Source of the DNA: a virus
DNA: 64,000 nt
Virus record (IMG/VR): IMGVR_UViG_3300029258_002750
Location: 1-64,000 of that record
Reading direction: 5' to 3' (one strand)
The position numbers and the translations under genes are program-made. This document shows positions 1-64,000 of the stretch, piece by piece. The notes under the pieces are model-generated. The model was given only the letters and a program-made list of their open reading frames with translations. It did not search any database and was not told the origin of the DNA. Within the stretch, counting starts at the first letter, position 1. The number at the start of each line of letters is the position of its first letter.

Positions 1-2
1 GC

Positions 3-209
3 GCCCGCACCGAGGAGTCCGGCGTTCCGCTCGACTACCTCCGCCGCATCCACGACAAGCACGAGATGCTCGCGGACGCGATGTCTCGCTACACTCGCGT
101 CCTACGCGTGGACTGGAACGAGTTCGGCGACGTCGAAAACCTCAACGCGGAGATCAACAAGATCGCGGCCGAGGAGCGCCCGTTCATGAAGACGTGGAAT
201 GGATTGTAG
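3..209 (+). CDS. Deoxynucleoside kinase, C-terminal part (gene runs off the left edge)
   Basis: Only the last 68 codons are inside the window. The stretch ESGVPLDYLRRIHDKHE matches the conserved C-terminal block of the deoxynucleoside kinase/thymidylate-kinase-like family, in which an Arg and Glu precede a P-L-x-Y-L motif. Such enzymes phosphorylate deoxynucleosides for dNTP supply. A thymidine kinase gene about 1 kb downstream fits a nucleotide-salvage cluster. The P-loop lies outside the window, so the substrate cannot be judged. Confidence 0.72.
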   Translation, partial: ARTEESGVPLDYLRRIHDKHEMLADAMSRYTRVLRVDWNEFGDVENLNAEINKIAAEERPFMKTWNGL

Positions 210-484
210 GGGTGGCGTTCAAGGCGCCTTCCCCAGATCCGAAGGACTACGAGCTACTGTGCAATGATCTTCGCGAGCGCGGATTCGAGTTTGGCGACGA
301 TGCTGTGTGGCGGCACAAGTGCGGTGCGCGGCTCGACGACGGGGCGTGCCGCAACCTGCTCGGGATGTGGGGATCGAGTATCCGGGAGGATGTCCTCGAA
401 ACACTCGCGCCCTACATCCCGGCCCCGCCGAGTGCGATCGAGAAGCTCGGTGACATCGTGAGACTCGCCGCCGTGTGCGGCTAG
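194..484 (+). CDS. Small protein ending in the recurrent PSAIEKLGDIV peptide
   Basis: I do not recognise this 96-residue protein. ATG 194 overlaps the preceding gene by 16 nt; a GTG at 212 is an alternative start. The body contains two spaced cysteines (HKCGARLDDGACR). The C-terminus carries PPSAIEKLGDIVR, a copy of the short peptide that recurs in many unrelated proteins of this window. The gene lies between the kinase and a second small protein in a tightly packed + strand run. Confidence 0.6.
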   Translation: MEWIVGVAFKAPSPDPKDYELLCNDLRERGFEFGDDAVWRHKCGARLDDGACRNLLGMWGSSIREDVLETLAPYIPAPPSAIEKLGDIVRLAAVCG

Positions 485-496
485 AAAGGAGAAGAC

Positions 497-982
497 GTGG
501 AGAACGTCGTGCAAGGCGGGACAGTGCCCATTGTCCTCTCTTATCGCCGCGTCTCGAAGCGGCCAAAGCTGCGCCGGGTCAAGCGGTTCGTCGGCTTCCG
601 CCAGGTAGCCCGGAACCTAGTGGAGAAGGCCATCGACTTCGTGCAGGAGGTCGCCTACGAGACCGACCACGAGGTGCTCGAGTGCGGCAAGACCGAGGTT
701 GTCCACTGGGCCTTGCAGGTCGCTGATCCCTGGAGCAACGACAACGAGGGCGAGCTGGTCGTAACGCGTGTGCCGGACAAGCCCGCATGTGGGGCCAACT
801 TCGAGATCATCACGATCGACGCGAACATGGGCCGCCCGCCAGCTGACCCCGGCAACGGGACCGGCGAAGAGAAGTTCGCAGCCCGGCCTGTCAACCACGA
901 GGTGGCCCGGCAGAGGATGCGAGAGATGCTCGCCCGCGAGGCCCAGCTCGAACAGGATCAGGCCGGTGAGGAGGCCGCGTGA
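497..982 (+). CDS. Hypothetical protein, 161 aa
   Basis: The protein has no recognised domain. It starts at GTG 497, preceded by a good ribosome binding site (AAAGGAGA, about 6 nt away), and its stop overlaps the next GTG start. The N-terminal third is basic (several RR and KR pairs). The C-terminal 40 residues are rich in E, R and Q and look helical, possibly coiled coil. It sits in the nucleotide-metabolism cluster. Confidence 0.6.
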   Translation: MENVVQGGTVPIVLSYRRVSKRPKLRRVKRFVGFRQVARNLVEKAIDFVQEVAYETDHEVLECGKTEVVHWALQVADPWSNDNEGELVVTRVPDKPACGANFEIITIDANMGRPPADPGNGTGEEKFAARPVNHEVARQRMREMLAREAQLEQDQAGEEAA

Positions 983-1209
983 CAGCGACACGCACCAAGC
1001 GACAGGTCATCCTTGTACGCGAGAACAACCACGGCCTGCGTGAGGAGCGCCGGGTGAGGATGCGCGACCTGGTGATGGGTGACTTCTTCCGCATCGAGAC
1101 GGACGATCCCGAAGATCACCTGTTCGGATCGCGGGAGGTGTTCGAGGCCCTCTCCGAGCCATACAAGGAGAAGGACGTGTGGGGGATCGACGTGAGGATC
1201 GAGGAATGA
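979..1209 (+). CDS. Small hypothetical protein, 76 aa
   Basis: The gene starts at GTG 979, overlapping the previous stop (GTGA), and ends just after the thymidine kinase start codon. The protein is charged and compact, with the segment RVRMRDLVMGDFFRIETDD, which looks like a short beta-rich fold. I recognise no family. The translational coupling on both sides suggests expression with the kinase. Confidence 0.55.
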   Translation: MTATRTKRQVILVRENNHGLREERRVRMRDLVMGDFFRIETDDPEDHLFGSREVFEALSEPYKEKDVWGIDVRIEE

Positions 1210-1817
1210 AGCTCCTCATCGCGTACATCGGCCCGACCCACGCCGAGAAGTCCACCAAGGCCATTCAGGCGTGCCAGCGGCTCCAGCGCCTCGGCAAACT
1301 CGTCATCCTCATCCGGCCCGTGAAGTCCATCCGGCCCGACCCCGACGATCCCGAGAAAGGCGACCGGCTCGGGATGCTCGTCACGAAGCACGGCGACGAG
1401 TTCCCCAGCCTGGACACAGAGTCGGCCGACGACGTGGAGAGCATCGCCTCGAGCTGCGGCGCGGACGTCGTCTGGATCGATGAGCCCCCGCTCTGGGATG
1501 ACGAGGACATCCTCTGGCCGTCCATCCAGAGGATCCGCCAGTGGGCCGACGTGATCGTGTCCGGGTGCTCCTGCACGTCCGAGGGCGAGCCCTTCGGCGA
1601 GACGATGCCCAAGATCGTGGCCTGCGCCGATCATCGGATCGACTGCAAGGCCGACTGCGACCTGTGCGCCTCCTTCAACACCGCCACCAGGTCGGTCTAC
1701 ATCGGCAAGGAGCCCAAGGTCGGCCAGGTCAAGGTGGGCGGGGCATCGGAGTACGCGGCGGGCTGCCCGACCTGCTGGACCCGCCACATCCAGGCCCTTG
1801 TGGGCGCGGGGGCCTGA
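1206..1817 (+). CDS. Thymidine kinase (TK1/type II-like) with an altered P-loop
   Basis: The 203-residue protein has the order of a type II thymidine kinase: a P-loop at residues 8-16, a Walker B-like IDEPPLWDD, a lasso region and a C-terminal four-cysteine zinc site (CDLC ... CPTC). TK1 enzymes phosphorylate thymidine with ATP. The P-loop reads GPTHAEKST where the family usually has G-P-M-F-S-G-K-[ST]. The Gly before the catalytic Lys is therefore Glu, which is unusual and may affect activity. ATG 1206 overlaps the previous stop. Confidence 0.8.
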   Translation: MKLLIAYIGPTHAEKSTKAIQACQRLQRLGKLVILIRPVKSIRPDPDDPEKGDRLGMLVTKHGDEFPSLDTESADDVESIASSCGADVVWIDEPPLWDDEDILWPSIQRIRQWADVIVSGCSCTSEGEPFGETMPKIVACADHRIDCKADCDLCASFNTATRSVYIGKEPKVGQVKVGGASEYAAGCPTCWTRHIQALVGAGA

Positions 1818-1863
1818 TTCCGAGAAATCTCGTGAGAATAGAACGCTGAGTTGTTGAGAGGGG

Positions 1864-1888
1864 TGAGGAGCGAAACGGTTGCTCCTCA
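1864..1888 (+). terminator. Hairpin between thymidine kinase and the MoxR gene
   Basis: An 8-bp perfect stem (TGAGGAGC / GCTCCTCA) with a 9-nt loop lies in the 142-bp gap after the kinase stop. It is followed by only a short T run (CTCTTTC), so it may be a terminator or an mRNA end structure. Confidence 0.45.
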
Positions 1889-1925
1889 GCTCTTTCGGAA
1901 TCTGGCACAGGCGAGCCCGGGACCC

Positions 1926-1934
1926 GGGTAGAAC
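1926..1934 (+). promoter_or_regulatory. GGGTAGAAC promoter-like motif before the MoxR gene
   Basis: This is one copy of the motif GGGTA[GT]AA[CT] that recurs in front of genes in this window. The core TAGAAC resembles an extended -10 element. A ribosome binding site (CAGGAGAGA) and ATG 1960 follow 26 nt later. Confidence 0.55.
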
Positions 1935-1959
1935 CTGAGCAGGAGAGACAACCAGCGAT

Positions 1960-3102
1960 ATGAACTTCAACGAGATCCTCAACATGGCAGCCGTCTTGCC
2001 GCACGAGGTGCCCCTGTTCTTCCTGGGGCGCCCCGGTATCGGCAAGTCGGCGCTCGCCCAAGCGATCGGTGCGGCCGAGCGGGCTCGTGCCGAGGCGGCC
2101 GGTACAGCCGGTCTCACGGTCAGACGGGAACTCACCGGGCACCTCCCCGAGGATATGTCCGGCGTCCCGTTCATGGTCACCTTCACGTTCGACGGCAGCG
2201 ATCAGCGGTTCACCGACTTCTGTCCGCCCAAGTTCCTCGGCCAGCTCGCCAAGGGTGCCGGGCCGGGCGGTTCCGATCCCTACGGGGTCCTCGTGCTCGA
2301 GGACATCACCCAAGCGCAGCGCGCCGTCCAGACGGCCTGCTTCCAGCTCGTGCAGGAGCGGTCGATGGGCGACCTGGAGCTGTCTCCCAACGTGCGGATC
2401 ATCCTCACAGGGAACCGGGCCAGCGACAAGGCGGGCGCGCGTGAGCTGCCCTCCCCGCTCCGCAACCGGGTCTGCCTGATCAGCCTGGAGCCCGAGCTGG
2501 AGGAGTGGATGTACTGGGCGGCGAGCCAGAGCCTCCCGGCCGTGATCGGCGGTTTCCTCCAGTGGAAGCCCTCCTTCTTCAGCCAGCTCCCGACTCAGCA
2601 GGACAAGGAGAACGGCCAGTTCGCGACTCCGCGCGCCTGGCACAACGTCGGTCTCCTCTACGACGCGTCCGTCGCGTTCGGGAAGGGCGACCTCGGTCCT
2701 CTCTACACCGTCTCGGCCGGGCTGGTCGGCGTCGGCGTCGCGACCGAGTTCGTCGCCTTCGTCCGGCTCCAGAAGGAGCTGCCCAACCCGAAGGCGGTGC
2801 TCGACGATCCCGAGAAGGCCATGCCGAGCCCGCCCGAGGAGCCCGATCGGCTCGCGGCGCTCGTCACGGCGCTCGGCGAGTTCGCGGCCCTCAACCAGAC
2901 CAAGGACAAGAAGATCTACATCAAGCTGCTCCTCGCGCTGGCGCACGTCTCCCAGAAGAGCCGTGAGTGCGTGGCGGCCGGTGTCTCGGTCTTCCAGGCC
3001 AACGGCGGCGACGTGTCCAAGCTGGTCGACGCTGCCGACAAGCACAAGAAGGATCCCAGGGTCCTCGCGGTCCTGAAGTTCTTCGCGGAGAGCACCAAGT
3101 GA
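1960..3102 (+). CDS. MoxR-type AAA+ ATPase (first of two)
   Basis: The 380-residue protein has Walker A GRPGIGKS near residue 27, Walker B VLVLEDI, and a sensor 1 segment ILTGNRASD followed by PSPLRNR, the usual MoxR order. MoxR ATPases typically act with a VWA-domain partner as a chaperone or metal-insertion pair. The next gene, overlapping by 4 nt, encodes exactly such a VWA protein. A ribosome binding site precedes ATG 1960. A second MoxR/VWA pair occurs at 36.3-39 kb. Confidence 0.85.
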   Translation: MNFNEILNMAAVLPHEVPLFFLGRPGIGKSALAQAIGAAERARAEAAGTAGLTVRRELTGHLPEDMSGVPFMVTFTFDGSDQRFTDFCPPKFLGQLAKGAGPGGSDPYGVLVLEDITQAQRAVQTACFQLVQERSMGDLELSPNVRIILTGNRASDKAGARELPSPLRNRVCLISLEPELEEWMYWAASQSLPAVIGGFLQWKPSFFSQLPTQQDKENGQFATPRAWHNVGLLYDASVAFGKGDLGPLYTVSAGLVGVGVATEFVAFVRLQKELPNPKAVLDDPEKAMPSPPEEPDRLAALVTALGEFAALNQTKDKKIYIKLLLALAHVSQKSRECVAAGVSVFQANGGDVSKLVDAADKHKKDPRVLAVLKFFAESTK

Positions 3103-4367
3103 GCGCGGCCCAGGCTCCCACAGTCGACGTCTCCTACGTGGTCTCGAAGGCGCGCACGAGGCTCGTCGCGCGCCTTCCCTTCCTGGGCCGGATTGCCATG
3201 AACATGGCGCCCCGGGCCGCGAAGCCCGAAGACGGCGTGAAGACGGCAGGGATCGCCCGGGACGGAACGGCGGTCTTCAGCGCTGAGTACCTCGCCACGC
3301 TCTCCGACAAGGAGATCGCGGGCGTGGTCGCTCACGAGGCGCTTCACCCGGCGCTCCAGTTCTGGGCGAGGAAGGGCAACCGGCACCACCTCCTCGCCAA
3401 CATCGCCCACGACCTCTCCTTCAACTTCTGGATCGAGGAGATGGCGTGCGGCGAGATCGAGCTGCCCAAGGGGTCTCTCCTCGATCCCAAGTTCCACGGG
3501 ATGTCGATGGAGGAGATCTACGCCTACCTCCTCAAGGGAGACAACGGCTCGGGCAAGACCACGATCAAGTGCAAGGGTGGTGGCCAGATCGTCGTGGACA
3601 CGAAGGGCGGCGGCGGCGACCAGTACGGCGACTGCCGAGACGACCTGGCCGAGTCGCCGGGCGGCAAGAAGGCGTCGCGCGGCGACCGCTCGGCACAGAA
3701 GAAGCTCGAGAGCGAGTGGAAGATGACGCTGGCCGAGGCCGCGCAGCACCACGAGCAGCGCTCGAAGAGCAAGGGCACGCTCCCGGCCGGGCTGCGCCGC
3801 TACATCGAAGAGCTGCTCCACCCGAAGCTCGACTGGACCGAGCTGCTCAGGAAGTGGTGCGGCGAGAACGGGCGGCGCGAAGACTACTCGTTCCTGCGGC
3901 CGAACCGCCGGTCCTACTCGCTGGGGACGATCCTCCCCTCGCAGTGCGCAGGCGGCTACGCTGATGTGGTCTTCCTGCTCGACTCGTCCGGTTCCATGAG
4001 CCAGCGAGAGATCCGGCGCGGCCTCTCGGAGGCGCAGGGGATTCTGGAGGAGATGGGCTGTGAGATCCGCGTGATCGTCTGCGACGCGGCCGTCCACACG
4101 GACATGAGCGTCGAGGAGGCGTGCGAGATCGAGGTGAAGGGCGGCGGCGGGTCGAACTTCTGCCCGGCGTTCGAGCTGCTCGACGAAGACGGGTTTGACG
4201 GCGCGGTCGTCGCCTTCACGGACGGCATGATCGACGTCCCGACCGAGATGCCCGTCAACATGCAGGGCTGCCTCTGGGTCACCACGGGCGACTACAGGCC
4301 GCCGACCGAGACGTGGGGCGAGCACATCTCGATCCCCGACGACAAGAACGACGAGGAGGAGTACTAG
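3099..4367 (+). CDS. VWA-domain putative metallopeptidase (DUF2201-like), MoxR partner
   Basis: The protein has 422 residues from GTG 3099, which overlaps the MoxR stop. The N-terminal half has HEALH, an HExxH zinc-peptidase motif, as in the DUF2201 'VWA-like metallopeptidase' family. The C-terminal half carries a MIDAS motif DSSGSMS and a GGGGSNF loop with an AFTDG strand, typical of VWA metal-dependent binding. The middle is Gly/Lys rich. Pairing with MoxR suggests a protein-remodelling machine; its target is unknown. Confidence 0.8.
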   Translation: MSAAQAPTVDVSYVVSKARTRLVARLPFLGRIAMNMAPRAAKPEDGVKTAGIARDGTAVFSAEYLATLSDKEIAGVVAHEALHPALQFWARKGNRHHLLANIAHDLSFNFWIEEMACGEIELPKGSLLDPKFHGMSMEEIYAYLLKGDNGSGKTTIKCKGGGQIVVDTKGGGGDQYGDCRDDLAESPGGKKASRGDRSAQKKLESEWKMTLAEAAQHHEQRSKSKGTLPAGLRRYIEELLHPKLDWTELLRKWCGENGRREDYSFLRPNRRSYSLGTILPSQCAGGYADVVFLLDSSGSMSQREIRRGLSEAQGILEEMGCEIRVIVCDAAVHTDMSVEEACEIEVKGGGGSNFCPAFELLDEDGFDGAVVAFTDGMIDVPTEMPVNMQGCLWVTTGDYRPPTETWGEHISIPDDKNDEEEY

Positions 4368-4368
4368 G

Positions 4369-4521
4369 ATGCCTCCCTCGACCTACACGGTTGACCAGCT
4401 CCTCGCCCTGCCCCCGGACGCGGCAGGTCAGCGGGTCGCCGCCTCGGTCGCCAACGCCATGAGGAGTTGGACGACTGCTACATGGCCGCCACCGGGAGGC
4501 GCGGATGACCGAGCAGCGTAG
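4369..4521 (+). CDS. Possible small ORF, 50 aa
   Basis: ATG 4369 follows the VWA gene stop by one base, and the frame runs 50 codons, overlapping the next gene's start by 17 nt. The N-terminal part (STYTVDQLLALPPDAAG) looks protein-like, while the tail is low complexity. It fills an otherwise empty 137-bp gap and sits behind AGGAGGAG, a good ribosome binding site. No family is recognised. Confidence 0.4.
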   Translation: MPPSTYTVDQLLALPPDAAGQRVAASVANAMRSWTTATWPPPGGADDRAA

Positions 4522-5272
4522 GACGGGGACACGCGAATGGGCAGAGTCGAATCTCAACATTGCGGACGGGTGTAGCCACGGCTGTAGGTACTGCTACGCC
4601 CGGCACAACGCGGTCACCCGGTTCAAGCGTGTCAAGGCCGACGACTGGCCGACCGAGGTTGTGGACCAGAACCGGGTGACCAAGCGCTACGGCCTGCGGG
4701 CGGGGAAGACGATCATGTTCCCCACCGCGCACGACATCACGCCCGCGATCCTCGACGACTGCGTCACCGTGCTCAAGAAGGTGCTCGGTGCTGGGAACCG
4801 CGTGCTCATCGTCACCAAGCCACACCTCGAGTGCGTCCAGCGCATGTGCGCCGAGCTGGAGGAGTGGAAGGACCAGGTGCTCTTCCGCTTCACGATCGGC
4901 GCGACAAACGACGAGGTGCTCTCGTTCTGGGAGCCGAACGCGCCATCGTTCGCGGAACGCATGGACAGTCTCGCGTTCGCGAGCACGCGCGGCTGGCAAA
5001 CGAGCGTCTCGATCGAGCCGATGCTCGACCCGAAGCACATCGACATCCTGGTGCTCGCGGTTCAGCAGTGGGTCACAGATACGATCTGGATCGGCAAGAT
5101 GAACCACATCAGGATGCGCTGTCGCGACGTGGACGACGCGACCCTGGCCGCGCTCGAGGCCGAGATCACCGACGAGAAGATCCTCGCAATGGTCGACCGG
5201 CTCAGCGACAGCCCGAAGATCCGATGGAAGGACTCAATCAAGCTCGTCATCGAGGAGGCGAAGAAGCCGTGA
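4505..5272 (+). CDS. Radical SAM protein (phage Gp37/DUF5131-like)
   Basis: The 255-residue protein carries CSHGCRYC near residue 22, the CxxxCxxC signature that binds the 4Fe-4S cluster of radical SAM enzymes. The order FPTAHDITP, VLIVTKP, FTIGA and SIEPMLD matches the radical SAM barrel of the phage Gp37/DUF5131 group, whose substrate I do not know. ATG 4505 overlaps the preceding small frame and the stop overlaps the next GTG. Confidence 0.82.
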   Translation: MTEQRRTGTREWAESNLNIADGCSHGCRYCYARHNAVTRFKRVKADDWPTEVVDQNRVTKRYGLRAGKTIMFPTAHDITPAILDDCVTVLKKVLGAGNRVLIVTKPHLECVQRMCAELEEWKDQVLFRFTIGATNDEVLSFWEPNAPSFAERMDSLAFASTRGWQTSVSIEPMLDPKHIDILVLAVQQWVTDTIWIGKMNHIRMRCRDVDDATLAALEAEITDEKILAMVDRLSDSPKIRWKDSIKLVIEEAKKP

Positions 5273-5706
5273 CCGAGAAGCAAGTACCCACCCCGGCCAA
5301 GTTCATGAAGAAGCCCGACCCAGCTGACCTGGAGGGGGCCAGCGCCGACCAGCTCCACAACCTTGCGGTCGGCCTCGCCCGCCGGGTCTGCAAGCTCGAG
5401 CTGGAGCACCCGGAGGGGGAGGAGCGCCGGGAGCACGTTCGCACGCTGCTGCGCGCGGCGGCGGCCATCGCGAAGCACGATGTCCATCTCTCATGCTCGC
5501 TGATCAACTACCTCCAGAGCGAGAACCAGGTCGAGGGCTTCGTCGCCACGCTGGTGAAGGTCGCCGAGGATTCGAGGGACGACGAGCAGATCGGCGAGTT
5601 CCTCGCGCTCCTCAAGGCGAACCTCATCAACGTCGGCGAGGAGGCGCACACCGCCTTCATGGAGGCGGTCGACGCGAAGAAGGAGGAGGTCTGGTCGTCG
5701 AGCTAG
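5269..5706 (+). CDS. Hypothetical helical protein, 145 aa
   Basis: The gene starts at GTG 5269, overlapping the radical SAM stop. The protein is acidic and helix-rich, with leucine and alanine heptads across residues 25-130, and has no recognised domain. Coupling to the radical SAM gene suggests a shared transcript rather than a shared function. Confidence 0.6.
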   Translation: MTEKQVPTPAKFMKKPDPADLEGASADQLHNLAVGLARRVCKLELEHPEGEERREHVRTLLRAAAAIAKHDVHLSCSLINYLQSENQVEGFVATLVKVAEDSRDDEQIGEFLALLKANLINVGEEAHTAFMEAVDAKKEEVWSSS

Positions 5707-5714
5707 GGTAGGAT
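5706..5714 (+). promoter_or_regulatory. GGGTAGGAT, variant of the recurrent promoter motif
   Basis: This variant of the GGGTAGAAC motif overlaps the previous stop codon and lies 17 nt before ATG 5732, with a GGAGGAG ribosome binding site between. Confidence 0.35.
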
Positions 5715-5731
5715 CCCCCTGGAGGAGTTCC

Positions 5732-6046
5732 ATGAGCGGGATCCCTGCCCGGTCGGCCGACGCCGACTCCATCGACGACATCGCCTACTTCGCGAAGAAG
5801 ATCGCGCGGTCCCAGCTCCGGCTTGAGACTCAGCTGGCCGCCGGTCTTCCCGATGACCATCCGACCGTGAAGACTGAACGCGGGATCGCCGAGCGCGAGA
5901 CGAAGCGGCTCGCCCTGCTGCTCGAGGCGGTCAGCACGGCCGGGAACCTGCCTGAGCCCGATGCGCTCGCCGCTGCCTGCGAGGACGAGGAGGAGGGCAT
6001 CGGACCCCTGGCCGTGATCGCGATCATGGAGGCGGCCGGGAGCTGA
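5732..6046 (+). CDS. Hypothetical protein, 104 aa
   Basis: ATG 5732 has a strong ribosome binding site (GGAGGAG). The protein is helical and charged, with an acidic patch (ACEDEEEGIG) near the C-terminus. No domain is recognised. The next gene begins 3 nt after its stop. Confidence 0.6.
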   Translation: MSGIPARSADADSIDDIAYFAKKIARSQLRLETQLAAGLPDDHPTVKTERGIAERETKRLALLLEAVSTAGNLPEPDALAAACEDEEEGIGPLAVIAIMEAAGS

Positions 6047-6048
6047 GG

Positions 6049-6438
6049 ATGGGCTGGAGCTTCTACGAGGATCACGAGGACCCGGACCACACCGTTTACG
6101 CAGTCTACCGCTACGGCACCGGCAAGGCGCGGACGTGGAAGCTGGGTCGGGGGACCATCGAGGAGATCACCAGCGCGGTCCTGCCTGCGGGAACCGCTCC
6201 CTCGGCCGTGGACTCGCTGGGCGAGCTGGAGCGGCCCGACGCGGGCGGCATCGAGTCCTTCGACGAGAACCCCGCGAACCGGATCATCCAGTTCGAGGGG
6301 ACCATCTACGCCGCGCACGCGAGCCGGGTCTGGCGGCTCGACGAGGGGAACGACGATTGGCGGCCCTCCGAGTTGCCCGATGGCCTGGTACTGACCGAGG
6401 GCGGGGCGCTCCGGGTCGAGTTGCCGGGGGCTCCCTGA
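6049..6438 (+). CDS. Hypothetical protein with an internal PSAVDSLGEL peptide
   Basis: This 129-residue protein looks beta-rich, with repeated strand-turn units (YAVYRYGTG, TIYAAHASRVWRLDEG). Residues 51-63 read APSAVDSLGELER, an internal copy of the recurrent peptide, here between two beta segments rather than at an end. The function is unknown. Confidence 0.65.
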   Translation: MGWSFYEDHEDPDHTVYAVYRYGTGKARTWKLGRGTIEEITSAVLPAGTAPSAVDSLGELERPDAGGIESFDENPANRIIQFEGTIYAAHASRVWRLDEGNDDWRPSELPDGLVLTEGGALRVELPGAP

Positions 6439-6525
6439 CGCACACCGGAGCCCGTGGCGGGCCGATCGAGGGGGCTCGCGGCTCCTGATACCTACCCCAG
6501 GGAGAGGGCCTCAGAGGGCCGGGAT

Positions 6526-6598
6526 GGACGTGGTGGGAGTCGAACCCACAACTTCAACCATTTTAAGTGGTTAGCCTCTGCCGTTGGGCTACACGTCC
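6526..6598 (-). tRNA. tRNA with anticodon UAA (Leu codon UUA), short variable loop
   Basis: A 7-bp acceptor (GGACGTG/CACGTCC), an anticodon loop CTTAAAA on a perfect AACCA/TGGTT stem, and a T-loop TTCGACT are visible. The D-loop has G18-G19 and the T-loop has U55, so this is the canonical elbow, unlike most tRNAs in the array. A leucine anticodon on a short-variable-arm body is unusual for bacteria. Confidence 0.8.
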
Positions 6599-6603
6599 GC
6601 GCG

Positions 6604-6822
6604 CTAGGCGGCGCCCTGCTGGGCGCCCTTGCAGCACGGGCATAAACCCTTGGCGGAGCAGGATCCGCACGTGAAGATCCACTCGACCTCGGGATCCGAT
6701 GCGAGCGTCGGGTCCTGGGCGAGGATGGCGCGGAGCCGCTCCTCGAACTCCTCTGGGTGGGACTGCCCACATACGGAGCACGTGGCGGCGAGGCTTGCGG
6801 CAACTACATCGGAGCGGCTCAT
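6604..6822 (-). CDS. Small zinc-ribbon protein, 72 aa
   Basis: The protein has three CxxC pairs (CSVC, CGSC and CPCC), suggesting one or two zinc sites. A similar CSVC...CGEC...CPHC arrangement occurs in the protein at 10221-10709. ATG at 6822. The gene ends 6 nt before the UAA tRNA gene in the direction of transcription. Function unknown; probably nucleic-acid or protein binding. Confidence 0.65.
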   Translation of the reverse strand: MSRSDVVAASLAATCSVCGQSHPEEFEERLRAILAQDPTLASDPEVEWIFTCGSCSAKGLCPCCKGAQQGAA

Positions 6823-6874
6823 GGGTCAAGCTCTCTACCCAGAGCCTAGCTCGTCCTGTTGGATAAATCTAGGT

Positions 6875-7195
6875 TTATGGAAGAACGCTTGGGGGACCTG
6901 TGTTCCCCGACCCCAGGTCAGCGCTGACCAGGCTCCCCAGGAGCGACACGACGTCGTCCAGCTCGCGGGCGCCGCGCCGCTTCGCTTCGACGAGGGCCTG
7001 CTGCGCCGAGGCCCGCGCCCACCATCGGCCGGTGCAGACGTAGTAGGTCGTCGCGCCATCGAGTCCGAGGATCTTGTGCGGCTCGGATGCGTAGATCACC
7101 CGGTAGCTCCTGCCAATCGGTGGCGCCCAGTTGTTCTTGCGCATCCACCACTCGGCCTCTGATCGCGTACATGCGATGACGAGGATGGTGATCAC
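6875..7195 (-). CDS. Hypothetical protein, 106 aa
   Basis: GTG 7195 overlaps the stop of the upstream gene. The protein opens with a hydrophobic strand (MITILVIACTRSEA) followed by a compact alpha/beta pattern. Near the C-terminus, ELDDVVSLLGSLVSAD resembles a diverged copy of the recurrent PSAVxxLGDLV peptide. That part also contains the palindrome at 6916-6929. No family is recognised. Confidence 0.6.
   Translation of the reverse strand: MITILVIACTRSEAEWWMRKNNWAPPIGRSYRVIYASEPHKILGLDGATTYYVCTGRWWARASAQQALVEAKRRGARELDDVVSLLGSLVSADLGSGNTGPPSVLP
6916..6929. repeat. 14-bp palindrome GGTCAGCGCTGACC
   Basis: This perfect palindrome shares its 12-bp core GTCAGCGCTGAC with sites at 20044-20055 and 23282-23297. 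It is coding here. Confidence 0.6.
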
Positions 7196-7404
7196 ACCAG
7201 CTCCGCCAGCTGATCAACGGCGCTCAGATGCGCCAGGCAGCTCTGCGTGAAGTAGCACGGCGCGCGGCCGTCGTCCCAATTCACGTACACGTCGCTGCCC
7301 ATCATCGTCGCGATGTAGGCAGCTGTCCCCTTCGAGCCGCGCGGGATCTCCGGGTGGATCCCGTTCCTCACCAGCACGACGCGATCGTTCTTCTGAATCC
7401 TCAC
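7192..7404 (-). CDS. Small KOW/SH3-like protein ending in SAVDQLAELV
   Basis: The protein has 70 residues from GTG 7404, which overlaps the upstream stop. A strand pattern with a central Gly (RGSKGTAAYIATMMGSDVYVNWDDG) resembles small SH3/KOW barrels. The last ten residues are SAVDQLAELV, a C-terminal copy of the recurrent peptide. The stop overlaps the next GTG, so the run of small - strand genes is translationally coupled. Confidence 0.6.
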   Translation of the reverse strand: MRIQKNDRVVLVRNGIHPEIPRGSKGTAAYIATMMGSDVYVNWDDGRAPCYFTQSCLAHLSAVDQLAELV

Positions 7405-7787
7405 CGGCCGCGCGTCCGGCGCTTCGCCCACTTCTTCTTGAGCCGCCTGATGTGCCTCGGTTCCCCGTTCGCTCCGCGAGCCTCGTCTGCTCGTCGGGCC
7501 TCGGCCGCCCACTGGCGGTACTCCCACTCGTAAGCCTTCATCAGCTTCGAGACGATATTGTCGGCCGCGCGTTTCGGCCTGGCGCCCGAGTAGCGACGGC
7601 CCTTCAGCACGTTCATCGCCGCATCGTGGATTCGCGAGCGAGCGGTCACAGGGGAGACGTGCGACGTCTGACACCACGCGGCCATCGATTCGGCGGCTTC
7701 GCGCATCAGCTGGCGGATCTCCTCCGGCGTCTTGCCGATCTCTGCCAGGATGTCGATGGCGCTTCGGTTGTTGGTCGTCTTGGGCAC
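7401..7787 (-). CDS. Hypothetical basic protein with an N-terminal SAIDILAEIG peptide
   Basis: The start is taken at GTG 7787; a TTG at 7796 overlapping the upstream gene is also possible. Early in the protein, NRSAIDILAEIGKT is another copy of the recurrent peptide. The C-terminal 35 residues are strongly basic (RHIRRLKKKWAKRR), which suggests nucleic-acid binding. Function unknown. Confidence 0.55.
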   Translation of the reverse strand: MPKTTNNRSAIDILAEIGKTPEEIRQLMREAAESMAAWCQTSHVSPVTARSRIHDAAMNVLKGRRYSGARPKRAADNIVSKLMKAYEWEYRQWAAEARRADEARGANGEPRHIRRLKKKWAKRRTRGR

Positions 7788-7788
7788 G

Positions 7789-8352
7789 TCAATCAAACTC
7801 GGCCCACCAGCGCAACGGCATTAGCGGGTTCAGGTGCCGCGCCGGTAGCACGTAAGCTCCGCTGAAGGCCCCGCCGGTGGCAACCTCGTCCGGCAGCATT
7901 CTCGTGCTCGCCCATCCGACCAGCAGGACAGACGCGGCTGCCCTGCTGTACTTCTCCACGAGGAGAAGCATGTAGATCCAGTCGTCGTGGCGTTCCCTGG
8001 GCCGAACGAGCAGGTTGTAGTCGAGCGGCGGCCTGTCGGGGGACCGCATCAGGCTCGTCTTGAAGTCCACGTTGCATCCCGTGACGTCGTAGCCGATGTC
8101 GCCCACGGTCGGATTCCGGTTGGCGTACCAGCGGGTGACCTTGTAGTCGTTGGCGTTGCCGAACATGAAGCGGTGGCCAGCGAGCGTCCCGACCTGGCCG
8201 ACGATCTGGTCTTCGGAGAGACACTCACCGCGCTCCTCGTCCCCACGAACGTGCGAGACTCCGCCGATCTTCGCGGCCTCCGCCATCGCATAGGCGAATT
8301 CCATCTCGTAGCTGCGGATCGTCATGCGAACGATGTCAGGCTTGTCGATCAT
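7789..8352 (-). CDS. Possible PD-(D/E)XK-fold nuclease, 187 aa
   Basis: ATG at 8352. The stretch GDIGYDVTGCNVDFKTSLM has the D ... (D/E)xK spacing of PD-(D/E)XK nucleases (VDFKTS as the second motif). Downstream helices and the strand WIYMLLLVEKYS fit that fold. If active, it would be a DNA endonuclease. It lies immediately downstream of the RNA array on the same strand. The assignment rests on the motif only. Confidence 0.45.
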   Translation of the reverse strand: MIDKPDIVRMTIRSYEMEFAYAMAEAAKIGGVSHVRGDEERGECLSEDQIVGQVGTLAGHRFMFGNANDYKVTRWYANRNPTVGDIGYDVTGCNVDFKTSLMRSPDRPPLDYNLLVRPRERHDDWIYMLLLVEKYSRAAASVLLVGWASTRMLPDEVATGGAFSGAYVLPARHLNPLMPLRWWAEFD

Positions 8353-8375
8353 CGAGTCTCGCGGGGGTGTGTGAG

Positions 8376-8530
8376 CCCACGACGTAAGGGGCGGGGGACT
8401 TCATGGTGTTTCCACCTCTGGCGCGTCTACCATTCCGCCACCGACCACTGAGACGGCCGGGCGGGACTCGAACCCGCACGCTCTATCGAGCACCAGCTTG
8501 CAGGATGTAGTCTCCCAAGGCATTCGTGGG
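8376..8530 (-). ncRNA. Y RNA-like element enclosing a circularly permuted tRNA-Leu module
   Basis: The outer helix P1 is CCCACGA/TCGTGGG (8524-8530 with 8376-8382). It is followed by ATGC, then P2 GGGAGAC/GTCCCCC and the loop start TACATC, the core shared with six other elements here. Inside lies a tRNA in permuted order. The 3' half (8454-8507, anticodon arm to acceptor) comes first, then a 6-nt linker, then the 5' half (8422-8447, acceptor and a leucine-type D-arm). The two acceptor strands pair 7/7 including two G-U pairs. If read as tRNA, the loop TGCAAGC places CAA. The T-loop (TTCGAGT) and D-loop GG are canonical. Confidence 0.65.
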
Positions 8531-8540
8531 TTGTTCTAGT

Positions 8541-8610
8541 GGACCGACGTTGTGGGGTCAGCGAGACGAAACAGCTCCAAAAGATGTAGTCCCGCCGGAG
8601 CATTCGGTCC
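8541..8610 (-). ncRNA. Y RNA-like element, short form
   Basis: P1 is GGACCGA/TCGGTCC, followed by ATGC; P2 is GCGGGAC/GTCTCGC (7 bp with one G-U); the loop begins TACATC and the 3' junction ends in ACG. No tRNA module is present; the loop is about 20 nt. The P1-ATGC order resembles the Ro-binding helix of Y RNAs (GGUCCGA followed by purine-U-G). Confidence 0.6.
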
Positions 8611-8641
8611 TATGACGACCGTGGGGCTTTCACCCACGGCC

Positions 8642-8771
8642 GCCGGATCGGCGACGCGAGAGCTTGCGTTCACGCCGCCGGGTTGCTGCGGCCCCTCTTG
8701 GCCCTGCCGAGTCCAGGTAACCACCAAGGGGCCTGCCATTCACTGATGTACTCCCGTCAAGTTCATCCGGC
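8642..8771 (-). ncRNA. Y RNA-like element with a large internal hairpin
   Basis: P1 is GCCGGAT/ATCCGGC and P2 is GACGGGAG with an imperfect partner (CTCTCGCGTC), and the loop starts TACATC as in its relatives. The interior holds a strong hairpin built on GGCCCC/GGGGCC. The J1/2 sequence differs from the ATGC of the other copies, so this is the least certain member. Confidence 0.45.
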
Positions 8772-8802
8772 TGCTGGCCGACGTTGTAGACGACGAGAGG
8801 GA

Positions 8803-8876
8803 TAGCGCGGGCAGGATTTGAACCTGCGATCTCCGGGTTATGAGCCCAGCGTCATACCGAACTAGACTACCGCGCG
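8803..8876 (-). tRNA. Initiator-type tRNA-fMet (CAU)
   Basis: The anticodon loop CTCATAA sits on a stem with three consecutive G-C pairs (GGG/CCC), and position 1-72 is an unpaired C-U, both hallmarks of initiator tRNA. D-loop GG and T-loop TTCAAAT are canonical. Confidence 0.85.
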
Positions 8877-8945
8877 TCGTTGTGCAGGGAGAACAGAGTC
8901 CCTTTGTCCTGGTCGAGCCAGGCTTACGCGACCTGCACCGCGATT

Positions 8946-9300
8946 TGGAGCTGGCGAGAATCGAACTCGCGTCCTGTAACCTATCCACCCGCGCGTCTAC
9001 GTGCGTAGCTCGCTCTCCTTAGTCCCCTCGTCTGAGCGCGAGCGTCTCTGGCGAGCGGGCGCCTCTAGGGAGTGTTCTCGTCCTTCACCGGGCGAGGCCC
9101 CGGATCAGGTACCAGCCCATCTTGTGGCCCAGACCTTTCACCCCATGGGCGGGGGATCCAGCTGGGGGCGGCCTTTTAGGCTGCCAGGCGAACAGGTGCG
9201 TTGGCAACTATTCAGTTTCCAGGTTGTTTATAGAGGCCAACCTGGGACCTCTACACGCAACGCGAGCTTCACCGGCCCAGTCGATACCAGTGTCAGCCCC
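8946..9300 (-). ncRNA. ssrA: tmRNA (ssrA)
   Basis: The 5' end GGGGCTGACACTGG and the 3' end with T-arm TTCGATT and CCAGCTCCA match the conserved tmRNA tRNA-like domain. The tag reading frame is at 9176-9205: after AATAGTT, the codons GCC to GCC-TAA encode ANAPVRLAA, giving AANAPVRLAA with the charged alanine. Several pseudoknot-like hairpins lie between. tmRNA rescues stalled ribosomes. The phage copy keeps the canonical TTC T-loop, unlike most phage tRNAs around it. A GGGTATAAC motif lies 120 nt upstream. Confidence 0.9.
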
Positions 9301-9419
9301 GTGTGTTCGTGCCCAAGTTGTCAAAGAGCGGAGGAACGGACCGGACGCTTCTCATAAGGGGGAAAGTGGGGATTCGATAGGCGCTACCCGGTCCGCTTCT
9401 CCTTCTCACTCGCTGTCTT

Positions 9420-9429
9420 GGTTATACCC
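9420..9429 (-). promoter_or_regulatory. GGGTATAACC promoter-like motif upstream of tmRNA
   Basis: The motif lies on the - strand between the Lys(UUU) tRNA and the tmRNA and is identical in core to motifs before protein genes. It would start transcription toward the tmRNA. Confidence 0.5.
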
Positions 9430-9458
9430 TGCGGCCGACAGCCGCAAGGAAGTTTCAT

Positions 9459-9529
9459 GGGTCCGCAGGGATTCGCACCCTGACCGCCTCGGGTAAAAGC
9501 CGAGCGTGCTCCTGTTACACCACGAACCC
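9459..9529 (-). tRNA. tRNA-Lys (UUU), A18/G55 class
   Basis: Acceptor GGGTTCG/CGGACCC; loop CTTTTAC on a perfect CTCGG/CCGAG stem gives UUU. The D-loop reads ...CAGG with A18-G19 and the T-loop is TGCGAAT (G55). Confidence 0.85.
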
Positions 9530-9534
9530 GTGGT

Positions 9535-9600
9535 ACCCCCGCCCGGAGTCGCACCGGGGTCGCCGGGTTTAGAAGACCTGGCCGCCTCTCTGCCGGGGGC
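9535..9600 (-). tRNA. tRNA-Arg (UCU), shortened D-arm, A18/G55 class
   Basis: The anticodon loop CTTCTAA gives UCU. The region between acceptor and anticodon stem is only 13 nt, against 18-19 in its neighbours, so the D-arm is truncated and the gene is 66 nt. The T-loop is TGCGACT. Confidence 0.7.
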
Positions 9601-9604
9601 AAAA

Positions 9605-9674
9605 GCGGGCACCGGGAATTGCACCCGGGTCATCGGGATGGAAGCCCGACGCTCTACTTCTAAGCTATGCCCGC
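9605..9674 (-). tRNA. tRNA-Gly (UCC), A18/G55 class
   Basis: Acceptor GCGGGCA/TGCCCGC; loop CTTCCAT gives UCC. The D-loop is TAGAAGTAG where the usual glycine tRNA has TAGTGGTAG, and the T-loop is TGCAATT. Confidence 0.85.
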
Positions 9675-9679
9675 GAGAT

Positions 9680-9750
9680 GACCCCGGTGGGGATCGCACC
9701 CACACCTTCGGCGTGAAAGACCGACATCCAGACTACTAGACCACGGGGCC
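9680..9750 (-). tRNA. tRNA-Glu (UUC), A18/G55 class
   Basis: Acceptor GGCCCCG/CGGGGTC; loop CTTTCAC gives UUC. The D-loop begins AGTAG in place of AGTGG, and the T-loop is TGCGATC. Confidence 0.85.
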
Positions 9751-9837
9751 AGGTGGCCGAGCGGGAGGGCTCGGCCGGGGGCGACCGGAAGACCGGACGC
9801 ACTCCACCATCACAGACTCGCTCGCGCGAGTTGCGAT
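9751..9837. other. 87-bp spacer with a strong hairpin
   Basis: The spacer between the Glu and Val tRNAs holds an 8-bp perfect inverted repeat (GGCCGAGC / GCTCGGCC) and two smaller ones. I see no T-arm, no open frame and no Y-like core; it may be a processing or termination structure. Confidence 0.35.
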
Positions 9838-9908
9838 GGGCACGGTGAGAATCGCACTCACGACCTCTGCTACGTCAAAGCAGCGCTCTTCTACTGAGCT
9901 ACGCGCCC
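9838..9908 (-). tRNA. tRNA-Val (GAC), A18/G55 class
   Basis: Acceptor GGGCGCG/CGTGCCC; loop TTGACGT gives GAC. D-loop AGTAGAA and T-loop TGCGATT. Confidence 0.83.
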
Positions 9909-9995
9909 CGGCAACCGCCCGGTCCGTCAGGACCGTATTCCACCTTGGACGGATGGTGCATCCCTTCATCTAAACACGGGTCTAAGAGGCGGCAC

Positions 9996-10076
9996 GGAAG
10001 GCGGAGGAGTTGCACCCCATCCCGAAGGACCATCCGGTTTCAAGCCGGTACTCGGCGCTGGCCGAGATCGCCTTCC
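9996..10076 (-). tRNA. tRNA-Ser (UGA), class II, A18/G55 class
   Basis: Acceptor GGAAGGC/GCCTTCC; loop CTTGAAA gives UGA; a long variable arm closes with TCC/GGA. D-loop CCAGCG and T-loop TGCAACT. Confidence 0.82.
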
Positions 10077-10082
10077 AGACAT

Positions 10083-10154
10083 GGAGCCTACGGGACTCGC
10101 ACCCGTGCCCTCCGACCTGCCAGATCGGCGCTCTCCTAACTGAGCTAAGGCCCC
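10083..10154 (-). tRNA. tRNA-Ala (GGC), A18/G55 class
   Basis: Acceptor GGGGCCT/AGGCTCC; loop CTGGCAG gives GGC. D-loop AGTTAGGA numbers as A14-G15-U16-U17-A18-G19-G20-A21; T-loop TGCGAGT. Confidence 0.86.
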
Positions 10155-10159
10155 TCGAT

Positions 10160-10230
10160 GGAGCAGAAGGGAATTGCACCCTCAACCTCGGCGTTGCGAA
10201 CGCCGCGCTCTCCTATTGAGCTACTGCCCC
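10160..10230 (-). tRNA. tRNA-Ala (CGC), A18/G55 class
   Basis: Acceptor GGGGCAG/CTGCTCC; loop TTCGCAA gives CGC. D-loop AATAGGA; T-loop TGCAATT. Its first bases contain the stop codon of the zinc-ribbon gene 10221-10709. Confidence 0.85.
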
Positions 10231-10709
10231 GTGTGTTCGTGTTCTCCGCAGTCGCCGCAGTCGTGATCGCAGTGGGGACACTTGCCCTCCTCCGAGCACT
10301 CGCCGCAGACCGTGGTGACGGTCGTCATGTCCGGGTACTCCCTGAGCATCTTCTCGGCTAGCTGCCGGATGGGCAGCCCCGGAACACTCGGGTCCGGCTC
10401 GGCAGCCTTGCCGCAGACCGAACACTTCGTGTTCTCCAGGTGTTTGGCGAGCGCGTCGATCTTCGCTGCGTCGATCTTCGCGAAGGCATCGTGCTCGAAC
10501 TGGAGGACAGCGACCTGCCCGGTTGAGTAGTTCTCGGCGACCGGGTAGTCGGTGCCGCCGCGACCACATCGTGCGCAGGCGCGCATCATCATCGGATCGA
10601 GCGGTCGCTCCGGCTTGACCTCGGTCTGCGTGTGCTGCACGACCACGATCATCCGGCCGACGGATGGCGCGTCCTCACAGAACGCGCACCAGACGGGCTC
10701 ATCAACCAC
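10221..10709 (-). CDS. Zinc-ribbon protein, 162 aa, stop codon inside tRNA-Ala(CGC)
   Basis: The start is taken at GTG 10709 with GGAGG about 5 nt upstream. The protein has CAFC and CARC near the N-terminus, then CSVC ... CGEC ... CPHC and a His/Cys-rich tail (CDHDCGDCGEHEH). The second half resembles the 72-aa protein at 6604-6822, so the two are probably related. The TAG stop is formed by tRNA positions 8-10, so the gene and the tRNA overlap by 10 nt and must be cut from one transcript. Function unknown. Confidence 0.65.
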   Translation of the reverse strand: MVDEPVWCAFCEDAPSVGRMIVVVQHTQTEVKPERPLDPMMMRACARCGRGGTDYPVAENYSTGQVAVLQFEHDAFAKIDAAKIDALAKHLENTKCSVCGKAAEPDPSVPGLPIRQLAEKMLREYPDMTTVTTVCGECSEEGKCPHCDHDCGDCGEHEHTGQ

Positions 10710-10720
10710 TACGACCTCCG

Positions 10721-10783
10721 AATCGGGCACCCGGGATTCGCACCCGGAGTCTCTCCTGATGAGATGAGAGAGACAACCCAATC
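10721..10783 (-). tRNA. tRNA-like gene with no D-arm
   Basis: A T-arm CCGGG-TGCGAAT-CCCGG is clear, and GATTGGG/CCCGATT could close an acceptor. Between them is only one 8-bp hairpin with a 10-nt loop containing CAT. No D-arm is present. It may be a degenerate or D-armless tRNA of the G55 class. Confidence 0.4.
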
Positions 10784-10852
10784 GGGGAACCCGGAGTTGC
10801 ACCGAGATTACACCGTCCCGAACGGCGCGTGTTGCTGTTACACCATTCCCCG
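10783..10852 (-). tRNA. tRNA-Pro (CGG), A18/G55 class
   Basis: Acceptor CGGGGAA/TTCCCCG; loop TTCGGGA gives CGG. D-loop TAACAGCAA; T-loop TGCAACT. The stop codon of the upstream nuclease gene lies in its D-arm. Confidence 0.84.
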
Positions 10853-11458
10853 TAGTTCGTCGATGTCCCGAATCTCGTCCACGACCGCAGCCAACCGCGC
10901 CCGCCGCTTCGCGCCGAACACACCGCGCTTGTCGTTCACGAAGGCGATCTTCCGCCTCGGGTCATCTTGAATGTCCTCGAACCTGACGATCATGTCGTCG
11001 ATTCCTCGTCGGGCGTGCGTCGAGTGCTCGATGATCAGATCATCGTCTGCGAAGTCCACAGCGCGCTCCCCGATCCACTCCTTCCGAAAGGTGCGGCCGA
11101 AGAGGCGCTCTAGCTTCCGCTTCACCGGCAACTCGTCCTGCCGATACGCTAGGCCAGCTTGCTTGAGGTTCGCACGAGTCGCGGTGAGACAGCCCTCGCG
11201 GTTGTTCTCCCACGCGGCTCGACCGCCTTGCTTGCCCCACGCACGGCGCTGCGCTTTGGTTCCGGCGATCTGGCCGGATGTTGGCGACGGCCGACGCACC
11301 GTGATCGCTTCTCGCTGCTTGGCCGAGAGCTTGATGTCTCTGACCATGTAGCGAATCGTGCTCTTGCCAAGCTCAAGTTCCTCGGCAATCTCGGTGAGCG
11401 ACGCGCCGTCCCGTCGAAGGCGTCTCGCTCGATCGCGGATCTCTTTCGGGTAAGCCAT
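10838..11458 (-). CDS. HTH protein with a Vsr/EDxHD-like nuclease domain, probable homing endonuclease
   Basis: The protein has 206 residues from ATG 11458. Residues 1-45 form a helix-turn-helix (LTEIAEELELGKSTIRYMV). The middle has basic segments and GRAAWENNREG, typical of DNA-binding repeats in phage homing enzymes. The C-terminal part, with FRKEWIGERAVDFADDDLI followed by IEH, fits the Vsr-like/EDxHD nuclease fold. Its position between tRNA genes suits a free-standing homing endonuclease. Its stop codon TAA is inside tRNA-Pro(CGG). The catalytic call is by motif only. Confidence 0.6.
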   Translation of the reverse strand: MAYPKEIRDRARRLRRDGASLTEIAEELELGKSTIRYMVRDIKLSAKQREAITVRRPSPTSGQIAGTKAQRRAWGKQGGRAAWENNREGCLTATRANLKQAGLAYRQDELPVKRKLERLFGRTFRKEWIGERAVDFADDDLIIEHSTHARRGIDDMIVRFEDIQDDPRRKIAFVNDKRGVFGAKRRARLAAVVDEIRDIDELRGMV

Positions 11459-11465
11459 ACGAGCA

Positions 11466-11526
11466 TCTTACCCACGCGACCTCTGCGATTACAAGAGCGC
11501 GCTGACTAGACTGCGCTACAGTCCGT
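11466..11526 (-). other. 5' tRNA-like fragment upstream of the HTH-nuclease gene
   Basis: The segment reads like an acceptor strand, TA, a D-arm (GCGC-AGTCTAGTC-) and an irregular anticodon arm. It runs into the nuclease gene start without a T-arm or 3' acceptor. It is probably a broken tRNA. Confidence 0.35.
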
Positions 11527-11531
11527 TGAAC

Positions 11532-11615
11532 GGAACGCGGAGGACTTGCACCCCAGACCTTTCGGCCCCAGCCGGGTTCGAGCCGGTGCCCGCGCGCTTG
11601 TCGGGTTCGCGTTCC
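11532..11615 (-). tRNA. tRNA-Ser (CGA), class II, A18/G55 class
   Basis: Acceptor GGAACGC/GCGTTCC; loop CTCGAAC gives CGA; the variable arm is GGCC-GAAA-GGTC. D-loop ACAAGCG; T-loop TGCAAGT. Confidence 0.83.
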
Positions 11616-11704
11616 TTGGAGCAGCGCGCCTGGCGTCTCACCAGGAGACGCCGAAGCGCCCAGGGATACCGTTGCCGTACGACCGGCTCCCACGCCTGCA
11701 AGAT
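11616..11704. other. 89-bp spacer with an 8-bp hairpin
   Basis: It contains the perfect inverted repeat GGCGTCTC/GAGACGCC with a 5-nt loop. No T-arm, reading frame or Y-like core is seen. Confidence 0.3.
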
Positions 11705-11772
11705 CCCGCAGGAGAGGCTTGCACTCTCTTGCTCGTCCTTATGAGAGACGGCCCACTCTACGTGTCTGCGGG
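11705..11772 (-). tRNA. tRNA with CAU anticodon (elongator Met or Ile2), short D-arm, A18/G55 class
   Basis: Acceptor CCCGCAG/CTGCGGG; loop CTCATAA. The D-arm is CAC-GTAGA-GTG with a 5-nt loop that still has A18-G19. T-loop TGCAAGC. Identity depends on whether C34 is modified to lysidine. Confidence 0.75.
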
Positions 11773-11777
11773 TTGAA

Positions 11778-11847
11778 GCCCTAGCCCGGAGTCGCACCGG
11801 GGTCTCCTCCGTACCAAGGAGGTGTTCTGCTCTTGGACCACTAGGGC
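11778..11847 (-). tRNA. tRNA-Thr (GGU), A18/G55 class
   Basis: Acceptor GCCCTAG/CTAGGGC; loop TTGGTAC gives GGU. D-loop with AAGAGCA; T-loop TGCGACT. Confidence 0.84.
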
Positions 11848-11852
11848 AAGAT

Positions 11853-11925
11853 CAGGGCGGTGGGATTCGCACCCACGGTCTCGTGTCCCCCAGACACGCG
11901 CCTTACTAGACTAGGCCACGCCCTG
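11853..11925 (-). tRNA. tRNA-Pro (GGG), A18/G55 class
   Basis: Acceptor CAGGGCG/CGCCCTG; loop CTGGGGG gives GGG. D-loop AGTCTAGTA; T-loop TGCGAAT. Confidence 0.84.
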
Positions 11926-11930
11926 TTGAT

Positions 11931-12001
11931 ACTCGCGCCGGGAATCGCACCCGGATCTCCTCTTTCGGAGAGAGGTATCCTATCTTTTGGACGACGCGAG
12001 C
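11931..12001 (-). tRNA. tRNA-Arg (CCG), A18/G55 class
   Basis: Acceptor GCTCGCG/CGCGAGT; loop CTCCGAA gives CCG. D-loop AAAAGATA; T-loop TGCGATT. Confidence 0.83.
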
Positions 12002-12006
12002 TTGGT

Positions 12007-12079
12007 ACTCCCGGCAGGATTCGCACCTGCGAAGACCTCTTTAGGAGAGAGGCGCCTTAGTCTGCTCGGCCACGGGAGC
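12007..12079 (-). tRNA. tRNA-Arg (CCU), A18/G55 class
   Basis: Acceptor GCTCCCG/CGGGAGT; loop CTCCTAA gives CCU. D-loop with GAGCAGA; T-loop TGCGAAT. Confidence 0.84.
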
Positions 12080-12083
12080 GCAA

Positions 12084-12154
12084 GCCCCGACTCGGAGTTG
12101 CACCGAGTTCTCCTCCGTACGAAAGAGGCACATCACTCTTTATGCTTTCGGGGC
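12084..12154 (-). tRNA. tRNA-Thr (CGU), A18/G55 class
   Basis: Acceptor GCCCCGA/TCGGGGC; loop TTCGTAC gives CGU. D-loop AAAGAGTGAT; T-loop TGCAACT. Confidence 0.82.
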
Positions 12155-12247
12155 AGGATCGGGCATGTCCCAAGAGCACCCGGCCCCTAGAAGGCCGGAC
12201 TCATGGGCGTGCATCGCAGCGCCTAGAACGCCGTGAGTCCCGATCAC
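12155..12247 (-). ncRNA. Structured spacer RNA, unassigned
   Basis: A closing helix GATCGGG/CCCGATC brackets two internal hairpins (ACTCA...TGAGT with GGCGT/ACGCC, and CCGGCC/GGCCGG), each with TTCTAGG in it. It lacks the ATGC/TACATC core of the Y-like elements. It is probably a structured RNA, but I cannot name it. Confidence 0.4.
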
Positions 12248-12330
12248 GGAGGAGGGGGGAGTCGCACCCCAACCTGACGGACCACCCGGATTCCAGCCGG
12301 GGCTCGGAGCTACTCCGAGTTCTCTCCTCC
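12248..12330 (-). tRNA. tRNA-Ser (GGA), class II, A18/G55 class
   Basis: Acceptor GGAGGAG/CTCCTCC; loop CTGGAAT gives GGA; long variable arm. D-loop AGTAGCT; T-loop TGCGACT. Confidence 0.83.
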
Positions 12331-12356
12331 AGCAGAGCTGGGTCAGCGCAGACCTG

Positions 12357-12926
12357 CTACGCGACCCGCTCCTTCGCCAGGAACGGCTCCCAGCTCGCCA
12401 GGACCACACCGCGCGGGACCCGCAGGCCGGGCTTCCAGCTCGGGGCGGCAGGCTTCTTCCTGGGCCGCATCTTGGCTTCCTTCGGCATCTTGTCGGCCTT
12501 GCGCGCGTTGCAGCTCTCGCAGGCCGCGACGCAGTTCTCCCAGGTCGTCGGCCCGCCCTTGGAGCGGGGCGTGACGTGGTCGATCGTGAGCTTCCTCGGG
12601 GGAAGCTCGGCGCCGCAGTACTGGCAGGTGTGCTCATCGCGCCTGTAGAGGTTCGGCCGGTTGAAGCTGACCCTCTGTGGTGGCCGCTCGCCGTACTTCT
12701 TGCAGACGACCACCTCGGGGGCCGGGATCGGCTGGCCCGCCGTCTTGATCATCCGATCGGTGTCGGCGCGCTCGATCCACTCCTCGAGCGTCATCAGGTA
12801 GAAGCTCGTCGGGCACATGATCGAGGCCATGTCCCTCATCACGTTGCAGAGGGCGACCTTGATCGGCAGGAACGTGACCGGCTGCCAGTTCCTATTCAGC
12901 ACCAGGCAAGGTTCGTCGATGATCAC
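12357..12926 (-). CDS. HNH endonuclease, 189 aa
   Basis: The core CQYCG, LTIDHVTPRSKGG, WENCVAAC and CNARK is a complete HNH motif with two CxxC zinc pairs, near residues 97-145. The N-terminal 90 residues (MIIDEPCLVLNRNWQPV) match the common actinobacterial/phage HNH type with an N-terminal recognition segment. Such enzymes cut DNA and are often mobile; this one sits alone between tRNA-Ser(GGA) and tRNA-Pro(UGG). ATG 12926. Confidence 0.85.
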   Translation of the reverse strand: MIIDEPCLVLNRNWQPVTFLPIKVALCNVMRDMASIMCPTSFYLMTLEEWIERADTDRMIKTAGQPIPAPEVVVCKKYGERPPQRVSFNRPNLYRRDEHTCQYCGAELPPRKLTIDHVTPRSKGGPTTWENCVAACESCNARKADKMPKEAKMRPRKKPAAPSWKPGLRVPRGVVLASWEPFLAKERVA

Positions 12927-12939
12927 GGCTCTCTCCGAT

Positions 12940-13012
12940 CAGGGAGGCGGGAGTCGCACCCGCATGATGTCCTGGTCCCAAACCAGGCGGCTTACTGTTA
13001 GCCCACTCCCTG
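12940..13012 (-). tRNA. tRNA-Pro (UGG), A18/G55 class
   Basis: Acceptor CAGGGAG/CTCCCTG; loop TTTGGGA gives UGG on CCTGG/CCAGG. D-loop AACAGTA; T-loop TGCGACT. Confidence 0.85.
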
Positions 13013-13028
13013 GTGGCTGGTTGGTGGC

Positions 13029-13179
13029 ACGCAGACGAGGACTCGAACCCCGCAAAGACCATCGGCCTGGGCCGTTTCCTACGATAACCCGGAGCACCCT
13101 TCCCTCCCTCTCCGTTCCGAGCTTCGCGTAGGACTCCACTCGACACTGAGTTCGCTCGTGGCGCTCTGCCGATCTGCGC
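13029..13179 (-). ncRNA. Interrupted tRNA-like RNA with canonical T-arm
   Basis: The 3' part has T-arm CGGGG-TTCGAGT-CCTCG, acceptor TCTGCGT and an encoded CCACCA-like end. The matching 5' acceptor GCGCAGA lies 144 nt upstream, followed by a small D-like hairpin. About 70 nt of extra sequence, including TCCTACG/CGTAGGA, separates the halves. It could be an intron-containing tRNA or another tRNA-mimicking RNA. Confidence 0.4.
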
Positions 13180-13188
13180 ACCGATGAC

Positions 13189-13270
13189 GGAAGGCGGGAG
13201 ACTCGCACTCCAACCCGAAGGACGCACGCCTTAGCAGGGCGGCCCGGCTCGCTTGTCCGGTTCACCTTCC
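13189..13270 (-). tRNA. tRNA-Ser (GCU), class II, A18/G55 class
   Basis: Acceptor GGAAGGT/GCCTTCC; loop CTGCTAA gives GCU; long variable arm. D-loop with ACAAGCG; T-loop TGCGAGT. Its first nine bases contain the stop of the sulfotransferase gene. Confidence 0.82.
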
Positions 13271-13825
13271 AGTGGTCTTGGGGTAGCCGAAGCGATCGAA
13301 GTCGTCGCCCCACTTCTCGACTACCATCCGCTCGATCTCCGGCGTGTACTGGCTCTGCCAGTCGGCCGTGATCGGGCTCTGCGGGACGATGTGCAGCCGC
13401 TCGTTGGCGACGAACGGCAGCTCGCTGAAGCTCGCCTGGAGCTGTTCGTAGCGGATCAGCTGGGCGGGCTCGATCTCTCCCAGCCGAGCTGACTGGGACT
13501 CGAAGCCGGACCCTGCGGTCCTCTCAACGAAGGCCCCGAAGTCGTCCGGCCTCGCGCGGACGAACTCGCCCAGCTCGTTGGGCCACCGGGACACCCAGTT
13601 CCAGCAGGAGACCATTCTGCTGAATGGGTTCCTCACGGTCGCGATCACGAGGTAGCTCTCGCACCCGGTCGGGATCCCGATCCGATGCGTGAGCATCCGA
13701 CCGTCCTGCTCGCCGCCGATGCAGCCGAACCTGTCGCGCAGCGTGTGGAACACGCAGCGGGTGCCGGTCCGCATGTTGGCGAGGAAGACGAAACGGTGCG
13801 CGTGCGAGACGTTCATCTCGCGCAT
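13262..13825 (-). CDS. Sulfotransferase-family protein, 187 aa
   Basis: The N-terminal FLANMRTGTRCVFHTL fits the 5'-phosphosulfate (PAPS) binding loop, and VRNPFSRMVSCWNWV fits the 3'-phosphate binding motif of the sulfotransferase-2 family. The substrate is unknown. Candidates include a nucleoside, an RNA base or a host glycan, but that is speculation. Two starts are possible (13825 and 13816). The gene lies between tRNA-Ile(GAU) and tRNA-Ser(GCU), and its TGA stop falls inside the tRNA-Ser acceptor. Confidence 0.72.
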   Translation of the reverse strand: MREMNVSHAHRFVFLANMRTGTRCVFHTLRDRFGCIGGEQDGRMLTHRIGIPTGCESYLVIATVRNPFSRMVSCWNWVSRWPNELGEFVRARPDDFGAFVERTAGSGFESQSARLGEIEPAQLIRYEQLQASFSELPFVANERLHIVPQSPITADWQSQYTPEIERMVVEKWGDDFDRFGYPKTTGR

Positions 13826-13833
13826 CGTCGCAT

Positions 13834-13906
13834 AGGGCCACTGGGACTTGCACCCAGCGCCTCCGGCATATCAGACCGGCGCTCTACCTGCATGAGCTAT
13901 GACCCT
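13834..13906 (-). tRNA. tRNA-Ile (GAU), A18/G55 class
   Basis: Acceptor AGGGTCA/TGGCCCT; loop CTGATAT gives GAU. D-loop ATGCAGGTA; T-loop TGCAAGT. Confidence 0.84.
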
Positions 13907-13911
13907 GTGAT

Positions 13912-13986
13912 GGTCCCGGTCGGATTTGCACCGACAACCTCTTGGCCCTCGACCAAGCGCCTCTGCTGTTGGGCTACGAGACCGGA
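13912..13986 (-). tRNA. tRNA-Leu (GAG), short variable loop, A18/G55 class
   Basis: Acceptor GGTCTCG/CGGGACC; loop TCGAGGG gives GAG but with C33 in place of U33. The variable loop is short, unlike bacterial leucine tRNAs. D-loop AACAGCAGA; T-loop TGCAAAT. Confidence 0.74.
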
Positions 13987-13987
13987 C

Positions 13988-14052
13988 GCTCGACGTTGTT
14001 GGTGCCGCAGACGTGCATGTGTTCAGGATGTAGTCCACGACGGCATTCGAGC
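13988..14052 (-). ncRNA. Y RNA-like element, short form
   Basis: P1 GCTCGA/TCGAGC, then ATGCC, P2 CGTGGAC/GTCTGCG (two G-U pairs), loop start TACATC, 3' junction ending CAACG. There is no tRNA module. It lies two bases from the flanking Leu(GAG) tRNA. Confidence 0.6.
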
Positions 14053-14056
14053 TGAT

Positions 14057-14128
14057 GATCCTGGTCGGATTTGCACCGACAACCTCCGCATCCTGAGTGC
14101 GGCGCCTCTGCTGTTGGGCTACAGGATC
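14057..14128 (-). tRNA. tRNA-Leu (CAG), short variable loop, A18/G55 class
   Basis: Acceptor GATCCTG/CAGGATC; loop CTCAGGA on CCGCA/TGCGG gives CAG. D-loop AACAGCAGA; T-loop TGCAAAT; class I variable loop. Confidence 0.82.
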
Positions 14129-14132
14129 GTAT

Positions 14133-14203
14133 GTCCCGGGAGGGATTTGCACCCTCAACTCTGGTGTTTGAGACCAGCGGCGTTGCTATTAGCCTACCGG
14201 GAC
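14133..14203 (-). tRNA. tRNA-Leu (CAA), short variable loop, A18/G55 class
   Basis: Acceptor GTCCCGG/CCGGGAC; loop CTCAAAC on CTGGT/ACCAG gives CAA. D-loop with AATAGCAA; T-loop TGCAAAT. Confidence 0.82.
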
Positions 14204-14209
14204 TCTTCC

Positions 14210-14301
14210 GATGTTCTTTCCGCAGAACGTCGGTGTCTGACTGTTGCAGTTGGGGCAGAGGAAGCACCAGACCAGTGCCTCTGCTGTTGGGCTAGCGGAG
14301 C
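14210..14301 (-). other. tRNA-like 5' fragment
   Basis: It starts like a tRNA (GCTCCGC, TA, then a D-arm identical to that of the Leu tRNAs with AACAGCAGA), followed by hairpins but no recognisable T-arm or closing acceptor. It is probably a decayed tRNA. Confidence 0.35.
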
Positions 14302-14305
14302 TGGT

Positions 14306-14378
14306 AGGGCGCCTGGGAATCGCACCCAGCTTGGAAAGGGTTATAAGCACCTCCGCGACACCTAGCCGCCCGCGCCCC
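14306..14378 (-). tRNA. tRNA-Ile (UAU), A18/G55 class
   Basis: Acceptor GGGGCGC/GCGCCCT; loop CTTATAA gives UAU on a stem with one mismatch. D-loop GCTAGGTGT; T-loop TGCGATT. Confidence 0.75.
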
Positions 14379-14382
14379 TCAT

Positions 14383-14455
14383 GCCCCCGGTGGGAGTTGC
14401 ACCCACAATCTCTCGGTCCGTAGCCGAGCGCCTTAGTCTGTTTGGCCACGGGGGT
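14383..14455 (-). tRNA. tRNA-Arg (ACG), A18/G55 class
   Basis: Loop CTACGGA on CTCGG/CCGAG gives ACG. Acceptor ACCCCCG/CGGGGGC has a 1-72 mismatch. D-loop with AACAGA; T-loop TGCAACT. Confidence 0.82.
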
Positions 14456-14460
14456 TGGAT

Positions 14461-14531
14461 ACCCGGACTGCGAGTCGCACGCAGAACTCGAGGTCCACAA
14501 CCTCGCGTGATCACTGTTTCACCATCCGAGC
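14461..14531 (-). tRNA. tRNA-His (GUG), A18/G55 class
   Basis: Acceptor GCTCGGA/TCCGGGT; loop TTGTGGA on CGAGG/CCTCG gives GUG. D-loop AAACAGTGAT; T-loop TGCGACT. Confidence 0.83.
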
Positions 14532-14536
14532 TGGAA

Positions 14537-14606
14537 GCGGCCTGCGGGAGTTGCACCCGCGCGAAGAGCTTGGGAAGCTCTCATGCTGCTGCTACATCAA
14601 GGCCGC
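14537..14606 (-). tRNA. tRNA-Gly (CCC), A18/G55 class
   Basis: Acceptor GCGGCCT/AGGCCGC; loop TTCCCAA gives CCC. D-loop TAGCAGCAG; T-loop TGCAACT. Confidence 0.85.
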
Positions 14607-14672
14607 GTGCGCCGGATACCCAGGGGGGCTCCCCAGGCCAGCCGGTCCTTGCCGTGCTGCTTGCGATCCGAT
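14607..14672. other. 66-bp spacer, unassigned
   Basis: It has a GGGG/CCCC hairpin and a weak closing CGGAT/ATCCG pair. I see no gene in it. Confidence 0.25.
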
Positions 14673-14754
14673 CCGCCTGCGTGGATTCGCACCACGTTGC
14701 TCCGAAGAGACCCGGGTTACAGCCGGGCACGACCACTAGGTCGACCCCAGACGG
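14673..14754 (-). tRNA. tRNA-Tyr (GUA), class II, G55 class
   Basis: Acceptor CCGTCTG/CAGGCGG; loop CTGTAAC on CCCGG/CCGGG gives GUA; long variable arm TCTCTTCGGAGC. T-loop TGCGAAT; the D-arm is compact (GACC-TAGT-GGTC). Confidence 0.78.
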
Positions 14755-14759
14755 TTGAA

Positions 14760-14829
14760 GCGGCCTACGAGAATCGCACTCGTGACTACAGCATGGCAAG
14801 CTGTCGCGTTACTACTACGCCAAGGCCGC
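14760..14829 (-). tRNA. tRNA-Gly (GCC), A18/G55 class
   Basis: Acceptor GCGGCCT/AGGCCGC; loop TTGCCAT on ACAGC/GCTGT gives GCC. D-loop TAGTAGTAA; T-loop TGCGATT. Confidence 0.85.
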
Positions 14830-14839
14830 GTTGTAAGGG

Positions 14840-15017
14840 GCTCTCGCTGGGAATTGAACCCAGATCCTCCACACCACGATCGCTTCATAGCCGACCGAAG
14901 CCATCCACGGTCGCGCGGTCTGTGCGGCGTGCTTGCCATCCGACGAGCGTCAGAAACCGGGGCTGCTCGGCCCGGCACTGCGGTAGCTCGTGGACGACCC
15001 CATACACCATCGAGAGC
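14840..15017 (-). ncRNA. Interrupted tRNA-like or Y-like RNA with canonical T-arm
   Basis: T-arm CTGGG-TTCAATT-CCCAG and acceptor-like CGAGAGC lie at the 3' end; the complementary GCTCTCG lies 171 nt upstream and is followed by ATGGTGTATGGGG. That start resembles the 5' part of Y RNAs. The middle has several hairpins, including a 6-bp one whose loop contains CTATGAA. I cannot decide between an intron-bearing tRNA and a tRNA-mimicking Y RNA. Confidence 0.4.
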
Positions 15018-15103
15018 ATGTGTTCAGCTGGGCCATGAGGGAGTCGCACCCCCGCCTTCTCGGTGTGAACGAGATGCGCTTCTGTTACACCAATGGCCCG
15101 GGT

Positions 15104-15234
15104 TCCGACGACGTGAAGGCGACGAGAGGGTTATCTAGCCACCACGGCCCTCTCCACGAAAGCGGAGAGACTGGGAGTCGAACCCAGATCGATCGAGTTA
15201 CAGTCGATGTACTCCCATCAGGGCATTCGTCGGA
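15104..15234 (-). ncRNA. Y RNA-like element enclosing a permuted tRNA-Tyr-like module
   Basis: P1 TCCGACGA/TCGTCGGA (8 bp), ATGCC, P2 GATGGGAG/CTCTCGTC, then TAC. The interior first gives an anticodon arm ATCGA-CTGTAAC-TCGAT (GUA), a canonical T-arm (TTCGACT) and acceptor TCTCTCC (15164-15208). After an 8-nt linker comes GGAGAGG (15149-15155), which pairs with that acceptor. The D-arm is less clear than in the Leu and Met modules. Confidence 0.55.
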
Positions 15235-15235
15235 T

Positions 15236-15306
15236 GGAGTAGGTGGGAGTTGCACCCACGACCCTCGGTTTGCAGGACCGACGCTCTCCTACTGAGCTAC
15301 TACCCC
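15236..15306 (-). tRNA. tRNA-Ala (UGC), A18/G55 class
   Basis: Acceptor GGGGTAG/CTACTCC; loop CCTGCAA gives UGC, with C33 instead of U33. D-loop AGTAGGA; T-loop TGCAACT. Confidence 0.78.
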
Positions 15307-15311
15307 AAGAC

Positions 15312-15382
15312 GGCCCCCGTGGGATTCGCACCCACAACCTCACGGTCCAAAGCCGCGCGCTCTGCTGTTGAGCTAGGGGGCT
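15312..15382 (-). tRNA. tRNA-Gln (UUG), A18/G55 class
   Basis: Loop CTTTGGA gives UUG. Acceptor AGCCCCC/GGGGGCC has a 1-72 mismatch. D-loop AACAGCA; T-loop TGCGAAT. Bases 8-10 supply the stop codon of the 15373-15624 frame. Confidence 0.82.
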
Positions 15383-15624
15383 AGGTTCTTCTCGCGCTCG
15401 CGCGCTCGAATGATCGCAAGCTCGACCTTGCGCTCGCGGGCGGTCTTCTTCCCGCGCTTCTTCGCCAGGCACGTGTAGCAGTGCCTCGGCGGTTGGTGGC
15501 CGCTCCGCGCGGCCCGTTCGATGTGCTTCAGCTTGATCGGCCGATCGCACGCCCTGCATCGTCGGCCGCTCTCTTCAGCGAAGTGCGGCCAGTGGTAGTC
15601 CTTCTCTCGCTTGTTGGTGGCGAT
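15373..15624 (-). CDS. Small zinc-finger protein, possible ATC start, stop inside tRNA-Gln
   Basis: An 83-codon frame has CRAC and CYTC pairs separated by a basic helix and followed by a highly basic tail (KKRGKKTARERK), which suggests a nucleic-acid-binding zinc finger. No ATG, GTG or TTG precedes the conserved part. The only signal is AGGAGG followed by ACT-ATC, so either a rare ATC start is used or the 5' end is damaged. The TAG stop is formed by tRNA-Gln(UUG) positions 8-10. Confidence 0.45.
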   Translation of the reverse strand: MATNKREKDYHWPHFAEESGRRCRACDRPIKLKHIERAARSGHQPPRHCYTCLAKKRGKKTARERKVELAIIRAREREKNLAP

Positions 15625-15644
15625 AGTCCTCCTGGCTGGCGGAT

Positions 15645-15716
15645 AGCGTCGCCCGGATTCGAATCGGGATCCTCACAGGTTATGAGCCTGGCGAGCTACC
15701 GTTGCTCTACGACGCG
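15645..15716 (-). tRNA. tRNA with CAU anticodon (Met), canonical elbow
   Basis: Loop CTCATAA; acceptor CGCGTCG/CGACGCT with an unpaired C1-U72 as in the initiator, but without the GGG/CCC anticodon pairs. D-loop AACGGTA and T-loop TTCGAAT are canonical. Confidence 0.78.
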
Positions 15717-15718
15717 AC

Positions 15719-15791
15719 GGCCCCCCTGGGATTTGCACCCAGAAACCTCCGGTTCCAGAGACCGGCGCTCTACTGATTGAGCTAGGGGGCT
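15719..15791 (-). tRNA. tRNA-Gln (CUG), A18/G55 class
   Basis: Loop CTCTGGA on CCGGT/ACCGG gives CUG. Acceptor AGCCCCC/GGGGGCC. D-loop AATCAGTA; T-loop TGCAAAT. Confidence 0.84.
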
Positions 15792-15794
15792 AGG

Positions 15795-15861
15795 CGCCCG
15801 ACGTTGGTGGTTGCCGTGTCGAGCACATGTTGGAGATGTAGACACAGCTGGCATTCGGACG
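15795..15861 (-). ncRNA. Y RNA-like element, short form
   Basis: P1 CGTCCGA/TCGGGCG (7 bp, one G-U), ATGCC, P2 CTGTGTC/GACACGG, loop start TACATC, 3' junction ending CAACG. There is no tRNA module. The CGTCCGAATGCC start is the copy most like metazoan Y RNA 5' ends. Confidence 0.62.
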
Positions 15862-15863
15862 AC

Positions 15864-15934
15864 AGGCCGCCTGGGAATCGCACCCAGCAGACGGCAGGTT
15901 TTGGAGACCCGCCCGCGTACCTAGCGCGCGACCT
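15864..15934 (-). tRNA. tRNA-Trp (CCA), A18/G55 class
   Basis: Acceptor AGGTCGC/GCGGCCT; loop CTCCAAA on CGGGT/ACCTG gives CCA. D-loop CTAGGTA; T-loop TGCGATT. Confidence 0.8.
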
Positions 15935-15938
15935 AGAA

Positions 15939-16009
15939 GTGCCGCCCCGGAGTTGCACCGGGCTCTTCGGTGTTGCAGACCGACGGATGAACTGATCTCC
16001 CTGCGGCAC
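15939..16009 (-). tRNA. tRNA-Cys (GCA), A18/G55 class
   Basis: Acceptor GTGCCGC/GCGGCAC; loop CTGCAAC on TCGGT/ACCGA gives GCA. D-loop GATCAGTTCA; T-loop TGCAACT. Confidence 0.83.
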
Positions 16010-16014
16010 GTGGC

Positions 16015-16085
16015 TTACCCCCTGGGATTCGCACCCAGAACATCCTGGTTAACAGCCAGGCACTCTACTATTGAGCTAGGGGTAA
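16015..16085 (-). tRNA. tRNA-Asn (GUU), first copy, A18/G55 class
   Basis: Acceptor TTACCCC/GGGGTAA; loop CTGTTAA on CCTGG/CCAGG gives GUU. D-loop AATAGTA; T-loop TGCGAAT. Confidence 0.85.
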
Positions 16086-16086
16086 C

Positions 16087-16157
16087 TCAGCCCCTCGGAT
16101 TTGCACCGAGACCTCCTCCGGTAACAGCGGAGCGCTCTACTACTAAGCTAGGACTGA
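16087..16157 (-). tRNA. tRNA-Asn (GUU), second copy, A18/G55 class
   Basis: Acceptor TCAGTCC/GGGCTGA; loop CTGTTAC on CTCCG/CGGAG gives GUU. D-loop AGTAGTA; T-loop TGCAAAT. The stems differ from the first Asn copy. Confidence 0.83.
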
Positions 16158-16158
16158 T

Positions 16159-16229
16159 GACCCGGACGGGAATCGCACCCGCACTCTTCGGCGTGAGAGA
16201 CCGACGTGTTTCTGTTACACCACCGGGCC
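16159..16229 (-). tRNA. tRNA-Glu (CUC), A18/G55 class
   Basis: Acceptor GGCCCGG/CCGGGTC; loop CTCTCAC gives CUC. D-loop TAACAGAAA; T-loop TGCGATT. Confidence 0.84.
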
Positions 16230-16233
16230 AGAT

Positions 16234-16304
16234 GGGCCTGCTCGGATTTGCACCGAGAACATCCTGGTTAAGAGCCAGGCGTGATCCTGTTTCACCACAG
16301 ACCC
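16234..16304 (-). tRNA. tRNA-Lys (CUU), A18/G55 class
   Basis: Acceptor GGGTCTG/CAGGCCC; loop CTCTTAA on CCTGG/CCAGG gives CUU. D-loop AAACAGGAT; T-loop TGCAAAT. Confidence 0.85.
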
Positions 16305-16308
16305 AAGC

Positions 16309-16381
16309 GGGGAGATTCGGGAGTTGCACCCTCATTCACCGGCACGTGCTGCCGCTCGTGACGGATACCTGCTCGGTCCCC
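16309..16381 (-). tRNA. Irregular tRNA-like gene, possibly Val (CAC)
   Basis: A D-loop with CAGGT and a T-loop TGCAACT place it in the A18/G55 class. Only 5 bp of acceptor (GGGGA/TCCCC) pair, and the best anticodon loop, AGCACGT, has G33. It may be degenerate. Confidence 0.4.
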
Positions 16382-16386
16382 AAGAC

Positions 16387-16460
16387 GGCCGCGACGGGAT
16401 TCGCACCCGCGATCTCCACCGTGACAGGGTGGCATGTTGACTTGGCTACACCACGCGACC
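16387..16460 (-). tRNA. tRNA-Asp (GUC), A18/G55 class
   Basis: Acceptor GGTCGCG/CGCGGCC; loop CTGTCAC on CCACC/GGTGG gives GUC. D-loop TAGCCAAGTCAA; T-loop TGCGAAT. Confidence 0.84.
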
Positions 16461-16466
16461 AGGTTG

Positions 16467-16602
16467 ACGTCCGAGTGAGGGAACCGCGAGTAGGTGCTCT
16501 TCCACTTGAGCTAGTTCGCCCCGAGTGGCGAACCCTGGAGTCGAACCAGGAACATCCCGCTGATGAAGCGAAAGTGCGTGTAGGATTCTCTCGGCCGGAC
16601 GC
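16467..16602 (-). ncRNA. Y RNA-like element enclosing a permuted tRNA-Met module
   Basis: P1 GCGTCCG/CGGACGT and P2 GAGAGAATC/GGTTCCCTC (one mismatch) enclose a complete tRNA in permuted order. The 3' half (16527-16572) has TTCGC-TTCATCA-GCGGG (CAU), T-arm CCTGG-TTCGACT-CCAGG and acceptor GTTCGCC. A 6-nt linker follows, then GGCGAAC, TA and a perfect D-arm GCTC-AAGTGGAA-GAGC (16495-16520). Joined at position 26/27, the parts give a 72-nt cloverleaf with canonical G18-G19 and U55. This is the clearest permuted module. Confidence 0.68.
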
Positions 16603-16606
16603 CGAT

Positions 16607-16677
16607 GGGACCCCTCGGAATTGCACCGAGACCTTCCGGTTTTCAGCCGGGTGCTCTACTGGTTGAGCTAAGGCCCC
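16607..16677 (-). tRNA. tRNA-Phe (GAA), A18/G55 class
   Basis: Acceptor GGGGCCT/GGGTCCC; loop CTGAAAA gives GAA. D-loop AACCAGTA; T-loop TGCAATT. Confidence 0.82.
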
Positions 16678-16812
16678 AAGACAGCGAGTTGTCAATGAGC
16701 AGTGCGTTGACGCGCCGATCCGACTAGCTAGGTCAGGGGCAACGCCCTCGTCTTGTGCTTCCCTGGACTGAGGAGGCCGCGATTCCTTTCCACGATTCTC
16801 CTTTTGTCCTAA
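16678..16812. other. 135-bp leader-like gap between Phe and Thr tRNAs
   Basis: On the - strand it has TTGACA (16689-16694) just before tRNA-Phe and a 21-codon frame with a good ribosome binding site (AAAGGAGA). Neither is convincing alone. Confidence 0.25.
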
Positions 16813-16879
16813 GCCCTTGCTCGGAGTCGCACCGAGACTCGCGGAGTACAAGACCGCGATCCGTCTCACGGACAAGGGC
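16813..16879 (-). tRNA. tRNA-Thr (UGU), shortened D-arm, A18/G55 class
   Basis: Acceptor GCCCTTG/CAAGGGC; loop CTTGTAC gives UGU on CGCGG/CCGCG plus a T-T pair. The D-arm CCG-TGAGA-CGG has a 5-nt loop. T-loop TGCGACT. It is the first gene of the array in transcription order. Confidence 0.76.
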
Positions 16880-16892
16880 GGGTGTCGGTCCG

Positions 16893-17108
16893 CTACCCGG
16901 CGGGCCGAAGGCGCGCGGTGCGCGACCGAGAACCTCGGTCGGCGCGCCTACGCGCCGCTTGTATTCTCGGGATGATCCGTGTCGAGAAGTTCGTGCGTTC
17001 CTGAAGCGATACGGCCTCCGAGCGCGTCATCGGTGACGTGACGCACTGGATGTTGCCCGCGTCGTCCACGCGGGCCAGACACACGGTCTTCGGCTCGCGG
17101 CGCTTCAT
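16893..17108 (-). CDS. Small basic protein, 71 aa
   Basis: ATG 17108. The first half (KTVCLARVDDAGNIQCV) looks like a folded beta-rich domain; the second half is very arginine-rich and may bind RNA. It is the last small protein gene before the tRNA array in the direction of transcription. No family is recognised. Confidence 0.45.
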   Translation of the reverse strand: MKRREPKTVCLARVDDAGNIQCVTSPMTRSEAVSLQERTNFSTRIIPRIQAARRRADRGSRSRTARLRPAG

Positions 17109-17149
17109 CGTTCTCGTTCGTGCTGCGGATGCAGATCACGCCTCTAATC

Positions 17150-17335
17150 CTAGAGCACGTCTTCCGCTTGTCCAGACGTTTCTCGAAGCCCGCGCCTGGC
17201 GGCCCTTCGATCGAGCTTGTGGAACCGACGCCGGGCGGCGCGCTTCGCTCGACGGGTCTCCCGCCGCAGCTCGCGGTCCCTCTCCAGCTGACGCCAGTAG
17301 GGCTTCCACCCTCTGCTGTCCGGCGTCGGTTCCAC
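17150..17335 (-). CDS. Small arginine-rich protein downstream of Ro60
   Basis: The protein has 61 residues from GTG 17335, starting 5 nt after the Ro60 stop. The composition is dominated by Arg in helical repeats (RELRRETRRAKRAARRRF), suggesting RNA binding. It is cotranscribed with the Ro gene and points toward the RNA array. No known family. Confidence 0.5.
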   Translation of the reverse strand: MEPTPDSRGWKPYWRQLERDRELRRETRRAKRAARRRFHKLDRRAARRGLRETSGQAEDVL

Positions 17336-17339
17336 TCGC

Positions 17340-19016
17340 TTACGCCTCCGGCTGCTCGAGGCTAATCGCCTCGATCTCTGCGACCCAGGCGTCCACGTCG
17401 TGCGTGTCGCCCCGGGCGAACCGATCGACCGTGCTCCAGATCGCGTCCGAGAACCCGCCGATGTTGAGGATCTCGTCGGGCGCGCTCGGCGCCTGGGTGG
17501 TCGTGTTCGGCGAGATGTCGATGCAGACCATCCGCGCCCCGCCCGCCTTCTTATGGAGCTGGCGGAACTCGGACATGAGCTGGGTCCCTCGCCCGTAGCG
17601 CAGGCTCCCGCGCGAGTCGACCCACGACTCGTTGTCGCTGACGATGACCACGAGCTTGAACTCGTGCGCCCTCTTCAGGCCGTTCAGGTGACGGAGGGCC
17701 AGCGAGAGGTTGGTCCCGCCGCCGCCCATCTGACCCAGCTTGATGGCGTTCGTCATGACCGTGTCGCGGGGGTTGATGAGCCGCGTGCTGTGGACGCTGG
17801 TGTCCACGGGAATCGCGATCGAGCCCTTGTTCCGCCGAAGCACGGTGGCCGCCATGAGACCAGCCACATCCACGCAGCGGACCTTGGTCGTCGAGCCCTT
17901 CCGCACGCCCGTGACCGGGCTGTGCATCGAGCCGCTGACGTCCACGATCACGGCCGTGGGCACACCGAAGCTGGGGACACTCTCGGTCGCGACCTCCATC
18001 GCGTCCTGAAGGGAGTCCCTGACCTCGAAGGGCAGGTCGATGGGCTCCGGCGCGCCGCTCTCCATCGCGTAGCGACGGTAGTACTGCGCGTACCGCTCGT
18101 AGATCGGGTCTGGGTGCTTGCCCGAGTTCAGGTACGCGACGAGCAGCTGGTAGGGGAAGACCCGGGCCTTCGCCAGCTCCTCGCGGTCGGCGATCCGAGC
18201 TGCGACCAGCTCGGCAATGCCGGGCTCGTCGAAGACGCTGTGGCGCGCTGCCGTGTTGAGGTTCTTGATTGTGAACTGGTAGCCGCCGTTGCGGACGATC
18301 TGCGCCCAGTGGTGCGGCTTGAGGGGCAGCGAGGTGAGCTGCCGGAAGTCGACGTCAGGGACCTCGGCCGACTCGCCGCGCTTGAACGCCTCGTAGTGCT
18401 GGACGATGCCGGGGAGCTTCGCCGCGTCGTGCTCGCGACCGAGGATGTAGCCGATGAGGGCCTTCTGCTCCTCGTCGACCGCCTTCGGGTGGGCGAGCCG
18501 GATGACGTCGGCCAGGCTCGGGTTCTTCCCAACCGTCGCGCGGAAGAGCGCGCGGGCCGACCGCTGCCGGATCCACTTGTTGACGAGCCGCTTGAGGCCC
18601 GACCCCATCGACTTCCGGCCGAGGACGCCGGACCGGACCATCTGGACCAGGTTGCGGACCATCTTGCCGTTGTCGATGACGCGGGTGAAGACCAGGTCGC
18701 ACAGGCGCGGGTCGGCCTTCGACAGCATGACCATAAGAGCCGCAGGCATGTCCTTCATCCCGCCCTTCTGGCGCGCGTAGACCGCGCACTTGGCGAGGAA
18801 GACGGGCTCGACCTGGTCGGCCGCCTGGCGAATGCCCTCGAGCTGGTCGACGGGGGAGGTGTAGTAGGTCGGGTTGAACGTGCCGGTGCACGCCAGCTGC
18901 GCGAGCGCGTGCTTCGGCCCAAACTGGTAGGCCGTGCCTCCGGCCTTGTTCGTGGTGTCGGTTGCGGGAACCGAGCGCCCTGCGGACGCACTCTGGAAGA
19001 CGGCCTTGTTCGCCAC
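17340..19016 (-). CDS. rsr: Ro60/Rsr homologue (TROVE + VWA domain)
   Basis: The protein has 558 residues from GTG 19016 with GGAGGGG upstream. The first 320 residues match the TROVE HEAT-repeat ring (YQFGPKHALAQLACTGTF, ALMVMLSKADPRLCDLVF, GMKDMPAA). The rest is a VWA domain with the MIDAS motif DVSGSMHS and a GGGGTN loop. Ro proteins bind Y RNAs on the outer ring surface and misfolded RNA ends in the central hole, often acting with exonucleases in RNA quality control. The gene is transcribed toward an array holding Y-like RNAs and unusual tRNAs. Confidence 0.9.
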   Translation of the reverse strand: MANKAVFQSASAGRSVPATDTTNKAGGTAYQFGPKHALAQLACTGTFNPTYYTSPVDQLEGIRQAADQVEPVFLAKCAVYARQKGGMKDMPAALMVMLSKADPRLCDLVFTRVIDNGKMVRNLVQMVRSGVLGRKSMGSGLKRLVNKWIRQRSARALFRATVGKNPSLADVIRLAHPKAVDEEQKALIGYILGREHDAAKLPGIVQHYEAFKRGESAEVPDVDFRQLTSLPLKPHHWAQIVRNGGYQFTIKNLNTAARHSVFDEPGIAELVAARIADREELAKARVFPYQLLVAYLNSGKHPDPIYERYAQYYRRYAMESGAPEPIDLPFEVRDSLQDAMEVATESVPSFGVPTAVIVDVSGSMHSPVTGVRKGSTTKVRCVDVAGLMAATVLRRNKGSIAIPVDTSVHSTRLINPRDTVMTNAIKLGQMGGGGTNLSLALRHLNGLKRAHEFKLVVIVSDNESWVDSRGSLRYGRGTQLMSEFRQLHKKAGGARMVCIDISPNTTTQAPSAPDEILNIGGFSDAIWSTVDRFARGDTHDVDAWVAEIEAISLEQPEA

Positions 19017-19095
19017 GTGACCCCTCCGCGTGGTTCAAGGGTGGTTTGTTCCGGTGACTAGGACGCGGCTCTCCCGCATCGCCTGTCAGCCGAAT

Positions 19096-19407
19096 CTAGG
19101 ATTTCGCGAGTCTCCCCATCTCTGACACAGCGTCGGTGAGTGCAAGCCTCGCCAAGCGGACCGCCTCATCGAGCGTGTCGAACCGACAGCGCTCCAGGAA
19201 GGCGTCGTCGCGGCTCGACGGCATGGGCTCGTACTCCCACTTACCGACGCAGTTCAGGCAGCGTGATCCGCAGATCACCTTCCACTTGATGCTGCCGTCG
19301 ATCTGACCCATGCGATTCACCGTCACGCGGCGAAGCTCGTCGAGCTTGGCGATCTCGTACTCGGTCGCGATCGGCTCGTCGTGGATGGTGATGCCACCGT
19401 GGATCAT
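19096..19407 (-). CDS. Hypothetical protein, 103 aa
   Basis: ATG 19407. It has a CGSRCLNCVG cysteine cluster and a helical C-terminus whose TDAVSEMGRLAKS is a possible diverged copy of the recurrent peptide. The start codon overlaps the end of the next gene upstream. Function unknown. Confidence 0.6.
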   Translation of the reverse strand: MIHGGITIHDEPIATEYEIAKLDELRRVTVNRMGQIDGSIKWKVICGSRCLNCVGKWEYEPMPSSRDDAFLERCRFDTLDEAVRLARLALTDAVSEMGRLAKS

Positions 19408-19712
19408 GTCCTGGTCTCCTCTTCACGTTTTACCCAGGACTCGTTCGACGTCCTGTGCGCAGAAGACTGGGCAACCACCGGCCACTCGATGTCTTCACTG
19501 ATCGCGTTCGCCAGGAGGGTCACGACGTCGTCGGGCTCCTCGAGATCCGATGCCCAGCACGACCCAGCGTGATTGTCAACCGTCTTCCACTGGTACCGCA
19601 TCACGATCACGTGCTCGTTGAAGAACGGAACCGAGCCGGTGATGCGCACCCGGTGGCGCTCCCGGTGGTGTCGGAGGATGTAGGTACCGCCGATCTTAGG
19701 CTGGATCTTCAT
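19404..19712 (-). CDS. Hypothetical protein, 102 aa
   Basis: The N-terminal 60 residues are beta-rich (GGTYILRHHRERHRVRI). The segment EEPDDVVTLLANAISED looks like a variant of the recurrent peptide (compare LPDDAVTRLGDLVRDD at 26.2 kb). It is coupled to its neighbours by short overlaps. Confidence 0.58.
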   Translation of the reverse strand: MKIQPKIGGTYILRHHRERHRVRITGSVPFFNEHVIVMRYQWKTVDNHAGSCWASDLEEPDDVVTLLANAISEDIEWPVVAQSSAHRTSNESWVKREEETRT

Positions 19713-20004
19713 CGTCCAGCTCCCCCAGCGACACGATGGCCGACCGCTCTTGCACCCACGCGGCGAAAACCACGCTCACCAGTTCGGGGAGGTCGGGGCC
19801 GGTCGCCTGCGCGAAGTAGCCGATGTGATCGATACGCGCGCCTGCGGGAGGTACGGGTTTGTCGCGTATCGACTCCGGTCCCCAGTGGCGTAGTTTGCGG
19901 TGGCCGTCCCCGGTCGAGACAGTCACCACGTAGTCGCCGTCCTCGCGGAAGCAGACGGTCGCGTTCATCCGCTCGAGTCGTCGAATCGTCTTGTCGTCGA
20001 TCAT
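19696..20004 (-). CDS. Hypothetical protein ending in SAIVSLGELDD
   Basis: The protein has 102 residues from ATG 20004, which overlaps the upstream stop. Residues 20-60 suggest a small beta domain (DYVVTVSTGDGHRKLRHWG). The C-terminus ERSAIVSLGELDDEDPA is a copy of the recurrent peptide with an acidic tail. Its end overlaps the next gene by 17 nt. Confidence 0.58.
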   Translation of the reverse strand: MIDDKTIRRLERMNATVCFREDGDYVVTVSTGDGHRKLRHWGPESIRDKPVPPAGARIDHIGYFAQATGPDLPELVSVVFAAWVQERSAIVSLGELDDEDPA

Positions 20005-20327
20005 CGCGCCAGGTCTGCCAGCTGATCGATCGCCGAGGGCTCGGTCAGCGCTGACGCCCAGACGCGGACCCGAGCTTCCGTCTGTGCGCCAAACTCGATC
20101 GAGCCGTTGCCAGCGATACCGTTCAGAGTGAGCGTCTCGCCATCTCGGAGGAGGGTCGGTCCCACGCCGCCCTGGCCGCCAATTCTCGCGACAACATCGC
20201 CGCCCTCGGCCGCGAGCATGAGCAGGTCCGTCGAGATGTGGTTCGGGATGCACCGGACGATCGACTGGCACTCCGGTACGACGACCTCCTCGTAGAACTC
20301 GACGCGGATGTGGGGCAGCTCAGGCAC
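20001..20327 (-). CDS. Hypothetical protein ending in PSAIDQLADLA
   Basis: The protein has 108 residues from GTG 20327. The middle is beta-rich and Gly-rich (ARIGGQGGVGPTLLRDGE). The last 12 residues, EPSAIDQLADLAR, are a near-consensus copy of the recurrent peptide. A copy of the GTCAGCGCTGAC palindrome lies in codons just before it. Confidence 0.6.
   Translation of the reverse strand: MPELPHIRVEFYEEVVVPECQSIVRCIPNHISTDLLMLAAEGGDVVARIGGQGGVGPTLLRDGETLTLNGIAGNGSIEFGAQTEARVRVWASALTEPSAIDQLADLAR
20044..20055. repeat. 12-bp palindrome GTCAGCGCTGAC
   Basis: Second copy of the palindrome seen at 6916; coding, next to the recurrent peptide. Confidence 0.5.
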
Positions 20328-20541
20328 GGGGCTTCCCCCACACCGCGATGTCGGCCAGGCGGTCGACCACCGAGGCGGGCCGCAGATCGTAGCCGTCTGG
20401 GGAGACGTAGCGGTTCGGGTGCCCGTGCCAGCAGACCTCGACGACCGGCCGGGGAACCCGGAGGCCGCTGTCGTCCTTCACGAGCCGCCCGACGCGGCGT
20501 TCGCCCTCGACCCTGACCAGAACCCACTCCGGCTGCTCCAT
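20320..20541 (-). CDS. Small SH3-like protein with SVVDRLADIA peptide
   Basis: The protein has 73 residues from ATG 20541. A TAGAAC core ends 6 nt upstream, fitting a leaderless mRNA. The fold pattern (EWVLVRVEGERRVGRLV, RPVVEVCWHGHP) is a small beta barrel. The near-terminal PASVVDRLADIAVWG is a copy of the recurrent peptide. Confidence 0.6.
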   Translation of the reverse strand: MEQPEWVLVRVEGERRVGRLVKDDSGLRVPRPVVEVCWHGHPNRYVSPDGYDLRPASVVDRLADIAVWGKPRA

Positions 20542-20547
20542 ACCCAC

Positions 20548-20556
20548 GTTCTACCC
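20548..20556 (-). promoter_or_regulatory. GGGTAGAAC promoter-like motif, leaderless spacing
   Basis: The core TAGAAC is 6 nt before ATG 20541, the spacing expected of a -10 element for a leaderless transcript. Confidence 0.6.
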
Positions 20557-20671
20557 CGGTTTTTCTCGGGCCGTAACCAGCCGCAACCGGGCTAGTTGCG
20601 ACCGAGTGATGCACATCCCTGTGAGAACGAGAGGCGGTGTTGTTGGGAGAGGCAGAAGGAGTCAACGGAAC

Positions 20672-22105
20672 ATGCAGAAGTCGATCAAGGTCAAGGGAAA
20701 CACGGTCACCCGCTCGGACGTGCTCGCTGCTATGGCGGAGTGCGACGAGATGGGCGAGACCGCGTTCCTGCGCCACTACGGCTTCGGCCGCAGCCAGAAG
20801 TTCTGGCTGCGCGGCAACAAGACTCACCGGCCCTACCCCAGCAAGGCGATCCTGGCGGTGGCCGCGCGCTGCACCAAGGTCCACGGCTACAAGGGCCAGT
20901 TCTTCGGCGGCGTGGCCCACACGGTCGCCCAGCTCCGCCAGCTCGGTTTCGAGTTCAGGATCGGCAGCCAGCCGGTCCGCACGATCGGGATCGACGAGCT
21001 GCGCAAGCAGGCGATCGAACTGGACCCCGAGTTCGCGATCGTACCCGAGTGGGAGAAGCTCTCGACGACCGGCGTAACGCCGGTCGCCGTCTTCGCTTCC
21101 GGCACCAACACCGCCAAGACGATCCGGGGGATGGCCGCCGTTCGGATGGACGTGGGTGTCGCCGCTCCGCATATCAGCCGGGTCTGCGCTGACTGCAAGA
21201 AGCTCAAGGGCAAGAAGAAGGTCGTCGCCTGCTCGCACAGCAACGAGGCCGCCCTCAAGGCGCTCAAGGGCACAGACGTCTGCGTCTTCTGCGACAGCGG
21301 CGCTTTCAGCGAGGTGGTCTTCGAGACGCTCTGCAAGGGCAAGGGCTCGCAGAACCAGACGCCCAAGTGGAAGAAGGGCTCGCACAAGTACCCGAAGGGC
21401 TCGAAGCACTGCAAGTTCTGCGGCAAGCACAAGGACGAGAACGCGAGCGGTCCCCGCGTCGTGAAGCCGATCACGGACGCCAAGTGGCAGGAGATCCTCG
21501 ACCTCTACGAGCGGCTGGGCAACGCGCTCGGCGAGCAGCTCTGGGTGGTCGCGCCGGACCAGGTCGGATCGCAGGAGGTGACCCTGGAGCGGCTGGCTCG
21601 CTACAGCAATCGCCTCCAGACGATCGCCGATACCGGCGCGATCGTGATGGTTGTCGCACAGAAGGGCAAGCTCTCGCAGGCCAAGTTCTTCAAGGCCGCC
21701 CTGAAGGCCGCTGGCCTGAATGGTCGCTCAAACGTCGTCAGCGCCCTCCCCTGCAAGAAGGCCGCGACCTCGGCTGGCGAGCTGAAGACCTTCGTCGAGA
21801 CGCTCAAGCCCGAACACGTCCACTGCCTGGGCCTCGGGCCGACCAACCCGCAGGTCGCCAGCTACCTCGACGCCTTCGAGGGGAAGAGCACCACGGTCAG
21901 CCTCGATTCCTGCTGGATCGCGGCCAACACCGGCAAGCAGGGCAAGGGCCGCCCCTACACCAACGCGCAGGCGGTCGCGGGCGAGGTTCTCGCGCCCCTC
22001 GGCAAGGGCGACGATCTGGAGCTGAAGCTCGAGCTGGCCCTCCTCCTCTGCCTCGGCGCCCCCCTCCCGGTCGTCCAGCACGTCGCCGAGGCGAAGGCCG
22101 CCTAA
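20672..22105 (+). CDS. TGT/DpdA-like protein with N-terminal ScoMcrA-like head domain
   Basis: The protein has 477 residues from ATG 20672. Residues 1-95, with a YPSKAI helix and FFGG turn, resemble the N-terminal head domain of ScoMcrA-type proteins. The rest has CVFCDSGAFSEV, VVAPDQVGSQEVTLERL and HCLGLG in the order of tRNA-guanine transglycosylase-like enzymes, including phage DpdA proteins that insert 7-deazaguanines into DNA. A zinc-like C..C..H cluster lies in between (CKFCGKHKD). Substrate (tRNA or DNA) is open. No preQ genes are seen in this window. Confidence 0.65.
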   Translation: MQKSIKVKGNTVTRSDVLAAMAECDEMGETAFLRHYGFGRSQKFWLRGNKTHRPYPSKAILAVAARCTKVHGYKGQFFGGVAHTVAQLRQLGFEFRIGSQPVRTIGIDELRKQAIELDPEFAIVPEWEKLSTTGVTPVAVFASGTNTAKTIRGMAAVRMDVGVAAPHISRVCADCKKLKGKKKVVACSHSNEAALKALKGTDVCVFCDSGAFSEVVFETLCKGKGSQNQTPKWKKGSHKYPKGSKHCKFCGKHKDENASGPRVVKPITDAKWQEILDLYERLGNALGEQLWVVAPDQVGSQEVTLERLARYSNRLQTIADTGAIVMVVAQKGKLSQAKFFKAALKAAGLNGRSNVVSALPCKKAATSAGELKTFVETLKPEHVHCLGLGPTNPQVASYLDAFEGKSTTVSLDSCWIAANTGKQGKGRPYTNAQAVAGEVLAPLGKGDDLELKLELALLLCLGAPLPVVQHVAEAKAA

Positions 22106-22112
22106 GCGGCAA

Positions 22113-22121
22113 GGGTAGAAT
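22113..22121 (+). promoter_or_regulatory. GGGTAGAAT promoter-like motif, leaderless spacing
   Basis: TAGAAT ends 7 nt before ATG 22129, with no ribosome binding site in between. Confidence 0.58.
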
Positions 22122-22128
22122 CGAGCCT

Positions 22129-22617
22129 ATGAGCTACTACGACTGGACCACCGGCATGGCGCTTCGCGACGTCATCCGCCGATGGCAGGAAGACGGCGAG
22201 AAGATGTACGATCGGTCGATGCCGGTCATGGTCCCGTTGTCCGACCTGTGGCCTCACAGGGAGTACACGTGGAAGCGCGGGTCGGCTCGTCGCTCGCCGG
22301 AAGAGTGGGACGACCTGGCGGCCTCCATGAAGCGCGGCTGGCAGAAGCGGGAGCCGCTGCACTTCTCGATCGGCCGGAAGGGCGGTGCCAAGGTCGGCGA
22401 GGGGAACCACAGGCTGGCGATTGCCAGGCAGCTCGGGATCAAGCAGATCCCGGTCGAGTTCCATTTTCAGTCGGGCAAGGTGGAGAAGACGCGGCTCCCG
22501 CGACGGCCCCTCAAGACCGTCCGGCGGAAGCCGAAGCCGCGCCCCACAGGACGCACGAAGCCGTCCCCCGGTTCCGAGAAGCACATCGACGACATCCTGA
22601 AGCTGCTCGGAGGCTAG
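22129..22617 (+). CDS. ParB-like (sulfiredoxin-fold) protein
   Basis: The protein has 162 residues. The segment EPLHFSIGRKGGAKVGEGNH followed by RLAIARQLG matches the ParB/Srx nuclease fold (G-[ED]-G-N-H-R). The C-terminus is basic and proline-rich, then a short helix. Phage ParB-like proteins often bind or nick DNA or regulate partner genes. It is preceded by a leaderless-type promoter. Confidence 0.7.
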   Translation: MSYYDWTTGMALRDVIRRWQEDGEKMYDRSMPVMVPLSDLWPHREYTWKRGSARRSPEEWDDLAASMKRGWQKREPLHFSIGRKGGAKVGEGNHRLAIARQLGIKQIPVEFHFQSGKVEKTRLPRRPLKTVRRKPKPRPTGRTKPSPGSEKHIDDILKLLGG

Positions 22618-22682
22618 AAGATCGTGCGCGTCGTCGGATACGACGCTGGCTGCGCCGACAACAGACCTGCCCAAGGTCGGCC

Positions 22683-22716
22683 AGGCGCCGACACGCCACA
22701 GGCGCCGACACGCCAC
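22683..22716. repeat. Tandem 17-bp direct repeat
   Basis: Two exact head-to-tail copies of a 17-bp unit beginning AGGCGCCGACACG lie in the intergenic region after the ParB-like gene. Confidence 0.75.
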
Positions 22717-22742
22717 AGGCCCCCGGCTTCGGCTGGGGGCCT
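22717..22742 (+). terminator. Strong hairpin terminator between convergent genes
   Basis: An 8-bp GC stem (AGGCCCCC/GGGGGCCT) with a 10-nt loop is followed by TTCT. It separates the convergent ParB-like and HAD genes and could serve both. Confidence 0.65.
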
Positions 22743-22817
22743 TCTGCGTTGGTTAGGACTCCTACTACCTGTGCGGCGAGATCGTCGCTCTGGGAGGCTC
22801 CTGTGGCGCCTGGGAGG

Positions 22818-23372
22818 CTACCAGGGGGCGAGCGCGATCTTCACCCGAGCGACGATGTAGTCCACGACGTTCGCGCCTTCCGGCACCGACGTCCCGTTCC
22901 ACGGCTGTGGGAACAGGACGGCCTTGCCGCCCGCCTTGATGAAGCCCTCGACGTTGTCCGGCGAGTCGTCCACCAGGACGCATCGCGGGTGATGCGCGAG
23001 CAGCTCCTTTCGGTAGGTCGGGATGAAGTTGCGGAAGCCCTTGCCGAACTTCCGATCGAACCACATCTTCTTTCCGGCGATCGTCGTCCAACTCCAACTC
23101 GGCCGGGTGAGGAAGACGACCTCAGCTGGGATGGAGCACAAGGCTGTGTACAGCGCCTCAGCCCACGGGTACTCCGGCAGGTCGCGCCAGAACTCGACCC
23201 CGGCCGCGTCGATCGGCTTCCAGAACTCGGGGCCGGTGATCCCCATGATCGTCGCCATGTCGTAGTAGGTGATGTCCTCGGGGGTCAGCGCTGACCCGTG
23301 GACACGGAGGGCCGCGCCCACGAAATCCACGAAGACGCCGTCGTGGTCGAGGAAGACGACCGGCTCAATCAC
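22818..23372 (-). CDS. HAD-superfamily phosphatase, possibly a 5'-deoxynucleotidase
   Basis: The protein has 184 residues from GTG 23372. The motifs FLDHDGVFVDF (motif I), LTRPSWSW (motif II region) and CVLVDDSPDN (motif IV) fit HAD phosphatases of the deoxyribonucleotidase type. The usual first DxD is DHD here. It may recycle nucleotides or serve hypermodification. The end of the gene faces the terminator at 22717. Confidence 0.75.
   Translation of the reverse strand: MIEPVVFLDHDGVFVDFVGAALRVHGSALTPEDITYYDMATIMGITGPEFWKPIDAAGVEFWRDLPEYPWAEALYTALCSIPAEVVFLTRPSWSWTTIAGKKMWFDRKFGKGFRNFIPTYRKELLAHHPRCVLVDDSPDNVEGFIKAGGKAVLFPQPWNGTSVPEGANVVDYIVARVKIALAPW
23282..23297. repeat. 16-bp palindrome GGGTCAGCGCTGACCC
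   Basis: Longest copy of the GTCAGCGCTGAC palindrome, inside the HAD gene. Confidence 0.55.
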
Positions 23373-23623
23373 GGCTCCACGCCTGCTAGCTTGAGCACAC
23401 CGATCAGACGCTTCTGCGTACGCTCCAGCTGGTCGCGGTGCTTGTCGATCTTGCGCTCGACGTCCCGCTTCGACACGATCCACCACGTACCATGCGGCGT
23501 GTGGAAGTTGAGCCCCTCGCCGTTGTCGAACACGAGGATCTTGTTCTCAGGCTCGACCAGAACGCCCTCGACCCTGCGGCCGATGAAGTGCTCGAAGCAC
23601 TCGACCGTATTGGACGCGGGCAT
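23369..23623 (-). CDS. Hypothetical protein, 84 aa
   Basis: ATG 23623 overlaps the GroES-like stop. The first 45 residues look like a small beta domain (VEGVLVEPENKILVFDNGEG); the rest is a charged helix, possibly coiled coil. It sits between the GroES-like and HAD genes in one operon. Confidence 0.55.
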   Translation of the reverse strand: MPASNTVECFEHFIGRRVEGVLVEPENKILVFDNGEGLNFHTPHGTWWIVSKRDVERKIDKHRDQLERTQKRLIGVLKLAGVEP

Positions 23624-24039
23624 CAGCGAACCTTCGAGCTGCTGCCCTCGGCCACCCTCCCCAGCAGGCCGTTCTCGTCGAGGAGGTGGTAGTCGAAGCC
23701 GTTGACGGTCAGCTCGACCATCGCCTGGAACTTCTTGAAGACGACCCGGTCGCCGACCTTCACGCGCATCGGGATGCACGACCCGTCGCCCTTCATGGTA
23801 CCGGGGCCGACCGCGATCACGGTACCGACCATCGTGCGAAACTGGCCCTGTCGCGCGGTCTCGGGGAGGATGATCCCGCCCTCGGTCATCTCCTCGACGT
23901 CGTCACGCTTGATCACGATGTTGTTGCCGAACAGGTCGATTGGGAACTGAGTCGTCGTCCAATCAGGCTCCTGCGGCTTCTCGGCCTCTTCCTTCGTCTC
24001 TTCGACCTTTGCTCCGGGGGGCAACTCAAGCTCTGCCAT
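23623..24039 (-). CDS. Co-chaperonin GroES-like protein
   Basis: The protein has 138 residues with AGGAGG before ATG 24039. NNIVIKRDDVEEMTEGGIIL followed by PETARQ and GTVIAVGPG matches the Cpn10 fold and its mobile loop. The N-terminal 30 residues are an acidic extension. GroES-like phage proteins (such as T4 Gp31) pair with host GroEL to fold capsid proteins; no GroEL is seen here. Confidence 0.82.
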   Translation of the reverse strand: MAELELPPGAKVEETKEEAEKPQEPDWTTTQFPIDLFGNNIVIKRDDVEEMTEGGIILPETARQGQFRTMVGTVIAVGPGTMKGDGSCIPMRVKVGDRVVFKKFQAMVELTVNGFDYHLLDENGLLGRVAEGSSSKVR

Positions 24040-24086
24040 CTGGTGTTTCCTCCTGGTGGGCGGCAGAATACACGAATGGAGGGACG

Positions 24087-24632
24087 ATGATGACCCGATT
24101 TTCCAGGCTCGCGGTTCTGGCGCTGGCCCTAGTTCTACCCAGCGGATGCGTCATGGTGGACAAGGCGGCGGACGCCATGGGCTACGAGACCTACGATCTC
24201 GAGGAGGAGTGGGCTCCCCTCGTCGTGATGGCCGAGCGGCCAGATATGCTCGGCGGCGAGAACCAGATCACCACAGTCGGCAACCATCTGTATGTCGAGT
24301 CGATCGATAAGTGGCTGACGAAGAATCCGCCCGGCAGCAGCTCCTATCGCGCCAAACTGCGCCACGAACAGGAGCACTCGAAGCGCCAGTTCGCGATGGG
24401 CGTGCTGCTCTGGATCGCTCGCTACAGCACCGATCCGGCATTCATGTGGTTCCAAGAGAGGTGCGGCTGGTACTACGAGATCAAGGGAATGCCGTGGCGT
24501 CGATCCGAGGAGATCGCTCTTATCCTGAAGGGCTACAAGGGTCTGCTCGGCCGCATGATCTCCTACGAGGATGCGCTCGAGTGGGTGAACGAGGTGAAGG
24601 CCGGAACCTGGGAACCGCCTCCGATCGAGTAG
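24087..24632 (+). CDS. Lipoprotein, 181 aa
   Basis: The start is taken at ATG 24087 (a second ATG follows immediately). A short basic N-terminus, a hydrophobic stretch (LAVLALALVLP) and a lipobox-like PSGC near residue 20 indicate a lipoprotein signal peptide. The mature part has HEQEHSKRQFAMG, possibly a metal-binding helix. It is probably membrane-anchored; the role, perhaps in lysis or exclusion, is unknown. Confidence 0.65.
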   Translation: MMTRFSRLAVLALALVLPSGCVMVDKAADAMGYETYDLEEEWAPLVVMAERPDMLGGENQITTVGNHLYVESIDKWLTKNPPGSSSYRAKLRHEQEHSKRQFAMGVLLWIARYSTDPAFMWFQERCGWYYEIKGMPWRRSEEIALILKGYKGLLGRMISYEDALEWVNEVKAGTWEPPPIE

Positions 24633-24647
24633 CAGACACCGGGGCTG

Positions 24648-24656
24648 GGGTAGAAC
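24648..24656 (+). promoter_or_regulatory. GGGTAGAAC promoter-like motif before the small-gene cassette
   Basis: It lies in the 37-bp gap before ATG 24670, followed by GTAGCAGG. Confidence 0.55.
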
Positions 24657-24669
24657 GTCTGGTAGCAGG

Positions 24670-25089
24670 ATGACCGTCCGCACACTACCCGTAGCTCCGA
24701 TCAACACCACGGCCAGCGAGCTAACGGCTGCGGTCGCGCGCGTGCAGGAGAAGATCGCGGCCCGGCGCATGATCGGCGAGCTGTGGAGCCCGGAGATGAC
24801 CGGCCGGATCCGACTCACCAGCGCCTCGCACGTCGTCGTCGGCCTGCGCGTGAAGGAGGACGGGTCGCTAGAGGCCGACTTCGAGTTCGTGGACAACGAG
24901 CAGGGGAGGATGGCCGAGAGTTTCGCTGAGATTGGCACCTCCTACCCGGTGCACGGCACACTTCGAGCCTACGGAACGAGTCGCGGTCGCCTGGTCCGCG
25001 ACCTGGAGATCATCACCGTAGACCTGAGCGTCGGCGACTACCCGGACAACCCGTGCGCCATCGATCTCCTCGGGGATGTCGTCCGATGA
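24670..25089 (+). CDS. Hypothetical protein ending in CAIDLLGDVV
   Basis: This is the first of seven overlapping small genes, 139 residues. The body has alternating strands and helices, and the end is NPCAIDLLGDVVR, a copy of the recurrent peptide. Its stop overlaps the next ATG. Confidence 0.6.
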   Translation: MTVRTLPVAPINTTASELTAAVARVQEKIAARRMIGELWSPEMTGRIRLTSASHVVVGLRVKEDGSLEADFEFVDNEQGRMAESFAEIGTSYPVHGTLRAYGTSRGRLVRDLEIITVDLSVGDYPDNPCAIDLLGDVVR

Positions 25090-25493
25090 GCACCGTAGAG
25101 AGGGCGAAGCGCGAGATCCTCGAACGGTTCGAGCGACGACTACAGAAGGAGATCCGAGCCCAAGGGGGCGGGGATGTTCCGCCGTGGGTGAAAGCTGGCA
25201 TGGCGCTGATCAACCAGTCCCGGCTCCACGATCCGCTGCGCCCGCCGATCGTGTCGGTCCAGCCGATGACCCAGCCGGTTGGCGGCATCACCTTCTACCG
25301 ACCCCGGTACGGCAGCTGGGAGCCCTCGGCCGTCGATCGGCTAGCCGCGCTGGCCGAACCCGATAGCGAGATGGCGAAGAGGATCGCGGAGTACGACGAG
25401 CAGGAACGGCGGCAGGAGGAGTTCTTCCGCAGGCACGCGAGGGCGATTCTGATGCTGGGATCCAAGGACGAGCGAAGGGAGATGTCGTCGTGA
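25086..25493 (+). CDS. Hypothetical protein with extended PSAVDRLAALAEPDSEMAKR motif
   Basis: The protein has 135 residues. The N-terminal 35 residues are a charged helix. WEPSAVDRLAALAEPDSE, then a charged helix, is the long form of the recurrent peptide. It shares the D-x-E-(I/V/M)-x-K-(R/K)-(V/I/L) extension with proteins at 25861, 26604 and 46396. Confidence 0.6.
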   Translation: MSTVERAKREILERFERRLQKEIRAQGGGDVPPWVKAGMALINQSRLHDPLRPPIVSVQPMTQPVGGITFYRPRYGSWEPSAVDRLAALAEPDSEMAKRIAEYDEQERRQEEFFRRHARAILMLGSKDERREMSS

Positions 25494-25864
25494 GCGCGGC
25501 CGACGACTGGGGCAAGGACGAAGACCGCGATCTCATTGCCGAGCTGGGCGATCTGTCCTGCCCGCCCGAGGAGCAGGTGCTTCGCCGCCGGAAGCGCAGC
25601 TTCAAGCACTGGCTCCACACGTCAGTTGGCGTCGGCATCAGCTCGCGCGGCACCGGAGAGCGGAAGGACGATGTCGAGAAGATCTCCAAGACCTACGACG
25701 AAGGGAACGAGCAGCAGCGGACGATACTCGACACCTTCCGCTTCGTGACCGAAAGCACCAAAACCCACATCGAGCGGCTCGGCGCCGAGTCCTTCATGAC
25801 GACAGCGGATCGATGGGAGAGCGTGAGGAAGCTGGCCGATCGGGCGGCCGAGGATGGCCTGTGA
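25490..25864 (+). CDS. Hypothetical protein, 124 aa
   Basis: It starts at GTG 25490, overlapping the previous stop. The protein is charged and mostly helical. DLIAELGDLS near the N-terminus may be a weak version of the recurrent peptide. No domain recognised. Confidence 0.52.
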   Translation: MSAADDWGKDEDRDLIAELGDLSCPPEEQVLRRRKRSFKHWLHTSVGVGISSRGTGERKDDVEKISKTYDEGNEQQRTILDTFRFVTESTKTHIERLGAESFMTTADRWESVRKLADRAAEDGL

Positions 25865-26109
25865 ACGATCCAGACGAACTGCCCGAGGACTGGGACGATC
25901 TGCCCGAGATCGAGCTGAACATCCGCTCCGAGGAGGTCATCGCCAAGCCGAGGAAGCTGCGAATCGCCGGTCTACCAGCCGAGCCCTCTGCCGTCGAGAA
26001 GCTCGGGGCGGTGGTGGATCCTGAGGTGCAGAAGAAGCTGGAGGACTACGACAAGGCGAGGGCTCGTTTCGATGAGATGCTGGCTGATCTGAGAGCGCTG
26101 TGGGGGTAG
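25861..26109 (+). CDS. Small protein with PSAVEKLGAVVDPEVQKK motif
   Basis: The protein has 82 residues from GTG 25861. After an acidic N-terminus and a short beta part, EPSAVEKLGAVVDPEVQKK leads into a coiled-coil-like helix ending DLRALWG. It is a long-form copy of the recurrent peptide. Confidence 0.58.
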   Translation: MNDPDELPEDWDDLPEIELNIRSEEVIAKPRKLRIAGLPAEPSAVEKLGAVVDPEVQKKLEDYDKARARFDEMLADLRALWG

Positions 26110-26369
26110 CTTCTACCAGGCTCAAGTGCTACGGCGAGGTCAACTACAAGACCGGCGAGCTGCTCATGGTCTTCGACAAGCCGCCGCCGAAGGGGGGCTA
26201 CGTCACGGCCGACTACATGATGCTGCCAGATGACGCGGTCACACGACTCGGCGACTTGGTTCGGGATGACAATGAGAAGCGAGCGCCGAGCGTGTTCGCC
26301 GGACCGTTCGTCCAGGGGGAAACGATACGCGGCGACGTATCCGGCATCCGGCCCGGGAAGACTAAGTGA
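26100..26369 (+). CDS. Small protein with internal DDAVTRLGDLVRDD
   Basis: The protein has 89 residues from GTG 26100. The first half is a small beta unit (CYGEVNYKTGELLMVF); LPDDAVTRLGDLVRDD is internal, between two ordered parts. Confidence 0.55.
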   Translation: MGVASTRLKCYGEVNYKTGELLMVFDKPPPKGGYVTADYMMLPDDAVTRLGDLVRDDNEKRAPSVFAGPFVQGETIRGDVSGIRPGKTK

Positions 26370-26623
26370 ACACCCAGGGCTCTGGCGGCGGAGGCGGCGC
26401 TTGCACCATCGTCTACGGCGTCGGCACGATCACGATGGGCGGCGTCGCCGGAGCTGATGGAAGCAACGGCAGGCTGACGCCTAGCATCACCGCCGGGGGT
26501 GGCGGGGGAGGCGCGGGCGGCAACGGTGGCGGAGTCATCTTCGTGCACCCTCGGCGTCTTCCACGGAGCGCGGTCGAGCAGATGGGCGACCTGGTGCGGG
26601 ACGATGAAGATCCAGATGCTTGA
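26366..26623 (+). CDS. Glycine-rich small protein ending in RSAVEQMGDLVRDD
   Basis: The protein has 85 residues from GTG 26366. Two Gly-rich tracts (GSGGGGGAC, GGGGGGAGGNGGG) flank a short beta strand. The C-terminus PRSAVEQMGDLVRDDED is a copy of the recurrent peptide. Confidence 0.55.
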   Translation: MNTQGSGGGGGACTIVYGVGTITMGGVAGADGSNGRLTPSITAGGGGGGAGGNGGGVIFVHPRRLPRSAVEQMGDLVRDDEDPDA

Positions 26624-26936
26624 CGGTGGCGAGGTCGACGTACCGGCCAACGGCTGTATCGACGCGGGCCAGATGCTCTTCGTCCGCATCGACGGGACCG
26701 TGACCGGACATCAGGATGGGAAGTCACCGGCGATCGGCATCGCGGTCGAGTCGAGCGGACCGCTTGAGCCATCGGCGGTCGAGAGGCTCGCGGCGATCGA
26801 GGACCCCGAGATTAAGAAGCGGGTGGACGCTTGGGATCGGCGGAACACACTCCACCTCGCGCCGTTCGACCCGGTGCCCGATCCTTCGGCGCCAGGTGCG
26901 GTGCCGCTTCTAAAGGACGCTCTGCGTTCTTCATGA
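26604..26936 (+). CDS. Small protein with PSAVERLAAIEDPEIKKR motif
   Basis: The protein has 110 residues from ATG 26604. The N-terminal half looks like a small beta domain, then LEPSAVERLAAIEDPEIKKR and a proline-rich tail. It is the last gene of the cassette, and its end overlaps the convergent gene by 125 nt. Confidence 0.55.
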   Translation: MKIQMLDGGEVDVPANGCIDAGQMLFVRIDGTVTGHQDGKSPAIGIAVESSGPLEPSAVERLAAIEDPEIKKRVDAWDRRNTLHLAPFDPVPDPSAPGAVPLLKDALRSS

Positions 26937-27234
26937 TGTCGGCGTCGATGGCCGCGAAGAGGCTATCCCCTCGGGGAGGTGGGAGCAGCGCCTCTGGTCG
27001 GCTGTCCTCGATCCTCACCATGACTGTGAACGGGTACAGCCGGTAGACGTACTTGCAGCACTCGCCGGTGATGATCCCCATCGGATCGGCGTCGTCCCAC
27101 TGGATGATTCGACCGCACTTCTTGCAGCGGCACCGCAGCGCGTGGGACATGGTGAGGTGCATCTTGTCTTCGAGAGGCACTGACGGCTTCGTCCGACAGG
27201 ACTCCTCTATGGCTCTGCGTCGCGCTGACTCCAT
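26812..27234 (-). CDS. Zinc-ribbon protein, 140 aa
   Basis: CRCKKCG ... CCKY forms a zinc ribbon in the N-terminal half, followed by beta segments. The last 40 codons lie antisense to the gene at 26604-26936; both frames look real, so a convergent overlap is likely. A later start at the second or third Met is possible. Confidence 0.5.
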   Translation of the reverse strand: MESARRRAIEESCRTKPSVPLEDKMHLTMSHALRCRCKKCGRIIQWDDADPMGIITGECCKYVYRLYPFTVMVRIEDSRPEALLPPPRGDSLFAAIDADIMKNAERPLEAAPHLAPKDRAPGRTARGGVCSADPKRPPAS

Positions 27235-27259
27235 GCCACGATTCTACGGGATGAGCGCG

Positions 27260-27964
27260 CTACGGCCCGCCATACTCACCTGCGGCGGGATTGAACTTGA
27301 TCGGGATCGCGTCGTCGGTGTGGAACTCGCGCGCCGCGTCCACGAAGAGCTTCTTCGGGCGCGGGTTCGCGGCTACCGCGTTGGACGGGTCGAGGCGCAG
27401 CACAATGTCGGCATAGTCGGCCAGTCCCCTGGGCAGACCGTAGCCGCTTCGGTCGGAGTGTGCCGTCGCGATGATCGGAATGCTGTGGCTGATCGCGAGC
27501 TGCTTTAGCCTGGACGCGTAGTGCGTCTCCCCGCGCCGGGGGTCTCTGGACCGGCCGCCTGAGAACATCATGTCGTCTACGAACAGACCGACAGTAGGAG
27601 AGACCGCGCGTTCGACCAGCGCGTCGAACGTGGGGGAGAGCATGGACGGGTCAAACACCGCGATGCGCTCGTCCCTCTCCCCGATCTCGGCCAGCTGATC
27701 GACAGCGCACCGCCTGACGGTGTTGTAGGACTGCTTCGCGCGGATCGCGTAGAGGCGCATCTGGACCTCGCGTGCGGTGGTGGTGGTCGGAAAGACCAGC
27801 ACCCTCCTGTTTGGAGGAAGGGATCGCGCCGCCTCGTTCGCCATCGTGAGCAGGACCCACGTTCGACCACGCTTCGCCTTGCCGGTTACGAGAATCAGCT
27901 CGCCCGCCCGGAAGCCGAGGGAGAGCGCGTTGAGCTGTGGCCATGGGCTCGGAAGGATTGTCAC
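27260..27964 (-). CDS. DnaB-like RecA-fold ATPase with degenerate Walker A
   Basis: The protein has 234 residues and resembles the RecA-fold core of the DnaB protein at 33684-35186. The Walker A position reads TGKAKRGRTW where DnaB has LAKRKVGKTW, so the catalytic Lys is Arg. A DDMMF strand fits Walker B. CAVDQLAEIGERDE is inserted mid-domain and is another copy of the recurrent peptide. It may be a regulatory, ATP-hydrolysis-impaired paralogue. Confidence 0.68.
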   Translation of the reverse strand: MTILPSPWPQLNALSLGFRAGELILVTGKAKRGRTWVLLTMANEAARSLPPNRRVLVFPTTTTAREVQMRLYAIRAKQSYNTVRRCAVDQLAEIGERDERIAVFDPSMLSPTFDALVERAVSPTVGLFVDDMMFSGGRSRDPRRGETHYASRLKQLAISHSIPIIATAHSDRSGYGLPRGLADYADIVLRLDPSNAVAANPRPKKLFVDAAREFHTDDAIPIKFNPAAGEYGGP

Positions 27965-28221
27965 CAGTATCCGCTCTCTCGCAGGTAGGTCATCATCTCG
28001 TCGTGTGCCTCCATGACCCGCCTGGTCTCAGCTGGCAGTCCTATCTCGTCGGTGGACTGGAGTGCGCGAACACCGTCAGCGACGACCTCGATGTCCCCGT
28101 TCTCCCGGGCCGCCTTCAGGCCACGCTCGCCGTCGCGCAGGCGGCGACGGATGATCGGCGCTAGCCGGTCCCAGGACATCTCGGAGATGTCGAACGGCCG
28201 CTTGGGCACACGCTTGACCAT
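27961..28221 (-). CDS. Hypothetical protein, 86 aa
   Basis: ATG 28221 is preferred because it begins just after the upstream tRNA end; a GTG at 28227 would overlap it. The protein is basic at the N-terminus and helical throughout. Its stop overlaps the DnaB-like gene start, so the two are probably translated together. Confidence 0.55.
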   Translation of the reverse strand: MVKRVPKRPFDISEMSWDRLAPIIRRRLRDGERGLKAARENGDIEVVADGVRALQSTDEIGLPAETRRVMEAHDEMMTYLRESGYW

Positions 28222-28223
28222 AC

Positions 28224-28297
28224 ACACCCGGAGGGACTCGAACCCCCGACCAGCACGATCTACCGTCGCACCGCTCTACCTTCTGAGCTACGGGTGC
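28224..28297 (-). tRNA. tRNA with canonical elbow, anticodon reads GUA with G33
   Basis: Acceptor GCACCCG/CGGGTGT, D-loop AGAAGGTA (G18-G19), T-loop TTCGAGT. The 7-nt anticodon loop CGGTAGA would give GUA, but U33 is G, so identity is unsure. It stands alone, outside the array. Confidence 0.7.
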
Positions 28298-28301
28298 ATG
28301 A

Positions 28302-28322
28302 CCCCCCGGACCGCCCGGGGGG
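28302..28322 (-). terminator. GC-rich hairpin after the 28353-28889 gene
   Basis: CCCCCCGG/CCGGGGGG closes a short loop, between the stop of the - strand gene and the solitary tRNA. There is no T tract. Confidence 0.4.
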
Positions 28323-28352
28323 AGGAACAGAACATGGCAACTGCAACTGCTC

Positions 28353-28889
28353 CTAAGCGACAGTTCTACCCGGCTCGTCCGACAGCTCGTAGCCCTCGGC
28401 TACACCCTCGACCCAGTCGGCCTGGGTTTCCAGGGTGATCGGGAACCCGATGCCAAGATCCTCAGCCGTCGTCCGCTTCGTGCGCGGGCAGAAGTGGAGC
28501 TTCCCGCGCATGTGCGCCCGCAGCGCGCACAGGAGGGTGTAGTCCAGCTCCATCTGCCAGAACGACCAGCGGGTCCGATCGCCGATCTTGCGCGCGTAGC
28601 TCTTCCAGAACTTCGGGTCCTTCGCGACCAGCGTCTCGGGGACCTGTGGCCACGAGACCCAGCGCCGCTCTCGCTGCGCCTGCTTGTGGTCCAGCTTGTA
28701 CTGCCGCAGCGCAGGTGCCAGCAGGTTGATCTCGTGCTTGATCTTCTTCACGTCCAGCTTCGTCATGTCGATCTCCTCATTGTCGTAGTCGTAGTCGTAG
28801 TCGGGGTGCAGCACCACGGGCTCGGCCACCGGCGGCCGGGGCCTCGGGATGCCTAAGGCAAATCGCAACAGCTTCCTGATCACGGTCAC
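28353..28889 (-). CDS. Hypothetical protein, 178 aa (or 137 aa from an internal ATG)
   Basis: GTG 28889 overlaps the stop of the peptidyl-tRNA hydrolase-like frame. An internal ATG at 28766 has a better ribosome binding site (GAGGAGAT) and follows a DYDYDYD tract encoded by a GTAGTC repeat. The main domain is helical, with many Lys, Arg and Trp. No family recognised. Confidence 0.55.
   Translation of the reverse strand: MTVIRKLLRFALGIPRPRPPVAEPVVLHPDYDYDYDNEEIDMTKLDVKKIKHEINLLAPALRQYKLDHKQAQRERRWVSWPQVPETLVAKDPKFWKSYARKIGDRTRWSFWQMELDYTLLCALRAHMRGKLHFCPRTKRTTAEDLGIGFPITLETQADWVEGVAEGYELSDEPGRTVA
28363..28371 (-). promoter_or_regulatory. GGGTAGAAC motif upstream of the solitary tRNA
   Basis: It lies at the end of the 28353-28889 gene, 66 nt before the tRNA 5' end, and may drive that tRNA. 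Confidence 0.4.
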
Positions 28890-29219
28890 TCCAGAAGGGA
28901 AAGGCGGCCGAGCACGCGCTGGATGCGGCGCCGGTCGCGGGTGGGAGGGAGCCCAATCGCCATCGCCTGGCCGTGCCAGGGAGGGTCGGGCTCTTGGACC
29001 AGATGGAAGGGAATCCCGGCGCGCTCCAGCCTGTCCGCGATGCGCAGCAGCGCCTCTTCGCCAGGAACGGCGAGGACTACAGCGTGGGTGCCAGGTTGAG
29101 GAAGCGGGTCGGCCGACTCGCCAGCCGCGTGAACGGCCTGTACGACCTGAACAGGAGCCGGAAGATCGTCACGCGCGACGATGTAGTGAGTGACGGGGTT
29201 ATGGTCGTAGTCGGCTCAT
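28886..29219 (-). pseudogene. Peptidyl-tRNA hydrolase 2-like gene with a 1-nt frame break near the start
   Basis: A long frame without any standard start encodes HYIVARDDLPAPVQVVQAVH, then THAVVLAVPGEEALL, ERAGIPFHLV and GQAMAIGLPPTRD, the order and spacing of the Pth2 fold. The only start with a promoter (GGTATAAC, 6 nt upstream) is ATG 29219, whose frame stops after six codons. Removing one C near 29212-29216 would join them as MSDYDHNPVTHYIV. This is either a sequencing indel, a real mutation or a +1 frameshift. The pathway (recycling peptidyl-tRNA) would suit a tRNA-rich phage. Confidence 0.6.
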
Positions 29220-29225
29220 GCCTCT

Positions 29226-29233
29226 GTTATACC
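29226..29233 (-). promoter_or_regulatory. GGTATAAC promoter-like motif, leaderless spacing
   Basis: TATAAC ends 6 nt before ATG 29219 of the broken peptidyl-tRNA hydrolase-like gene. Confidence 0.55.
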
Positions 29234-29284
29234 GGAACCCACCAAAACCGTTAGGCCCAAAAGCGAGGAAGGCGAGGTGAGGCC

Positions 29285-30025
29285 GTGAGTGACGATGTAA
29301 ACGGAAACGAGCCGGTCAACATTACCCCAGGCGACGACGGCGCTCACCCCGCTTCGACCGATCCCGAGGTCTTGCGCGCGCAGGCCGAGCTAGTCCTTGC
29401 CCAGGCACGGCTGAAGGAGGCCGAGGCAAAAGAGCGAGATTCCGAGACGAAGGCGGACAAGGCCCACACTCCGCTGGTCGACCGGATCATCATGCGCGGG
29501 CTCATTCCGATCGCACTGCTCATCGCCACCCCACTCGCGACCTACTACTTCACCGACCGGGCCGAGGAGGGCATCCGCCAGGTCCAGGCGACGAACCAGG
29601 AGGTCGAGGAGGCGGTCGCCGAGCTGGATCAGCTGGGCGGGCTGGTGACCCAACTCGACGGGCTCTTCAAGGGGGCTGACCAGAGGATTCAGGAGATGGA
29701 CCAGGCGCGGGCCGCCGAGCTGACCGCCCTGCGGGTGCTTGTCACCAGGCTGGATGATGCGCTCAAGCTCGTGCTGATCCAGATGACCATTGCCCAGGCC
29801 GCCGAGTCGCACTTCGACGAGCTGCGGGCGAACGGCGGCGCCGGGATGTCGAAGGGAGGGGTACTCGCCTCGTTCCGCGCTCGGCGCGAGAAGGTCGTCA
29901 AGCAGGCGCAGCAGCAGATCCAGACGCAGTGGCCGGGCGACGACGACGAGATCCGGGAGAAGGCCGAGGCCGCGTTCGACCGCTACCTAGAGACCCAGGA
30001 ACAGCTCCAGTACCAGGACGAGTAG
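29285..30025 (+). CDS. Membrane-anchored coiled-coil protein, 246 aa
   Basis: GTG 29285 with GAGGTGAGG upstream. An acidic and then Ala/Glu-rich helical N-terminus precedes one transmembrane segment (GLIPIALLIATPLATYYF, about residues 79-96). A long coiled coil with regular heptads and a Gln-rich tail follow. Topology suggests an inner-membrane anchor. Possible roles are in exclusion or organisation of replication; neither is shown. Confidence 0.6.
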   Translation: MSDDVNGNEPVNITPGDDGAHPASTDPEVLRAQAELVLAQARLKEAEAKERDSETKADKAHTPLVDRIIMRGLIPIALLIATPLATYYFTDRAEEGIRQVQATNQEVEEAVAELDQLGGLVTQLDGLFKGADQRIQEMDQARAAELTALRVLVTRLDDALKLVLIQMTIAQAAESHFDELRANGGAGMSKGGVLASFRARREKVVKQAQQQIQTQWPGDDDEIREKAEAAFDRYLETQEQLQYQDE

Positions 30026-30080
30026 CGCGCCCCAATCAGGGAAGACTCACTAGGCTGCAAGACCTGACGCCTATAGTGCC

Positions 30081-30103
30081 GGTGCCCCCATCGTGGGGGC
30101 ACC
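30081..30103 (+). terminator. Hairpin with GGTGCCCCCA/TGGGGGCACC stem
   Basis: A 10-bp perfect stem with a 3-nt loop lies after the coiled-coil gene. A near-identical hairpin lies at 31887-31903 after the second wHTH gene, so both probably end transcripts. Confidence 0.55.
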
Positions 30104-30336
30104 AGGTCGCACTATGGTTTCGTTCTCGATGTGCAGCCCGACCACGGGCTACCATAGATGCGCCGAAGCCCGGCCGACCGCCGACCGGGCTCCCAGCATG
30201 TCGCTCTACCAACCCGAGGAGTGGAGGCCAGGCCGCCGCGCCCCGAGAGGCACAAGACCCGGAGGTCCCATGCCCCAATCAGAGTACCATGATGAGCATC
30301 CTGCGCCAAGTGCTGATGCTGTAGGTCTCTGCCGCA

Positions 30337-30345
30337 GTTCTACCC
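30337..30345 (-). promoter_or_regulatory. Orphan GGGTAGAAC motif pointing left
   Basis: It lies in the 367-bp gap 30026-30392, on the opposite strand to the genes, divergent from the motif at 30366 and about 235 nt from the hairpin at 30081-30103. It could express a small RNA. Confidence 0.35.
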
Positions 30346-30365
30346 GGCCTTCACGAACCGTTGAC

Positions 30366-30373
30366 GGTAGAAC
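30366..30373 (+). promoter_or_regulatory. GGTAGAAC promoter-like motif before the wHTH pair
   Basis: It overlaps TTGACGGTAGAAC, 20 nt before GTG 30393. Confidence 0.5.
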
Positions 30374-30392
30374 CTCCGGTGAGAGGTTTCCC

Positions 30393-30713
30393 GTGGAGGA
30401 CGAAGAGAGCGCCGAGTACGAGATTCGGCTCCCTGAGTGGGACTGGTCGCACGTGCCAGCCGGGCTCCTGGCTGACGCGATCTCGGAGAAGCTAAGCAAC
30501 AACGATGTAGTGGCTTACTGCCTGCTCCAGTCGATCGTCGGCGACCCGCCGAGGACGCGGGGCGAGCTGGCCAAGATGTGGGGCATGAGCAAGCGCACGT
30601 TCCAGAGGCGGATCGCCGCGCTCGAGGGCGCGGGCTGGCTGATCCGCGAGGGAGACGAGGAGAACGGCTACTCGCTTCTCATCCTCCACGAGCGCGAGGA
30701 GGCGGGGCCATGA
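30393..30713 (+). CDS. Winged-helix protein, 106 aa, replication-initiator type
   Basis: The start is taken at GTG 30393, behind the promoter motif. GELAKMWGMSKRTFQRRIAA is a helix-turn-helix followed by a wing (GWLIREGDEENGYSLLIL). It resembles the N-terminal domain of phage replication initiators and is followed directly by a larger protein with the same domain. Its stop overlaps the next ATG. Confidence 0.65.
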   Translation: MEDEESAEYEIRLPEWDWSHVPAGLLADAISEKLSNNDVVAYCLLQSIVGDPPRTRGELAKMWGMSKRTFQRRIAALEGAGWLIREGDEENGYSLLILHEREEAGP

Positions 30714-31885
30714 GCAAACTCTCGGACGCCGCCGCCCACCAGGCGAGGCTCAAGAAGTGGCCCAACTCGTGGCTTCCTAACGCCATAGCGTTCGACGACG
30801 ACGTCAACGACTCCGAGGCGCGGATCTTCTGGAAGCTCCAGTTGTGGGGCGGCAAGGACGGCCGGGTCTGGATGAACCGCGCCCGGCTCGCCGAGGAGCT
30901 GAAGGTCAGCAAGCGGACGCTGAAGAGGAGGTTGAACCGGCTGGTGAAGGCCGGGTGGATCGACCGCTCGGTCGAGTCACCTGATGGGAGGTTCGCCTAC
31001 CCGAGGTACGTTCTCCAGCTCCGCAGAACCAAGCGGGGGGTGCCGGAAGTGGCCCCCCATGACAGAGTTGTCACGGGGGAGGGGGTGCCAGATTTGGCCC
31101 CCCCTGGGGTGCCAGATGTGGCACCCCAGAAGGAACAGAAGAAAGGACCAACCCCTTCAGAGAAGGGGGCGCTCCCTTCGGGAGCCCTTGCGTCGGCGGA
31201 GCCGCCGTTGGCCGGAGAAGAGACCAGCGGAGGGGAAGGGGGCGTAAATCAAGAAGTTACGTCGGATACGGAAACGAAAGAAGTTATGTCCACGGCGCCC
31301 GAGGACCCCGTCGAGCGGGCCAAGGCGCGGGCACGCGAGCGGAAGCGCCAGGCCGGGCTCTCACCTGGCGAGGTCGAGGGTCGGCCCGACATCAAGAAGG
31401 CCGCGCCCGAGCCCGCCGAGCCGAAACGCCGGGGCCGGGAGATGGTCTGGCCGCCGCGTGACGGCCGCGATGTCTGCCTCCGCTGGAACCAGGAGATGCA
31501 GGAGCGGGATTCCGGGTTCGCTGGGGTGGACCCGGGCTACGCCAACCAGAAGACCGGGGCCGGGCTGAACCTGCTGAAGGCGTTCCCAGATCATGATCTC
31601 CTGGTCGCGATCATGCGCGTGGCGATCTGGGACTGGCCCGCGATCCGTGGCTCGCTGGAGGCGTGGTACACGAAGGACAAAGAGACCCCGACTCCTGCGG
31701 TGATCTACAAGCTCGCGGAGCAATTGGCGGGCAAGACCAAGACCGGCTACGTGACCGGCAAGTGGCCGTGCTCCGCCTACAAGGCGAAGTGGATCGACCC
31801 TCCCCAGAAGGACTTCACCGACGAGAACGGCCTCAGCCTGGCCGAGCAGGCGCGGGCCGCCCGAGGACTGGCCACCAGGTTCTAA
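30710..31885 (+). CDS. Replication initiator-like wHTH protein, 391 aa
   Basis: ATG 30710. Residues 60-110 form a winged helix (LAEELKVSKRTLKRRLNRLV). A low-complexity linker with repeated GVPDxAP units and many acidic residues follows, and then a C-terminal domain (WPCSAYKAKWIDPP). This architecture matches phage DnaA/O-like initiators that load the replicative helicase. It sits first in the replication operon, before the clamp, loader, DnaB and primase. Confidence 0.68.
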   Translation: MSKLSDAAAHQARLKKWPNSWLPNAIAFDDDVNDSEARIFWKLQLWGGKDGRVWMNRARLAEELKVSKRTLKRRLNRLVKAGWIDRSVESPDGRFAYPRYVLQLRRTKRGVPEVAPHDRVVTGEGVPDLAPPGVPDVAPQKEQKKGPTPSEKGALPSGALASAEPPLAGEETSGGEGGVNQEVTSDTETKEVMSTAPEDPVERAKARARERKRQAGLSPGEVEGRPDIKKAAPEPAEPKRRGREMVWPPRDGRDVCLRWNQEMQERDSGFAGVDPGYANQKTGAGLNLLKAFPDHDLLVAIMRVAIWDWPAIRGSLEAWYTKDKETPTPAVIYKLAEQLAGKTKTGYVTGKWPCSAYKAKWIDPPQKDFTDENGLSLAEQARAARGLATRF

Positions 31886-31886
31886 T

Positions 31887-31903
31887 GCCCCCATGGTGGG
31901 GGC
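31887..31903 (+). terminator. Hairpin with TGCCCCCA/TGGGGGCA stem
   Basis: This is a sequence relative of the hairpin at 30081-30103, located just after the initiator-like gene. Confidence 0.5.
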
Positions 31904-31938
31904 ACCGGACGCTCTCGACTTGGTCTCAGCTGGGCGCT

Positions 31939-31947
31939 GGGTAGAAC
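31939..31947 (+). promoter_or_regulatory. GGGTAGAAC promoter-like motif, leaderless spacing
   Basis: TAGAAC ends 7 nt before the GTG start of dnaN at 31955. Confidence 0.6.
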
Positions 31948-31954
31948 GAGCTTC

Positions 31955-33067
31955 GTGAGATTCAAGACGCAGGCAGTCCTCCTCAAGCCGTTTGTGGATG
32001 CGACGGCCAGCATCGTTCCCAAGAACAACAAGCGTCCCCAACTCGAATGCACGCGGATCGACGTCGATCGCGGCGTGGTTACCCTGTCGGCGACCAACCT
32101 CAACGAGACGATCCGGCTGGTCTTCTCCGACGAGTGCGAGACCGAGGACGGATCGGTCTTTCTGCCGTCCGTGAACCTCCAGCGCACGATCAAGGAGGCG
32201 GGCAAGAGCGAGCTGGACATCAAGTGGAACGGCAAGACGCAGAAGGCGGCCTGCCGATTCGACAACACCCTGGTGAACCTGCCGGTCGAGCCGCCAGAGG
32301 ATCTGCCCAACATCCCGCGCTTCTCTGAGAAGGGGTCGGCCGTCACGATCCCCGGGCCAGCGCTGACCGCGATCCTGTCCCGGGCGGTGTTCTCGGTCCA
32401 GTCGGACTTCGTCGCGCGCGCGTTGGCGGGCGTGAGCGTGAAGATTCGCAAGGACGAGATAGAGTTGGCCGCGACGAACGGGATGGGGATCGCGGTCGTT
32501 CGGCACAAGGTCGGCAACCCGGACGGGCTCGAGCGGAGCGCGATCTTGCCGCCGGTGCCGCCGAAGATCGTCGCGTGGATCGCGCCCGAGCCGGACGATG
32601 TCGTCGAGTTCCAGTTGGTCGTGAACCAGCTGAGACTGCGAGGGCCGCGCGGCGAGTTGTCATTCCGGCTGATGGCCGGGCAGTTTCCCGACTACGAGGA
32701 CCACGTACCCGAGAAGCTCCCCAAGAGCATGGACATCGAGCGCAAGCCGCTCCTCGAGATGCTCGAACAGAGCAAGCTCCTCAAGGTGGTAGGGCTCACG
32801 CGCTACAAGTTCACCCTGACCACAGACCGGCTGGAGATGGTCGCCGCGTCCGGCGTGGACGGGAAGATCACTGCTGCGCTGGAGGTCCCCTGGTCGTGGG
32901 AGGACACGGCGCTGTCGCTGGACCCGAACCTGATGATCCCGGTGCTCAAGGCCATGAAGGCGACCCACGTCGTCTTCGGCGTGGCCGGGCCAGAGGAGCC
33001 GGTCCTGTTCCGCGAGGTCACCGACAAGTTCTCCAACCGCTACATGCTGAGTCCGAGGTTTGAGTGA
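31955..33067 (+). CDS. dnaN: DNA polymerase III beta sliding clamp
   Basis: The 370-residue protein has the length and three-domain strand pattern of bacterial beta clamps. It contains KNNKRPQLECTRI (domain 1), RLMAGQFPDYEDHVP (domain 2) and the C-terminal YMLSPRFE, where the host version usually ends in M-P-M-R. The clamp tethers polymerase to DNA. A phage-encoded bacterial-type clamp beside a family A polymerase implies processive replication with its own clamp. GTG start, leaderless type. Confidence 0.88.
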   Translation: MRFKTQAVLLKPFVDATASIVPKNNKRPQLECTRIDVDRGVVTLSATNLNETIRLVFSDECETEDGSVFLPSVNLQRTIKEAGKSELDIKWNGKTQKAACRFDNTLVNLPVEPPEDLPNIPRFSEKGSAVTIPGPALTAILSRAVFSVQSDFVARALAGVSVKIRKDEIELAATNGMGIAVVRHKVGNPDGLERSAILPPVPPKIVAWIAPEPDDVVEFQLVVNQLRLRGPRGELSFRLMAGQFPDYEDHVPEKLPKSMDIERKPLLEMLEQSKLLKVVGLTRYKFTLTTDRLEMVAASGVDGKITAALEVPWSWEDTALSLDPNLMIPVLKAMKATHVVFGVAGPEEPVLFREVTDKFSNRYMLSPRFE

Positions 33068-33684
33068 GACCCCGCGAGGTGCTAGATCCTCTGCCGAACC
33101 CGGACATCGTGTGGGGCCGGGCTCGCGCTCACGCTTGTATCCCAGTTCGCGCGTGGGACGCCGACCTGCGCCTGATCCCGGACACGGTTCCCTACAAGAC
33201 CCGAATCTTCGACTACATCGCGAAGATGCACGAACTGGAAAAGGCGGGGTTCGGGCTGATCCTCTACGGCGAGCAAGGTACGGGGAAGACCACCATTGCC
33301 GTGCAGGTCATGAAGGAGGCGATGGCGCGCGGCGCGGTGCGCGGCTACTTCGTGGAGGCGGCCGAGATCCCAAAGCTCGCGATCCGGCGGCCCGACACAG
33401 CGTACGATGAGTCGGTCTGGGACCAGCTCCGTGGCAGCGCCCAGTTCTTGGTGATCGACGATCTCGGGAGCGAGAGCGAGGAGTCGTCCTTCTGGGATGA
33501 CCGCACGATCCGGGAGATCCTCTCCTCTCGGTACAACAACGCGCTGCCCACGCTGATCACCGCGAACCTCTCTCTAGCAACTCTCTATGAGCGAGTGCCG
33601 AGGCTCGGCAAGATCGCTGGCGACTGCTACGCCACGATCGAGGTCTCCGAGCCCAAGTGGCGCGCGCCTGCGCAGGTGGTCTGA
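33064..33684 (+). CDS. DnaC/IstB-like helicase-loader ATPase
   Basis: The protein has 206 residues. Walker A is LYGEQGTGKTTIAV near residue 70, Walker B is FLVIDDLGSE, and LITANLS fits sensor 1. This is the DnaC/DnaI loader fold. Its position directly before dnaB supports the role of loading that helicase. Confidence 0.83.
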   Translation: MRPREVLDPLPNPDIVWGRARAHACIPVRAWDADLRLIPDTVPYKTRIFDYIAKMHELEKAGFGLILYGEQGTGKTTIAVQVMKEAMARGAVRGYFVEAAEIPKLAIRRPDTAYDESVWDQLRGSAQFLVIDDLGSESEESSFWDDRTIREILSSRYNNALPTLITANLSLATLYERVPRLGKIAGDCYATIEVSEPKWRAPAQVV

Positions 33685-35186
33685 TGGACGAGATCACGCT
33701 CGACCGCGCGATGCTCTACGGCATCCTCCAGAAGAACGACCCCGCCGCATACTTCCGAGCGCGCGAGCACGGCGTCGAGCCGGAACACGTGCTGGACGAG
33801 GACCAGAAGGTCTTCGAGTTCATGGGGAAGTTCATCCGTACCGGCCGCCTTCCGACCACGACCGAGATCAAGGCGCAGACTGGCGTCTCCCTAATCGTCC
33901 CGGACGTCGCAGTTGAACCGTTCGATGTGGACGTCTTCGCTGGGCAGATCCAGAGGCGTGCGCTTCAGAACGCGATGAAGGACCCGTTCGGTGAGATCGC
34001 GACGCTGATCGTGACGGACCCGTTCGAGGCGCGAAAGCGGATGTCTCAGCTGGTTCGTGAGACAGCCTGGAGCCTCGGTAAGCTCACGTCGTACGCCGAC
34101 CCGGCGCTAGCCCAGGAGACGCTCGGCGACTACGAGCGGGCGCGAGATAACGCGGGCGAGCTGCTGGGCCTGTCGTCGCCGTGGGAGGATGTGGACGCGC
34201 ACAGCCTTGGTCTCCAGCCCGGTGAGCTGACGGTGCTCCTCGCCAAGCGCAAGGTCGGCAAAACCTGGCTGATGCTCAAGTGGTTCATGCACATCCTCCG
34301 GTCGAAGAAAGACCTGAGGCCCGGAGAATGTCTGCTAGTCGTCTCGATGGAGATGCCCAAGAAGCAGATCTACCGGCGGCTCGCCGCGATCGATCTGCTG
34401 CTGAACTACCAGGGCTTCCGCTCCGGTCGCCTTACCAGCGAGGAGGAGCGCCGTCTCACCGACCACGTCAAGGCGATGATGACGCCGGACCCGACCCGGA
34501 AGGACATCCACATCGCCTGTGCTGACGTCGTGCGTGACGTGGCCGACATCTGCGACAAGGTGGCCGAGCTGAACCCCAAGGGGGTCGCGATCGACGGTAT
34601 GTACATCCTCGGCCGCGACCGCCGCATGGGCATGTGGGAGCGCACGATCCAGAATTGCGCCGAGATCAAGCTCGACCTCTGCACCGAGATGAACATGCCG
34701 GTCCTGGCGACTACCCAATTCCGTGGGACCAAGAGCAAGCACGCGCTCGAGGCCGACGCCGACGACGCCGCCTACGCGAAGGCGATCGGAGACTGGGCCG
34801 ACGCGATGCGCGGGATCTTCATGGACGAGGAGTACGAGCGGGCGGGCAAGCGCGTGTTCCGCGCTATGGAGTCGCGCGAGTTCCGGGGCGTGGACATCCA
34901 GATCTCGTTCAACCTGAAGTCGATGGACTTCAAGCAGCTCAAGCTCATGGACGAGGACAAGAAGGGTGAAGGCGAAGGGGCGCAGCCTGTGGAAGATGCC
35001 GATCCCGACGCCGACCCGACGCCGATCCTCAGTGGCCTGCCGGACGGGACGGTGCCCGAGGCGATGGTCTCGCCTGTCGCGCCGGAGACGGAGGCGGCGG
35101 ACGACGAGGACGCGGATACCGATCAGCCAGCCGACCCTGACGGTGGTCAGCCGACGCCGTCCGACGAAGAAGGGATCGTCTTCTAG
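33684..35186 (+). CDS. dnaB: Replicative DNA helicase, DnaB-like
   Basis: The protein has 500 residues. An N-terminal helical domain is followed by a RecA fold with LAKRKVGKTWLML (Walker A) near residue 194 and GVAIDGMYILGRD (Walker B). The C-terminal 80 residues are acidic and disordered. ATG 33684 overlaps the loader stop. A short degenerate relative of its ATPase domain is at 27260-27964. Confidence 0.88.
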   Translation: MDEITLDRAMLYGILQKNDPAAYFRAREHGVEPEHVLDEDQKVFEFMGKFIRTGRLPTTTEIKAQTGVSLIVPDVAVEPFDVDVFAGQIQRRALQNAMKDPFGEIATLIVTDPFEARKRMSQLVRETAWSLGKLTSYADPALAQETLGDYERARDNAGELLGLSSPWEDVDAHSLGLQPGELTVLLAKRKVGKTWLMLKWFMHILRSKKDLRPGECLLVVSMEMPKKQIYRRLAAIDLLLNYQGFRSGRLTSEEERRLTDHVKAMMTPDPTRKDIHIACADVVRDVADICDKVAELNPKGVAIDGMYILGRDRRMGMWERTIQNCAEIKLDLCTEMNMPVLATTQFRGTKSKHALEADADDAAYAKAIGDWADAMRGIFMDEEYERAGKRVFRAMESREFRGVDIQISFNLKSMDFKQLKLMDEDKKGEGEGAQPVEDADPDADPTPILSGLPDGTVPEAMVSPVAPETEAADDEDADTDQPADPDGGQPTPSDEEGIVF

Positions 35187-36286
35187 TGGACGCGGACGGG
35201 ATCGTCGGTGTGTGCAACGCGCTGGGCCTGCGCCACGGCCGGGTCCGCGACACCAAGCGCGGGCCGAACATCTCGATGGCCTGCCCGCTTGCCGCGATCA
35301 CACACGGCGATCCCGATGACCGCAACAAGAGCTGCTCGGTCTCCGTCGACCCGGACGGTCTGAGCTACGCCAAGTGCTTCAGCTGGAACTGCGGCTACAA
35401 CGGCACCTTCTTTGGGCTGCTTCAGAAGGCGATCCTCGGGATGCCGACGCCGCCCGAGCATCTGCTGGAGATGCTCGAGCGGATCGCCGAGACCGAGCAG
35501 GACAACCCGGAGTCGCGTGCCAGGCGCATGAGGGAGCAGCTCGAGATTCAGCAGGGCGAGGAGAGCAACCCGAAGCCGCTGCCGCCGCGCGAGGTTGAGC
35601 GGGACGTGCTAGAGGAGGCGGTGTTCGCGCCGTTCTCTCGGAAGATCCCGAAGTACGCGGTCGATCGCGGTGTCGACAAGGAAGCGGCTGCGGCCTGGGA
35701 CCTTGGCTACGACGAGGGCCAGGGTCGGCTCGTCTTCCCGGTGCGCAGGGGCGACGGTGCTCTGGTGGGCATGACCGGCCGGATTACGCCGGAAGCGCAA
35801 TGCCGTGCCGCGAACCGTGGGGTCGAGGTCACCAAGTACCACAACTACTCCGGCCTCAACAAGACGCGCTACCTCTACGGCGTGCACACGTGGACCGACA
35901 AGAAGCTGCCGATCGTTCTGGTCGAGGGACCACTGGACGCGGTGCGTACCTGGATGGCCTTGCGCGATCGAGGGGTCAACGTGGCCGCGACGATGGGCGA
36001 GGGATTCTCGTCGGACCATCGGCGCATCGTGCGCGGGGCCTGGCCGCCGGTCGTCTATATCTTCGCTGACGGGGATTCGGCCGGGCGCCGGATGGCCGAG
36101 AAGATTCACTACCTGCTCGACGACGCGCTCATGCTCAAGCTGATGCGCTGTCCGGTACGCGTGTGGGAGGATGACGAGACCGGCGAGGAGCACAAGGAGT
36201 ACTCCGATCCGGGGAGTATGACCGACGAGGAGATCGTCTACGCCTTCGAGAACGCGGAGGTCATCCTGGGCGAGATCAGGTGGTAG
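35186..36286 (+). CDS. DNA primase (DnaG-like, TOPRIM)
   Basis: The protein has 366 residues from GTG 35186, overlapping the dnaB stop. An N-terminal zinc-like segment (CPLA ... CFSWNCGYNG) precedes a TOPRIM fold with VLVEGPLDAV and IFADGDSAG, the metal-binding motifs of primases. It ends the dnaN-loader-dnaB-primase cluster. Confidence 0.85.
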   Translation: MDADGIVGVCNALGLRHGRVRDTKRGPNISMACPLAAITHGDPDDRNKSCSVSVDPDGLSYAKCFSWNCGYNGTFFGLLQKAILGMPTPPEHLLEMLERIAETEQDNPESRARRMREQLEIQQGEESNPKPLPPREVERDVLEEAVFAPFSRKIPKYAVDRGVDKEAAAAWDLGYDEGQGRLVFPVRRGDGALVGMTGRITPEAQCRAANRGVEVTKYHNYSGLNKTRYLYGVHTWTDKKLPIVLVEGPLDAVRTWMALRDRGVNVAATMGEGFSSDHRRIVRGAWPPVVYIFADGDSAGRRMAEKIHYLLDDALMLKLMRCPVRVWEDDETGEEHKEYSDPGSMTDEEIVYAFENAEVILGEIRW

Positions 36287-36296
36287 GAGGAATAGG

Positions 36297-37304
36297 ATGG
36301 CCGGTCGAGCCAGTCGAGCCAAAGCCTCGGATGTGATCAGGGCGCTGAAGGGGCGTGGTGGGCTCACGCCCCTGACACCGCCTCCGCCATGTCCGCCCCC
36401 TCCGGTGGCCATCAAGATGCCATCGCCGAAGGTCGCGCCGAAGGCAACCCAGAAGGCGCCGCCGCCGAAGAAGAACGGCAAGGCCGATAAGGACTTCTAC
36501 CTCAGGCCGTCGTGGTACGACGACCTGAAGGCGTTCGTGGACGCAGGCGTGTCGGTGCTCCTGATCGGCCCAGCTGGCTCCGGCAAAAGCCGGGGCGTGA
36601 AGGAGGTCTTCAAGGAGCGGCAGCAGTTCCTCCGCGTCGTCTCGTGTACGCCGAGGCTGAACGCGAACGACCTGGAGGGCGACTTCGATCTGCTCGTCGA
36701 GAACGGCAAGCAGGTCACCAAGTTCTCCCCCGCCGGTCCCGCTCTGGCCAGCCAGCATGGCGATGGGCTTCTGTTCGATGAGGTGGACGCGGCCCCGGCC
36801 GAGGCTATGTACTCGGTCTACCGGCTCCTCGACGGCGAGGAGATGCACATCGTTCGCAAGGGGCAGGACGCGCTCGTCCAGCGGCATCCCGAGCTGCGGA
36901 TCGTCGGGACGCAGAACACCGAGGGGCGCGGCGACGATCGTGGGCTCTACCACGGCCGGTCGCACCAAGACGAGGCGTTCCTCGACAGGTGGGAGAACAC
37001 GATTCGGGTGAGCTATCCCACGCCCGACGACGAGGCGGTCATCCTCTGCGGTCGGACCGGGATTGGCGAGGTCCAGGCGAAGCGGATCGTGGCGGCGGCC
37101 AACGCCTTCCGGGCCGCGCTCGCGAACGGCGACGAGATCATGTTCACATGCTCGTTGCGGCGGACGCTCGCTGTGGCCGCGAACCTCGCGCGCGGTCACA
37201 CGCCCAGGCGCGCCTGGGAGTTCGCGGTGCTCAATCGGGCGACTCCCGAGGACGCGGCCAGGATGCCCGAGACGCTGAACAGGATCTACGGAACGAAGTG
37301 GTAG
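36297..37304 (+). CDS. MoxR-type AAA+ ATPase (second)
   Basis: The protein has 335 residues from ATG 36297. A proline-rich N-terminal linker is followed by LIGPAGSGKSRGV (Walker A), GLLFDEVDA (Walker B) and IVGTQNTEG (sensor 1). It pairs with the VWA gene overlapping its end, repeating the arrangement at 1.9-4.4 kb. Confidence 0.82.
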   Translation: MAGRASRAKASDVIRALKGRGGLTPLTPPPPCPPPPVAIKMPSPKVAPKATQKAPPPKKNGKADKDFYLRPSWYDDLKAFVDAGVSVLLIGPAGSGKSRGVKEVFKERQQFLRVVSCTPRLNANDLEGDFDLLVENGKQVTKFSPAGPALASQHGDGLLFDEVDAAPAEAMYSVYRLLDGEEMHIVRKGQDALVQRHPELRIVGTQNTEGRGDDRGLYHGRSHQDEAFLDRWENTIRVSYPTPDDEAVILCGRTGIGEVQAKRIVAAANAFRAALANGDEIMFTCSLRRTLAVAANLARGHTPRRAWEFAVLNRATPEDAARMPETLNRIYGTKW

Positions 37305-38950
37305 CTCGCCGTGCGCTGATGGACGCGCAGCAGTCTGTCGTTACTGGGCTGCTGCGAGAGGGGGTGACGGTCGTCTTCGACGCCGAGACTCCCTATGCGG
37401 ACCTTCACGCGCGCGTGATGCACGTGCGCCCGTTGCCGGAGGAGGTTGACGAGACGGCGCTCCTCCATCTGCGGGCCGACTGCGACCACGAGATGTGCCA
37501 TCTCGCTCAGTCCGATCCGAAGGTGCTCGACAAGATCGAGCGGCCGATGCTCAAGCTGGTCCACAACGCGATCGAGGACGGCTTTGTCGAGCTGTGGGGC
37601 TCGTCGATGTGGTTCGGTGTGGCTGAGAATCTACGCCGCTCAAACGCGCTGGTCAGCGCAGACCTGCGAGAGAGGGCGACCGGGGCTCGGTCGTGCACGC
37701 GGGCGCGCGCTGTCAGCGCTCTCCAGTTTCTCGTCATGGGCGAGGACACCAAGGACGTGTGCGATCGGCTCGGCGATGACATTCGCCCGCTGATCGGGGA
37801 GATCGGCGGACTCCTCCCAGAGCTTCGCCAGGTGCGCAGTAGTTCGGCCGGGCGAGTTGTGGCCGAGAAGGTCTGCGACATCTGGCGCTGGGGCAACCGC
37901 TCCGAGCCGAGGAACAAGCCGCTGTGTGCCGATGAGAAGACGCGCGCCCGAGAGGACAAGGTAGCCGTGCAGCTCGAAGCGATGCCCACGCTCGCCAAGG
38001 CCAGGAAGAAGGTCATTCGCACGATCGGGGCCGCGCCCGGTTCCTATCGCGCTTACACCAACCGCGACGTTATCGAGACGGTGCAGGTTACGGCCGATCA
38101 TAGGACCGGGGTGAGCGAGTTCATTCGCTCGGTCCGGCACGTGGTGCCGCCGCTCCGTAGGCGGCTGCTGATGGAGTTCCGGTCGGTCGGTCGGCGCTAC
38201 GAGTACGACCGCAGGAGCGGTCAGCTCGACCGCAGCGCCCTTCACCGTGTTGCGCTCGGCGACGACCGGGTCTTCAGGCGCGAGGTTCCTGTTCCCGTGG
38301 TCGATGCCGATGTGACCCTACTGGTGGACATCTCCGGGTCGATGACGCTCAAGGCGCCGTCCGGCGGCACGCGCATTCAGCTGGCTGCCCAGGCGGCTGG
38401 CGCAACCAGCATGGTGCTGGACCTGATCGGCGTCTCGAACGAGTGCCTGGCGTTCACGACGCGCGACAGCTTCGTTCCGCCCGGTGTGCGCGTGTCCTTC
38501 GATCGCGGCGTCTACCAGCGAGTACGCGCGCTCCGTCACCTGGTGGTCAAGGACGTCCGCCAGAGTTTCCGCCAGGCGCGCGCGGCCTTCGTGTCGATGG
38601 CGGAGTTCATGGGCTGCGACGAGAACATCGACGGCGAGTCCCTGCTCTGGGCGGCTCGCAGGCTCCTCGCGCGCGCGAGACCCGGCGTTGTGCCCATCCT
38701 GATCGTCTACAGCGACGGCGAGCCCGCCAGTTCGCCCGAGGAGGCGCACGTTCTCGCTGACCACCTCAAGCGGTCCGTCGAGCGGATCACCGCCGCTGGC
38801 GTCGTCGTGCTGATGATCGGGATCGGTACCGACTCCGTACGCCGTTTCTGCCGGGACTCAACGGTGATCGGCAACATAAGTGATCTGACGGAAGCGAGTT
38901 ACGAGCTGCTGCGTAGGGTGCTCCGGCGATCTCAGAATCTCCGATTCTGA
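37298..38950 (+). CDS. VWA-domain protein with HExxH, CobT-like, MoxR partner
   Basis: The start is GTG 37298, overlapping the MoxR stop (ATG 37319 is the alternative). DHEMCHLAQ carries HExxH; a central helical region follows; DISGSMTLK is the MIDAS motif and YSDGEPAS a metal-loop strand. The fold resembles CobT/DUF2201 proteins that act with AAA+ partners. The target is unknown. An identical 17-bp word to that at 12341 lies in this gene (37651). Confidence 0.75.
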   Translation: MVARRALMDAQQSVVTGLLREGVTVVFDAETPYADLHARVMHVRPLPEEVDETALLHLRADCDHEMCHLAQSDPKVLDKIERPMLKLVHNAIEDGFVELWGSSMWFGVAENLRRSNALVSADLRERATGARSCTRARAVSALQFLVMGEDTKDVCDRLGDDIRPLIGEIGGLLPELRQVRSSSAGRVVAEKVCDIWRWGNRSEPRNKPLCADEKTRAREDKVAVQLEAMPTLAKARKKVIRTIGAAPGSYRAYTNRDVIETVQVTADHRTGVSEFIRSVRHVVPPLRRRLLMEFRSVGRRYEYDRRSGQLDRSALHRVALGDDRVFRREVPVPVVDADVTLLVDISGSMTLKAPSGGTRIQLAAQAAGATSMVLDLIGVSNECLAFTTRDSFVPPGVRVSFDRGVYQRVRALRHLVVKDVRQSFRQARAAFVSMAEFMGCDENIDGESLLWAARRLLARARPGVVPILIVYSDGEPASSPEEAHVLADHLKRSVERITAAGVVVLMIGIGTDSVRRFCRDSTVIGNISDLTEASYELLRRVLRRSQNLRF

Positions 38951-38960
38951 CGGGCGCCCC

Positions 38961-38969
38961 GGGTATAAC
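38961..38969 (+). promoter_or_regulatory. GGGTATAAC promoter-like motif before the SSB-like gene
   Basis: It lies in the 72-bp gap before ATG 39023, which has its own AGAGGAG ribosome binding site. Confidence 0.55.
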
Positions 38970-39022
38970 GATGCCACGGCCCAGTCGTGTGAGAGACAAA
39001 AGGGTCGAGAAAGAGGAGTTCT

Positions 39023-39808
39023 ATGGGATACGCAGGAGACGGTGGACCTCCCCCGCCCCCGGGGCAAGGAGGAGGCTTCCGAAGGAACGAGCCGCAGTAC
39101 GGCTTCAGCGAGCAGGTCACCAAGGACGGCAAGACCTTCATGAAGAGGGTCAAGACCTGGTACATGCCGCCCGGGGCGAACGACAAGCCCTGTGTCATGC
39201 TCGACCGGAAGGGTGATCGCTACACCCTCACGGTCCACGAGTTCGTCGGCCCGGACGGCCGGAAGGGCTCGATGGTGCGCTGCATCGCGCGTGCGAACCC
39301 CAAGGAGGGCTGCCCGCTCTGCGAGGCCCTCGGCAAGGAGGGGCGCTGGTACTGGGCGCTCACGTGCATCGACCAGAGTCGGTTCATCCCCAAGGAGGGG
39401 AAGAACGTCGGCAACGTCTACACCAACTTCCGGCGGCTGATCCTGGTCACGTCGAAGCAGTTCGACGACATGAAGGGCATCGAGAACAAGGCGGAGGACG
39501 GCTGGCACGGTCGACGGTTCGACGTCTCGCGTGCCGATGACTCGAAGAGCGCGAAGATCGGCACGTCCTGGTACCCCAAGACGGAGCGGCCGGTGCTCAC
39601 CGACGACGAGATGAAGGCCGAATTCGAGGAGGCGGCGGCCAACTACGGCATCCCCGTCGAGAACTTCATCGAGCCGTTCGACTACGACACCGTGCTGGCT
39701 CTCCCGTCCTATGAGGACGCCAAGCAGATCGCCGCTGCGATCAAGGGCACGGTCGACGGCGGCGGCGACGACTCCCCGGACGGAGATTCAGGGGCAATCA
39801 GCTTCTGA
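39023..39808 (+). CDS. Single-stranded DNA-binding protein-like, 261 aa
   Basis: A short proline/glycine-rich N-terminus leads into a beta-rich core with CPLCEALG (zinc-like) and YTNFRRLILVTSKQFDDM. The C-terminus DDSPDGDSGAISF is acidic with a terminal Phe, the hallmark of SSB tails that recruit partners. Its location among replication genes fits a gp32-like SSB. Confidence 0.7.
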   Translation: MGYAGDGGPPPPPGQGGGFRRNEPQYGFSEQVTKDGKTFMKRVKTWYMPPGANDKPCVMLDRKGDRYTLTVHEFVGPDGRKGSMVRCIARANPKEGCPLCEALGKEGRWYWALTCIDQSRFIPKEGKNVGNVYTNFRRLILVTSKQFDDMKGIENKAEDGWHGRRFDVSRADDSKSAKIGTSWYPKTERPVLTDDEMKAEFEEAAANYGIPVENFIEPFDYDTVLALPSYEDAKQIAAAIKGTVDGGGDDSPDGDSGAISF

Positions 39809-39827
39809 GCTAGCCTACACACGCTAG

Positions 39828-39862
39828 TGCCGGGACCAGGTCACCACACCTGGTCCCGGCCG
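39828..39862 (+). terminator. Strong hairpin terminator after the SSB-like gene
   Basis: A 12-bp stem GCCGGGACCAGG/CCTGGTCCCGGC with an 8-nt loop lies between the SSB-like stop and the methyltransferase. Confidence 0.65.
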
Positions 39863-39870
39863 GAGCTTGC

Positions 39871-40761
39871 ATGAAAAGCCCCTGGCTACAGTCGTTCCGC
39901 GTTGATGTCCAAGACGGCTGCCCAGACATCCCCGACGAGAGCTGTGACGTCGCGATCTTCTCGCCGCCCTACAAGAAGGCGGACGGCTACAGCGACGATC
40001 TGATGTTCGATCTCGGTCAGGTGCTCATCAGGGTGATGAAGTCCGGCGGCCGTGTCTTCCTCAACTTCGGCTTCTTGCGCGAGTCTCTCGGTCGACCCTA
40101 CTGCGCGCTCGGTCAGCTGGTAGCCGGAAGCTGGTGGAACGCCGACGAGACCGGGCACGGTGGACTCGAGTACGGCCAGACGATCGCCTGGGTGAAGAGC
40201 GCCGCCTTCCCGAGCTGGCGCGAGCTGATCCTCGAGTATCTCAAGACGCTCCCGCGCCACGGCCTGGCCGCCCAGAGCGTGATCAGGAAGATCCTCCGCG
40301 AGCCGGGCCGGATGACCCAGCGCGGCCACTACCAACCGATCACTGGCACCCGCAAGGTCTTGAACTACTGCTGGGAGCCGGTCTTCACGCTGTGGAAGCC
40401 CCCCGAGCCCGACTTCGACAGGCTCGCAGTCGGCGTCCCGTTCACGCACAAGAGCAACCGGACGCGCGGGACGCGCGGCCGTCACGGCGATCTCCATTGC
40501 GCGGGCGACGTGTGGTTCATCCCGCACAAGACGACCGGCAAGGAGAAGAAGAAGCTGCACAAGCACGAGTTCCCCGAGGCGCTCGCCGAGCGCGCGCTGA
40601 AGGTGAGCGGCGTGCAGCCCGGCGGGACGGTCTTCGATCCGTTCCTCGGCTCAGGAACCACCGCCGTGGTCGCGAAGCGACTGGGGCTGAACGTCTACGG
40701 AACCGACAGAGACCACCGGGAGCTGCGCGTGGCGCGGACGCGGTGGAGCAAGGAGGGGTAG
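39871..40761 (+). CDS. DNA methyltransferase, beta-group order
   Basis: The protein has 296 residues. FSPPYKKA (motif IV, catalytic SPPY) comes first and FDPFLGSGTTAV (motif I, SAM binding) near the C-terminus, so it is an N4-cytosine or N6-adenine MTase of beta order. SPPY favours N4-C or N6-A; the sequence does not decide. It probably protects the genome from restriction. Confidence 0.82.
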   Translation: MKSPWLQSFRVDVQDGCPDIPDESCDVAIFSPPYKKADGYSDDLMFDLGQVLIRVMKSGGRVFLNFGFLRESLGRPYCALGQLVAGSWWNADETGHGGLEYGQTIAWVKSAAFPSWRELILEYLKTLPRHGLAAQSVIRKILREPGRMTQRGHYQPITGTRKVLNYCWEPVFTLWKPPEPDFDRLAVGVPFTHKSNRTRGTRGRHGDLHCAGDVWFIPHKTTGKEKKKLHKHEFPEALAERALKVSGVQPGGTVFDPFLGSGTTAVVAKRLGLNVYGTDRDHRELRVARTRWSKEG

Positions 40762-40879
40762 CCAACCGAACGTCTTCACGGCCCCTCGTATCGGCCCGAT
40801 GTGTCTTCGGGCGACAGAGACCCGGAAACGAGAGGCTCACTTCAGCGTGGCGTGCCGGGCCGCCACTGAGAGAGTTCTC
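40762..40879. other. 118-bp gap before the polymerase
   Basis: No gene or clear motif is seen. A weak ribosome binding site (GAGAGA) precedes ATG 40880. Confidence 0.3.
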
Positions 40880-43639
40880 ATGCCACAGCTCATCAAAGAC
40901 ATCGACACCGGCGACGTAGAGCCGGAGCGCCTCATCGAGGCCGCGCGAGATCGCGGCGCGTTCGTATTCGATTTGGAAACTACCGGATTGGTGCCCAGGC
41001 GGGATCGTATCGAAGGTATCGCCTTCTACGTTCCGCCAGATCCGGTCACCAGGCTCGGGGACGTCGTTCGCGAACCGCAGCCCGAACTTCGAGCCTGGTA
41101 CCCCTTCATCCCTGACTCATTCCGCACCTGGGTTCAGCCGGACGACGGCAGTAAGCCGATCGTCAGGAACCTCCGGCCCGCGATGCCGCAGGCCGAGACG
41201 ATGAACGCGCTCCGGCCGCTGTTCGAGGACAGCCCGGGGACGATCGCGGTCGCCCACAACGCCAAGTTCGACGTGGCGTTCCTCAAGTATGCGAGCGGGT
41301 GCGCTCGAGGCTTCTGGATGGAGCGCTCGGCCGTCGATCAGCTGGGCGACCTGGTGCGCGGCGAGGACGACGACCCGGCCGTGTGGTGGTGCAACGGCCT
41401 GCTCCTCGCCGACTCGATGCTGGCCGACTTCCTCTGCGACGAGAATCTCTACCAGTACGGCCTGAAGCACCGGGTGAAGGACGTGCTCGGCCACGAGATG
41501 ACGACCTACATGGACGTGGCTCGCACCCGCAAGCAGGGCGTGCTGTCGTTCATGGCCGATGACGTCCAGACGCTCGGCTACTACGCGATGGAGGACTGCT
41601 ACTGGACCTGGATGCTGTTCGAGGACCGGATGAGGGAGCTGGACAGCCAGACGCCCGGCACGCCGATTCCCGAGGACGCGGTGGACGCGCTCGCCTGGCT
41701 CTATGAGGAGGGGCTAAAGCTCAGTCCGTTCGACAAGACCCGGGCGATGGGCAACCTCGAGCGGCTCTTCTGGGGAATCGACATGAGGATCTGCCAGATC
41801 CTCGAAGAGATGGAGAGCACCGGCATCCTCATCGACTGGAAGTGGCTCCGGCAGGTCACCAAGGATCTGGAGGAGAAGAAAGAGAAGATCATCCGCCGGA
41901 TCGAGGAGCGCGTCGGCTGGACGCTCAACCCGAACAGCCAGCCGCAGGTCAGCTCGCTGCTCTTTACCGCGAAGGAGCACGGCGGCCTGGGCCTCTCCTC
42001 CAAGGGGATCAAGCGCGGCAAGAGCGGCGCGATCTCGACCGGGTCGAAGGAGATCGGGCACCTCCGCCAGGCTGATCCGGTCGTGGCCGACATCCTCGAC
42101 TGGCGATCGGCCGACACCGTGCGCGCGAACTTCTCCGAGAAGCTCGCTCGGATCGCTCAGGAGGAGCCCGACTGCCGGGTCTACTCTCACTTCAATCAGA
42201 CCGGCACGGTGATCCATAGGCTCAGTTGCGTCTCCGGTTCTACGAAGCTCTCTATTCGCGTAGGAAACGACGATTCCAAGCGTTCAATCAGAATTTCAGA
42301 CATGCAGCCCGCCGATGGGCCGGTATGGATCGAGACGCACAAGGGGCGGGAGCGCCGGATCACGCACCGGATCAACAAAGGTCCGGGCTTCATGTTCGAC
42401 GTGGAGACCGACGATGGTCGAACGATTCGCTGTACCGAGGATCATATCTTTCTCACTGATCGTGCGTGGCTCCCGCTCAAGGACATTCAAGCGACCGACT
42501 CTCTGGTCGGACCTGATCACCAGCTGGCCGCGATTGCTTCCGTTGTTCCGGCAGGCGTAGAGACCGTCTGGGACATCACCGTCGAGGAAGATGCCAGCTA
42601 CGTCGCGCACGGGTTCCTGAACCACAACAGCTCGGATCCCGTCAACCTCCAGAATCAGCCCCGCGACCGCAACCTGATCCGCAAGGCGTTCTGCGCCTAC
42701 TTCGAGGACGAACTGGAGCCGGACATGCTCCTGTTCGGCGCCGACTACGGGCAGGTCGAGCTGCGCGTGGCCGCGCACCTCTCTGGCGACAAGGGCATGA
42801 CGGAGGTCTACCAGACCGGCAAGCCGTGCACGCGCGGGCCTCGCGGGGGCGCCTGCGAGCGCTACAAATGGTGGGAGTGCGAGAACAAGCACGAGGATGG
42901 CTCCTACTGCGGTCACACGTGGATCCCGAAGCAGTGGGATCCGAAGAAGCCCGGCGCTCCTCTCACATGCCCCAAGTGCGGCGGGCCGGAGATCGGCCAC
43001 CAGAAGCGGTGCCGTCACGTGGACCTGCACCAGCGCACGGCCGAGGACGTCGGTGTCCCCCGCAACCCGCTCGCGAAGAATGCGAATTTCGGATTGCTGT
43101 ACCGGATGGCCGCGCCTCGGTTCTGCCAGTACGCGAACCTCTACGACAAGAACGGTGAGCCGAGGATCGACTACGCGCAGGCGCTGATCGATGGGTGGTT
43201 CAACGCCTACCCGGCGATCCAACCGTTCCACGACCGCACCGAGCGCTGGCTGCGGCAGAACGGCTGGTACGCCTGCACATTGACCGGGCGCCGTCGCCGC
43301 CTCGACCGGGAGCGCTGGAAGAACGAGTACCGCGCGGTCACCCAAGGGATCCAGTTCCGCGTCAGCGGCTCGGCACAGGACATCCTCAAGCGCGCGATGG
43401 TGGACATTGCCGAGGAGCGCGAGCGGAAGATCTTCTGGTCCCGGCCTGCCGAGCGGAAGCTCTGGAAGAAGCTCCGCTACATCATCCAGGTGCACGACGA
43501 GGTCATGCTTCAGGGAGCTGCGGCGCTCAAGGACGAAACGATCGAGCTGATCAACGACAAGATGTGCGGCGCGGCCACGCTGAACGTGCCACTGACGGCG
43601 GACTGTAAGGCGGGGAGGACGTGGGATGACATTCACTGA
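40880..43639 (+). CDS. Family A DNA polymerase with mini-intein, zinc insert and two inserted recurrent peptides
   Basis: The precursor has 919 residues. 3'-5' exonuclease motifs FDLETTGL and HNAKFDVAFL are followed by ADYGQVELRVAAHLSGD (motif A), KNANFGLLY (motif B) and HDEVMLQ (motif C), so both activities look intact. Between exonuclease motifs, DPVTRLGDVVREP and RSAVDQLGDLVRGEDD are inserted copies of the recurrent peptide. A zinc-ribbon-like block of about 65 residues sits between motif A and LHQRTAEDV. An intein (42227-42628) splits RLS from SSDP. It is the phage replicative polymerase. Confidence 0.88.
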   Translation: MPQLIKDIDTGDVEPERLIEAARDRGAFVFDLETTGLVPRRDRIEGIAFYVPPDPVTRLGDVVREPQPELRAWYPFIPDSFRTWVQPDDGSKPIVRNLRPAMPQAETMNALRPLFEDSPGTIAVAHNAKFDVAFLKYASGCARGFWMERSAVDQLGDLVRGEDDDPAVWWCNGLLLADSMLADFLCDENLYQYGLKHRVKDVLGHEMTTYMDVARTRKQGVLSFMADDVQTLGYYAMEDCYWTWMLFEDRMRELDSQTPGTPIPEDAVDALAWLYEEGLKLSPFDKTRAMGNLERLFWGIDMRICQILEEMESTGILIDWKWLRQVTKDLEEKKEKIIRRIEERVGWTLNPNSQPQVSSLLFTAKEHGGLGLSSKGIKRGKSGAISTGSKEIGHLRQADPVVADILDWRSADTVRANFSEKLARIAQEEPDCRVYSHFNQTGTVIHRLSCVSGSTKLSIRVGNDDSKRSIRISDMQPADGPVWIETHKGRERRITHRINKGPGFMFDVETDDGRTIRCTEDHIFLTDRAWLPLKDIQATDSLVGPDHQLAAIASVVPAGVETVWDITVEEDASYVAHGFLNHNSSDPVNLQNQPRDRNLIRKAFCAYFEDELEPDMLLFGADYGQVELRVAAHLSGDKGMTEVYQTGKPCTRGPRGGACERYKWWECENKHEDGSYCGHTWIPKQWDPKKPGAPLTCPKCGGPEIGHQKRCRHVDLHQRTAEDVGVPRNPLAKNANFGLLYRMAAPRFCQYANLYDKNGEPRIDYAQALIDGWFNAYPAIQPFHDRTERWLRQNGWYACTLTGRRRRLDRERWKNEYRAVTQGIQFRVSGSAQDILKRAMVDIAEERERKIFWSRPAERKLWKKLRYIIQVHDEVMLQGAAALKDETIELINDKMCGAATLNVPLTADCKAGRTWDDIH
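42227..42628 (+). other. Mini-intein, 134 aa, in the DNA polymerase
   Basis: It begins with Cys (CVSGSTKLSI) after RLS and ends VAHGFLNHN before Ser-Ser-Asp, meeting intein end rules (C1, His-Asn, Ser+1). Removing it restores RLS-SSDPVNLQNQ, the usual polymerase A motif. The short length leaves no homing endonuclease. Its AT content is visibly higher than the flanks, pointing to recent acquisition. Confidence 0.86.
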
Positions 43640-43661
43640 AGTCTTTATGGTGCAGTAGGTT

Positions 43662-45065
43662 ATGCCCAAGCCGACCGAGTATCCGACTGTAGCTCTCACC
43701 AAGCTGAAGCTCGACAAGAAGATCAAGGCGCTCGTGCCCAGGCCATCGAAGGAGGACCGGGCCTCGCTCAAGGCGGGGCTCAGGGCCGAGGGGCAGAAGA
43801 AGCCTGTCTCGGTTCTCCCAGACTGGACCCTGGTGGACGGCTATACGCGCTACGAGCTGCTGAAGAACGACGGCGCCAAGAAGATCAAGTACGAGGTCGT
43901 GGCCAAGCCTCCGACCGAGGCCGATCTGCATCTCTTCGCGATCTCGGTCAACTTGGAGCGGCGCCAGCTCGATGACTTCCAGCGCGGCGAGCTGATCCTC
44001 TCGCGCAAGGAGATCGTCGAGCGGGTCCAGGCCCAGGCCGAGAAGGCGAGGACAGCTGGACGGCGCAGGGGCGGCGCGGCTGGCAGGGGCAAGCCGAAGC
44101 CGAGGAAGAGCAAGGAGGACTCGGGGGACACTCGTCCCCCAAGCACTCGTAGGGAGAAGGATCGCGGCCCGCGTTCGCGCGATCTCCTCGCCAAGGCCGG
44201 GGGCCTTCGGTCCGGCCGCCAGCTCGAGAAGATCGCCAAGATCAAGGACGTCGGTACGTCCGAGCAGCAGGCGCGGGTCCGAGAGAAGAAGGCCACCATC
44301 AACCAGGTCTACAACGAGATCCGCAAGGCAGAGAAGGCTGAGGAGGCGGCGAAGAAGGCGGCCAAGATCAAGCCCGAGGAACTGGGCGGCAAGGTCGTCC
44401 ATGCCGATGCGTTCGAGATGGAGGTCGAGAACCCTGGCACCGTGGACCTGGTCATTGTCGACCCGCCCTACGGGATCGCGCACGAGGCTAAGGGCATCAA
44501 GCAGGCCGGGGCGATGGTCTCGGTCTCCGAGGCCCTCGTCGAGTGGGGTCTGGAGGACGGCATCGCGATGATGGCCGACAGCCTAGCGCTGATCGACAAG
44601 CTCCTCCGGGCGGGCGGCTCCTACTACCTCTTCCTCGACCGCCTCCTGGTGACGCTCGCCTGGGAGCAGTCCATTCGGCTCGGGCTCAAGCCGCGCAACA
44701 CCGTCTACTGGGGGAAGACGAATCCTACACCGAGCGGCCGGGGCAACTGGTCCTCCGCTGTCGAGGCCATGATCTACGGCGTGAAGCCTGGGAAGAAGCA
44801 CACCTGGAACCTGCCCGGCGATGCGCCAAACCTCATCATGACGCCGGTTGTCGCAGGCAAGGAGCGCACCGACCACCGGACGCAGAAGCCCGAGGCCCTC
44901 TACCAGAAGCTCATGGAGGCCAGCTCCAATCCCGGCGACCTGGTCTGTGACTTCATGGCCGGGTCTGGGACATGCGGCGCAGTTGCGAGGAGGCTCAAGC
45001 GGCGCTTCATCCTGGTGGAGAAGCTCAAGAAGAACGTCAACCTCATCAAGGCGAGGTTGGCCTGA
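43662..45065 (+). CDS. ParB-domain / DNA methyltransferase fusion
   Basis: The protein has 467 residues. The N-terminal 100 residues have the ParB/Srx motif DGYTRYELLK; a basic linker of about 100 residues follows. The C-terminal half has IVDPPYGIA (motif IV) and CDFMAGSGTCGA (motif I), an N6-adenine or N4-cytosine MTase of beta order. Such fusions are common in actinophages and may methylate a ParB-recognised site. Confidence 0.82.
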   Translation: MPKPTEYPTVALTKLKLDKKIKALVPRPSKEDRASLKAGLRAEGQKKPVSVLPDWTLVDGYTRYELLKNDGAKKIKYEVVAKPPTEADLHLFAISVNLERRQLDDFQRGELILSRKEIVERVQAQAEKARTAGRRRGGAAGRGKPKPRKSKEDSGDTRPPSTRREKDRGPRSRDLLAKAGGLRSGRQLEKIAKIKDVGTSEQQARVREKKATINQVYNEIRKAEKAEEAAKKAAKIKPEELGGKVVHADAFEMEVENPGTVDLVIVDPPYGIAHEAKGIKQAGAMVSVSEALVEWGLEDGIAMMADSLALIDKLLRAGGSYYLFLDRLLVTLAWEQSIRLGLKPRNTVYWGKTNPTPSGRGNWSSAVEAMIYGVKPGKKHTWNLPGDAPNLIMTPVVAGKERTDHRTQKPEALYQKLMEASSNPGDLVCDFMAGSGTCGAVARRLKRRFILVEKLKKNVNLIKARLA

Positions 45066-45111
45066 TGATTCACACGTCCAAAGCCCAGGCGAAAAGCAAG
45101 GAGGTGAGGCA

Positions 45112-45297
45112 ATGGCGGGTGGTGCGTACGGTGTTCGCGCGAGCGAACGCGAGATCGGGAGGATCATGAGGCTCCACGACGAGGGGCTGAACTACGAGCA
45201 GATTGCTCGTCGGTTCAACCTGACCGCGCGAACGATCTCTAGGATCGTCAAGCGCGAGAAGGCGAAGCGCGGGCGGGGAGAGAAACAGCTCGCGTGA
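45112..45297 (+). CDS. Small HTH protein, 61 aa
   Basis: ATG 45112 has a strong ribosome binding site (AAGGAGGTGAGG). NYEQIARRFNLTARTISRIV is a helix-turn-helix of the sigma-4/resolvase kind, and the tail is basic. It is probably a DNA-binding regulator or homing-type accessory. Confidence 0.65.
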   Translation: MAGGAYGVRASEREIGRIMRLHDEGLNYEQIARRFNLTARTISRIVKREKAKRGRGEKQLA

Positions 45298-45521
45298 TCA
45301 GAGCGACGTGTCAATTCTGTAGGAGGCCGGTCTTCGTGGACGAGAGGGTACGGGCGACGATGGAGTTGCACAAGAACGCGAAGGGCGTGACGTGCGAGGG
45401 GTCAGGTCGCCGGATTGACCGGAGCCTGATCCCCTCCTGGCACCCGATGCACGTATGTGGGATGTTCTGCGATGGCCAAAGACGCACACGCGGCTGCTGC
45501 TCGACCTGCCCGGCGATCTGA
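45294..45521 (+). CDS. Zinc-ribbon frame fused to a foreign tail, 75 aa
   Basis: GTG 45294 overlaps the HTH stop. CQFCRRPVFVDE and a later Cys suggest a zinc ribbon. Its last 25 codons overlap the next gene in another frame and look unlike protein, so the natural C-terminus may have been lost in a deletion. Confidence 0.45.
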   Translation: MIRATCQFCRRPVFVDERVRATMELHKNAKGVTCEGSGRRIDRSLIPSWHPMHVCGMFCDGQRRTRGCCSTCPAI

Positions 45522-46072
45522 AGACTGACATCCTGACCGACACGGACCTGCTCTACTACAGTCTCTACGCGTGGGAGAAGCAGACCACTGAGAAGATGTT
45601 CGGCAGCTATCCCTTCCCGCCGAACCTCTACGAACGGAACTACGTCGAGTTCATCCTCGTGTTCGTCAAGCCCGGCAAGCCTCCCAAGTACGACTCGGCG
45701 ATCAAGGAAGCGTCGAAGCTCACGTCCGAGGAGTGGATGGAGTTGACCAAGCAGATCTGGTGGATCTACCCGGCCAACGTGGCCAGGAAAACAGGGCACC
45801 CGGCGCCGTTCCCCGAGGCACTGCCCAACCGGCTGATCAGCATGTACACCTTCGCGCAGACGGACGGGCACCCCGGCGACATCGTCCTCGATCCGTTCGC
45901 TGGCTGGGGGACGACCTGCGTCGCGGCCAAGCGGACCGGCCGGAGGTTCATCGGCATCGATGGTTCGCCGTCGTTCTGTCGAGAGGCGAACCACCTGCTG
46001 GCGGAAACACCGGTGACCGGCCCACGGGTCATGCCAGCCACGCAGCCCTCCAAAGGCGGCCTGGTAGAGTAG
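45455..46072 (+). pseudogene. DNA methyltransferase fragment lacking the catalytic motif
   Basis: The 205-residue frame has DPFAGWGTTCVAAKRTGRRF (motif I region) and the usual C-terminal half of a beta-order MTase. The DPPY/SPPY motif expected upstream is absent. The frame starts inside the previous gene. The most likely reading is a deletion that joined a zinc-ribbon gene to the C-terminal half of an MTase. It may still make a SAM-binding protein. Confidence 0.55.
46063..46070 (+). promoter_or_regulatory. GGTAGAGT promoter-like motif, leaderless spacing
   Basis: TAGAGT ends 6 nt before ATG 46077, inside the end of the previous frame. Confidence 0.45.
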
Positions 46073-46076
46073 GAGT

Positions 46077-46412
46077 ATGACGAATCCGGCTCACGTGCTG
46101 TGGCCGCCGCCAGGCTACTTCTGGTCCAAGAACCCGACCGTCACGACGCGGGACAAGACCGTCGTGATCTACCCGCTCGACGACGACGTTGTGGTAGGCG
46201 GCACGCAGCGCTACCAGCTCCCCGACGCGCCGGTCGAGCCGGGTTCCGTCTTCGTGGACGGCTACCTGTGGTCCCAGCCCACCGGAGAGCTGATCGCGCC
46301 CGATGGGACGCTCGCAGGCGAAGTGGACTTCATCACGGGTCTGCTCTCGATCGACACGACCGTGAGTTCAGGCATCACGTCGCGCCGCGCGCAGTATGTC
46401 GTCGCGGCTTGA
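46077..46412 (+). CDS. Hypothetical protein, 111 aa
   Basis: It is beta-rich (KTVVIYPLDDDVVVGGTQRY, GELIAPDGTLAGEVDF), resembling small structural or baseplate-like domains, but no family is clear. The promoter motif lies 6 nt before the ATG. Confidence 0.55.
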   Translation: MTNPAHVLWPPPGYFWSKNPTVTTRDKTVVIYPLDDDVVVGGTQRYQLPDAPVEPGSVFVDGYLWSQPTGELIAPDGTLAGEVDFITGLLSIDTTVSSGITSRRAQYVVAA

Positions 46413-46623
46413 GGTGACCGGCGAGTTCCACCAGGTCGACAGGCCGAACGGGCCGATCTCTAAGCACTACAACGAGGCGATGGAGCCGCTCCGCGTGTTG
46501 TTGAGAGAGCCCTCCGCCGTCGAGCGGCTGGCCGCACTGGAGGATCCCGAGATCGCTGCGCGGGTAGCGAGGTGTGATCGGTTCCGTTCTTACTACGGGA
46601 CGGTCGAGAGCACGAACCTCTAG
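46396..46623 (+). CDS. Small protein with long-form PSAVERLAALEDPEIAAR
   Basis: The protein has 75 residues. Beyond a short N-terminal part, REPSAVERLAALEDPEIAAR and a following helix are the best match to the consensus of the recurrent peptide. The start overlaps the previous gene by 17 nt. Confidence 0.58.
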   Translation: MSSRLEVTGEFHQVDRPNGPISKHYNEAMEPLRVLLREPSAVERLAALEDPEIAARVARCDRFRSYYGTVESTNL

Positions 46624-46631
46624 GGTAGAAC
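46623..46631 (+). promoter_or_regulatory. GGGTAGAAC promoter-like motif before the Dam-like gene
   Basis: It overlaps the stop of the previous gene; GTG 46657 starts 26 nt later after GAGAGAGG. Confidence 0.52.
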
Positions 46632-46656
46632 GATAGCGTCCGAGAGAGGTCGGCCG

Positions 46657-47481
46657 GTGTTCTACTACTACGGGGCGAAGAACCGCTACGCCAAGCGCTA
46701 TCCGGCTCCGCAGCACTCGCTGATCGTGGAGCCGTTCGCGGGCTCTGCCGGATACGCCATGCGTCACCTGGAGCAGGATGGTGGCCTGCGCGCGGTGCTG
46801 GTCGAGAAGGACCCGCGCGTCGCCGAGCTGTGGCGGCGGCTGCTGGGGATGTCCCCCGAGGAGGTCGAGAGCTACCCGCTACCGGACGTCGGTGATCGGA
46901 CCACGGACTACTTCATCATGTGCTCGGCCGCGAGCAACGCTCTGGCGAAGTGCAAGACGTTCAAGGTGACCGAGCGTGCCGCGACTGAGTTCCGCAGGAT
47001 GCGGCGGCGGGTGGCGAGGATCCTGCGAGCTGTACGCGGCCGGGTCGAGGTCATCGAGGGTGACTACACGCGGGCGCCGAACGATGAGGCGACATGGTTC
47101 ATCGATCCGCCCTACCAGGTGCCAGCTGACTCCGCGTCTCGCGCGGCGAACCCGGCGGGCATGGGATACGCGCGCGGTTGTGACGCCTCGTCGATGGACT
47201 ACAGGCGGCTCGCGCGCTGGTGTCGGTCTCGCCGGGGCCAGGTGATCGTGTGCGAGTACGCTTCGGCAACCTGGCTACCGTTCCGACCGCTGGTGAATGC
47301 GCAGAACGCCTCCGGCAAGAAGCACCTGGAGGGGGTGTGGGAAGCGAGCGAGCGGTGTCCAGGGTGCGCTGCGCTCATGCGCCTCAACGGGTCGTCGTGG
47401 GAGTGCTCTTGCGGCTCGCGCGTGCGGTACCTGCCACTGAACGAGGAGACATGCAAGCTCATTACCCGCAATCGATCGTGA
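46657..47481 (+). CDS. N6-adenine DNA methyltransferase (D12/Dam class)
   Basis: The protein has 274 residues from GTG 46657. YYGAKNRY, EPFAGSAGYAM (SAM motif I) and FIDPPYQVP (motif IV) are in the alpha order of the D12 class. The C-terminus has an added zinc ribbon (CPGC ... CSCG), unusual for Dam. It probably modifies phage DNA for protection. Confidence 0.82.
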   Translation: MFYYYGAKNRYAKRYPAPQHSLIVEPFAGSAGYAMRHLEQDGGLRAVLVEKDPRVAELWRRLLGMSPEEVESYPLPDVGDRTTDYFIMCSAASNALAKCKTFKVTERAATEFRRMRRRVARILRAVRGRVEVIEGDYTRAPNDEATWFIDPPYQVPADSASRAANPAGMGYARGCDASSMDYRRLARWCRSRRGQVIVCEYASATWLPFRPLVNAQNASGKKHLEGVWEASERCPGCAALMRLNGSSWECSCGSRVRYLPLNEETCKLITRNRS

Positions 47482-48113
47482 GCGGGGGTCAGACGGGGGC
47501 CGATCGTGGTGGCCTGATCGCTGCCGCGATCCTCGGCTACCTCCACGGTGGCTACTGTACCGACGACCGGAAAGCCGAGGACGGCAAGATCCCCGACTGC
47601 TACCCGATGACGCCGTGCGGGTCGGGCCTCTACCCGGACCGGACGCGCATGAACGTCGAGTGCTCTGACGCGACGATCGTGTTCACGCGGGAGGAGCACG
47701 CGAGCGGGGGGTCGGCGCTGACCCTGAAGCTCGCGAAGCAGTATCACCGCCCGGCGATGCACGTCTGGCTAGAGCCGGACCGCCCGAAGGAGTCCAACGC
47801 CCAGGTCGCGAAGGCGATCCGCGCCTGGCTGGCCCAGGTCCGGCCCCGGGACCTGAACGTCGCTGGCCAGCGCGAGAGCAAGGCGCCTGGGATCCAAGAT
47901 CAGGTCGCAGAGGTGATGCTCCTGGCCCTCCAGAGCCCCTCTCGCTGCGTCTGCGGGCGTGAAATCCCGGATTCGATCTGGGAGTCGGCCCGAGCCCAGG
48001 ACAAGCCTCTCGTGTGCTCCCAGTGCGACCACACGACGTGGTGGAACGACTTCGACCCGGGTGACGTAAGTCTTGAAGAATCGGTGACACCCTCTGTCGA
48101 TCCAAGAGGGTAG
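47451..48113 (+). CDS. SLOG-family (YpsA/LOG-like) nucleotide-binding protein
   Basis: The protein has 220 residues from ATG 47451 with ACGAGGAGAC upstream. SGGQTGADRGGLIAA is the Rossmann glycine motif of 'putative molybdenum carrier'/SLOG proteins, which bind nucleotides. A C-terminal CVCG ... CSQCD zinc ribbon follows. SLOG proteins occur in phage-defence and nucleotide-signalling contexts; the role here is unknown. Confidence 0.68.
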   Translation: MQAHYPQSIVSGGQTGADRGGLIAAAILGYLHGGYCTDDRKAEDGKIPDCYPMTPCGSGLYPDRTRMNVECSDATIVFTREEHASGGSALTLKLAKQYHRPAMHVWLEPDRPKESNAQVAKAIRAWLAQVRPRDLNVAGQRESKAPGIQDQVAEVMLLALQSPSRCVCGREIPDSIWESARAQDKPLVCSQCDHTTWWNDFDPGDVSLEESVTPSVDPRG

Positions 48114-48116
48114 AAC
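48108..48116 (+). promoter_or_regulatory. GGGTAGAAC promoter-like motif, leaderless spacing
   Basis: TAGAAC ends 6 nt before ATG 48123 of the helicase. Confidence 0.58.
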
Positions 48117-48122
48117 GGGGGT

Positions 48123-49613
48123 ATGAGTTCCGCATCTCTTGAGGAGACACTGCCTGCCGCCATCATTCGGGGTGAACTAGGTATTCGTCTCGACGAGCTG
48201 GATGATGACCAGCGGGAGTTCCTCGAGCAGCAACTCACCCTGGTCTCGCGGCCTTGGGGGGACAACCCGCCCAGGACGGTCCGCTGCTACCGGGAGGAGG
48301 ACGGCTACCTCTGGATCCCACGCCACTTCGAGCCGATGTCGATGTGGCAGCTGGTCGAGGAGTGGGCGTGGACCACCGGCCGCCGCTACCAGTTCCGGGT
48401 CAAGGCGACGCTCGATCCCGAGCGCGGCCAGGTCAAGGCCGTACCAGCAATGATCGAGTACCTCAAGCGCCACGGCGCAGGCGTGCTCTGCTCGGGCACG
48501 GGTACCGGGAAGACGGTGTCGGGGCTGGTCATCGGCGCCCAGTTCGAGAGCTTCATCGGTATTCCGGTCTACAACGGACACATGGTCGATCACTGGACCG
48601 AGGACGCGATGAAGGTGCTCGGTCTCTCCGAGGATGACATCGGGATCGTGCAGAGCGACCGATGCGATCTGGGCAGGCCGGTCACGATCATGATGATCCA
48701 GAGCCTCCTCGCTCGCAGGTACCCGGACGAGCTGTACGAGCAGATCGGGTTCCTGATCGGCGACGAGACGCCGCACTTCGGCGCCCCGGAGTGGAAGGAC
48801 ACGGTGGGGCTGTTCCCGGCCCGATACCGACTCGGGCTTACCGCCAATCCGACCAGAAAGGACGGGCTCGACCAGATCATCAACTGGACGTTCGGCGAGG
48901 TCGGCTACACCGCCAAGCGCATCCGTACGGGGGCTGTCCAGGCCCCAACGGTAACGGCGATCTTCTGGAAGAAGACCTACCCGTGGGGCTCCTACTGCAA
49001 GTGGGAGAAGGACTCGTCCGGCCAGTGGGAGATGGGCGATGAGGGGCACCCGTCCAAGTACGACAACGTGCTCGCTGGCGACGAGGACCGTACCGACATG
49101 CTCGTCGAGGAGATCAAGAACGCGGCCGTCAAGCAGCGGTCGATTCTGGTGTTCTCCTCCCGTGTCGACCACCTGGTGGAGATGCGAGAGAAGCTCTCCC
49201 GGCTCCTCGATCCTCTAACAGCGATCGAGCGCCTGGCGCGGCTTCGCGCACCGCCGCCGAACATGCCAGTGACCGGCCACCTGAAGAGGGGGCTGAAGGT
49301 GAACCAGCGCGCGTGGGTGCTCAAGGCGGACATCATCTTCGCGACCTTCGCGATGGCGCGAGACGCCTTCGACGCGCCCAAGCTCGATACCGAGTTCTTC
49401 GGGACGCCGCCGGGCGATCCCGAGCAGCCAGCTGGTCGGTTGCGCGAGAAGGCCGAAGGGCACGACCGCAAGCCGCTGATGATTGTCGAGGTCTACGAGG
49501 ACACGCCGTATGGGCGCGACAAGTGGTGCAAGCGGCGAGACTGGTTCAGGAGGCGAGGGTTCAAGGTTCAGGAAGTTACCCGGGTTCCTCCCCGGGGCAA
49601 GGGGCGCAAGTGA
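48123..49613 (+). CDS. SF2 helicase with an inserted recurrent peptide
   Basis: The protein has 496 residues. GTGTGKTVSGL (motif I), LIGDETPHFG (motif II, DETPH) and RSILVFSSRVDHL fit a DEAD/DEAH-type SF2 helicase. DPLTAIERLARLRAPP, a copy of the recurrent peptide, interrupts the second RecA lobe. It may act in recombination or repair. Confidence 0.82.
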   Translation: MSSASLEETLPAAIIRGELGIRLDELDDDQREFLEQQLTLVSRPWGDNPPRTVRCYREEDGYLWIPRHFEPMSMWQLVEEWAWTTGRRYQFRVKATLDPERGQVKAVPAMIEYLKRHGAGVLCSGTGTGKTVSGLVIGAQFESFIGIPVYNGHMVDHWTEDAMKVLGLSEDDIGIVQSDRCDLGRPVTIMMIQSLLARRYPDELYEQIGFLIGDETPHFGAPEWKDTVGLFPARYRLGLTANPTRKDGLDQIINWTFGEVGYTAKRIRTGAVQAPTVTAIFWKKTYPWGSYCKWEKDSSGQWEMGDEGHPSKYDNVLAGDEDRTDMLVEEIKNAAVKQRSILVFSSRVDHLVEMREKLSRLLDPLTAIERLARLRAPPPNMPVTGHLKRGLKVNQRAWVLKADIIFATFAMARDAFDAPKLDTEFFGTPPGDPEQPAGRLREKAEGHDRKPLMIVEVYEDTPYGRDKWCKRRDWFRRRGFKVQEVTRVPPRGKGRK

Positions 49614-50128
49614 CCGGCGGTACCGGCGGCGACTGGGCGCAGTTCATCAGCTACGACTCGGCTGAGGAGCGACAACGGGCGCTCGCGCGAAAGCGCAGGC
49701 GTTACCGGACCGACGATGCTTATCGCAAGGCGAAGCAGGCTGCGTCGCGGGCGCGCTACAAGCCGAAGGGCCGGAAGAAGCGGAGCGGCCGGGGGCGAAA
49801 CAAGCCGCGCCCGTACCCCTACCAGGGTCGGGTGATCCTCCTCGTTGGGCTGGGCCAGTTTTCCGACGAGACGGGCGTCAGCAAGGCGACCCTGCGGCGC
49901 TACGAGGACAAGGGGATTATCCCCATCAACCGGATCATCGACGAGCGCGGGCGGCGCTGGTACCCGAAGGAGTTCGTAAACTGGCTCGCGCCGCTCTTGA
50001 TCGGCCAATCCCAGAAGAGGGAACCGCACTGGAGTCTGAAGGCCCGGGTAGAACGGGAGTGGGGAAAGGCGCTCGCCGAGGGTATGCCCGTCCTGAAGGA
50101 GGAACAAGATGGCCGAGACGACGACTGA
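49610..50128 (+). CDS. MerR-type HTH protein with basic N-terminus
   Basis: The protein has 172 residues from GTG 49610. The first 70 residues are strongly basic (RKRRRYRTDDAYRKAKQ ... KGRKKRSGRGR). Then ETGVSKATLRRYEDKGIIP followed by RWYPKEFVNWL is a MerR-like winged helix. It is probably a transcription regulator or DNA-packaging protein. It overlaps the next gene by 20 nt. Confidence 0.62.
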   Translation: MTGGTGGDWAQFISYDSAEERQRALARKRRRYRTDDAYRKAKQAASRARYKPKGRKKRSGRGRNKPRPYPYQGRVILLVGLGQFSDETGVSKATLRRYEDKGIIPINRIIDERGRRWYPKEFVNWLAPLLIGQSQKREPHWSLKARVEREWGKALAEGMPVLKEEQDGRDDD

Positions 50129-50474
50129 ACCTGTTGCCCCCTCGATTGTTGCAGCGACCACGATCACGGTCCTGCGCACTGTCAAGGTGGGGACCGACGA
50201 CTCGGACGGCGAGTCCGAGCTGACCGAGACCCTCGAGGTCCACAAGTTCGCCGTGCAGCCCGCCATCGCCAAGGCCGGGCTGTCCGTGCGGAAGAGCAAG
50301 CAGACCGTGCGCGGCGACTGGGTTGCCGGTGAGGTCACGCTCGGCGTCGACCGTCCCTGCTACATGGAGGAGCTTCCCCAGGGAGCCGAGGTCGCCTACG
50401 ATCTGGTCAAGGAGCGGATGCAGGTCGAGCTGCCGAAGATGCTCGCGGCGCTGGATCAGCTGGCCAAGTCCTGA
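50109..50474 (+). CDS. Hypothetical protein, 121 aa
   Basis: ATG 50109. It has a beta-rich start (ITVLRTVKVGTDDSDG), with repeated KVG/EVTL strands, and a short helix at the end. No family recognised. It lies between the MerR-like gene and recA. Confidence 0.55.
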   Translation: MAETTTEPVAPSIVAATTITVLRTVKVGTDDSDGESELTETLEVHKFAVQPAIAKAGLSVRKSKQTVRGDWVAGEVTLGVDRPCYMEELPQGAEVAYDLVKERMQVELPKMLAALDQLAKS

Positions 50475-51733
50475 TGGCGGCTGCCAAGAAGAAGGCCGCC
50501 AAGAAGAAGAAGACTGCGAAGAAGGCCGCCGCTAAGAAGGCGGCTCCCAAGAAGGCGGCCAAGAAGAAGAAGGCCGAGGAAGACGGCTTCGCTGCGTTCA
50601 CGGCCCAAGCCAAGAAGGCGTGGCCGGACACGATCATCGTCGCGTCCGAGGGCGTGCAGGAGATTCCCTGCTTCTCGACGGGCAACATCGGCCTCGACAT
50701 CGCGACGTTCGGCGGCTGGCGGCGTGGGCGCATTCACCGGATCTACGGGCTCGAGAAGGCGGGGAAGACCGGCACGATGCTCAACTCGGTCCTCGCCTGG
50801 CAGAAGCACTGTGCGCTCTGCTACAAGCGGGGTCCGTGCGAGCACGGGGAGGAGTCCGGCGTCGACCGGCCGAAGGCGCCAGCTCTCTACATCGACGCCG
50901 AGCACAGGCTCGCCGATATGTGGAAGCGCGTGGCCGATCACGGTATTGACCTGGACCGGATTCTCGTGCAGCAACCGCCGACCGGACAACACGTCGTCGA
51001 CTTCGTCGACTCGGCGATCCGGGAGAAGGGCGCGAACATCGGTCTCGTGGTCGTCGACTCGGTCGCGCACATCACGTCGAAGGAGGAGATCGATAAGGCG
51101 ACCATGAAGGGCCGGACGATGGCCGTCAACGCGCAGCTCATCAACCGGGCCGTGCGCAAGTGGACGGCGGCGGTCTGCGCGCTGGGCATCTCCAGTGAGA
51201 AGAAGCCGACGATTCTCCTCGTCAACCAGCTGCGACAGTCGCCCGACCAGTTCAAGCCGGAGGTTCAGACCGGCGGCAAGGGGCTCGACTACGCGACCAG
51301 TCTGGACCTGCGCCTGTCGGCTGGGAAGTACCACTACGTGGTCCCCACCAAGGACGGGAAGGGCTGGGAGGACAAGGTCCCCAAGTTCTCGAAGAGCGGC
51401 CAGGGGTGGAAGCCTGACCCTGACGCGGCGCCGGACTACGTGGAGATCAACTACCGCGTGACGAAGTCCGGCGTCTGCCCGAACGGGCGCTACGGTTCGT
51501 TCCAGTACTGGCTGCGGCCGACGCACGGGCGCCGGATCGGCGACCCCGACAACATGGGTCGTCTGTGGGAGTACTCGCGGAAGTACCTCATGGAGAAGGT
51601 CGGGCGGAACTACAGTATCCTCGGTATCGAGGCCAGCACACAGAACGCGCTCAAGAACCAGTTCGTCAACGACCCGGACGCGGTTGAGAAAGCGTGGTCC
51701 ACGCTCGTGTCGGTGCTGTCGGAGCTGTCGTGA
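50474..51733 (+). CDS. recA: RecA recombinase with an H1-like basic N-terminal tail
   Basis: The protein has 419 residues. IYGLEKAGKTGTML is Walker A and LVVVDSVAHITSK the Walker B region; LLVNQLRQ is the L2-side motif of RecA. The first 35 residues are almost all Ala and Lys (AAKKKAAKKKKTAKK), as in histone H1-like tails, which is unusual for RecA and may bind DNA. ATG overlaps the previous stop. Confidence 0.87.
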   Translation: MAAAKKKAAKKKKTAKKAAAKKAAPKKAAKKKKAEEDGFAAFTAQAKKAWPDTIIVASEGVQEIPCFSTGNIGLDIATFGGWRRGRIHRIYGLEKAGKTGTMLNSVLAWQKHCALCYKRGPCEHGEESGVDRPKAPALYIDAEHRLADMWKRVADHGIDLDRILVQQPPTGQHVVDFVDSAIREKGANIGLVVVDSVAHITSKEEIDKATMKGRTMAVNAQLINRAVRKWTAAVCALGISSEKKPTILLVNQLRQSPDQFKPEVQTGGKGLDYATSLDLRLSAGKYHYVVPTKDGKGWEDKVPKFSKSGQGWKPDPDAAPDYVEINYRVTKSGVCPNGRYGSFQYWLRPTHGRRIGDPDNMGRLWEYSRKYLMEKVGRNYSILGIEASTQNALKNQFVNDPDAVEKAWSTLVSVLSELS

Positions 51734-52131
51734 GCGGGCCTCGCTACTTCGATGAGGTTCACCGTGCCGAGGGTCCCGACTACTTCGGCAAGGCGAACAA
51801 GCCGAAGACCGGCGACTGGAAGCAGCACGAGAAGGACATCGCCGAGCGCACCGGCGAGCATCAAGTGCGCGGGTCCGGCAACCAACCGGGCCGCCCCGGC
51901 GATACGATGGGGGCCGACTGCCTCCGCGATGGCAAGCTGTCGCAGGGGGCCGGGATCACGATCAAGGCGAGCTGGCTCAGGAAGCTCATCGACGAGGCTC
52001 TCAACATGGGGAGGCGGCCGGTCCTCGAGGTTCGGCTCGCAAAGGCCGAGACGCCTGTGCCCCGCGATTGGGTCTTCATTCCTGCGGCCGACTACGACGA
52101 CCTACGGGAGCGCGCTGGATGGTCGACATAG
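51730..52131 (+). CDS. Probable Holliday junction resolvase-like nuclease, degenerate
   Basis: The protein has 133 residues from GTG 51730. GSGNQPGRPGDTMGADCL followed by ITIKASWLRKLIDEALNMGRRP has the framework of the phage PD-(D/E)XK Holliday junction resolvase-like family. The expected E-x-K is not clear, so it may be inactive. It lies between recA and the Cas4-like nuclease. Confidence 0.45.
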   Translation: MSGPRYFDEVHRAEGPDYFGKANKPKTGDWKQHEKDIAERTGEHQVRGSGNQPGRPGDTMGADCLRDGKLSQGAGITIKASWLRKLIDEALNMGRRPVLEVRLAKAETPVPRDWVFIPAADYDDLRERAGWST

Positions 52132-53036
52132 CTGACGTTCTGGCCCTGCTCGATGAGCACGCCATCACTCCGACATCCTCGCTCGTGCGGACGCCCGCGA
52201 CGGACACGGCCAGCGTGTTCTTGGAGGATCTCTACGAGTGGATGGAGACCGACGAACGGAGACGCGAGGCGGATGACCCGAGCTACCTCCGCGCATCGGG
52301 TCTCTACAAGGTCTGCGCCAGGCGAGAGTCGTTCCTCATGGAGCGGCCAGCAATGCGCGTGGTGGAGGCGTTCTCTCCCGGCAGGCGGATGAACTTCGAT
52401 GTCGGCCACGCGCTCCACTGGTGGTGGCAGAACCGATACCTCGGGCCGATGGGTCGGCTGTGGGGCAACTGGTTCTGTGCGCGTTGCGACAAAGTAGTGA
52501 CCCAGGGCCTCATGCCAAAGCGGTGTCCAGGCTGCAACCAGGGCTACAAGAAGGTGCTCACCTACGAGGAGCTGTCCCTGAAGGACGAGCGGCTCAAGTA
52601 CACCGCTCACCCGGACGGGCTCCTGGTCGATGCGCCCGGTCCGCCTCGGCTCCTCTTCGAGCTGAAGACGAAGAAGCCGGAGGGGTTCGAGACGCTCAAG
52701 AAGCCTGACGGCGAGCACAGGATTCAGGTGCACGCGTACATGCGCCCGCTCGGCGTGAGAGAGGCGCTCATCACGTACGTGGACAAGGGCAAGCAGACAT
52801 TGTGGAAGGTGATGGGCGGGCGGATTGTGCCAGTGGGCATTCCGCGCGTGAAGGTCTTCCACGTGCTGTTCGATGACGGGCTGTGGGCAGACATCGAGCG
52901 GCGCATCCTCGATTACTGGCGAGCAAAGGATGGCGCTCCGCCGGAGGATCTGTGTAGGATCTGTCCCTCTCCAACGAGCAGCTTCGCGCGGATCTGTCCG
53001 GCGAGAGATGACTGCTTCTCTCGGAGGGCGCCATGA
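52119..53036 (+). CDS. Cas4/RecB-like exonuclease with Fe-S cysteines
   Basis: The protein has 305 residues from ATG 52119. YTAHPDGLLVDAPGPPRLLF followed by ELKTKKP provides the PD-(D/E)XK motif (D...ELK). CARC ... CPGC in the middle and DLCRIC ... C ... DDC at the end resemble the 4Fe-4S cysteine cluster of Cas4/AddB-type nucleases. It probably resects DNA for the RecA and RuvC proteins around it. Confidence 0.75.
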   Translation: MVDIADVLALLDEHAITPTSSLVRTPATDTASVFLEDLYEWMETDERRREADDPSYLRASGLYKVCARRESFLMERPAMRVVEAFSPGRRMNFDVGHALHWWWQNRYLGPMGRLWGNWFCARCDKVVTQGLMPKRCPGCNQGYKKVLTYEELSLKDERLKYTAHPDGLLVDAPGPPRLLFELKTKKPEGFETLKKPDGEHRIQVHAYMRPLGVREALITYVDKGKQTLWKVMGGRIVPVGIPRVKVFHVLFDDGLWADIERRILDYWRAKDGAPPEDLCRICPSPTSSFARICPARDDCFSRRAP

Positions 53037-53557
53037 CCCCGATCCTCACCCTGGACCTGGGAACATACACAGGGTGGTCGCTCCGTGACTGCAACGGGAC
53101 CGTCACAAGCGGCAGGCAGTCGTTCGAGCTGACCAGGTGGGAGAGCCATGGGATGCGCCAGCTCCGGTTCCGCAAGTGGATCCGCGAGATGCTCGACGAC
53201 CACCTCTTGGCCGATGGCCCGGAGCAGGCGTTCGTGGTCTACGAGCGCCCGATTATCGCGGGCCGGGGGAAGAACCAGCATCGATCGGGCAACGAGGTCG
53301 GGAAGCTCCTGGTGGGCACACTCCTGCCCGAGCTGGAGGAGCGCGAGCTGCTCCACGCTGCGCCAACGCCGGTACAGGTCAAGAAGCACGCGACGGGCAA
53401 GGGGAACGCGAACAAGCACATGATGGTTGAGGCGGCCGAGGAGCGGTGGGACCACTACAGCAGGCCGAAGAAGTACAGCGAGAAGGATGGCGACGACGAG
53501 GCGGATGCGCTGGGCATCATGGGATGGGCAATCGACGAGGTGGGAGAGTCGGACTAG
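53033..53557 (+). CDS. RuvC-like Holliday junction resolvase
   Basis: The protein has 174 residues. LTLDLGTYTGWS (first catalytic Asp), VVYERPI (catalytic Glu) and DGDDEADALGI (C-terminal acidic motif) match the RNase H-like RuvC fold. It overlaps the Cas4-like stop and forms a recombination module with recA. Confidence 0.82.
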   Translation: MTPILTLDLGTYTGWSLRDCNGTVTSGRQSFELTRWESHGMRQLRFRKWIREMLDDHLLADGPEQAFVVYERPIIAGRGKNQHRSGNEVGKLLVGTLLPELEERELLHAAPTPVQVKKHATGKGNANKHMMVEAAEERWDHYSRPKKYSEKDGDDEADALGIMGWAIDEVGESD

Positions 53558-53559
53558 GC

Positions 53560-53568
53560 GGGTATAAC
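53560..53568 (+). promoter_or_regulatory. GGGTATAAC promoter-like motif
   Basis: It lies in the 28-bp gap after the RuvC-like gene, 17 nt before ATG 53586. Confidence 0.5.
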
Positions 53569-53585
53569 CCTGCACGGAAACTGTC

Positions 53586-53912
53586 ATGTCACTGCTGAGG
53601 GAGTACCTCGTTGATGGACGAAGCTGTCGAGACCTTGCGGCCGAACACAGAGTCTCTGAGGCTCTTGTCCGGGCTACCCTCGGAGAGAAGGGTCTGCGAG
53701 TCGATTCTGACAGCGTTCGCGATCCCGTCTGCGCTGCTGTCGGGTGGCTTGGTTACGGGTCGTTCTCCAGGTTCGTACACCAGCGTGGTCTGTCGCCTCT
53801 CAACGCTCAGGCTCAAGAGCTGGGGGTCACGAAGGCCCAGCTCAAGCGGGTCTACGAGATCTTCCGACGGCTAGCGGAGGAGGAAGGCGGCGACGATGGC
53901 ACAGGGACGTAG
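53586..53912 (+). CDS. HTH protein, 108 aa
   Basis: CRDLAAEHRVSEALVRATL is a helix-turn-helix in the first third. A second helical region (VTKAQLKRVYEIFRRL) follows, and the tail is acidic. It is probably a transcription regulator or a small terminase-like DNA binder. Confidence 0.58.
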   Translation: MSLLREYLVDGRSCRDLAAEHRVSEALVRATLGEKGLRVDSDSVRDPVCAAVGWLGYGSFSRFVHQRGLSPLNAQAQELGVTKAQLKRVYEIFRRLAEEEGGDDGTGT

Positions 53913-54705
53913 CAAGGACGAACCAGAGGAGATCAGGAGGCGGCTCAGGGCCAGCAAGAGGGCGATCGACGAGACGTACATCCAGATGGGCCGGGACCTC
54001 TACCTGGTCTACCATCGGCGGCTCTTCGTCCAGTGGGGCCACGACACGTTCGACGACTTCGCTGAGAACGAGATGAAGATCTCGCGGAAGCGGGCCGAGC
54101 GCGTCCGGCTGATCTGGACGCACTTCATCAAGGAGTGCGGGCTGAAGCCGTCCGAGCTGAGTGGTCTCGGCTACACGTGCGCTAACGAGCTGCGCGGCGC
54201 GACCGACTCTAGCAACGTCAAGAGGCGGATCAAGTCGGCGAAGGATCTCAGCTGGCGCGCGCTGCGCCGAAAGATCGCCAAGTGGAAGGAGCCTCCCAAG
54301 GACGTTACCGACGATATGCCGAAGGCGACGGACGACGAGTCGGCTGACGACACGACGCCGCTGACAGCGGCCGATGGGCGCACTGCTCTGGGCTTCAAGC
54401 TCTACCCGTCGCAGCAGAAGGTTGTCCAGGCCGCGCTCGATGAGGTCTCGCGCGGTAAACCGAACGAGATGGCGCCGAACGAGGCGCTTGCCAACATCGC
54501 GACTGAGTTCCTCGCCAGCCGAATGTCCAAGGAGGAAGAGCCGGTCACCAGGTGTCGCTACATGCTCTCTACCCTGGAGAGGGTCTATGGCGGCAAGATC
54601 ATCTGGATTCCGAATGACAAGGCCGCCGAGGCGCTCGCGCAGTACATGGAGAAGCACCCCGATCTGTTCGGGGAACCGACCGAAGAACTGGAGGATGACG
54701 AATGA
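53896..54705 (+). CDS. Hypothetical protein, 269 aa
   Basis: Residues 1-110 are helical and charged (RLRASKRAIDETYIQMGRDL), like DUF-type phage regulatory domains. An acidic linker (TDDMPKATDDESADDTT) leads to a second helical domain (LYPSQQKVVQAALDEV). No family recognised. Confidence 0.58.
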   Translation: MAQGRSKDEPEEIRRRLRASKRAIDETYIQMGRDLYLVYHRRLFVQWGHDTFDDFAENEMKISRKRAERVRLIWTHFIKECGLKPSELSGLGYTCANELRGATDSSNVKRRIKSAKDLSWRALRRKIAKWKEPPKDVTDDMPKATDDESADDTTPLTAADGRTALGFKLYPSQQKVVQAALDEVSRGKPNEMAPNEALANIATEFLASRMSKEEEPVTRCRYMLSTLERVYGGKIIWIPNDKAAEALAQYMEKHPDLFGEPTEELEDDE

Positions 54706-55016
54706 GCGAAGCTGCGACGAAGAAGACAAGGAGCGTCACGCCGCTGCACTACCGGCTGGTGTCCGTCTCGCTGGGCGAGGGCGGGGAGCCGACGCACTTC
54801 GATGTGCTGCCGGTACCGGATGGCGTGAAGGACCCGAAGAGGCGGGATCAGTACAAGCGAGCCGTGCGGGCCGTGCTCGAGGCGGCCGAGGACGGCGAGA
54901 GGGTCAAGCTCTACAACGGGCGCCAGCTCACCGTCGTGTCTTATCCCGATCCGTTCATGTTCCGGGCCGAGATCAAGGAAGAGACCATTCGCACGGTCCA
55001 GATCACCGAGGGCTAG
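54702..55016 (+). CDS. Hypothetical protein, 104 aa
   Basis: ATG 54702 overlaps the previous stop. Beta strands (YRLVSVSLGEGGEPTHFDV) surround a charged helix, an OB- or KOW-like size, but there is no family call. It is coupled to the uracil-DNA glycosylase gene. Confidence 0.52.
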   Translation: MSEAATKKTRSVTPLHYRLVSVSLGEGGEPTHFDVLPVPDGVKDPKRRDQYKRAVRAVLEAAEDGERVKLYNGRQLTVVSYPDPFMFRAEIKEETIRTVQITEG

Positions 55017-55747
55017 TGACCGGCGCTGACGCGGATCCGCTCTTCGAGCTGCGGCTCGAGATCAAAGCCTGCACGGGCTGCCATCTGCGGCACACGAGCA
55101 AGCAGCGCGTGCCTGGGGACGGGAGCAGATCCGCGCCGATCATGCTAGTCGGAGAGGCGCCGGGCTACTACGAGGACAGAGACGGTGCTCCGTTCATCGG
55201 GAAGGCGGGAAAGCGGCTCGACGCGTGGTTGGATCGTGTCGGCCTCGATCGTCACAAGCACCTGTTCATCACCAATTGCTTGAAATGCAGACCGCCGAAC
55301 AACCGCTTTCCCGATTACGAGCGCGGCGGGCCAACCGATTGCTGTATGCCGTGGCTCGTGCGCCAGCTGGAGCTGGTCAACCCGTGGGCGGTGATCCTCG
55401 CGGGAAAGCGCGCGCTTCACCACGTTCTGCTCGACGGGTCGGTCGAGATGGCCGACCCGTTTCGGCCGTGGGTCGGCCGCGTCTGTCGGCGGCGCGATCT
55501 CTACGGCGAGGTCCGCTTCTACCCAATCTGGCACCCGGCCTACATCCTGCGGAACAAGAACCCCTACGAGGAGGAGCGGTGCATGGTCGCTATCGAAAGC
55601 GCCTTCGAGTACGTCGCCTCCAAGCAAGGCGGCGGCGGGGCGCCGGTGGAGGATCTCTACGAGGTCCGACCCGTTGGTTTTGTCCAGCACCAGCAGCGGT
55701 TCCGCTTGTTCGGTGCACCGAAGCCGATCCCGGAGCCAGAGGCATGA
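55016..55747 (+). CDS. Uracil-DNA glycosylase, family 4/5
   Basis: The protein has 243 residues from GTG 55016. CTGCHLR with later CLKCRPP supplies Fe-S cysteines; GEAPGYYEDRDGAPFIGKAG is the catalytic motif; HPAYI near the C-terminus is the second conserved motif. It removes uracil from DNA. A phage UDG suggests canonical (not uracil) DNA and a repair need. Confidence 0.85.
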   Translation: MTGADADPLFELRLEIKACTGCHLRHTSKQRVPGDGSRSAPIMLVGEAPGYYEDRDGAPFIGKAGKRLDAWLDRVGLDRHKHLFITNCLKCRPPNNRFPDYERGGPTDCCMPWLVRQLELVNPWAVILAGKRALHHVLLDGSVEMADPFRPWVGRVCRRRDLYGEVRFYPIWHPAYILRNKNPYEEERCMVAIESAFEYVASKQGGGGAPVEDLYEVRPVGFVQHQQRFRLFGAPKPIPEPEA

Positions 55748-56007
55748 CGCCAGCCGAGAAGCGCGCACACGCGGAGGAGCTGGCGAAGCTCAACGACCTG
55801 CTGCTCGATGCGGCGGGACCCGAAGGCGCGGGCGTGGAAACGAAGCTGGACATGCTATGCTACGCGCTCGCTGGCCTGCTCCGGTTCGAGGGGGATCGCC
55901 TTGCGGCCGAGCTGCGGGACTGCGACGAGGCGGCACCAGATGACCTGGACCAGCTTGAATTGTTCCCCGATTTGCCGCCCCCAACTCCTGATGTGACCGA
56001 TAGTTAG
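55744..56007 (+). CDS. Small helical protein, 87 aa
   Basis: ATG 55744 overlaps the glycosylase stop. Two helices rich in Leu and Ala are followed by DDLDQLELFPDLPPP, a possible binding peptide. No family recognised. Confidence 0.5.
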   Translation: MTPAEKRAHAEELAKLNDLLLDAAGPEGAGVETKLDMLCYALAGLLRFEGDRLAAELRDCDEAAPDDLDQLELFPDLPPPTPDVTDS

Positions 56008-56105
56008 GCCACTCAGGAGAAAAACCCTAAATAGGTGTGACAGGCCGGAGCCGTTTCGGTATTCTAAGGGGTAGCTCTAACCACCCCGAGGAGGAACGCC
56101 GAACC

Positions 56106-57413
56106 GTGCTAGCTGTCGCATACCGGGCTCCTCAGCCTACGGGCCGAGTCCCATCTACTCACAAGCCGTGCTCCGAGTGTGGGCGCGTGTTACCCCGATC
56201 AACCCACTATCGCCTCCGCTACGCCGACGATCCCTACGGTATCGCGCGGGGGCTCACCAAGAAGAAGCGCGCAGCCGTGCTCCAGGCTGCTGCGCCGAAC
56301 GACCGTGTACTCTGCGTGCAGCCTCGTTGCATCCAGTGCGACAACCTGCGCCGGGGGCGGCGCCGTGCGGTGACCGAGCTGCGAAGGAAGCTCAAGCCGC
56401 ACAGCTCGGCGGTCGTCAAGCACGACTCGCTCTTCCACACCGTCGAGATTCGCGGCCGGGTGCCGCGCGAGGTCCGGGAGCTGCTGCTCGAGCCCGCCGC
56501 GCGCGCCGGTCTGGTTGTCGTGGACAAGAAGGGTGCGCCCGTGCTCCCCAGAGAGCCCGAGGCCGCGCTTCGCGTCTGCTACGCGGGGGTGCTTCCGATC
56601 AAGGTGGTCAAAGAGGGCGCGAACCGGAAGATCAAGCCGTCGCGCCTCGGTCACTTCGGAGGCGAACAGATCGCGATGCTGAATGCGATCCCCAAGCTCG
56701 TCGCCAACCTGCCCAAGAGTCCTCTCGCTCGCCTCGCCCGAGACGTGATCGACGTTGCCCTCGTCCGGGAGTGGGGCGAGCACTCCGAGGAGGCGATGGC
56801 ATCGATCCTCGATCGCGTGCGCGTCCGCATGTGGAAGTTCGCGAGGAAGATGATCGCGGCGGGGCTGCTCGACACCGAGGAGGCCGAGGCGCGGCTCCTG
56901 AATGGGATCTACGATGGTGTGAGGACGTGGGACCCGCTGCATCCTTCGCACGCCGCGCTGGTTACCCACTGCGGTCACCGGGTCAAGCGGTCGCTACAGC
57001 TTCGCGGCCGGAAGGACCACAGGATTGCCGCTCGGAAGGGATCGGACGGTCGGTTCCACGGCGGCGCGGTATCGCTCGATGTCCTCGTTCCACCCACGGT
57101 CGCGGATGAAGGTGTGTTCGTGCCCCACGCCCAGAGCTACTCGACCGGGGCGGGCGCGGTCCCCCGCTCCTCGACGGAGCGGCGGGAGGGCAGCCGTCAG
57201 CTCTCTGTGCGGTCGGACGTTACAACGGCGCTATCCGGGCTGGACGAGGTCGACAGACGGATCGCCGAGGGGCTCTTCATGTCCGACGTATCGACGACCC
57301 GGCTGGCGCAGGAGCTGGGTATGACTGTTGGTGACCTGCGCAAGCGCGCCAACGCGATCAGGGAGACGCTCCAGGCTGCGCTCGCGCCGTACCAGCAGGA
57401 GGTGCTTTCGTGA
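56106..57413 (+). CDS. Sigma-70-like factor with N-terminal zinc finger
   Basis: The protein has 435 residues from GTG 56106. CSECGRVL ... CVQPRCIQC is a zinc finger at residues 20-80. The centre has SEEAMASILDRVRVRMW and LLNGIYDGVRTWDPLHPSHA in the pattern of sigma region 2-3. VSTTRLAQELGMTVGDLRKR is a region 4-type HTH. It may be a phage late sigma factor, possibly for the GGGTAGAAC motif. The match is by pattern. Confidence 0.6.
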   Translation: MLAVAYRAPQPTGRVPSTHKPCSECGRVLPRSTHYRLRYADDPYGIARGLTKKKRAAVLQAAAPNDRVLCVQPRCIQCDNLRRGRRRAVTELRRKLKPHSSAVVKHDSLFHTVEIRGRVPREVRELLLEPAARAGLVVVDKKGAPVLPREPEAALRVCYAGVLPIKVVKEGANRKIKPSRLGHFGGEQIAMLNAIPKLVANLPKSPLARLARDVIDVALVREWGEHSEEAMASILDRVRVRMWKFARKMIAAGLLDTEEAEARLLNGIYDGVRTWDPLHPSHAALVTHCGHRVKRSLQLRGRKDHRIAARKGSDGRFHGGAVSLDVLVPPTVADEGVFVPHAQSYSTGAGAVPRSSTERREGSRQLSVRSDVTTALSGLDEVDRRIAEGLFMSDVSTTRLAQELGMTVGDLRKRANAIRETLQAALAPYQQEVLS

Positions 57414-57868
57414 GCGACAACATACAGGCCGCACTGGACGCGCTCGGCGGCGCGCGGCAGCAGAAGACGGGCACTGGTCCCGTCGAGCCCACGCTCGTAT
57501 CGAGCGGCGACGCAATCGAGGATCTGGGCAAGCTCGTCGAGCGGAACGCGGGCGTTCCCCAGGGCGTGCTGGCGCTCGCTTCGCGTGCGGCGCAGGCGGC
57601 CGATGAGTCGCGCGAAGCCGCCGCGAAGGCCAAGATGCTCAAGGCCGAGCTGTCCGAGGCGATGAAGTCGGCCGAGGTCGACCGGATCGAGATGGAAGAT
57701 CGGCAGCCGATCAAGTGGAAGACGAAGAACGACCGCCAGGTGTCCCGCAAGGCGATCATCGGCGTGATCGGGGAGGATGCGGGGCAGAAGCTCTGGGGCA
57801 GACTGCCTTCGCCGCCCAAGACCTATCTCGACATCCCCGCCCGGGAGATCCCCGATCCCGAGCAGTGA
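57410..57868 (+). CDS. Hypothetical protein, 152 aa
   Basis: GTG 57410 overlaps the sigma-like stop. The central segment has regular Ala/Glu heptads (coiled coil). SGDAIEDLGKLVERNAG near residue 33 is a plausible variant of the recurrent peptide. The C-terminus is a compact basic domain. Confidence 0.55.
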   Translation: MSDNIQAALDALGGARQQKTGTGPVEPTLVSSGDAIEDLGKLVERNAGVPQGVLALASRAAQAADESREAAAKAKMLKAELSEAMKSAEVDRIEMEDRQPIKWKTKNDRQVSRKAIIGVIGEDAGQKLWGRLPSPPKTYLDIPAREIPDPEQ

Positions 57869-58221
57869 GCAACTCGTTCGTCGCTGCCAAGCCGTTCTTC
57901 AAGCCGCCGCCCGACGAGAAGCCGAAGGTCATCATCCTCGACTCAGCTGGTCAGCCGCCGTTCTTCCACCACTACTGGCCCTGCCCGTGGAAGCGCGGCG
58001 ATCTGGTGACCTGGTGGTCCGTGGACTACGGCAACCGCCTGGCCAGGGTGTCGCGCCCCGAAGGCCCCGGCCCCTGGGACTCGGTTCACATCCGGCTTCT
58101 ACGCCCGGTCGAGGTGCCCAACGAGCGCGGATCGTTCGATCGGCGCTGGGCGTTCACAGCCGATCGGTGCGATCTGGCCGAACCCAGTGCGATAGACCTA
58201 CTTGCGGACCTGGCCGGGTGA
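57865..58221 (+). CDS. Hypothetical protein ending in PSAIDLLADLA
   Basis: The protein has 118 residues from GTG 57865. It is a proline-rich, aromatic-rich small domain (FFHHYWPCPWKRGDLVTWW) with a barrel-like strand pattern. AEPSAIDLLADLAG at the end is a copy of the recurrent peptide. Confidence 0.6.
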   Translation: MSNSFVAAKPFFKPPPDEKPKVIILDSAGQPPFFHHYWPCPWKRGDLVTWWSVDYGNRLARVSRPEGPGPWDSVHIRLLRPVEVPNERGSFDRRWAFTADRCDLAEPSAIDLLADLAG

Positions 58222-58255
58222 TCTGGTAGCCTTTAGGGACAACCCTGGAGGCGCG

Positions 58256-59179
58256 ATGTCCGAGGCCGCCCTGAGCGAGGTCCAGCAACAGGCCATCGAC
58301 GATTTCAACAAGTTCCCGGTCTGGTGCGACGCGCGGGTGATCCCCATCGACGCCCTCGAGTTCACGGACTGGAACGTGAACGAGATGTCGGATACCGAGT
58401 TCAGCGAGCTGGTGGCCGAGGTCGATGAGAGCGGGTTCGACGAGCCGCTCGGCGTCATCCCGATTCCCGCCGAGGCTGGTAAGTACCTCGTGCCGTCCGG
58501 CGAGCACCGAGCCCGAGCCGCCATCGCTCTGGAGATGACGCACGTGCCCGCCGTGCTGAAGGTGCACCTCACCGAGAAGGAGGAGCACGAGGTCAAGCTC
58601 TGGTCGGTGAAGCGGAACAATCTCCGGGGGAAGGTCAACGAGCAGAAGTGGCGGAAGCTCGAGGCCGACATCTCCACCAAGACCCAGACGCGCGCAGAGA
58701 TCGTGCGCCAGCGCGCCCTACTGCGCGAGGAGACGCTGCGGAACCTGGAGAAGGGCAAGGGCGACCGGGACGAGCGGAGGCGATCTGCGGCCAACAGGAA
58801 GCGGGGCAGCGCTGACCAAGCTTCCCCGTCCGATGATCAGGGGTCGCAGACGCCGCAGACGCCGCAGCCGCCATCCGGTCCGGCGAAGGACAGCGACCAG
58901 GACAAGGCCGATGCCTATCGCGCTCGCGAGAGCCTCGGTCGGGCGTTCAAAGCCGCCTGGGAAGAGGTGCTCGTGCAGAGCGCTGACACAGTGGAGAATG
59001 GCTACCTCGTCCTCGCCGATGGGAGGGACGAGAGGTGTCATGTGGTTGTGGACACGAGTCAGTATCTCGCGCCGCTCGTCAAGCGGATGGTGGCCGCCTG
59101 TAAGGGCAACTCGGCGCACATTGACGAGTTCCTCGTGACAGCCATAACGCGGGAGCTGAAGGAGTGGGAGGACAAGTGA
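58256..59179 (+). CDS. ParB-like protein, 307 aa
   Basis: ATG 58256. VPSGEHRARAAIALEMTHVP matches the ParB/Srx box. A charged linker with QTPQTPQPP and a C-terminal helical domain follow. This is the third ParB-fold protein in the window, after those at 22.1 and 43.7 kb. It precedes the second sigma-like gene. Confidence 0.72.
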   Translation: MSEAALSEVQQQAIDDFNKFPVWCDARVIPIDALEFTDWNVNEMSDTEFSELVAEVDESGFDEPLGVIPIPAEAGKYLVPSGEHRARAAIALEMTHVPAVLKVHLTEKEEHEVKLWSVKRNNLRGKVNEQKWRKLEADISTKTQTRAEIVRQRALLREETLRNLEKGKGDRDERRRSAANRKRGSADQASPSDDQGSQTPQTPQPPSGPAKDSDQDKADAYRARESLGRAFKAAWEEVLVQSADTVENGYLVLADGRDERCHVVVDTSQYLAPLVKRMVAACKGNSAHIDEFLVTAITRELKEWEDK

Positions 59180-60063
59180 ACACTCTCGCCGAGAACGCGA
59201 TCGATGCGCATCTCTTCTTCTCTCGTTATCCCCTCGTGGAGGGCTCCGGTGTGATCGAGAAGCTGGCCAAGAGGGCCATCGCCGGGGACATGAGCGCGCT
59301 TGGCGATCTTGTGACGAAGCTCGACAAGAACCTCAAGGCGACGGCTCGCGCGCGCGGCCGGGGCTCGCTCTCGAACGAAGATGTCGAAGATGTCGTGCAG
59401 GATGCGCTGACCAAGCTCCTCGAGCCGGGTCAGCTGGCGAAGTTCGAGAAGGACCCCGGCGGCATCGTCCCCTGGCTGCACCGGACCGTGATCAATGCGA
59501 CGATCAACTTGCGGAAGAGCAAGGGCAGGCGGGGGATGACCGGCATCTCTGTGGACGTGGCGCCTGGTGGGAGGGGGGTCGCCTCCGGCCTCACCCGGAA
59601 GAAGATGTCCACTACCAAGCGCGAGGTCGTGCGAGGGGCCGTCGCGCGCGCGATGACCGGCCACTTCACCAAGGCCGAGAAGGCGTTCATCATGTCGCTG
59701 TTCGGCGGCGACGACGAGTTCAAGATGCCCAGCAAAGGCGACGCTGAGGGCGCGGCCAAGGCCGCAGGCCGTAAGGGAACGAAGCGCGCGATCGAGGCGT
59801 GGTCCTCGCGGGTGAAGAAGAAGTTCCTGAAGGCGCTCTGCACCGATCGCCAGCTCTGCGACCTGCTCCCGTCGCACCAGGGCGTCACAGGCCGGGTCCG
59901 CAAGAACGTCAAGTACGCTTGCCAGGGCGTCGCCGGTTCGTGCGTCGAGTCCGAGATCGTCGAGTTTGCGTCGGCGCTGACAGAGGACGGTGGAAACTTA
60001 GATGAGGGCGCGGCTTGCGAGCTGGTGCTATCCTGGTTGCAGGAGGTTCTCGCCGAGGAGTGA
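59176..60063 (+). CDS. ECF-like sigma factor, 295 aa
   Basis: GTG 59176 overlaps the ParB stop. DVEDVVQDALTKLLEPG followed by PWLHRTVINATINLRKSKGR is sigma region 2; a C-terminal domain with two cysteines follows. It is a candidate for switching to late genes. Confidence 0.65.
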   Translation: MNTLAENAIDAHLFFSRYPLVEGSGVIEKLAKRAIAGDMSALGDLVTKLDKNLKATARARGRGSLSNEDVEDVVQDALTKLLEPGQLAKFEKDPGGIVPWLHRTVINATINLRKSKGRRGMTGISVDVAPGGRGVASGLTRKKMSTTKREVVRGAVARAMTGHFTKAEKAFIMSLFGGDDEFKMPSKGDAEGAAKAAGRKGTKRAIEAWSSRVKKKFLKALCTDRQLCDLLPSHQGVTGRVRKNVKYACQGVAGSCVESEIVEFASALTEDGGNLDEGAACELVLSWLQEVLAEE

Positions 60064-60752
60064 GCAACTCGGGCAACAACTCGGGCAACAACTCGGGCAA
60101 CAACCCGCAGCGATCTCTGTTGACTCCGAAGCAGCAGGCCGCGATCAGCAAGAACAAGAGGCGCTATCGCTCGCTGGTCGAGAAGCGGCGGCTCGCGGTC
60201 TGGGAGTCCCACTGCGCGGGCGTCCCGAACTACCAGATGGCCCAGGACCACGGAGTCACCGAGCGGACCATCGAGCGTGACATCAAGTGGTGGAAGGACC
60301 GGCTCGGCTATCGTACCGACGAGCTGAAGGATCCGAAGAACGCAGCGATCGACGTCGGCATGACGGCGGCCAAGCTCGAGAAGGTCGCCGAGGACGCTTA
60401 CGTCGAGTACATGGGCGCTACGAACGGCCATCTCAAGGCCAAGTTCCTGATGGTGATGAACAACGCGCTCGTCAACCGCCACAAGATCCTCGCCGATGCG
60501 GGCTACCTGCCGAAGGTCGGCCAGGACCACGAGTGGAAGGAAGAAGTCAAGGTCACCTTCACCCAGCGGTTCGGCAAGGATGCGCCACAGGCTGTGTTCG
60601 ATGACGACAAGAAGCGGCGTCGGGTGCTTGAGGCGACCGAGGCCATCCTCAAGGAGAGCGCGCGGTCCGGTGTTCCGGTCAAGGCGCTCCTCGAACAGGC
60701 GGCGGCCAAGCCCGTGGAGGGCCAGGTCGTTGACGCTGACGATGCGGCGTAG
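60060..60752 (+). CDS. Probable terminase small subunit
   Basis: The protein has 230 residues from GTG 60060. The start NSGNNSGNNSGNN is encoded by three 12-bp repeats. NYQMAQDHGVTERTIERDIKW is an HTH. It lies directly before the large terminase, the usual place of the small subunit that recognises the packaging site. The call rests mainly on position and the HTH. Confidence 0.6.
   Translation: MSNSGNNSGNNSGNNPQRSLLTPKQQAAISKNKRRYRSLVEKRRLAVWESHCAGVPNYQMAQDHGVTERTIERDIKWWKDRLGYRTDELKDPKNAAIDVGMTAAKLEKVAEDAYVEYMGATNGHLKAKFLMVMNNALVNRHKILADAGYLPKVGQDHEWKEEVKVTFTQRFGKDAPQAVFDDDKKRRRVLEATEAILKESARSGVPVKALLEQAAAKPVEGQVVDADDAA
60065..60100 (+). repeat. Three tandem 12-bp repeats (CAACTCGGGCAA)
   Basis: Exact head-to-tail copies encode the NSGN repeat at the start of the small-terminase-like protein. 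Confidence 0.8.
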
Positions 60753-62785
60753 TGATCAGCTACGAGCACGGTCGCTGGCGGTCATCTCGCACTAACACCG
60801 AGAAGCTGAACGCGGCACTCGAGGCCGTCCGTCAGCTGACTGACGAGGAGCGCGCCGCGTTAGGGCTCGTCCTCGGTGAGTTCGAGGGCACCGGCCATAG
60901 CGAGACCGCCGACGAGGCGGCCGAGTTCGAGTGGGAGGAGACGCCGCTTCCGATCGATGAGTGGCTCCAGAGTGAGTACCACATCGGCGAGACCGGCAAG
61001 GATCTCTACCCGATCCTCCGCGAGGATATGTGCGAGCTGTTCCACGCGGGCGCGCTCAAGAAGGGCGGCTACGCGGAGGCCGTACTCACGGGAGCTATTG
61101 GGTGGGGTAAGGATTACTTCGCAACCACGGCCACGATGCGGGTGCTCTACGAGGTGCTCTGCCTGAAGAATCCGCAGCACACGTTAGGGCTGGGCGCGGG
61201 CGAGCCGATTCACATTGTCCCGATCTCGCGAACAGTTGCCCAAGCCAAGAGAGTGGTTTTCGGCGGCCTCTGCAAGAAGCTCAACCTCGCCGACTGGTTC
61301 CGGGGCAAGTTCGTCGAGACGATGGAGGAGGTCCGGTTCCGAGACAAGGGCGTCTACATCGTCGGCGGCGCGTCACAGGATGCAAGCGCACTCGGGTTGA
61401 ACGTAATTTGTGCGTTGGTTGATGAATCGAACTTCATGGGGGAAGGCAAAGTTGCTACAGGAAGCGCCAGTGGTGAGGCGTATGATAAAGCAACAATGAT
61501 CTACAACGCGCTCGCCCGGCGCGTGAAGTCGCGATACGAGCGCCACGGCGTCTCCGGCCTGGTCTTCCTCATCTCGTCCAAGAGGTCTACTGAAGATTTC
61601 ACCGAGCGTCATCTGAAGCAGGCGATGAAGGACGACGATCCCACGGTCTTCGCCCGCGACTACGCCACCTGGCATGTGCATCCTGAGCCCTTCAAGGACC
61701 AGAAGTGGCACAAGGTCATGGTGTCGCCGAAGAGCGGCAAGAGCCGGTTGCTCGAGGAAGATGAGGACGTTGAGGAAGACGAGAACACGATCGTCTTCGA
61801 GTATCCCGACGACTACCACGAGGAGTTCGTCAACGACACGGACGGCGCGGTCCGAGACTTCGGCGGTATCGCGACCGACTTCGCGGGCAAGTTGTGGATC
61901 ACCCGGCGCCAGGCGATCGACGAGATGTTCGATCACGGTCGGCCGCAGTGGTTCGGTACCTCTGAGTGGAGGACCGACCGGATGCTGCGGTTCAACTGGA
62001 AGCTCTTCATGGGCGAGAGTGCGGACAAGGAACCTTGCCCTGCCTGCTGCCCTGGCGCAGTTCGACACGTTCACATCGACCTGAGCACGAACCAGTGCGC
62101 GACTGGCTTCTGTATGGGGCACGTGGCGGGTTCTGTCGAGGTGACCCGGCGCGACCCGGAGACGAACGAGCAGCGGCGGGAGGATGCCGTCGTTATCCAC
62201 ATCGACTGCATCCTGCGGATCGTGGCGCCGGACGGCGGCGATGTGGATCACGGCGAGGTTCGCGGCCTGGTCTACAAGCTGATGAAGGGCGGGGTCCCGA
62301 TCCGGTCGGTCTCGATGGACCAGTACCTAGCTCCCTCCAACCTCCAGATGTTCAAGCGCAAGGGACTCAGGACTGAGGAGATCGGCGAGCGGCGCTTCAA
62401 GCTCAAGCCTTACATCACGACCAGGCAGGCTCTCTACGAGGGGCGCGTGATGTCCCCTGTGTCCGAGAATCTGTCGAACGAGCTGAAGTCGCTCGAGTTG
62501 CACCCGTCCGGCAAGAAGGTGATCGTTCCCGCGAAGGGGTCGAAGGATCTGGCGGATGCGCTATGCGGCGTGGTCTACTACATCTCGGAGAACATGCGGG
62601 CCGGGGTTGTCCTCGCGCCATCGCTGGGGGTATCCGGGAGCGCGAGACCAAGCGGTCCGCAGTGGAGTTCCGGCGGGAATATCGACTGGGGCGACGACGA
62701 TGAGTACGATTATGCGCCTCCGCCTACGTCCGATGGCCCCGGCGGTGATGGTGGAGGGTTCTCGTCGTGGATCATTCTCGGCTGA
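60752..62785 (+). CDS. Terminase large subunit
   Basis: The protein has 677 residues from GTG 60752. TGAIGWGKDYF is Walker A, VICALVDESNF is Walker B, and HVHIDLSTN and SVSMDQY fit the C-terminal RNase H-like nuclease acidic residues. It packages DNA into proheads. A stretch around 61380-61500, spanning Walker B, is visibly AT-richer than the rest. Confidence 0.82.
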   Translation: MISYEHGRWRSSRTNTEKLNAALEAVRQLTDEERAALGLVLGEFEGTGHSETADEAAEFEWEETPLPIDEWLQSEYHIGETGKDLYPILREDMCELFHAGALKKGGYAEAVLTGAIGWGKDYFATTATMRVLYEVLCLKNPQHTLGLGAGEPIHIVPISRTVAQAKRVVFGGLCKKLNLADWFRGKFVETMEEVRFRDKGVYIVGGASQDASALGLNVICALVDESNFMGEGKVATGSASGEAYDKATMIYNALARRVKSRYERHGVSGLVFLISSKRSTEDFTERHLKQAMKDDDPTVFARDYATWHVHPEPFKDQKWHKVMVSPKSGKSRLLEEDEDVEEDENTIVFEYPDDYHEEFVNDTDGAVRDFGGIATDFAGKLWITRRQAIDEMFDHGRPQWFGTSEWRTDRMLRFNWKLFMGESADKEPCPACCPGAVRHVHIDLSTNQCATGFCMGHVAGSVEVTRRDPETNEQRREDAVVIHIDCILRIVAPDGGDVDHGEVRGLVYKLMKGGVPIRSVSMDQYLAPSNLQMFKRKGLRTEEIGERRFKLKPYITTRQALYEGRVMSPVSENLSNELKSLELHPSGKKVIVPAKGSKDLADALCGVVYYISENMRAGVVLAPSLGVSGSARPSGPQWSSGGNIDWGDDDEYDYAPPPTSDGPGGDGGGFSSWIILG

Positions 62786-63057
62786 CTCGTAGGCCGCTCA
62801 AGACCCTGAGCGAGGTCGCGACGGGCCGCGAGCCCCACAAGGCCGACCGTCTGACCAACCGAGTTCGACGGCTCGTGGACAAGTTTGCCTCCAGGCGGTT
62901 CAACCGAGCTGGCTACAACCGCAAGGAGCGGGAGAACTACCACAAGCGGATCCCTCAGTCGCAGGACAAGCGTCGGCTCCACCCAGCTGACACCTCCGGC
63001 AAGAAGCGGGTCGCGCCCGAGAAGCGCGTCGGCGCGGGCAGGCTCCGCCGTCGATGA
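62767..63057 (+). CDS. Small basic protein, 96 aa
   Basis: GTG 62767 overlaps the terminase end. It is strongly basic throughout (NRVRRLVDKFASRRFNRAGY), possibly nucleic-acid-binding; no family. Confidence 0.52.
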   Translation: MDHSRLTRRPLKTLSEVATGREPHKADRLTNRVRRLVDKFASRRFNRAGYNRKERENYHKRIPQSQDKRRLHPADTSGKKRVAPEKRVGAGRLRRR

Positions 63058-63305
63058 GATGCCCTCGTTGCAAGCACCACGGCTCGAAGGTGACGAAGAC
63101 GACGCGCCCGATCGATGAGGGCATGTTCGAGTTCGGCACCCTGAAGAAGCGCGAGCGCCGGTGCGACGAGTGCAAGGGCCGGTTCTTTACCTACGAGATC
63201 CATGAGGATGCGTTTCGTAGAATGCTCACCCTTACTGAGGGTAAGCCTGTCCGCCGGTCGCTCCGAACGGGGGGCACGCCGAAGTACCGCAAGTCGCACG
63301 TGTAG
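63054..63305 (+). CDS. NrdR-like zinc ribbon, 83 aa
   Basis: MRCPRCKHHGSKVTKTTRP and KKRERRCDECKGRFFTYE match the N-terminal zinc ribbon of NrdR. The ATP-cone domain that follows in NrdR is absent. It could regulate ribonucleotide reductase promoters or be a repurposed DNA-binding ribbon. Confidence 0.7.
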   Translation: MRCPRCKHHGSKVTKTTRPIDEGMFEFGTLKKRERRCDECKGRFFTYEIHEDAFRRMLTLTEGKPVRRSLRTGGTPKYRKSHV

Positions 63306-63312
63306 GGGCAGC

Positions 63313-64000
63313 ATGAACTGGGCAACCCTGATCGAGGTCGAATGCGACAAGGACATCAAGATCAAGGATCCGACGCCCAAGCCCGAGGTGCAGGCGTCGC
63401 CGATCATCCTGGGTCGGGTCACGGCCGCGATCGAGCGCGGTCGTCAGCGGGTCGATGCTCAGGCCGCGAAGCTCGCTAAGGCCAAGGCGAAGGTAGGCAA
63501 AGCGAAGACGGACAAGGCGAAGCACAAGGCCGAGGTCTCGGCGGCCTGCGAAGCGCTCCGCGTGAAGGCGCGAGAGGCCGACCTGGAGTTCTCCCTCAAC
63601 AGGTGGAAGAACCTGGAGGTGATGGCGAAGGAGAACCTGGCGAAGGAGAAGGAGACGCGGGCCAACCTCATCGCCAAGGGCAAGCCCACGGACCACGTGG
63701 ACGAGACCATCGCGAAGATCGAGGCGTGGCTGCATTTCGGCGGTAGTGCGTCGAGCCACGGCCAGGATCACCTGGCCAACCACGGGAACGAGGACTTCAA
63801 GCCTGGGCCGATGCTCGGCATCTCCTACAACTACGGCAAGAGCAAACTGCTCGGGCCGGACGGCAACGAGTTCGACCCTATCTCGTGTTTCGAGACTGAG
63901 AAGGAGAAAGCAAAGACCGATGCGGTGATGACGGCCCTCGCGCCTGAGCCATCGCTCGAGCCCGCGACCGAGCCGGTCGTGGCTGGACCGAAGTCGGTCG
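63313..64000 (+). CDS. Coiled-coil protein, start only (runs off the right edge)
   Basis: ATG 63313. After a short N-terminus, a long Lys/Ala/Glu coiled coil (AAKLAKAKAKVGKAKTDKAK) spans about residues 50-130. A Pro/Glu-rich part then begins near the edge. Position after the terminase suggests a structural-region or portal-adjacent gene, but nothing identifies it. Confidence 0.5.
   Translation, partial: MNWATLIEVECDKDIKIKDPTPKPEVQASPIILGRVTAAIERGRQRVDAQAAKLAKAKAKVGKAKTDKAKHKAEVSAACEALRVKAREADLEFSLNRWKNLEVMAKENLAKEKETRANLIAKGKPTDHVDETIAKIEAWLHFGGSASSHGQDHLANHGNEDFKPGPMLGISYNYGKSKLLGPDGNEFDPISCFETEKEKAKTDAVMTALAPEPSLEPATEPVVAGPKSV

Follow-up and report, generated by a model that had tools for sequence, protein, structure and literature searches.

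Why should the DNA polymerase of a large uncultured phage carry the same short peptide several times over? The gene lies at 40880-43639 (+) of the window, the 64,000-nucleotide stretch analysed here. The window is the opening 64 kb of a virus record (G000) that is 275,101 bp long and whose remainder was scanned as well. The gene encodes a family A DNA polymerase of 919 aa with a 3'-5' exonuclease domain, three copies of the peptide (hereafter the tag) and a mini-intein (Pfam and gene call; an alternative start codon lies upstream, at 40799). Both family A criteria are met, namely the presence of the catalytic domain (Pfam DNA_pol_A, 184.9 bits, 2.9e-54) and of the 3'-5' exonuclease domain (DNA_pol_A_exo1, 25.1 bits).

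The polymerase was aligned with those of related uncultured phages, which were found by capsid and portal searches and are known from fragmentary contigs; identities were 77-91% by segment for G001, 48% for L165, about 40% for G007 and G008 and about 25% for L169, L171 and L172. Tag copy 1 (PDPVTRLGDVVR, aa 53-64, 41036-41071, +) corresponds to an in-frame gain of 8 residues, placed in a loop that joins two exonuclease-domain strands. The gain is missing in G001, G007, G008 and L165, and the close relative G001 is 83% identical in this segment yet lacks the 8 residues (IAFYVPPDPVTRLGDVVREPQPELRAWYPF versus IAFYVPPDEPTQTPELRAWYPF). Tag copy 2 (RSAVDQLGDLVR, aa 149-160, 41324-41359, +) sits within a gain of 26-27 residues (about 41321-41400) that is common to G001 only and missing in the 40-48% identical polymerases of L165, G007 and G008; the segment is also short in L169, L171 and L172. 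Tag copy 3 (EDAVDALAWLYE, aa 265-276, 41672-41707, +; PSSM score 20.2 and alignment) is likewise an insertion present in G001 and missing in L165, G007 and G008. The preliminary description, which had reported the peptide twice in the exonuclease domain, is therefore confirmed for the first two copies, but it had overlooked the third and the genome-wide spread documented below. Its reading of these segments as in-frame insertions is supported, since they are absent or short in the polymerases of the phage's relatives; orthologues having the segment without the motif would have refuted it, and none was met among these polymerases.

Do the insertions leave the enzyme intact? A model of the exonuclease-thumb region matches the Klenow fragment (Z 16.8) and the ExnV1 exonuclease (Z 16.4, rmsd 3.6 Å over 213 residues), and the exonuclease fold is thus predicted to be retained despite the inserts. 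The earlier claim that the inserts are surface-exposed has only weak support because model confidence falls there (pLDDT about 35-60). Low-confidence models assign helices to copies 2 and 3, which is again weak support only, and a full-length model was discarded for its poor quality (pLDDT 47.7). Separate from the tag system, the gene contains a mini-intein of 134 aa (42227-42628, +) with boundaries set by sequence: Cys1 and a C-terminal HN|S are present, and the Intein_splicing match (E 1.4e-7, 31.8 bits) falls slightly under the cut-off of 35.8. The number of polymerase inteins differs between relatives, with one in this phage, two in G001 (the exonuclease motif is split by one of them) and, it appears, four in G007, where the open frame reaches 2459 aa.

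The tag is not confined to the polymerase. When the 413-414 genes called by a purpose-made caller were scanned with an iterated profile (threshold, a score above 13 bits), the 12-residue motif (S/D)-A-(V/I)-(D/E/T)-x-L-(A/G)-x-(L/I) was found in 107 of 413 proteins, against 0 in reversed and 0.3 in shuffled sequences. A fixed regular expression gave 115 matches in the record where composition predicts 0.75, 52 of them at most 6 residues from the C-terminus; restricted to the C-terminal 35 residues, it picked out 81 proteins, whereas shuffled sequences gave 0.14, N-termini 2 and reversed tails 1. Typical tagged ends are EPSAIDQLADLAR, EPSAVDQLGDLTR and PSAVERLGDLVR, each running into the stop. 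In an alignment of 95 tagged proteins the sole recognisable consensus block is SAVDxLAxLxR. Expansion of a paralogous family is ruled out: 106 tagged proteins fell into 105 BLAST clusters once the motif had been masked, this clustering being weak for very small proteins. A generic feature of phage C-termini is also ruled out, as the strict pattern has no matches in the distant outgroups G009, G011 and G014 or in the stretches of phiKZ and SP-15 that were scanned. Direct gains are seen beyond the polymerase, at the C-terminus of RNase H (tagged in this phage, untagged in G007 and G008) and internally in the 184689-185126 protein relative to G003; conversely, a segment of the 96195-96533 protein is tagged in G001 and untagged here. 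The tag is thus real, genome-wide and independently gained by unrelated proteins, and the earlier suggestion of tagging proves right on evidence from outside the polymerase, the same tag being borne by about 100 other proteins. One scan match, at 268834-269661, is a false positive: the protein is a calcineurin-like phosphoesterase and GDLVDRG its catalytic motif.

Within the window, open reading frames that start inside it hold 21 copies above threshold, and a first six-frame scan had already shown the peptide in further frames at 446, 25069, 26247 and 26582. Several copies form the exact C-terminus of their protein: PSAIDQLADLAR (20004-20039, -; 108 aa), PCAIDLLGDVVR (25051-25086, +; 139 aa) and PSAIDLLADLAG (58183-58218, +; 118 aa), the G001 orthologue of the last ending PSAVDLLADLGR. 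Others stop shortly before it, namely PSAIEKLGDIVR (428-463, +; 6 aa before the end of a 90-aa protein), RSAIVSLGELDD (19711-19746, -; 4 aa), ASVVDRLADIAV (20341-20376, -; 6 aa) and RSAVEQMGDLVR (26564-26599, +; 7 aa). Internal copies are PSAVDSLGELER (6199-6234, +) in a 129-aa protein, DDAVTRLGDLVR (26229-26264, +), the weaker GDAIEDLGKLVE (57506-57541, +) and RCAVDQLAEIGE (27677-27712, -), which lies within a DnaB_C-like ATPase fragment (27260-27964), and one copy is N-terminal in a 128-aa protein (RSAIDILAEIGK, 7731-7766, -). A long-tailed sub-class (window 25323-26830 and 46510-46600, and the L261-L262 end), which includes PSAVEKLGAVVD (25984-26019, +), PSAVERLAAIED (26769-26804, +) and PSAVERLAALED (46510-46545, +), follows EPSAVDRLAALEDPEIAARVxxWDEH with a second predicted helix and could conceivably be a minimal tag-bearing domain. 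The copy PSAVDRLAALAE (25323-25358, +) belongs to a 135-aa protein (25086-25493, +) that also holds a capsid-like peptide: its SVQPMTQPVGGITFYRPRY nearly matches SVQPMTGPIGGIAFYRPRY of the capsid protein, and homologues occur in G003 and G005. A weak Pfam Gp23 match in one tagged protein probably concerns this one. Lit-type defences sense a capsid region in T4, and the peptide may possibly be a relic of this region or else serve as a capsid-peptide decoy.

Which proteins are tagged? Most carriers are small non-structural proteins, probably early ones, with the tag close to the C-terminus; sometimes the tag is a loop insertion. Tags are frequent at 95-170 kb, a region of small genes, and depleted in the virion block at 185-262 kb (4 of 79 proteins, against 103 of 334 elsewhere, P=2.9e-7), also when only proteins of at most 200 aa are considered (2 of 38 against 96 of 260, P=2.8e-5). 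Recognisable carriers are the polymerase, RNase H, the DnaB_C-like ATPase, an HNH-HTH protein, zinc fingers, and WGR, SH3-like and DUF6011 proteins; most tagged proteins have no Pfam match, so the functional make-up of the set is guessed from few. Several core replication proteins are untagged: the clamp (31955), DnaB (33684), the primase (35186), RecA/UvsX (50474) and an SSB-like protein (39023). The beta clamp, of DNA polymerase III type (31955-33067, +), is only about 18-23% identical to the nearest phage records; it is also present in G003 and G019 and was not detected in G007 and G008.

Is the tag conserved as DNA or as peptide? Pairs of tags sharing a residue agree in codon at a rate of 0.429 in this genome, against 0.418+-0.011 simulated from its codon usage, and of 0.405 against 0.424 in G006. 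Codon agreement between tags does not exceed the random level, and selection therefore acts on the peptide, not on the DNA. In the tag profile the hydrophobic moment is maximal at 105 degrees, the conserved face consists of V/I, L, A/G and L/I, and positions 1 and 4 covary like a helix capping box (P=1.6e-24): S pairs with D/E 134 times and never with T, while D pairs with T 27 times and with D/E 8 times. The tag is likely an N-capped amphipathic helix of two to three turns, (S/D)-A-(V/I)-(D/E/T)-x-L-(A/G)-(D/E/x)-(L/I)-(V/A)-x, an inference that rests on this sequence profile.

Relatives carry the system to very different extents. At the same threshold, tagged proteins number 95 of 274 in G006, 48 of 213 in G003, 23 of 87 in G004, 14 of 89 in G001, 13 of 112 in G002, 10 of 185 in G005, 1 of 252 in G007 and 0 of 133 in G008; the C-terminal regular expression finds 89 tails in G006 and 29 in G003, against 0.04 shuffled in each. 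The consensus depends on the lineage. G000, G003 and G006 share SAVDxL(G/A)(E/D)L. G005 and G019, which come from the same sample, use the same dialect and are possibly one phage, have (D/S)(V/P)V(E/D)xLAEL (32 and 15 C-terminal tails against 0.7 and 0.3 shuffled) and an untagged polymerase. G007 has xVLDRLAE(I/A), often ending in a terminal VLDRLAEI (18 tails against 0.62). The long-tailed sub-class changes in parallel in other dialects (EPSAVDRLAALEDPEIAARV.. becoming PSIIDRIASIENAELAKRI..). The tag consensus thus shifts in concert across many genes in other phage lineages. When 2.9 million viral contigs were scanned with two degenerate-DNA patterns of the tag, this lineage alone returned repeated matches. 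The host remains elusive: cultured relatives are too distant for an assignment (capsid about 30% for SP-15), and a genome scan with capsid proteins yielded as sole clue a 25%-identical protein on a Chloroherpeton MAG contig.

We propose that the tag is a short docking helix read by one common partner, of the phage or of the host. We consider this likely, with the caveat that the partner is inferred and that there are no binding data. A single receptor is inferred because (i) selection acts at the peptide level, (ii) the tag was gained independently, (iii) it presents a single helical face and (iv) its consensus drifts in concert. The tag also meets the criterion of a short linear docking motif, as it recurs in unrelated proteins and is conserved as a peptide. 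In this model, an (S/D)-capped helix would have been added to about a quarter of the phage proteins, mostly as a C-terminal tail; a single partner, be it a conserved protein of the host or a scaffold that the phage encodes, would offer a groove to the hydrophobic face (V/I, L, A/G, L/I); and the tagged proteins (DNA polymerase, RNase H, DnaB-like and DNA-binding proteins) would be recruited to one place or complex, the several tags of the polymerase raising its affinity for the partner. More speculatively, this place may be a replication or host-takeover body, operating like an encapsulation-peptide or sorting-signal system. A simple replication-compartment signal is argued against by the untagged core replication proteins, and the untagged polymerase of the G005/G019 phage, which does have the tag system, also weighs against the proposal. 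A search for the partner by gene content (genes present in G000, G006 and G005 and not in G007-9) identified none: it lists HNH 12357-12926, a 93-aa protein (119377-119658), UvrD-like 170537-175789, and NUDIX 179821, 183467 and 190612, and the criterion is not decisive because G007 also carries drifted tags. The UvrD-type protein on this list (L007:7037-12286, or 170537-175789 of the record) combines UvrD-type helicase and 2'-5' RNA ligase-like domains in 1750 aa; it is 44-88% identical in G005, G006 and G003 and absent from G007-9.

How does such a tag compare with known systems? Bacterial microcompartment encapsulation peptides and encapsulin cargo-loading peptides are short terminal or inter-domain peptides carried by unrelated cargo and read by one receptor. 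The phage tag resembles the former in being amphipathic and terminal or between domains (by sequence profile only), but it has about 100 clients, mostly tiny proteins without known function. Encapsulation peptides offer, by analogy, the nearest working comparison; membership is not claimed because no shell gene was found, neither BMC-domain shell proteins (PF00936) nor an encapsulin shell protein (PF04454) being found in the phage record. The Chimalliviridae phage nucleus, which imports proteins selectively (PMC11087766), also gathers the phage's own proteins, whereas the present phage differs in having a family A polymerase, DnaB and its own clamp; neither 'localization signal' nor 'sequence motif' was found in the text of that paper, and a single-sequence search with phiKZ gp54 (chimallin) gave no match here, which distant homologues could escape. 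Like beta-clamp- or PCNA-binding and other short linear motifs, the tag is short, degenerate and repeatedly evolved; unlike the clamp-binding motifs, it has no Q-L-x-L-F and no aromatic, a far larger client set in one virus, and lineage dialects.

Among the rival explanations, two are unlikely without being excluded. In the first, the helix is an adaptor or degron bound by a host or phage AAA+ protease or unfoldase, the small early proteins either delivering host targets to be destroyed or being themselves turned over; SspB, with its C-terminal ClpX-binding tail, offers a functional parallel. In favour of this, many small proteins whose N-terminal domains are unrelated have the tag at the C-terminus, and a conserved host receptor would account for the common consensus of G000 and G006 despite a median identity of 47% between their shared proteins. 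However, internal and even N-terminal copies exist, the tag is unlike known degron ends, the residues after the motif are free, and the polymerase (with several copies) and RNase H are proteins that a phage should not destroy; we infer from the multiple polymerase tags that recruitment rather than degradation is suggested. In the second, tag helices pair with each other, so that a network or condensate of the tagged proteins arises and no dedicated receptor is needed. The helix is amphipathic and has an almost invariable small residue (A/G), as is typical where helices pack closely; this and the multivalent polymerase are compatible with such a view, but concerted drift in about 100 genes is easier through one changing receptor than through mutual pairing.

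Two further alternatives are very unlikely. Recruitment to the phage's own beta clamp, or another replisome-binding function, would fit the presence of a clamp in G000, G003 and G019 and the failure to find one in G007 and G008, whose polymerases are untagged. However, the profile of the 267 distinct tags lacks a Q-L-x-L-F type or hexapeptide consensus and an aromatic anchor, G019 has a clamp and an untagged polymerase, G007 has drifted tags and no detected clamp, and about 100 clients are implausible. A virion-loading signal, by which tagged proteins would be packaged through binding to capsid or scaffold, could invoke the capsid, about 80% identical across G000, G006 and G005, as a slowly changing receptor, and encapsulins do use short C-terminal cargo peptides; but the capsid of G000 is as close to that of G005 as to that of G006, yet only the G005 consensus differs, and about 100 cargo proteins including a DNA polymerase would need packaging. 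Finally, a mobile DNA repeat encoding a tolerated peptide, in the manner of Rickettsia palindromic elements (which are conserved as DNA), could explain in-frame gains in conserved genes and a recurring peptide in unrelated proteins, but is all but excluded, as synonymous codons are random in two genomes (the DNA is randomised and the peptide alone kept), the C-terminal bias is strong and the helix cap covaries.

The docking-helix interpretation may be extended to a bolder reading, about which we remain marginally more sceptical than convinced: a virus-wide protein-sorting code, in which a helical address tag with lineage dialects, carried by roughly one protein in four to one in three, would be read by one receptor (phage-encoded or a conserved host protein) and would build a replication or takeover body. 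No precedent for such a tag was found in the literature searched, most subscription journals lying outside the search. The accessory regions of large phages consist mostly of small orphan genes that offer no functional handle; here, one peptide links about 100 orphan proteins and a DNA polymerase to a single predicted partner, and a quarter of the proteome of a jumbo phage could gain a function from one binding experiment. A phage-encoded partner would represent a novel means by which a virus arranges its proteins in the bacterial cell; a host partner would point to a host hub that the phage exploits extensively. Because the tag changes in concert from lineage to lineage, co-evolution with the receptor can be tested directly.

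A peptide tag of another kind is also encoded in the window. Over 30 tRNA genes are clustered at 8803-16678 (-) together with a complete tmRNA gene (8946-9300; Rfam RF00023, 126.8 bits), an unusual gene for a phage to encode, and the tag peptide that it specifies, ANAPVRLAA, is unlike the recurrent peptide.
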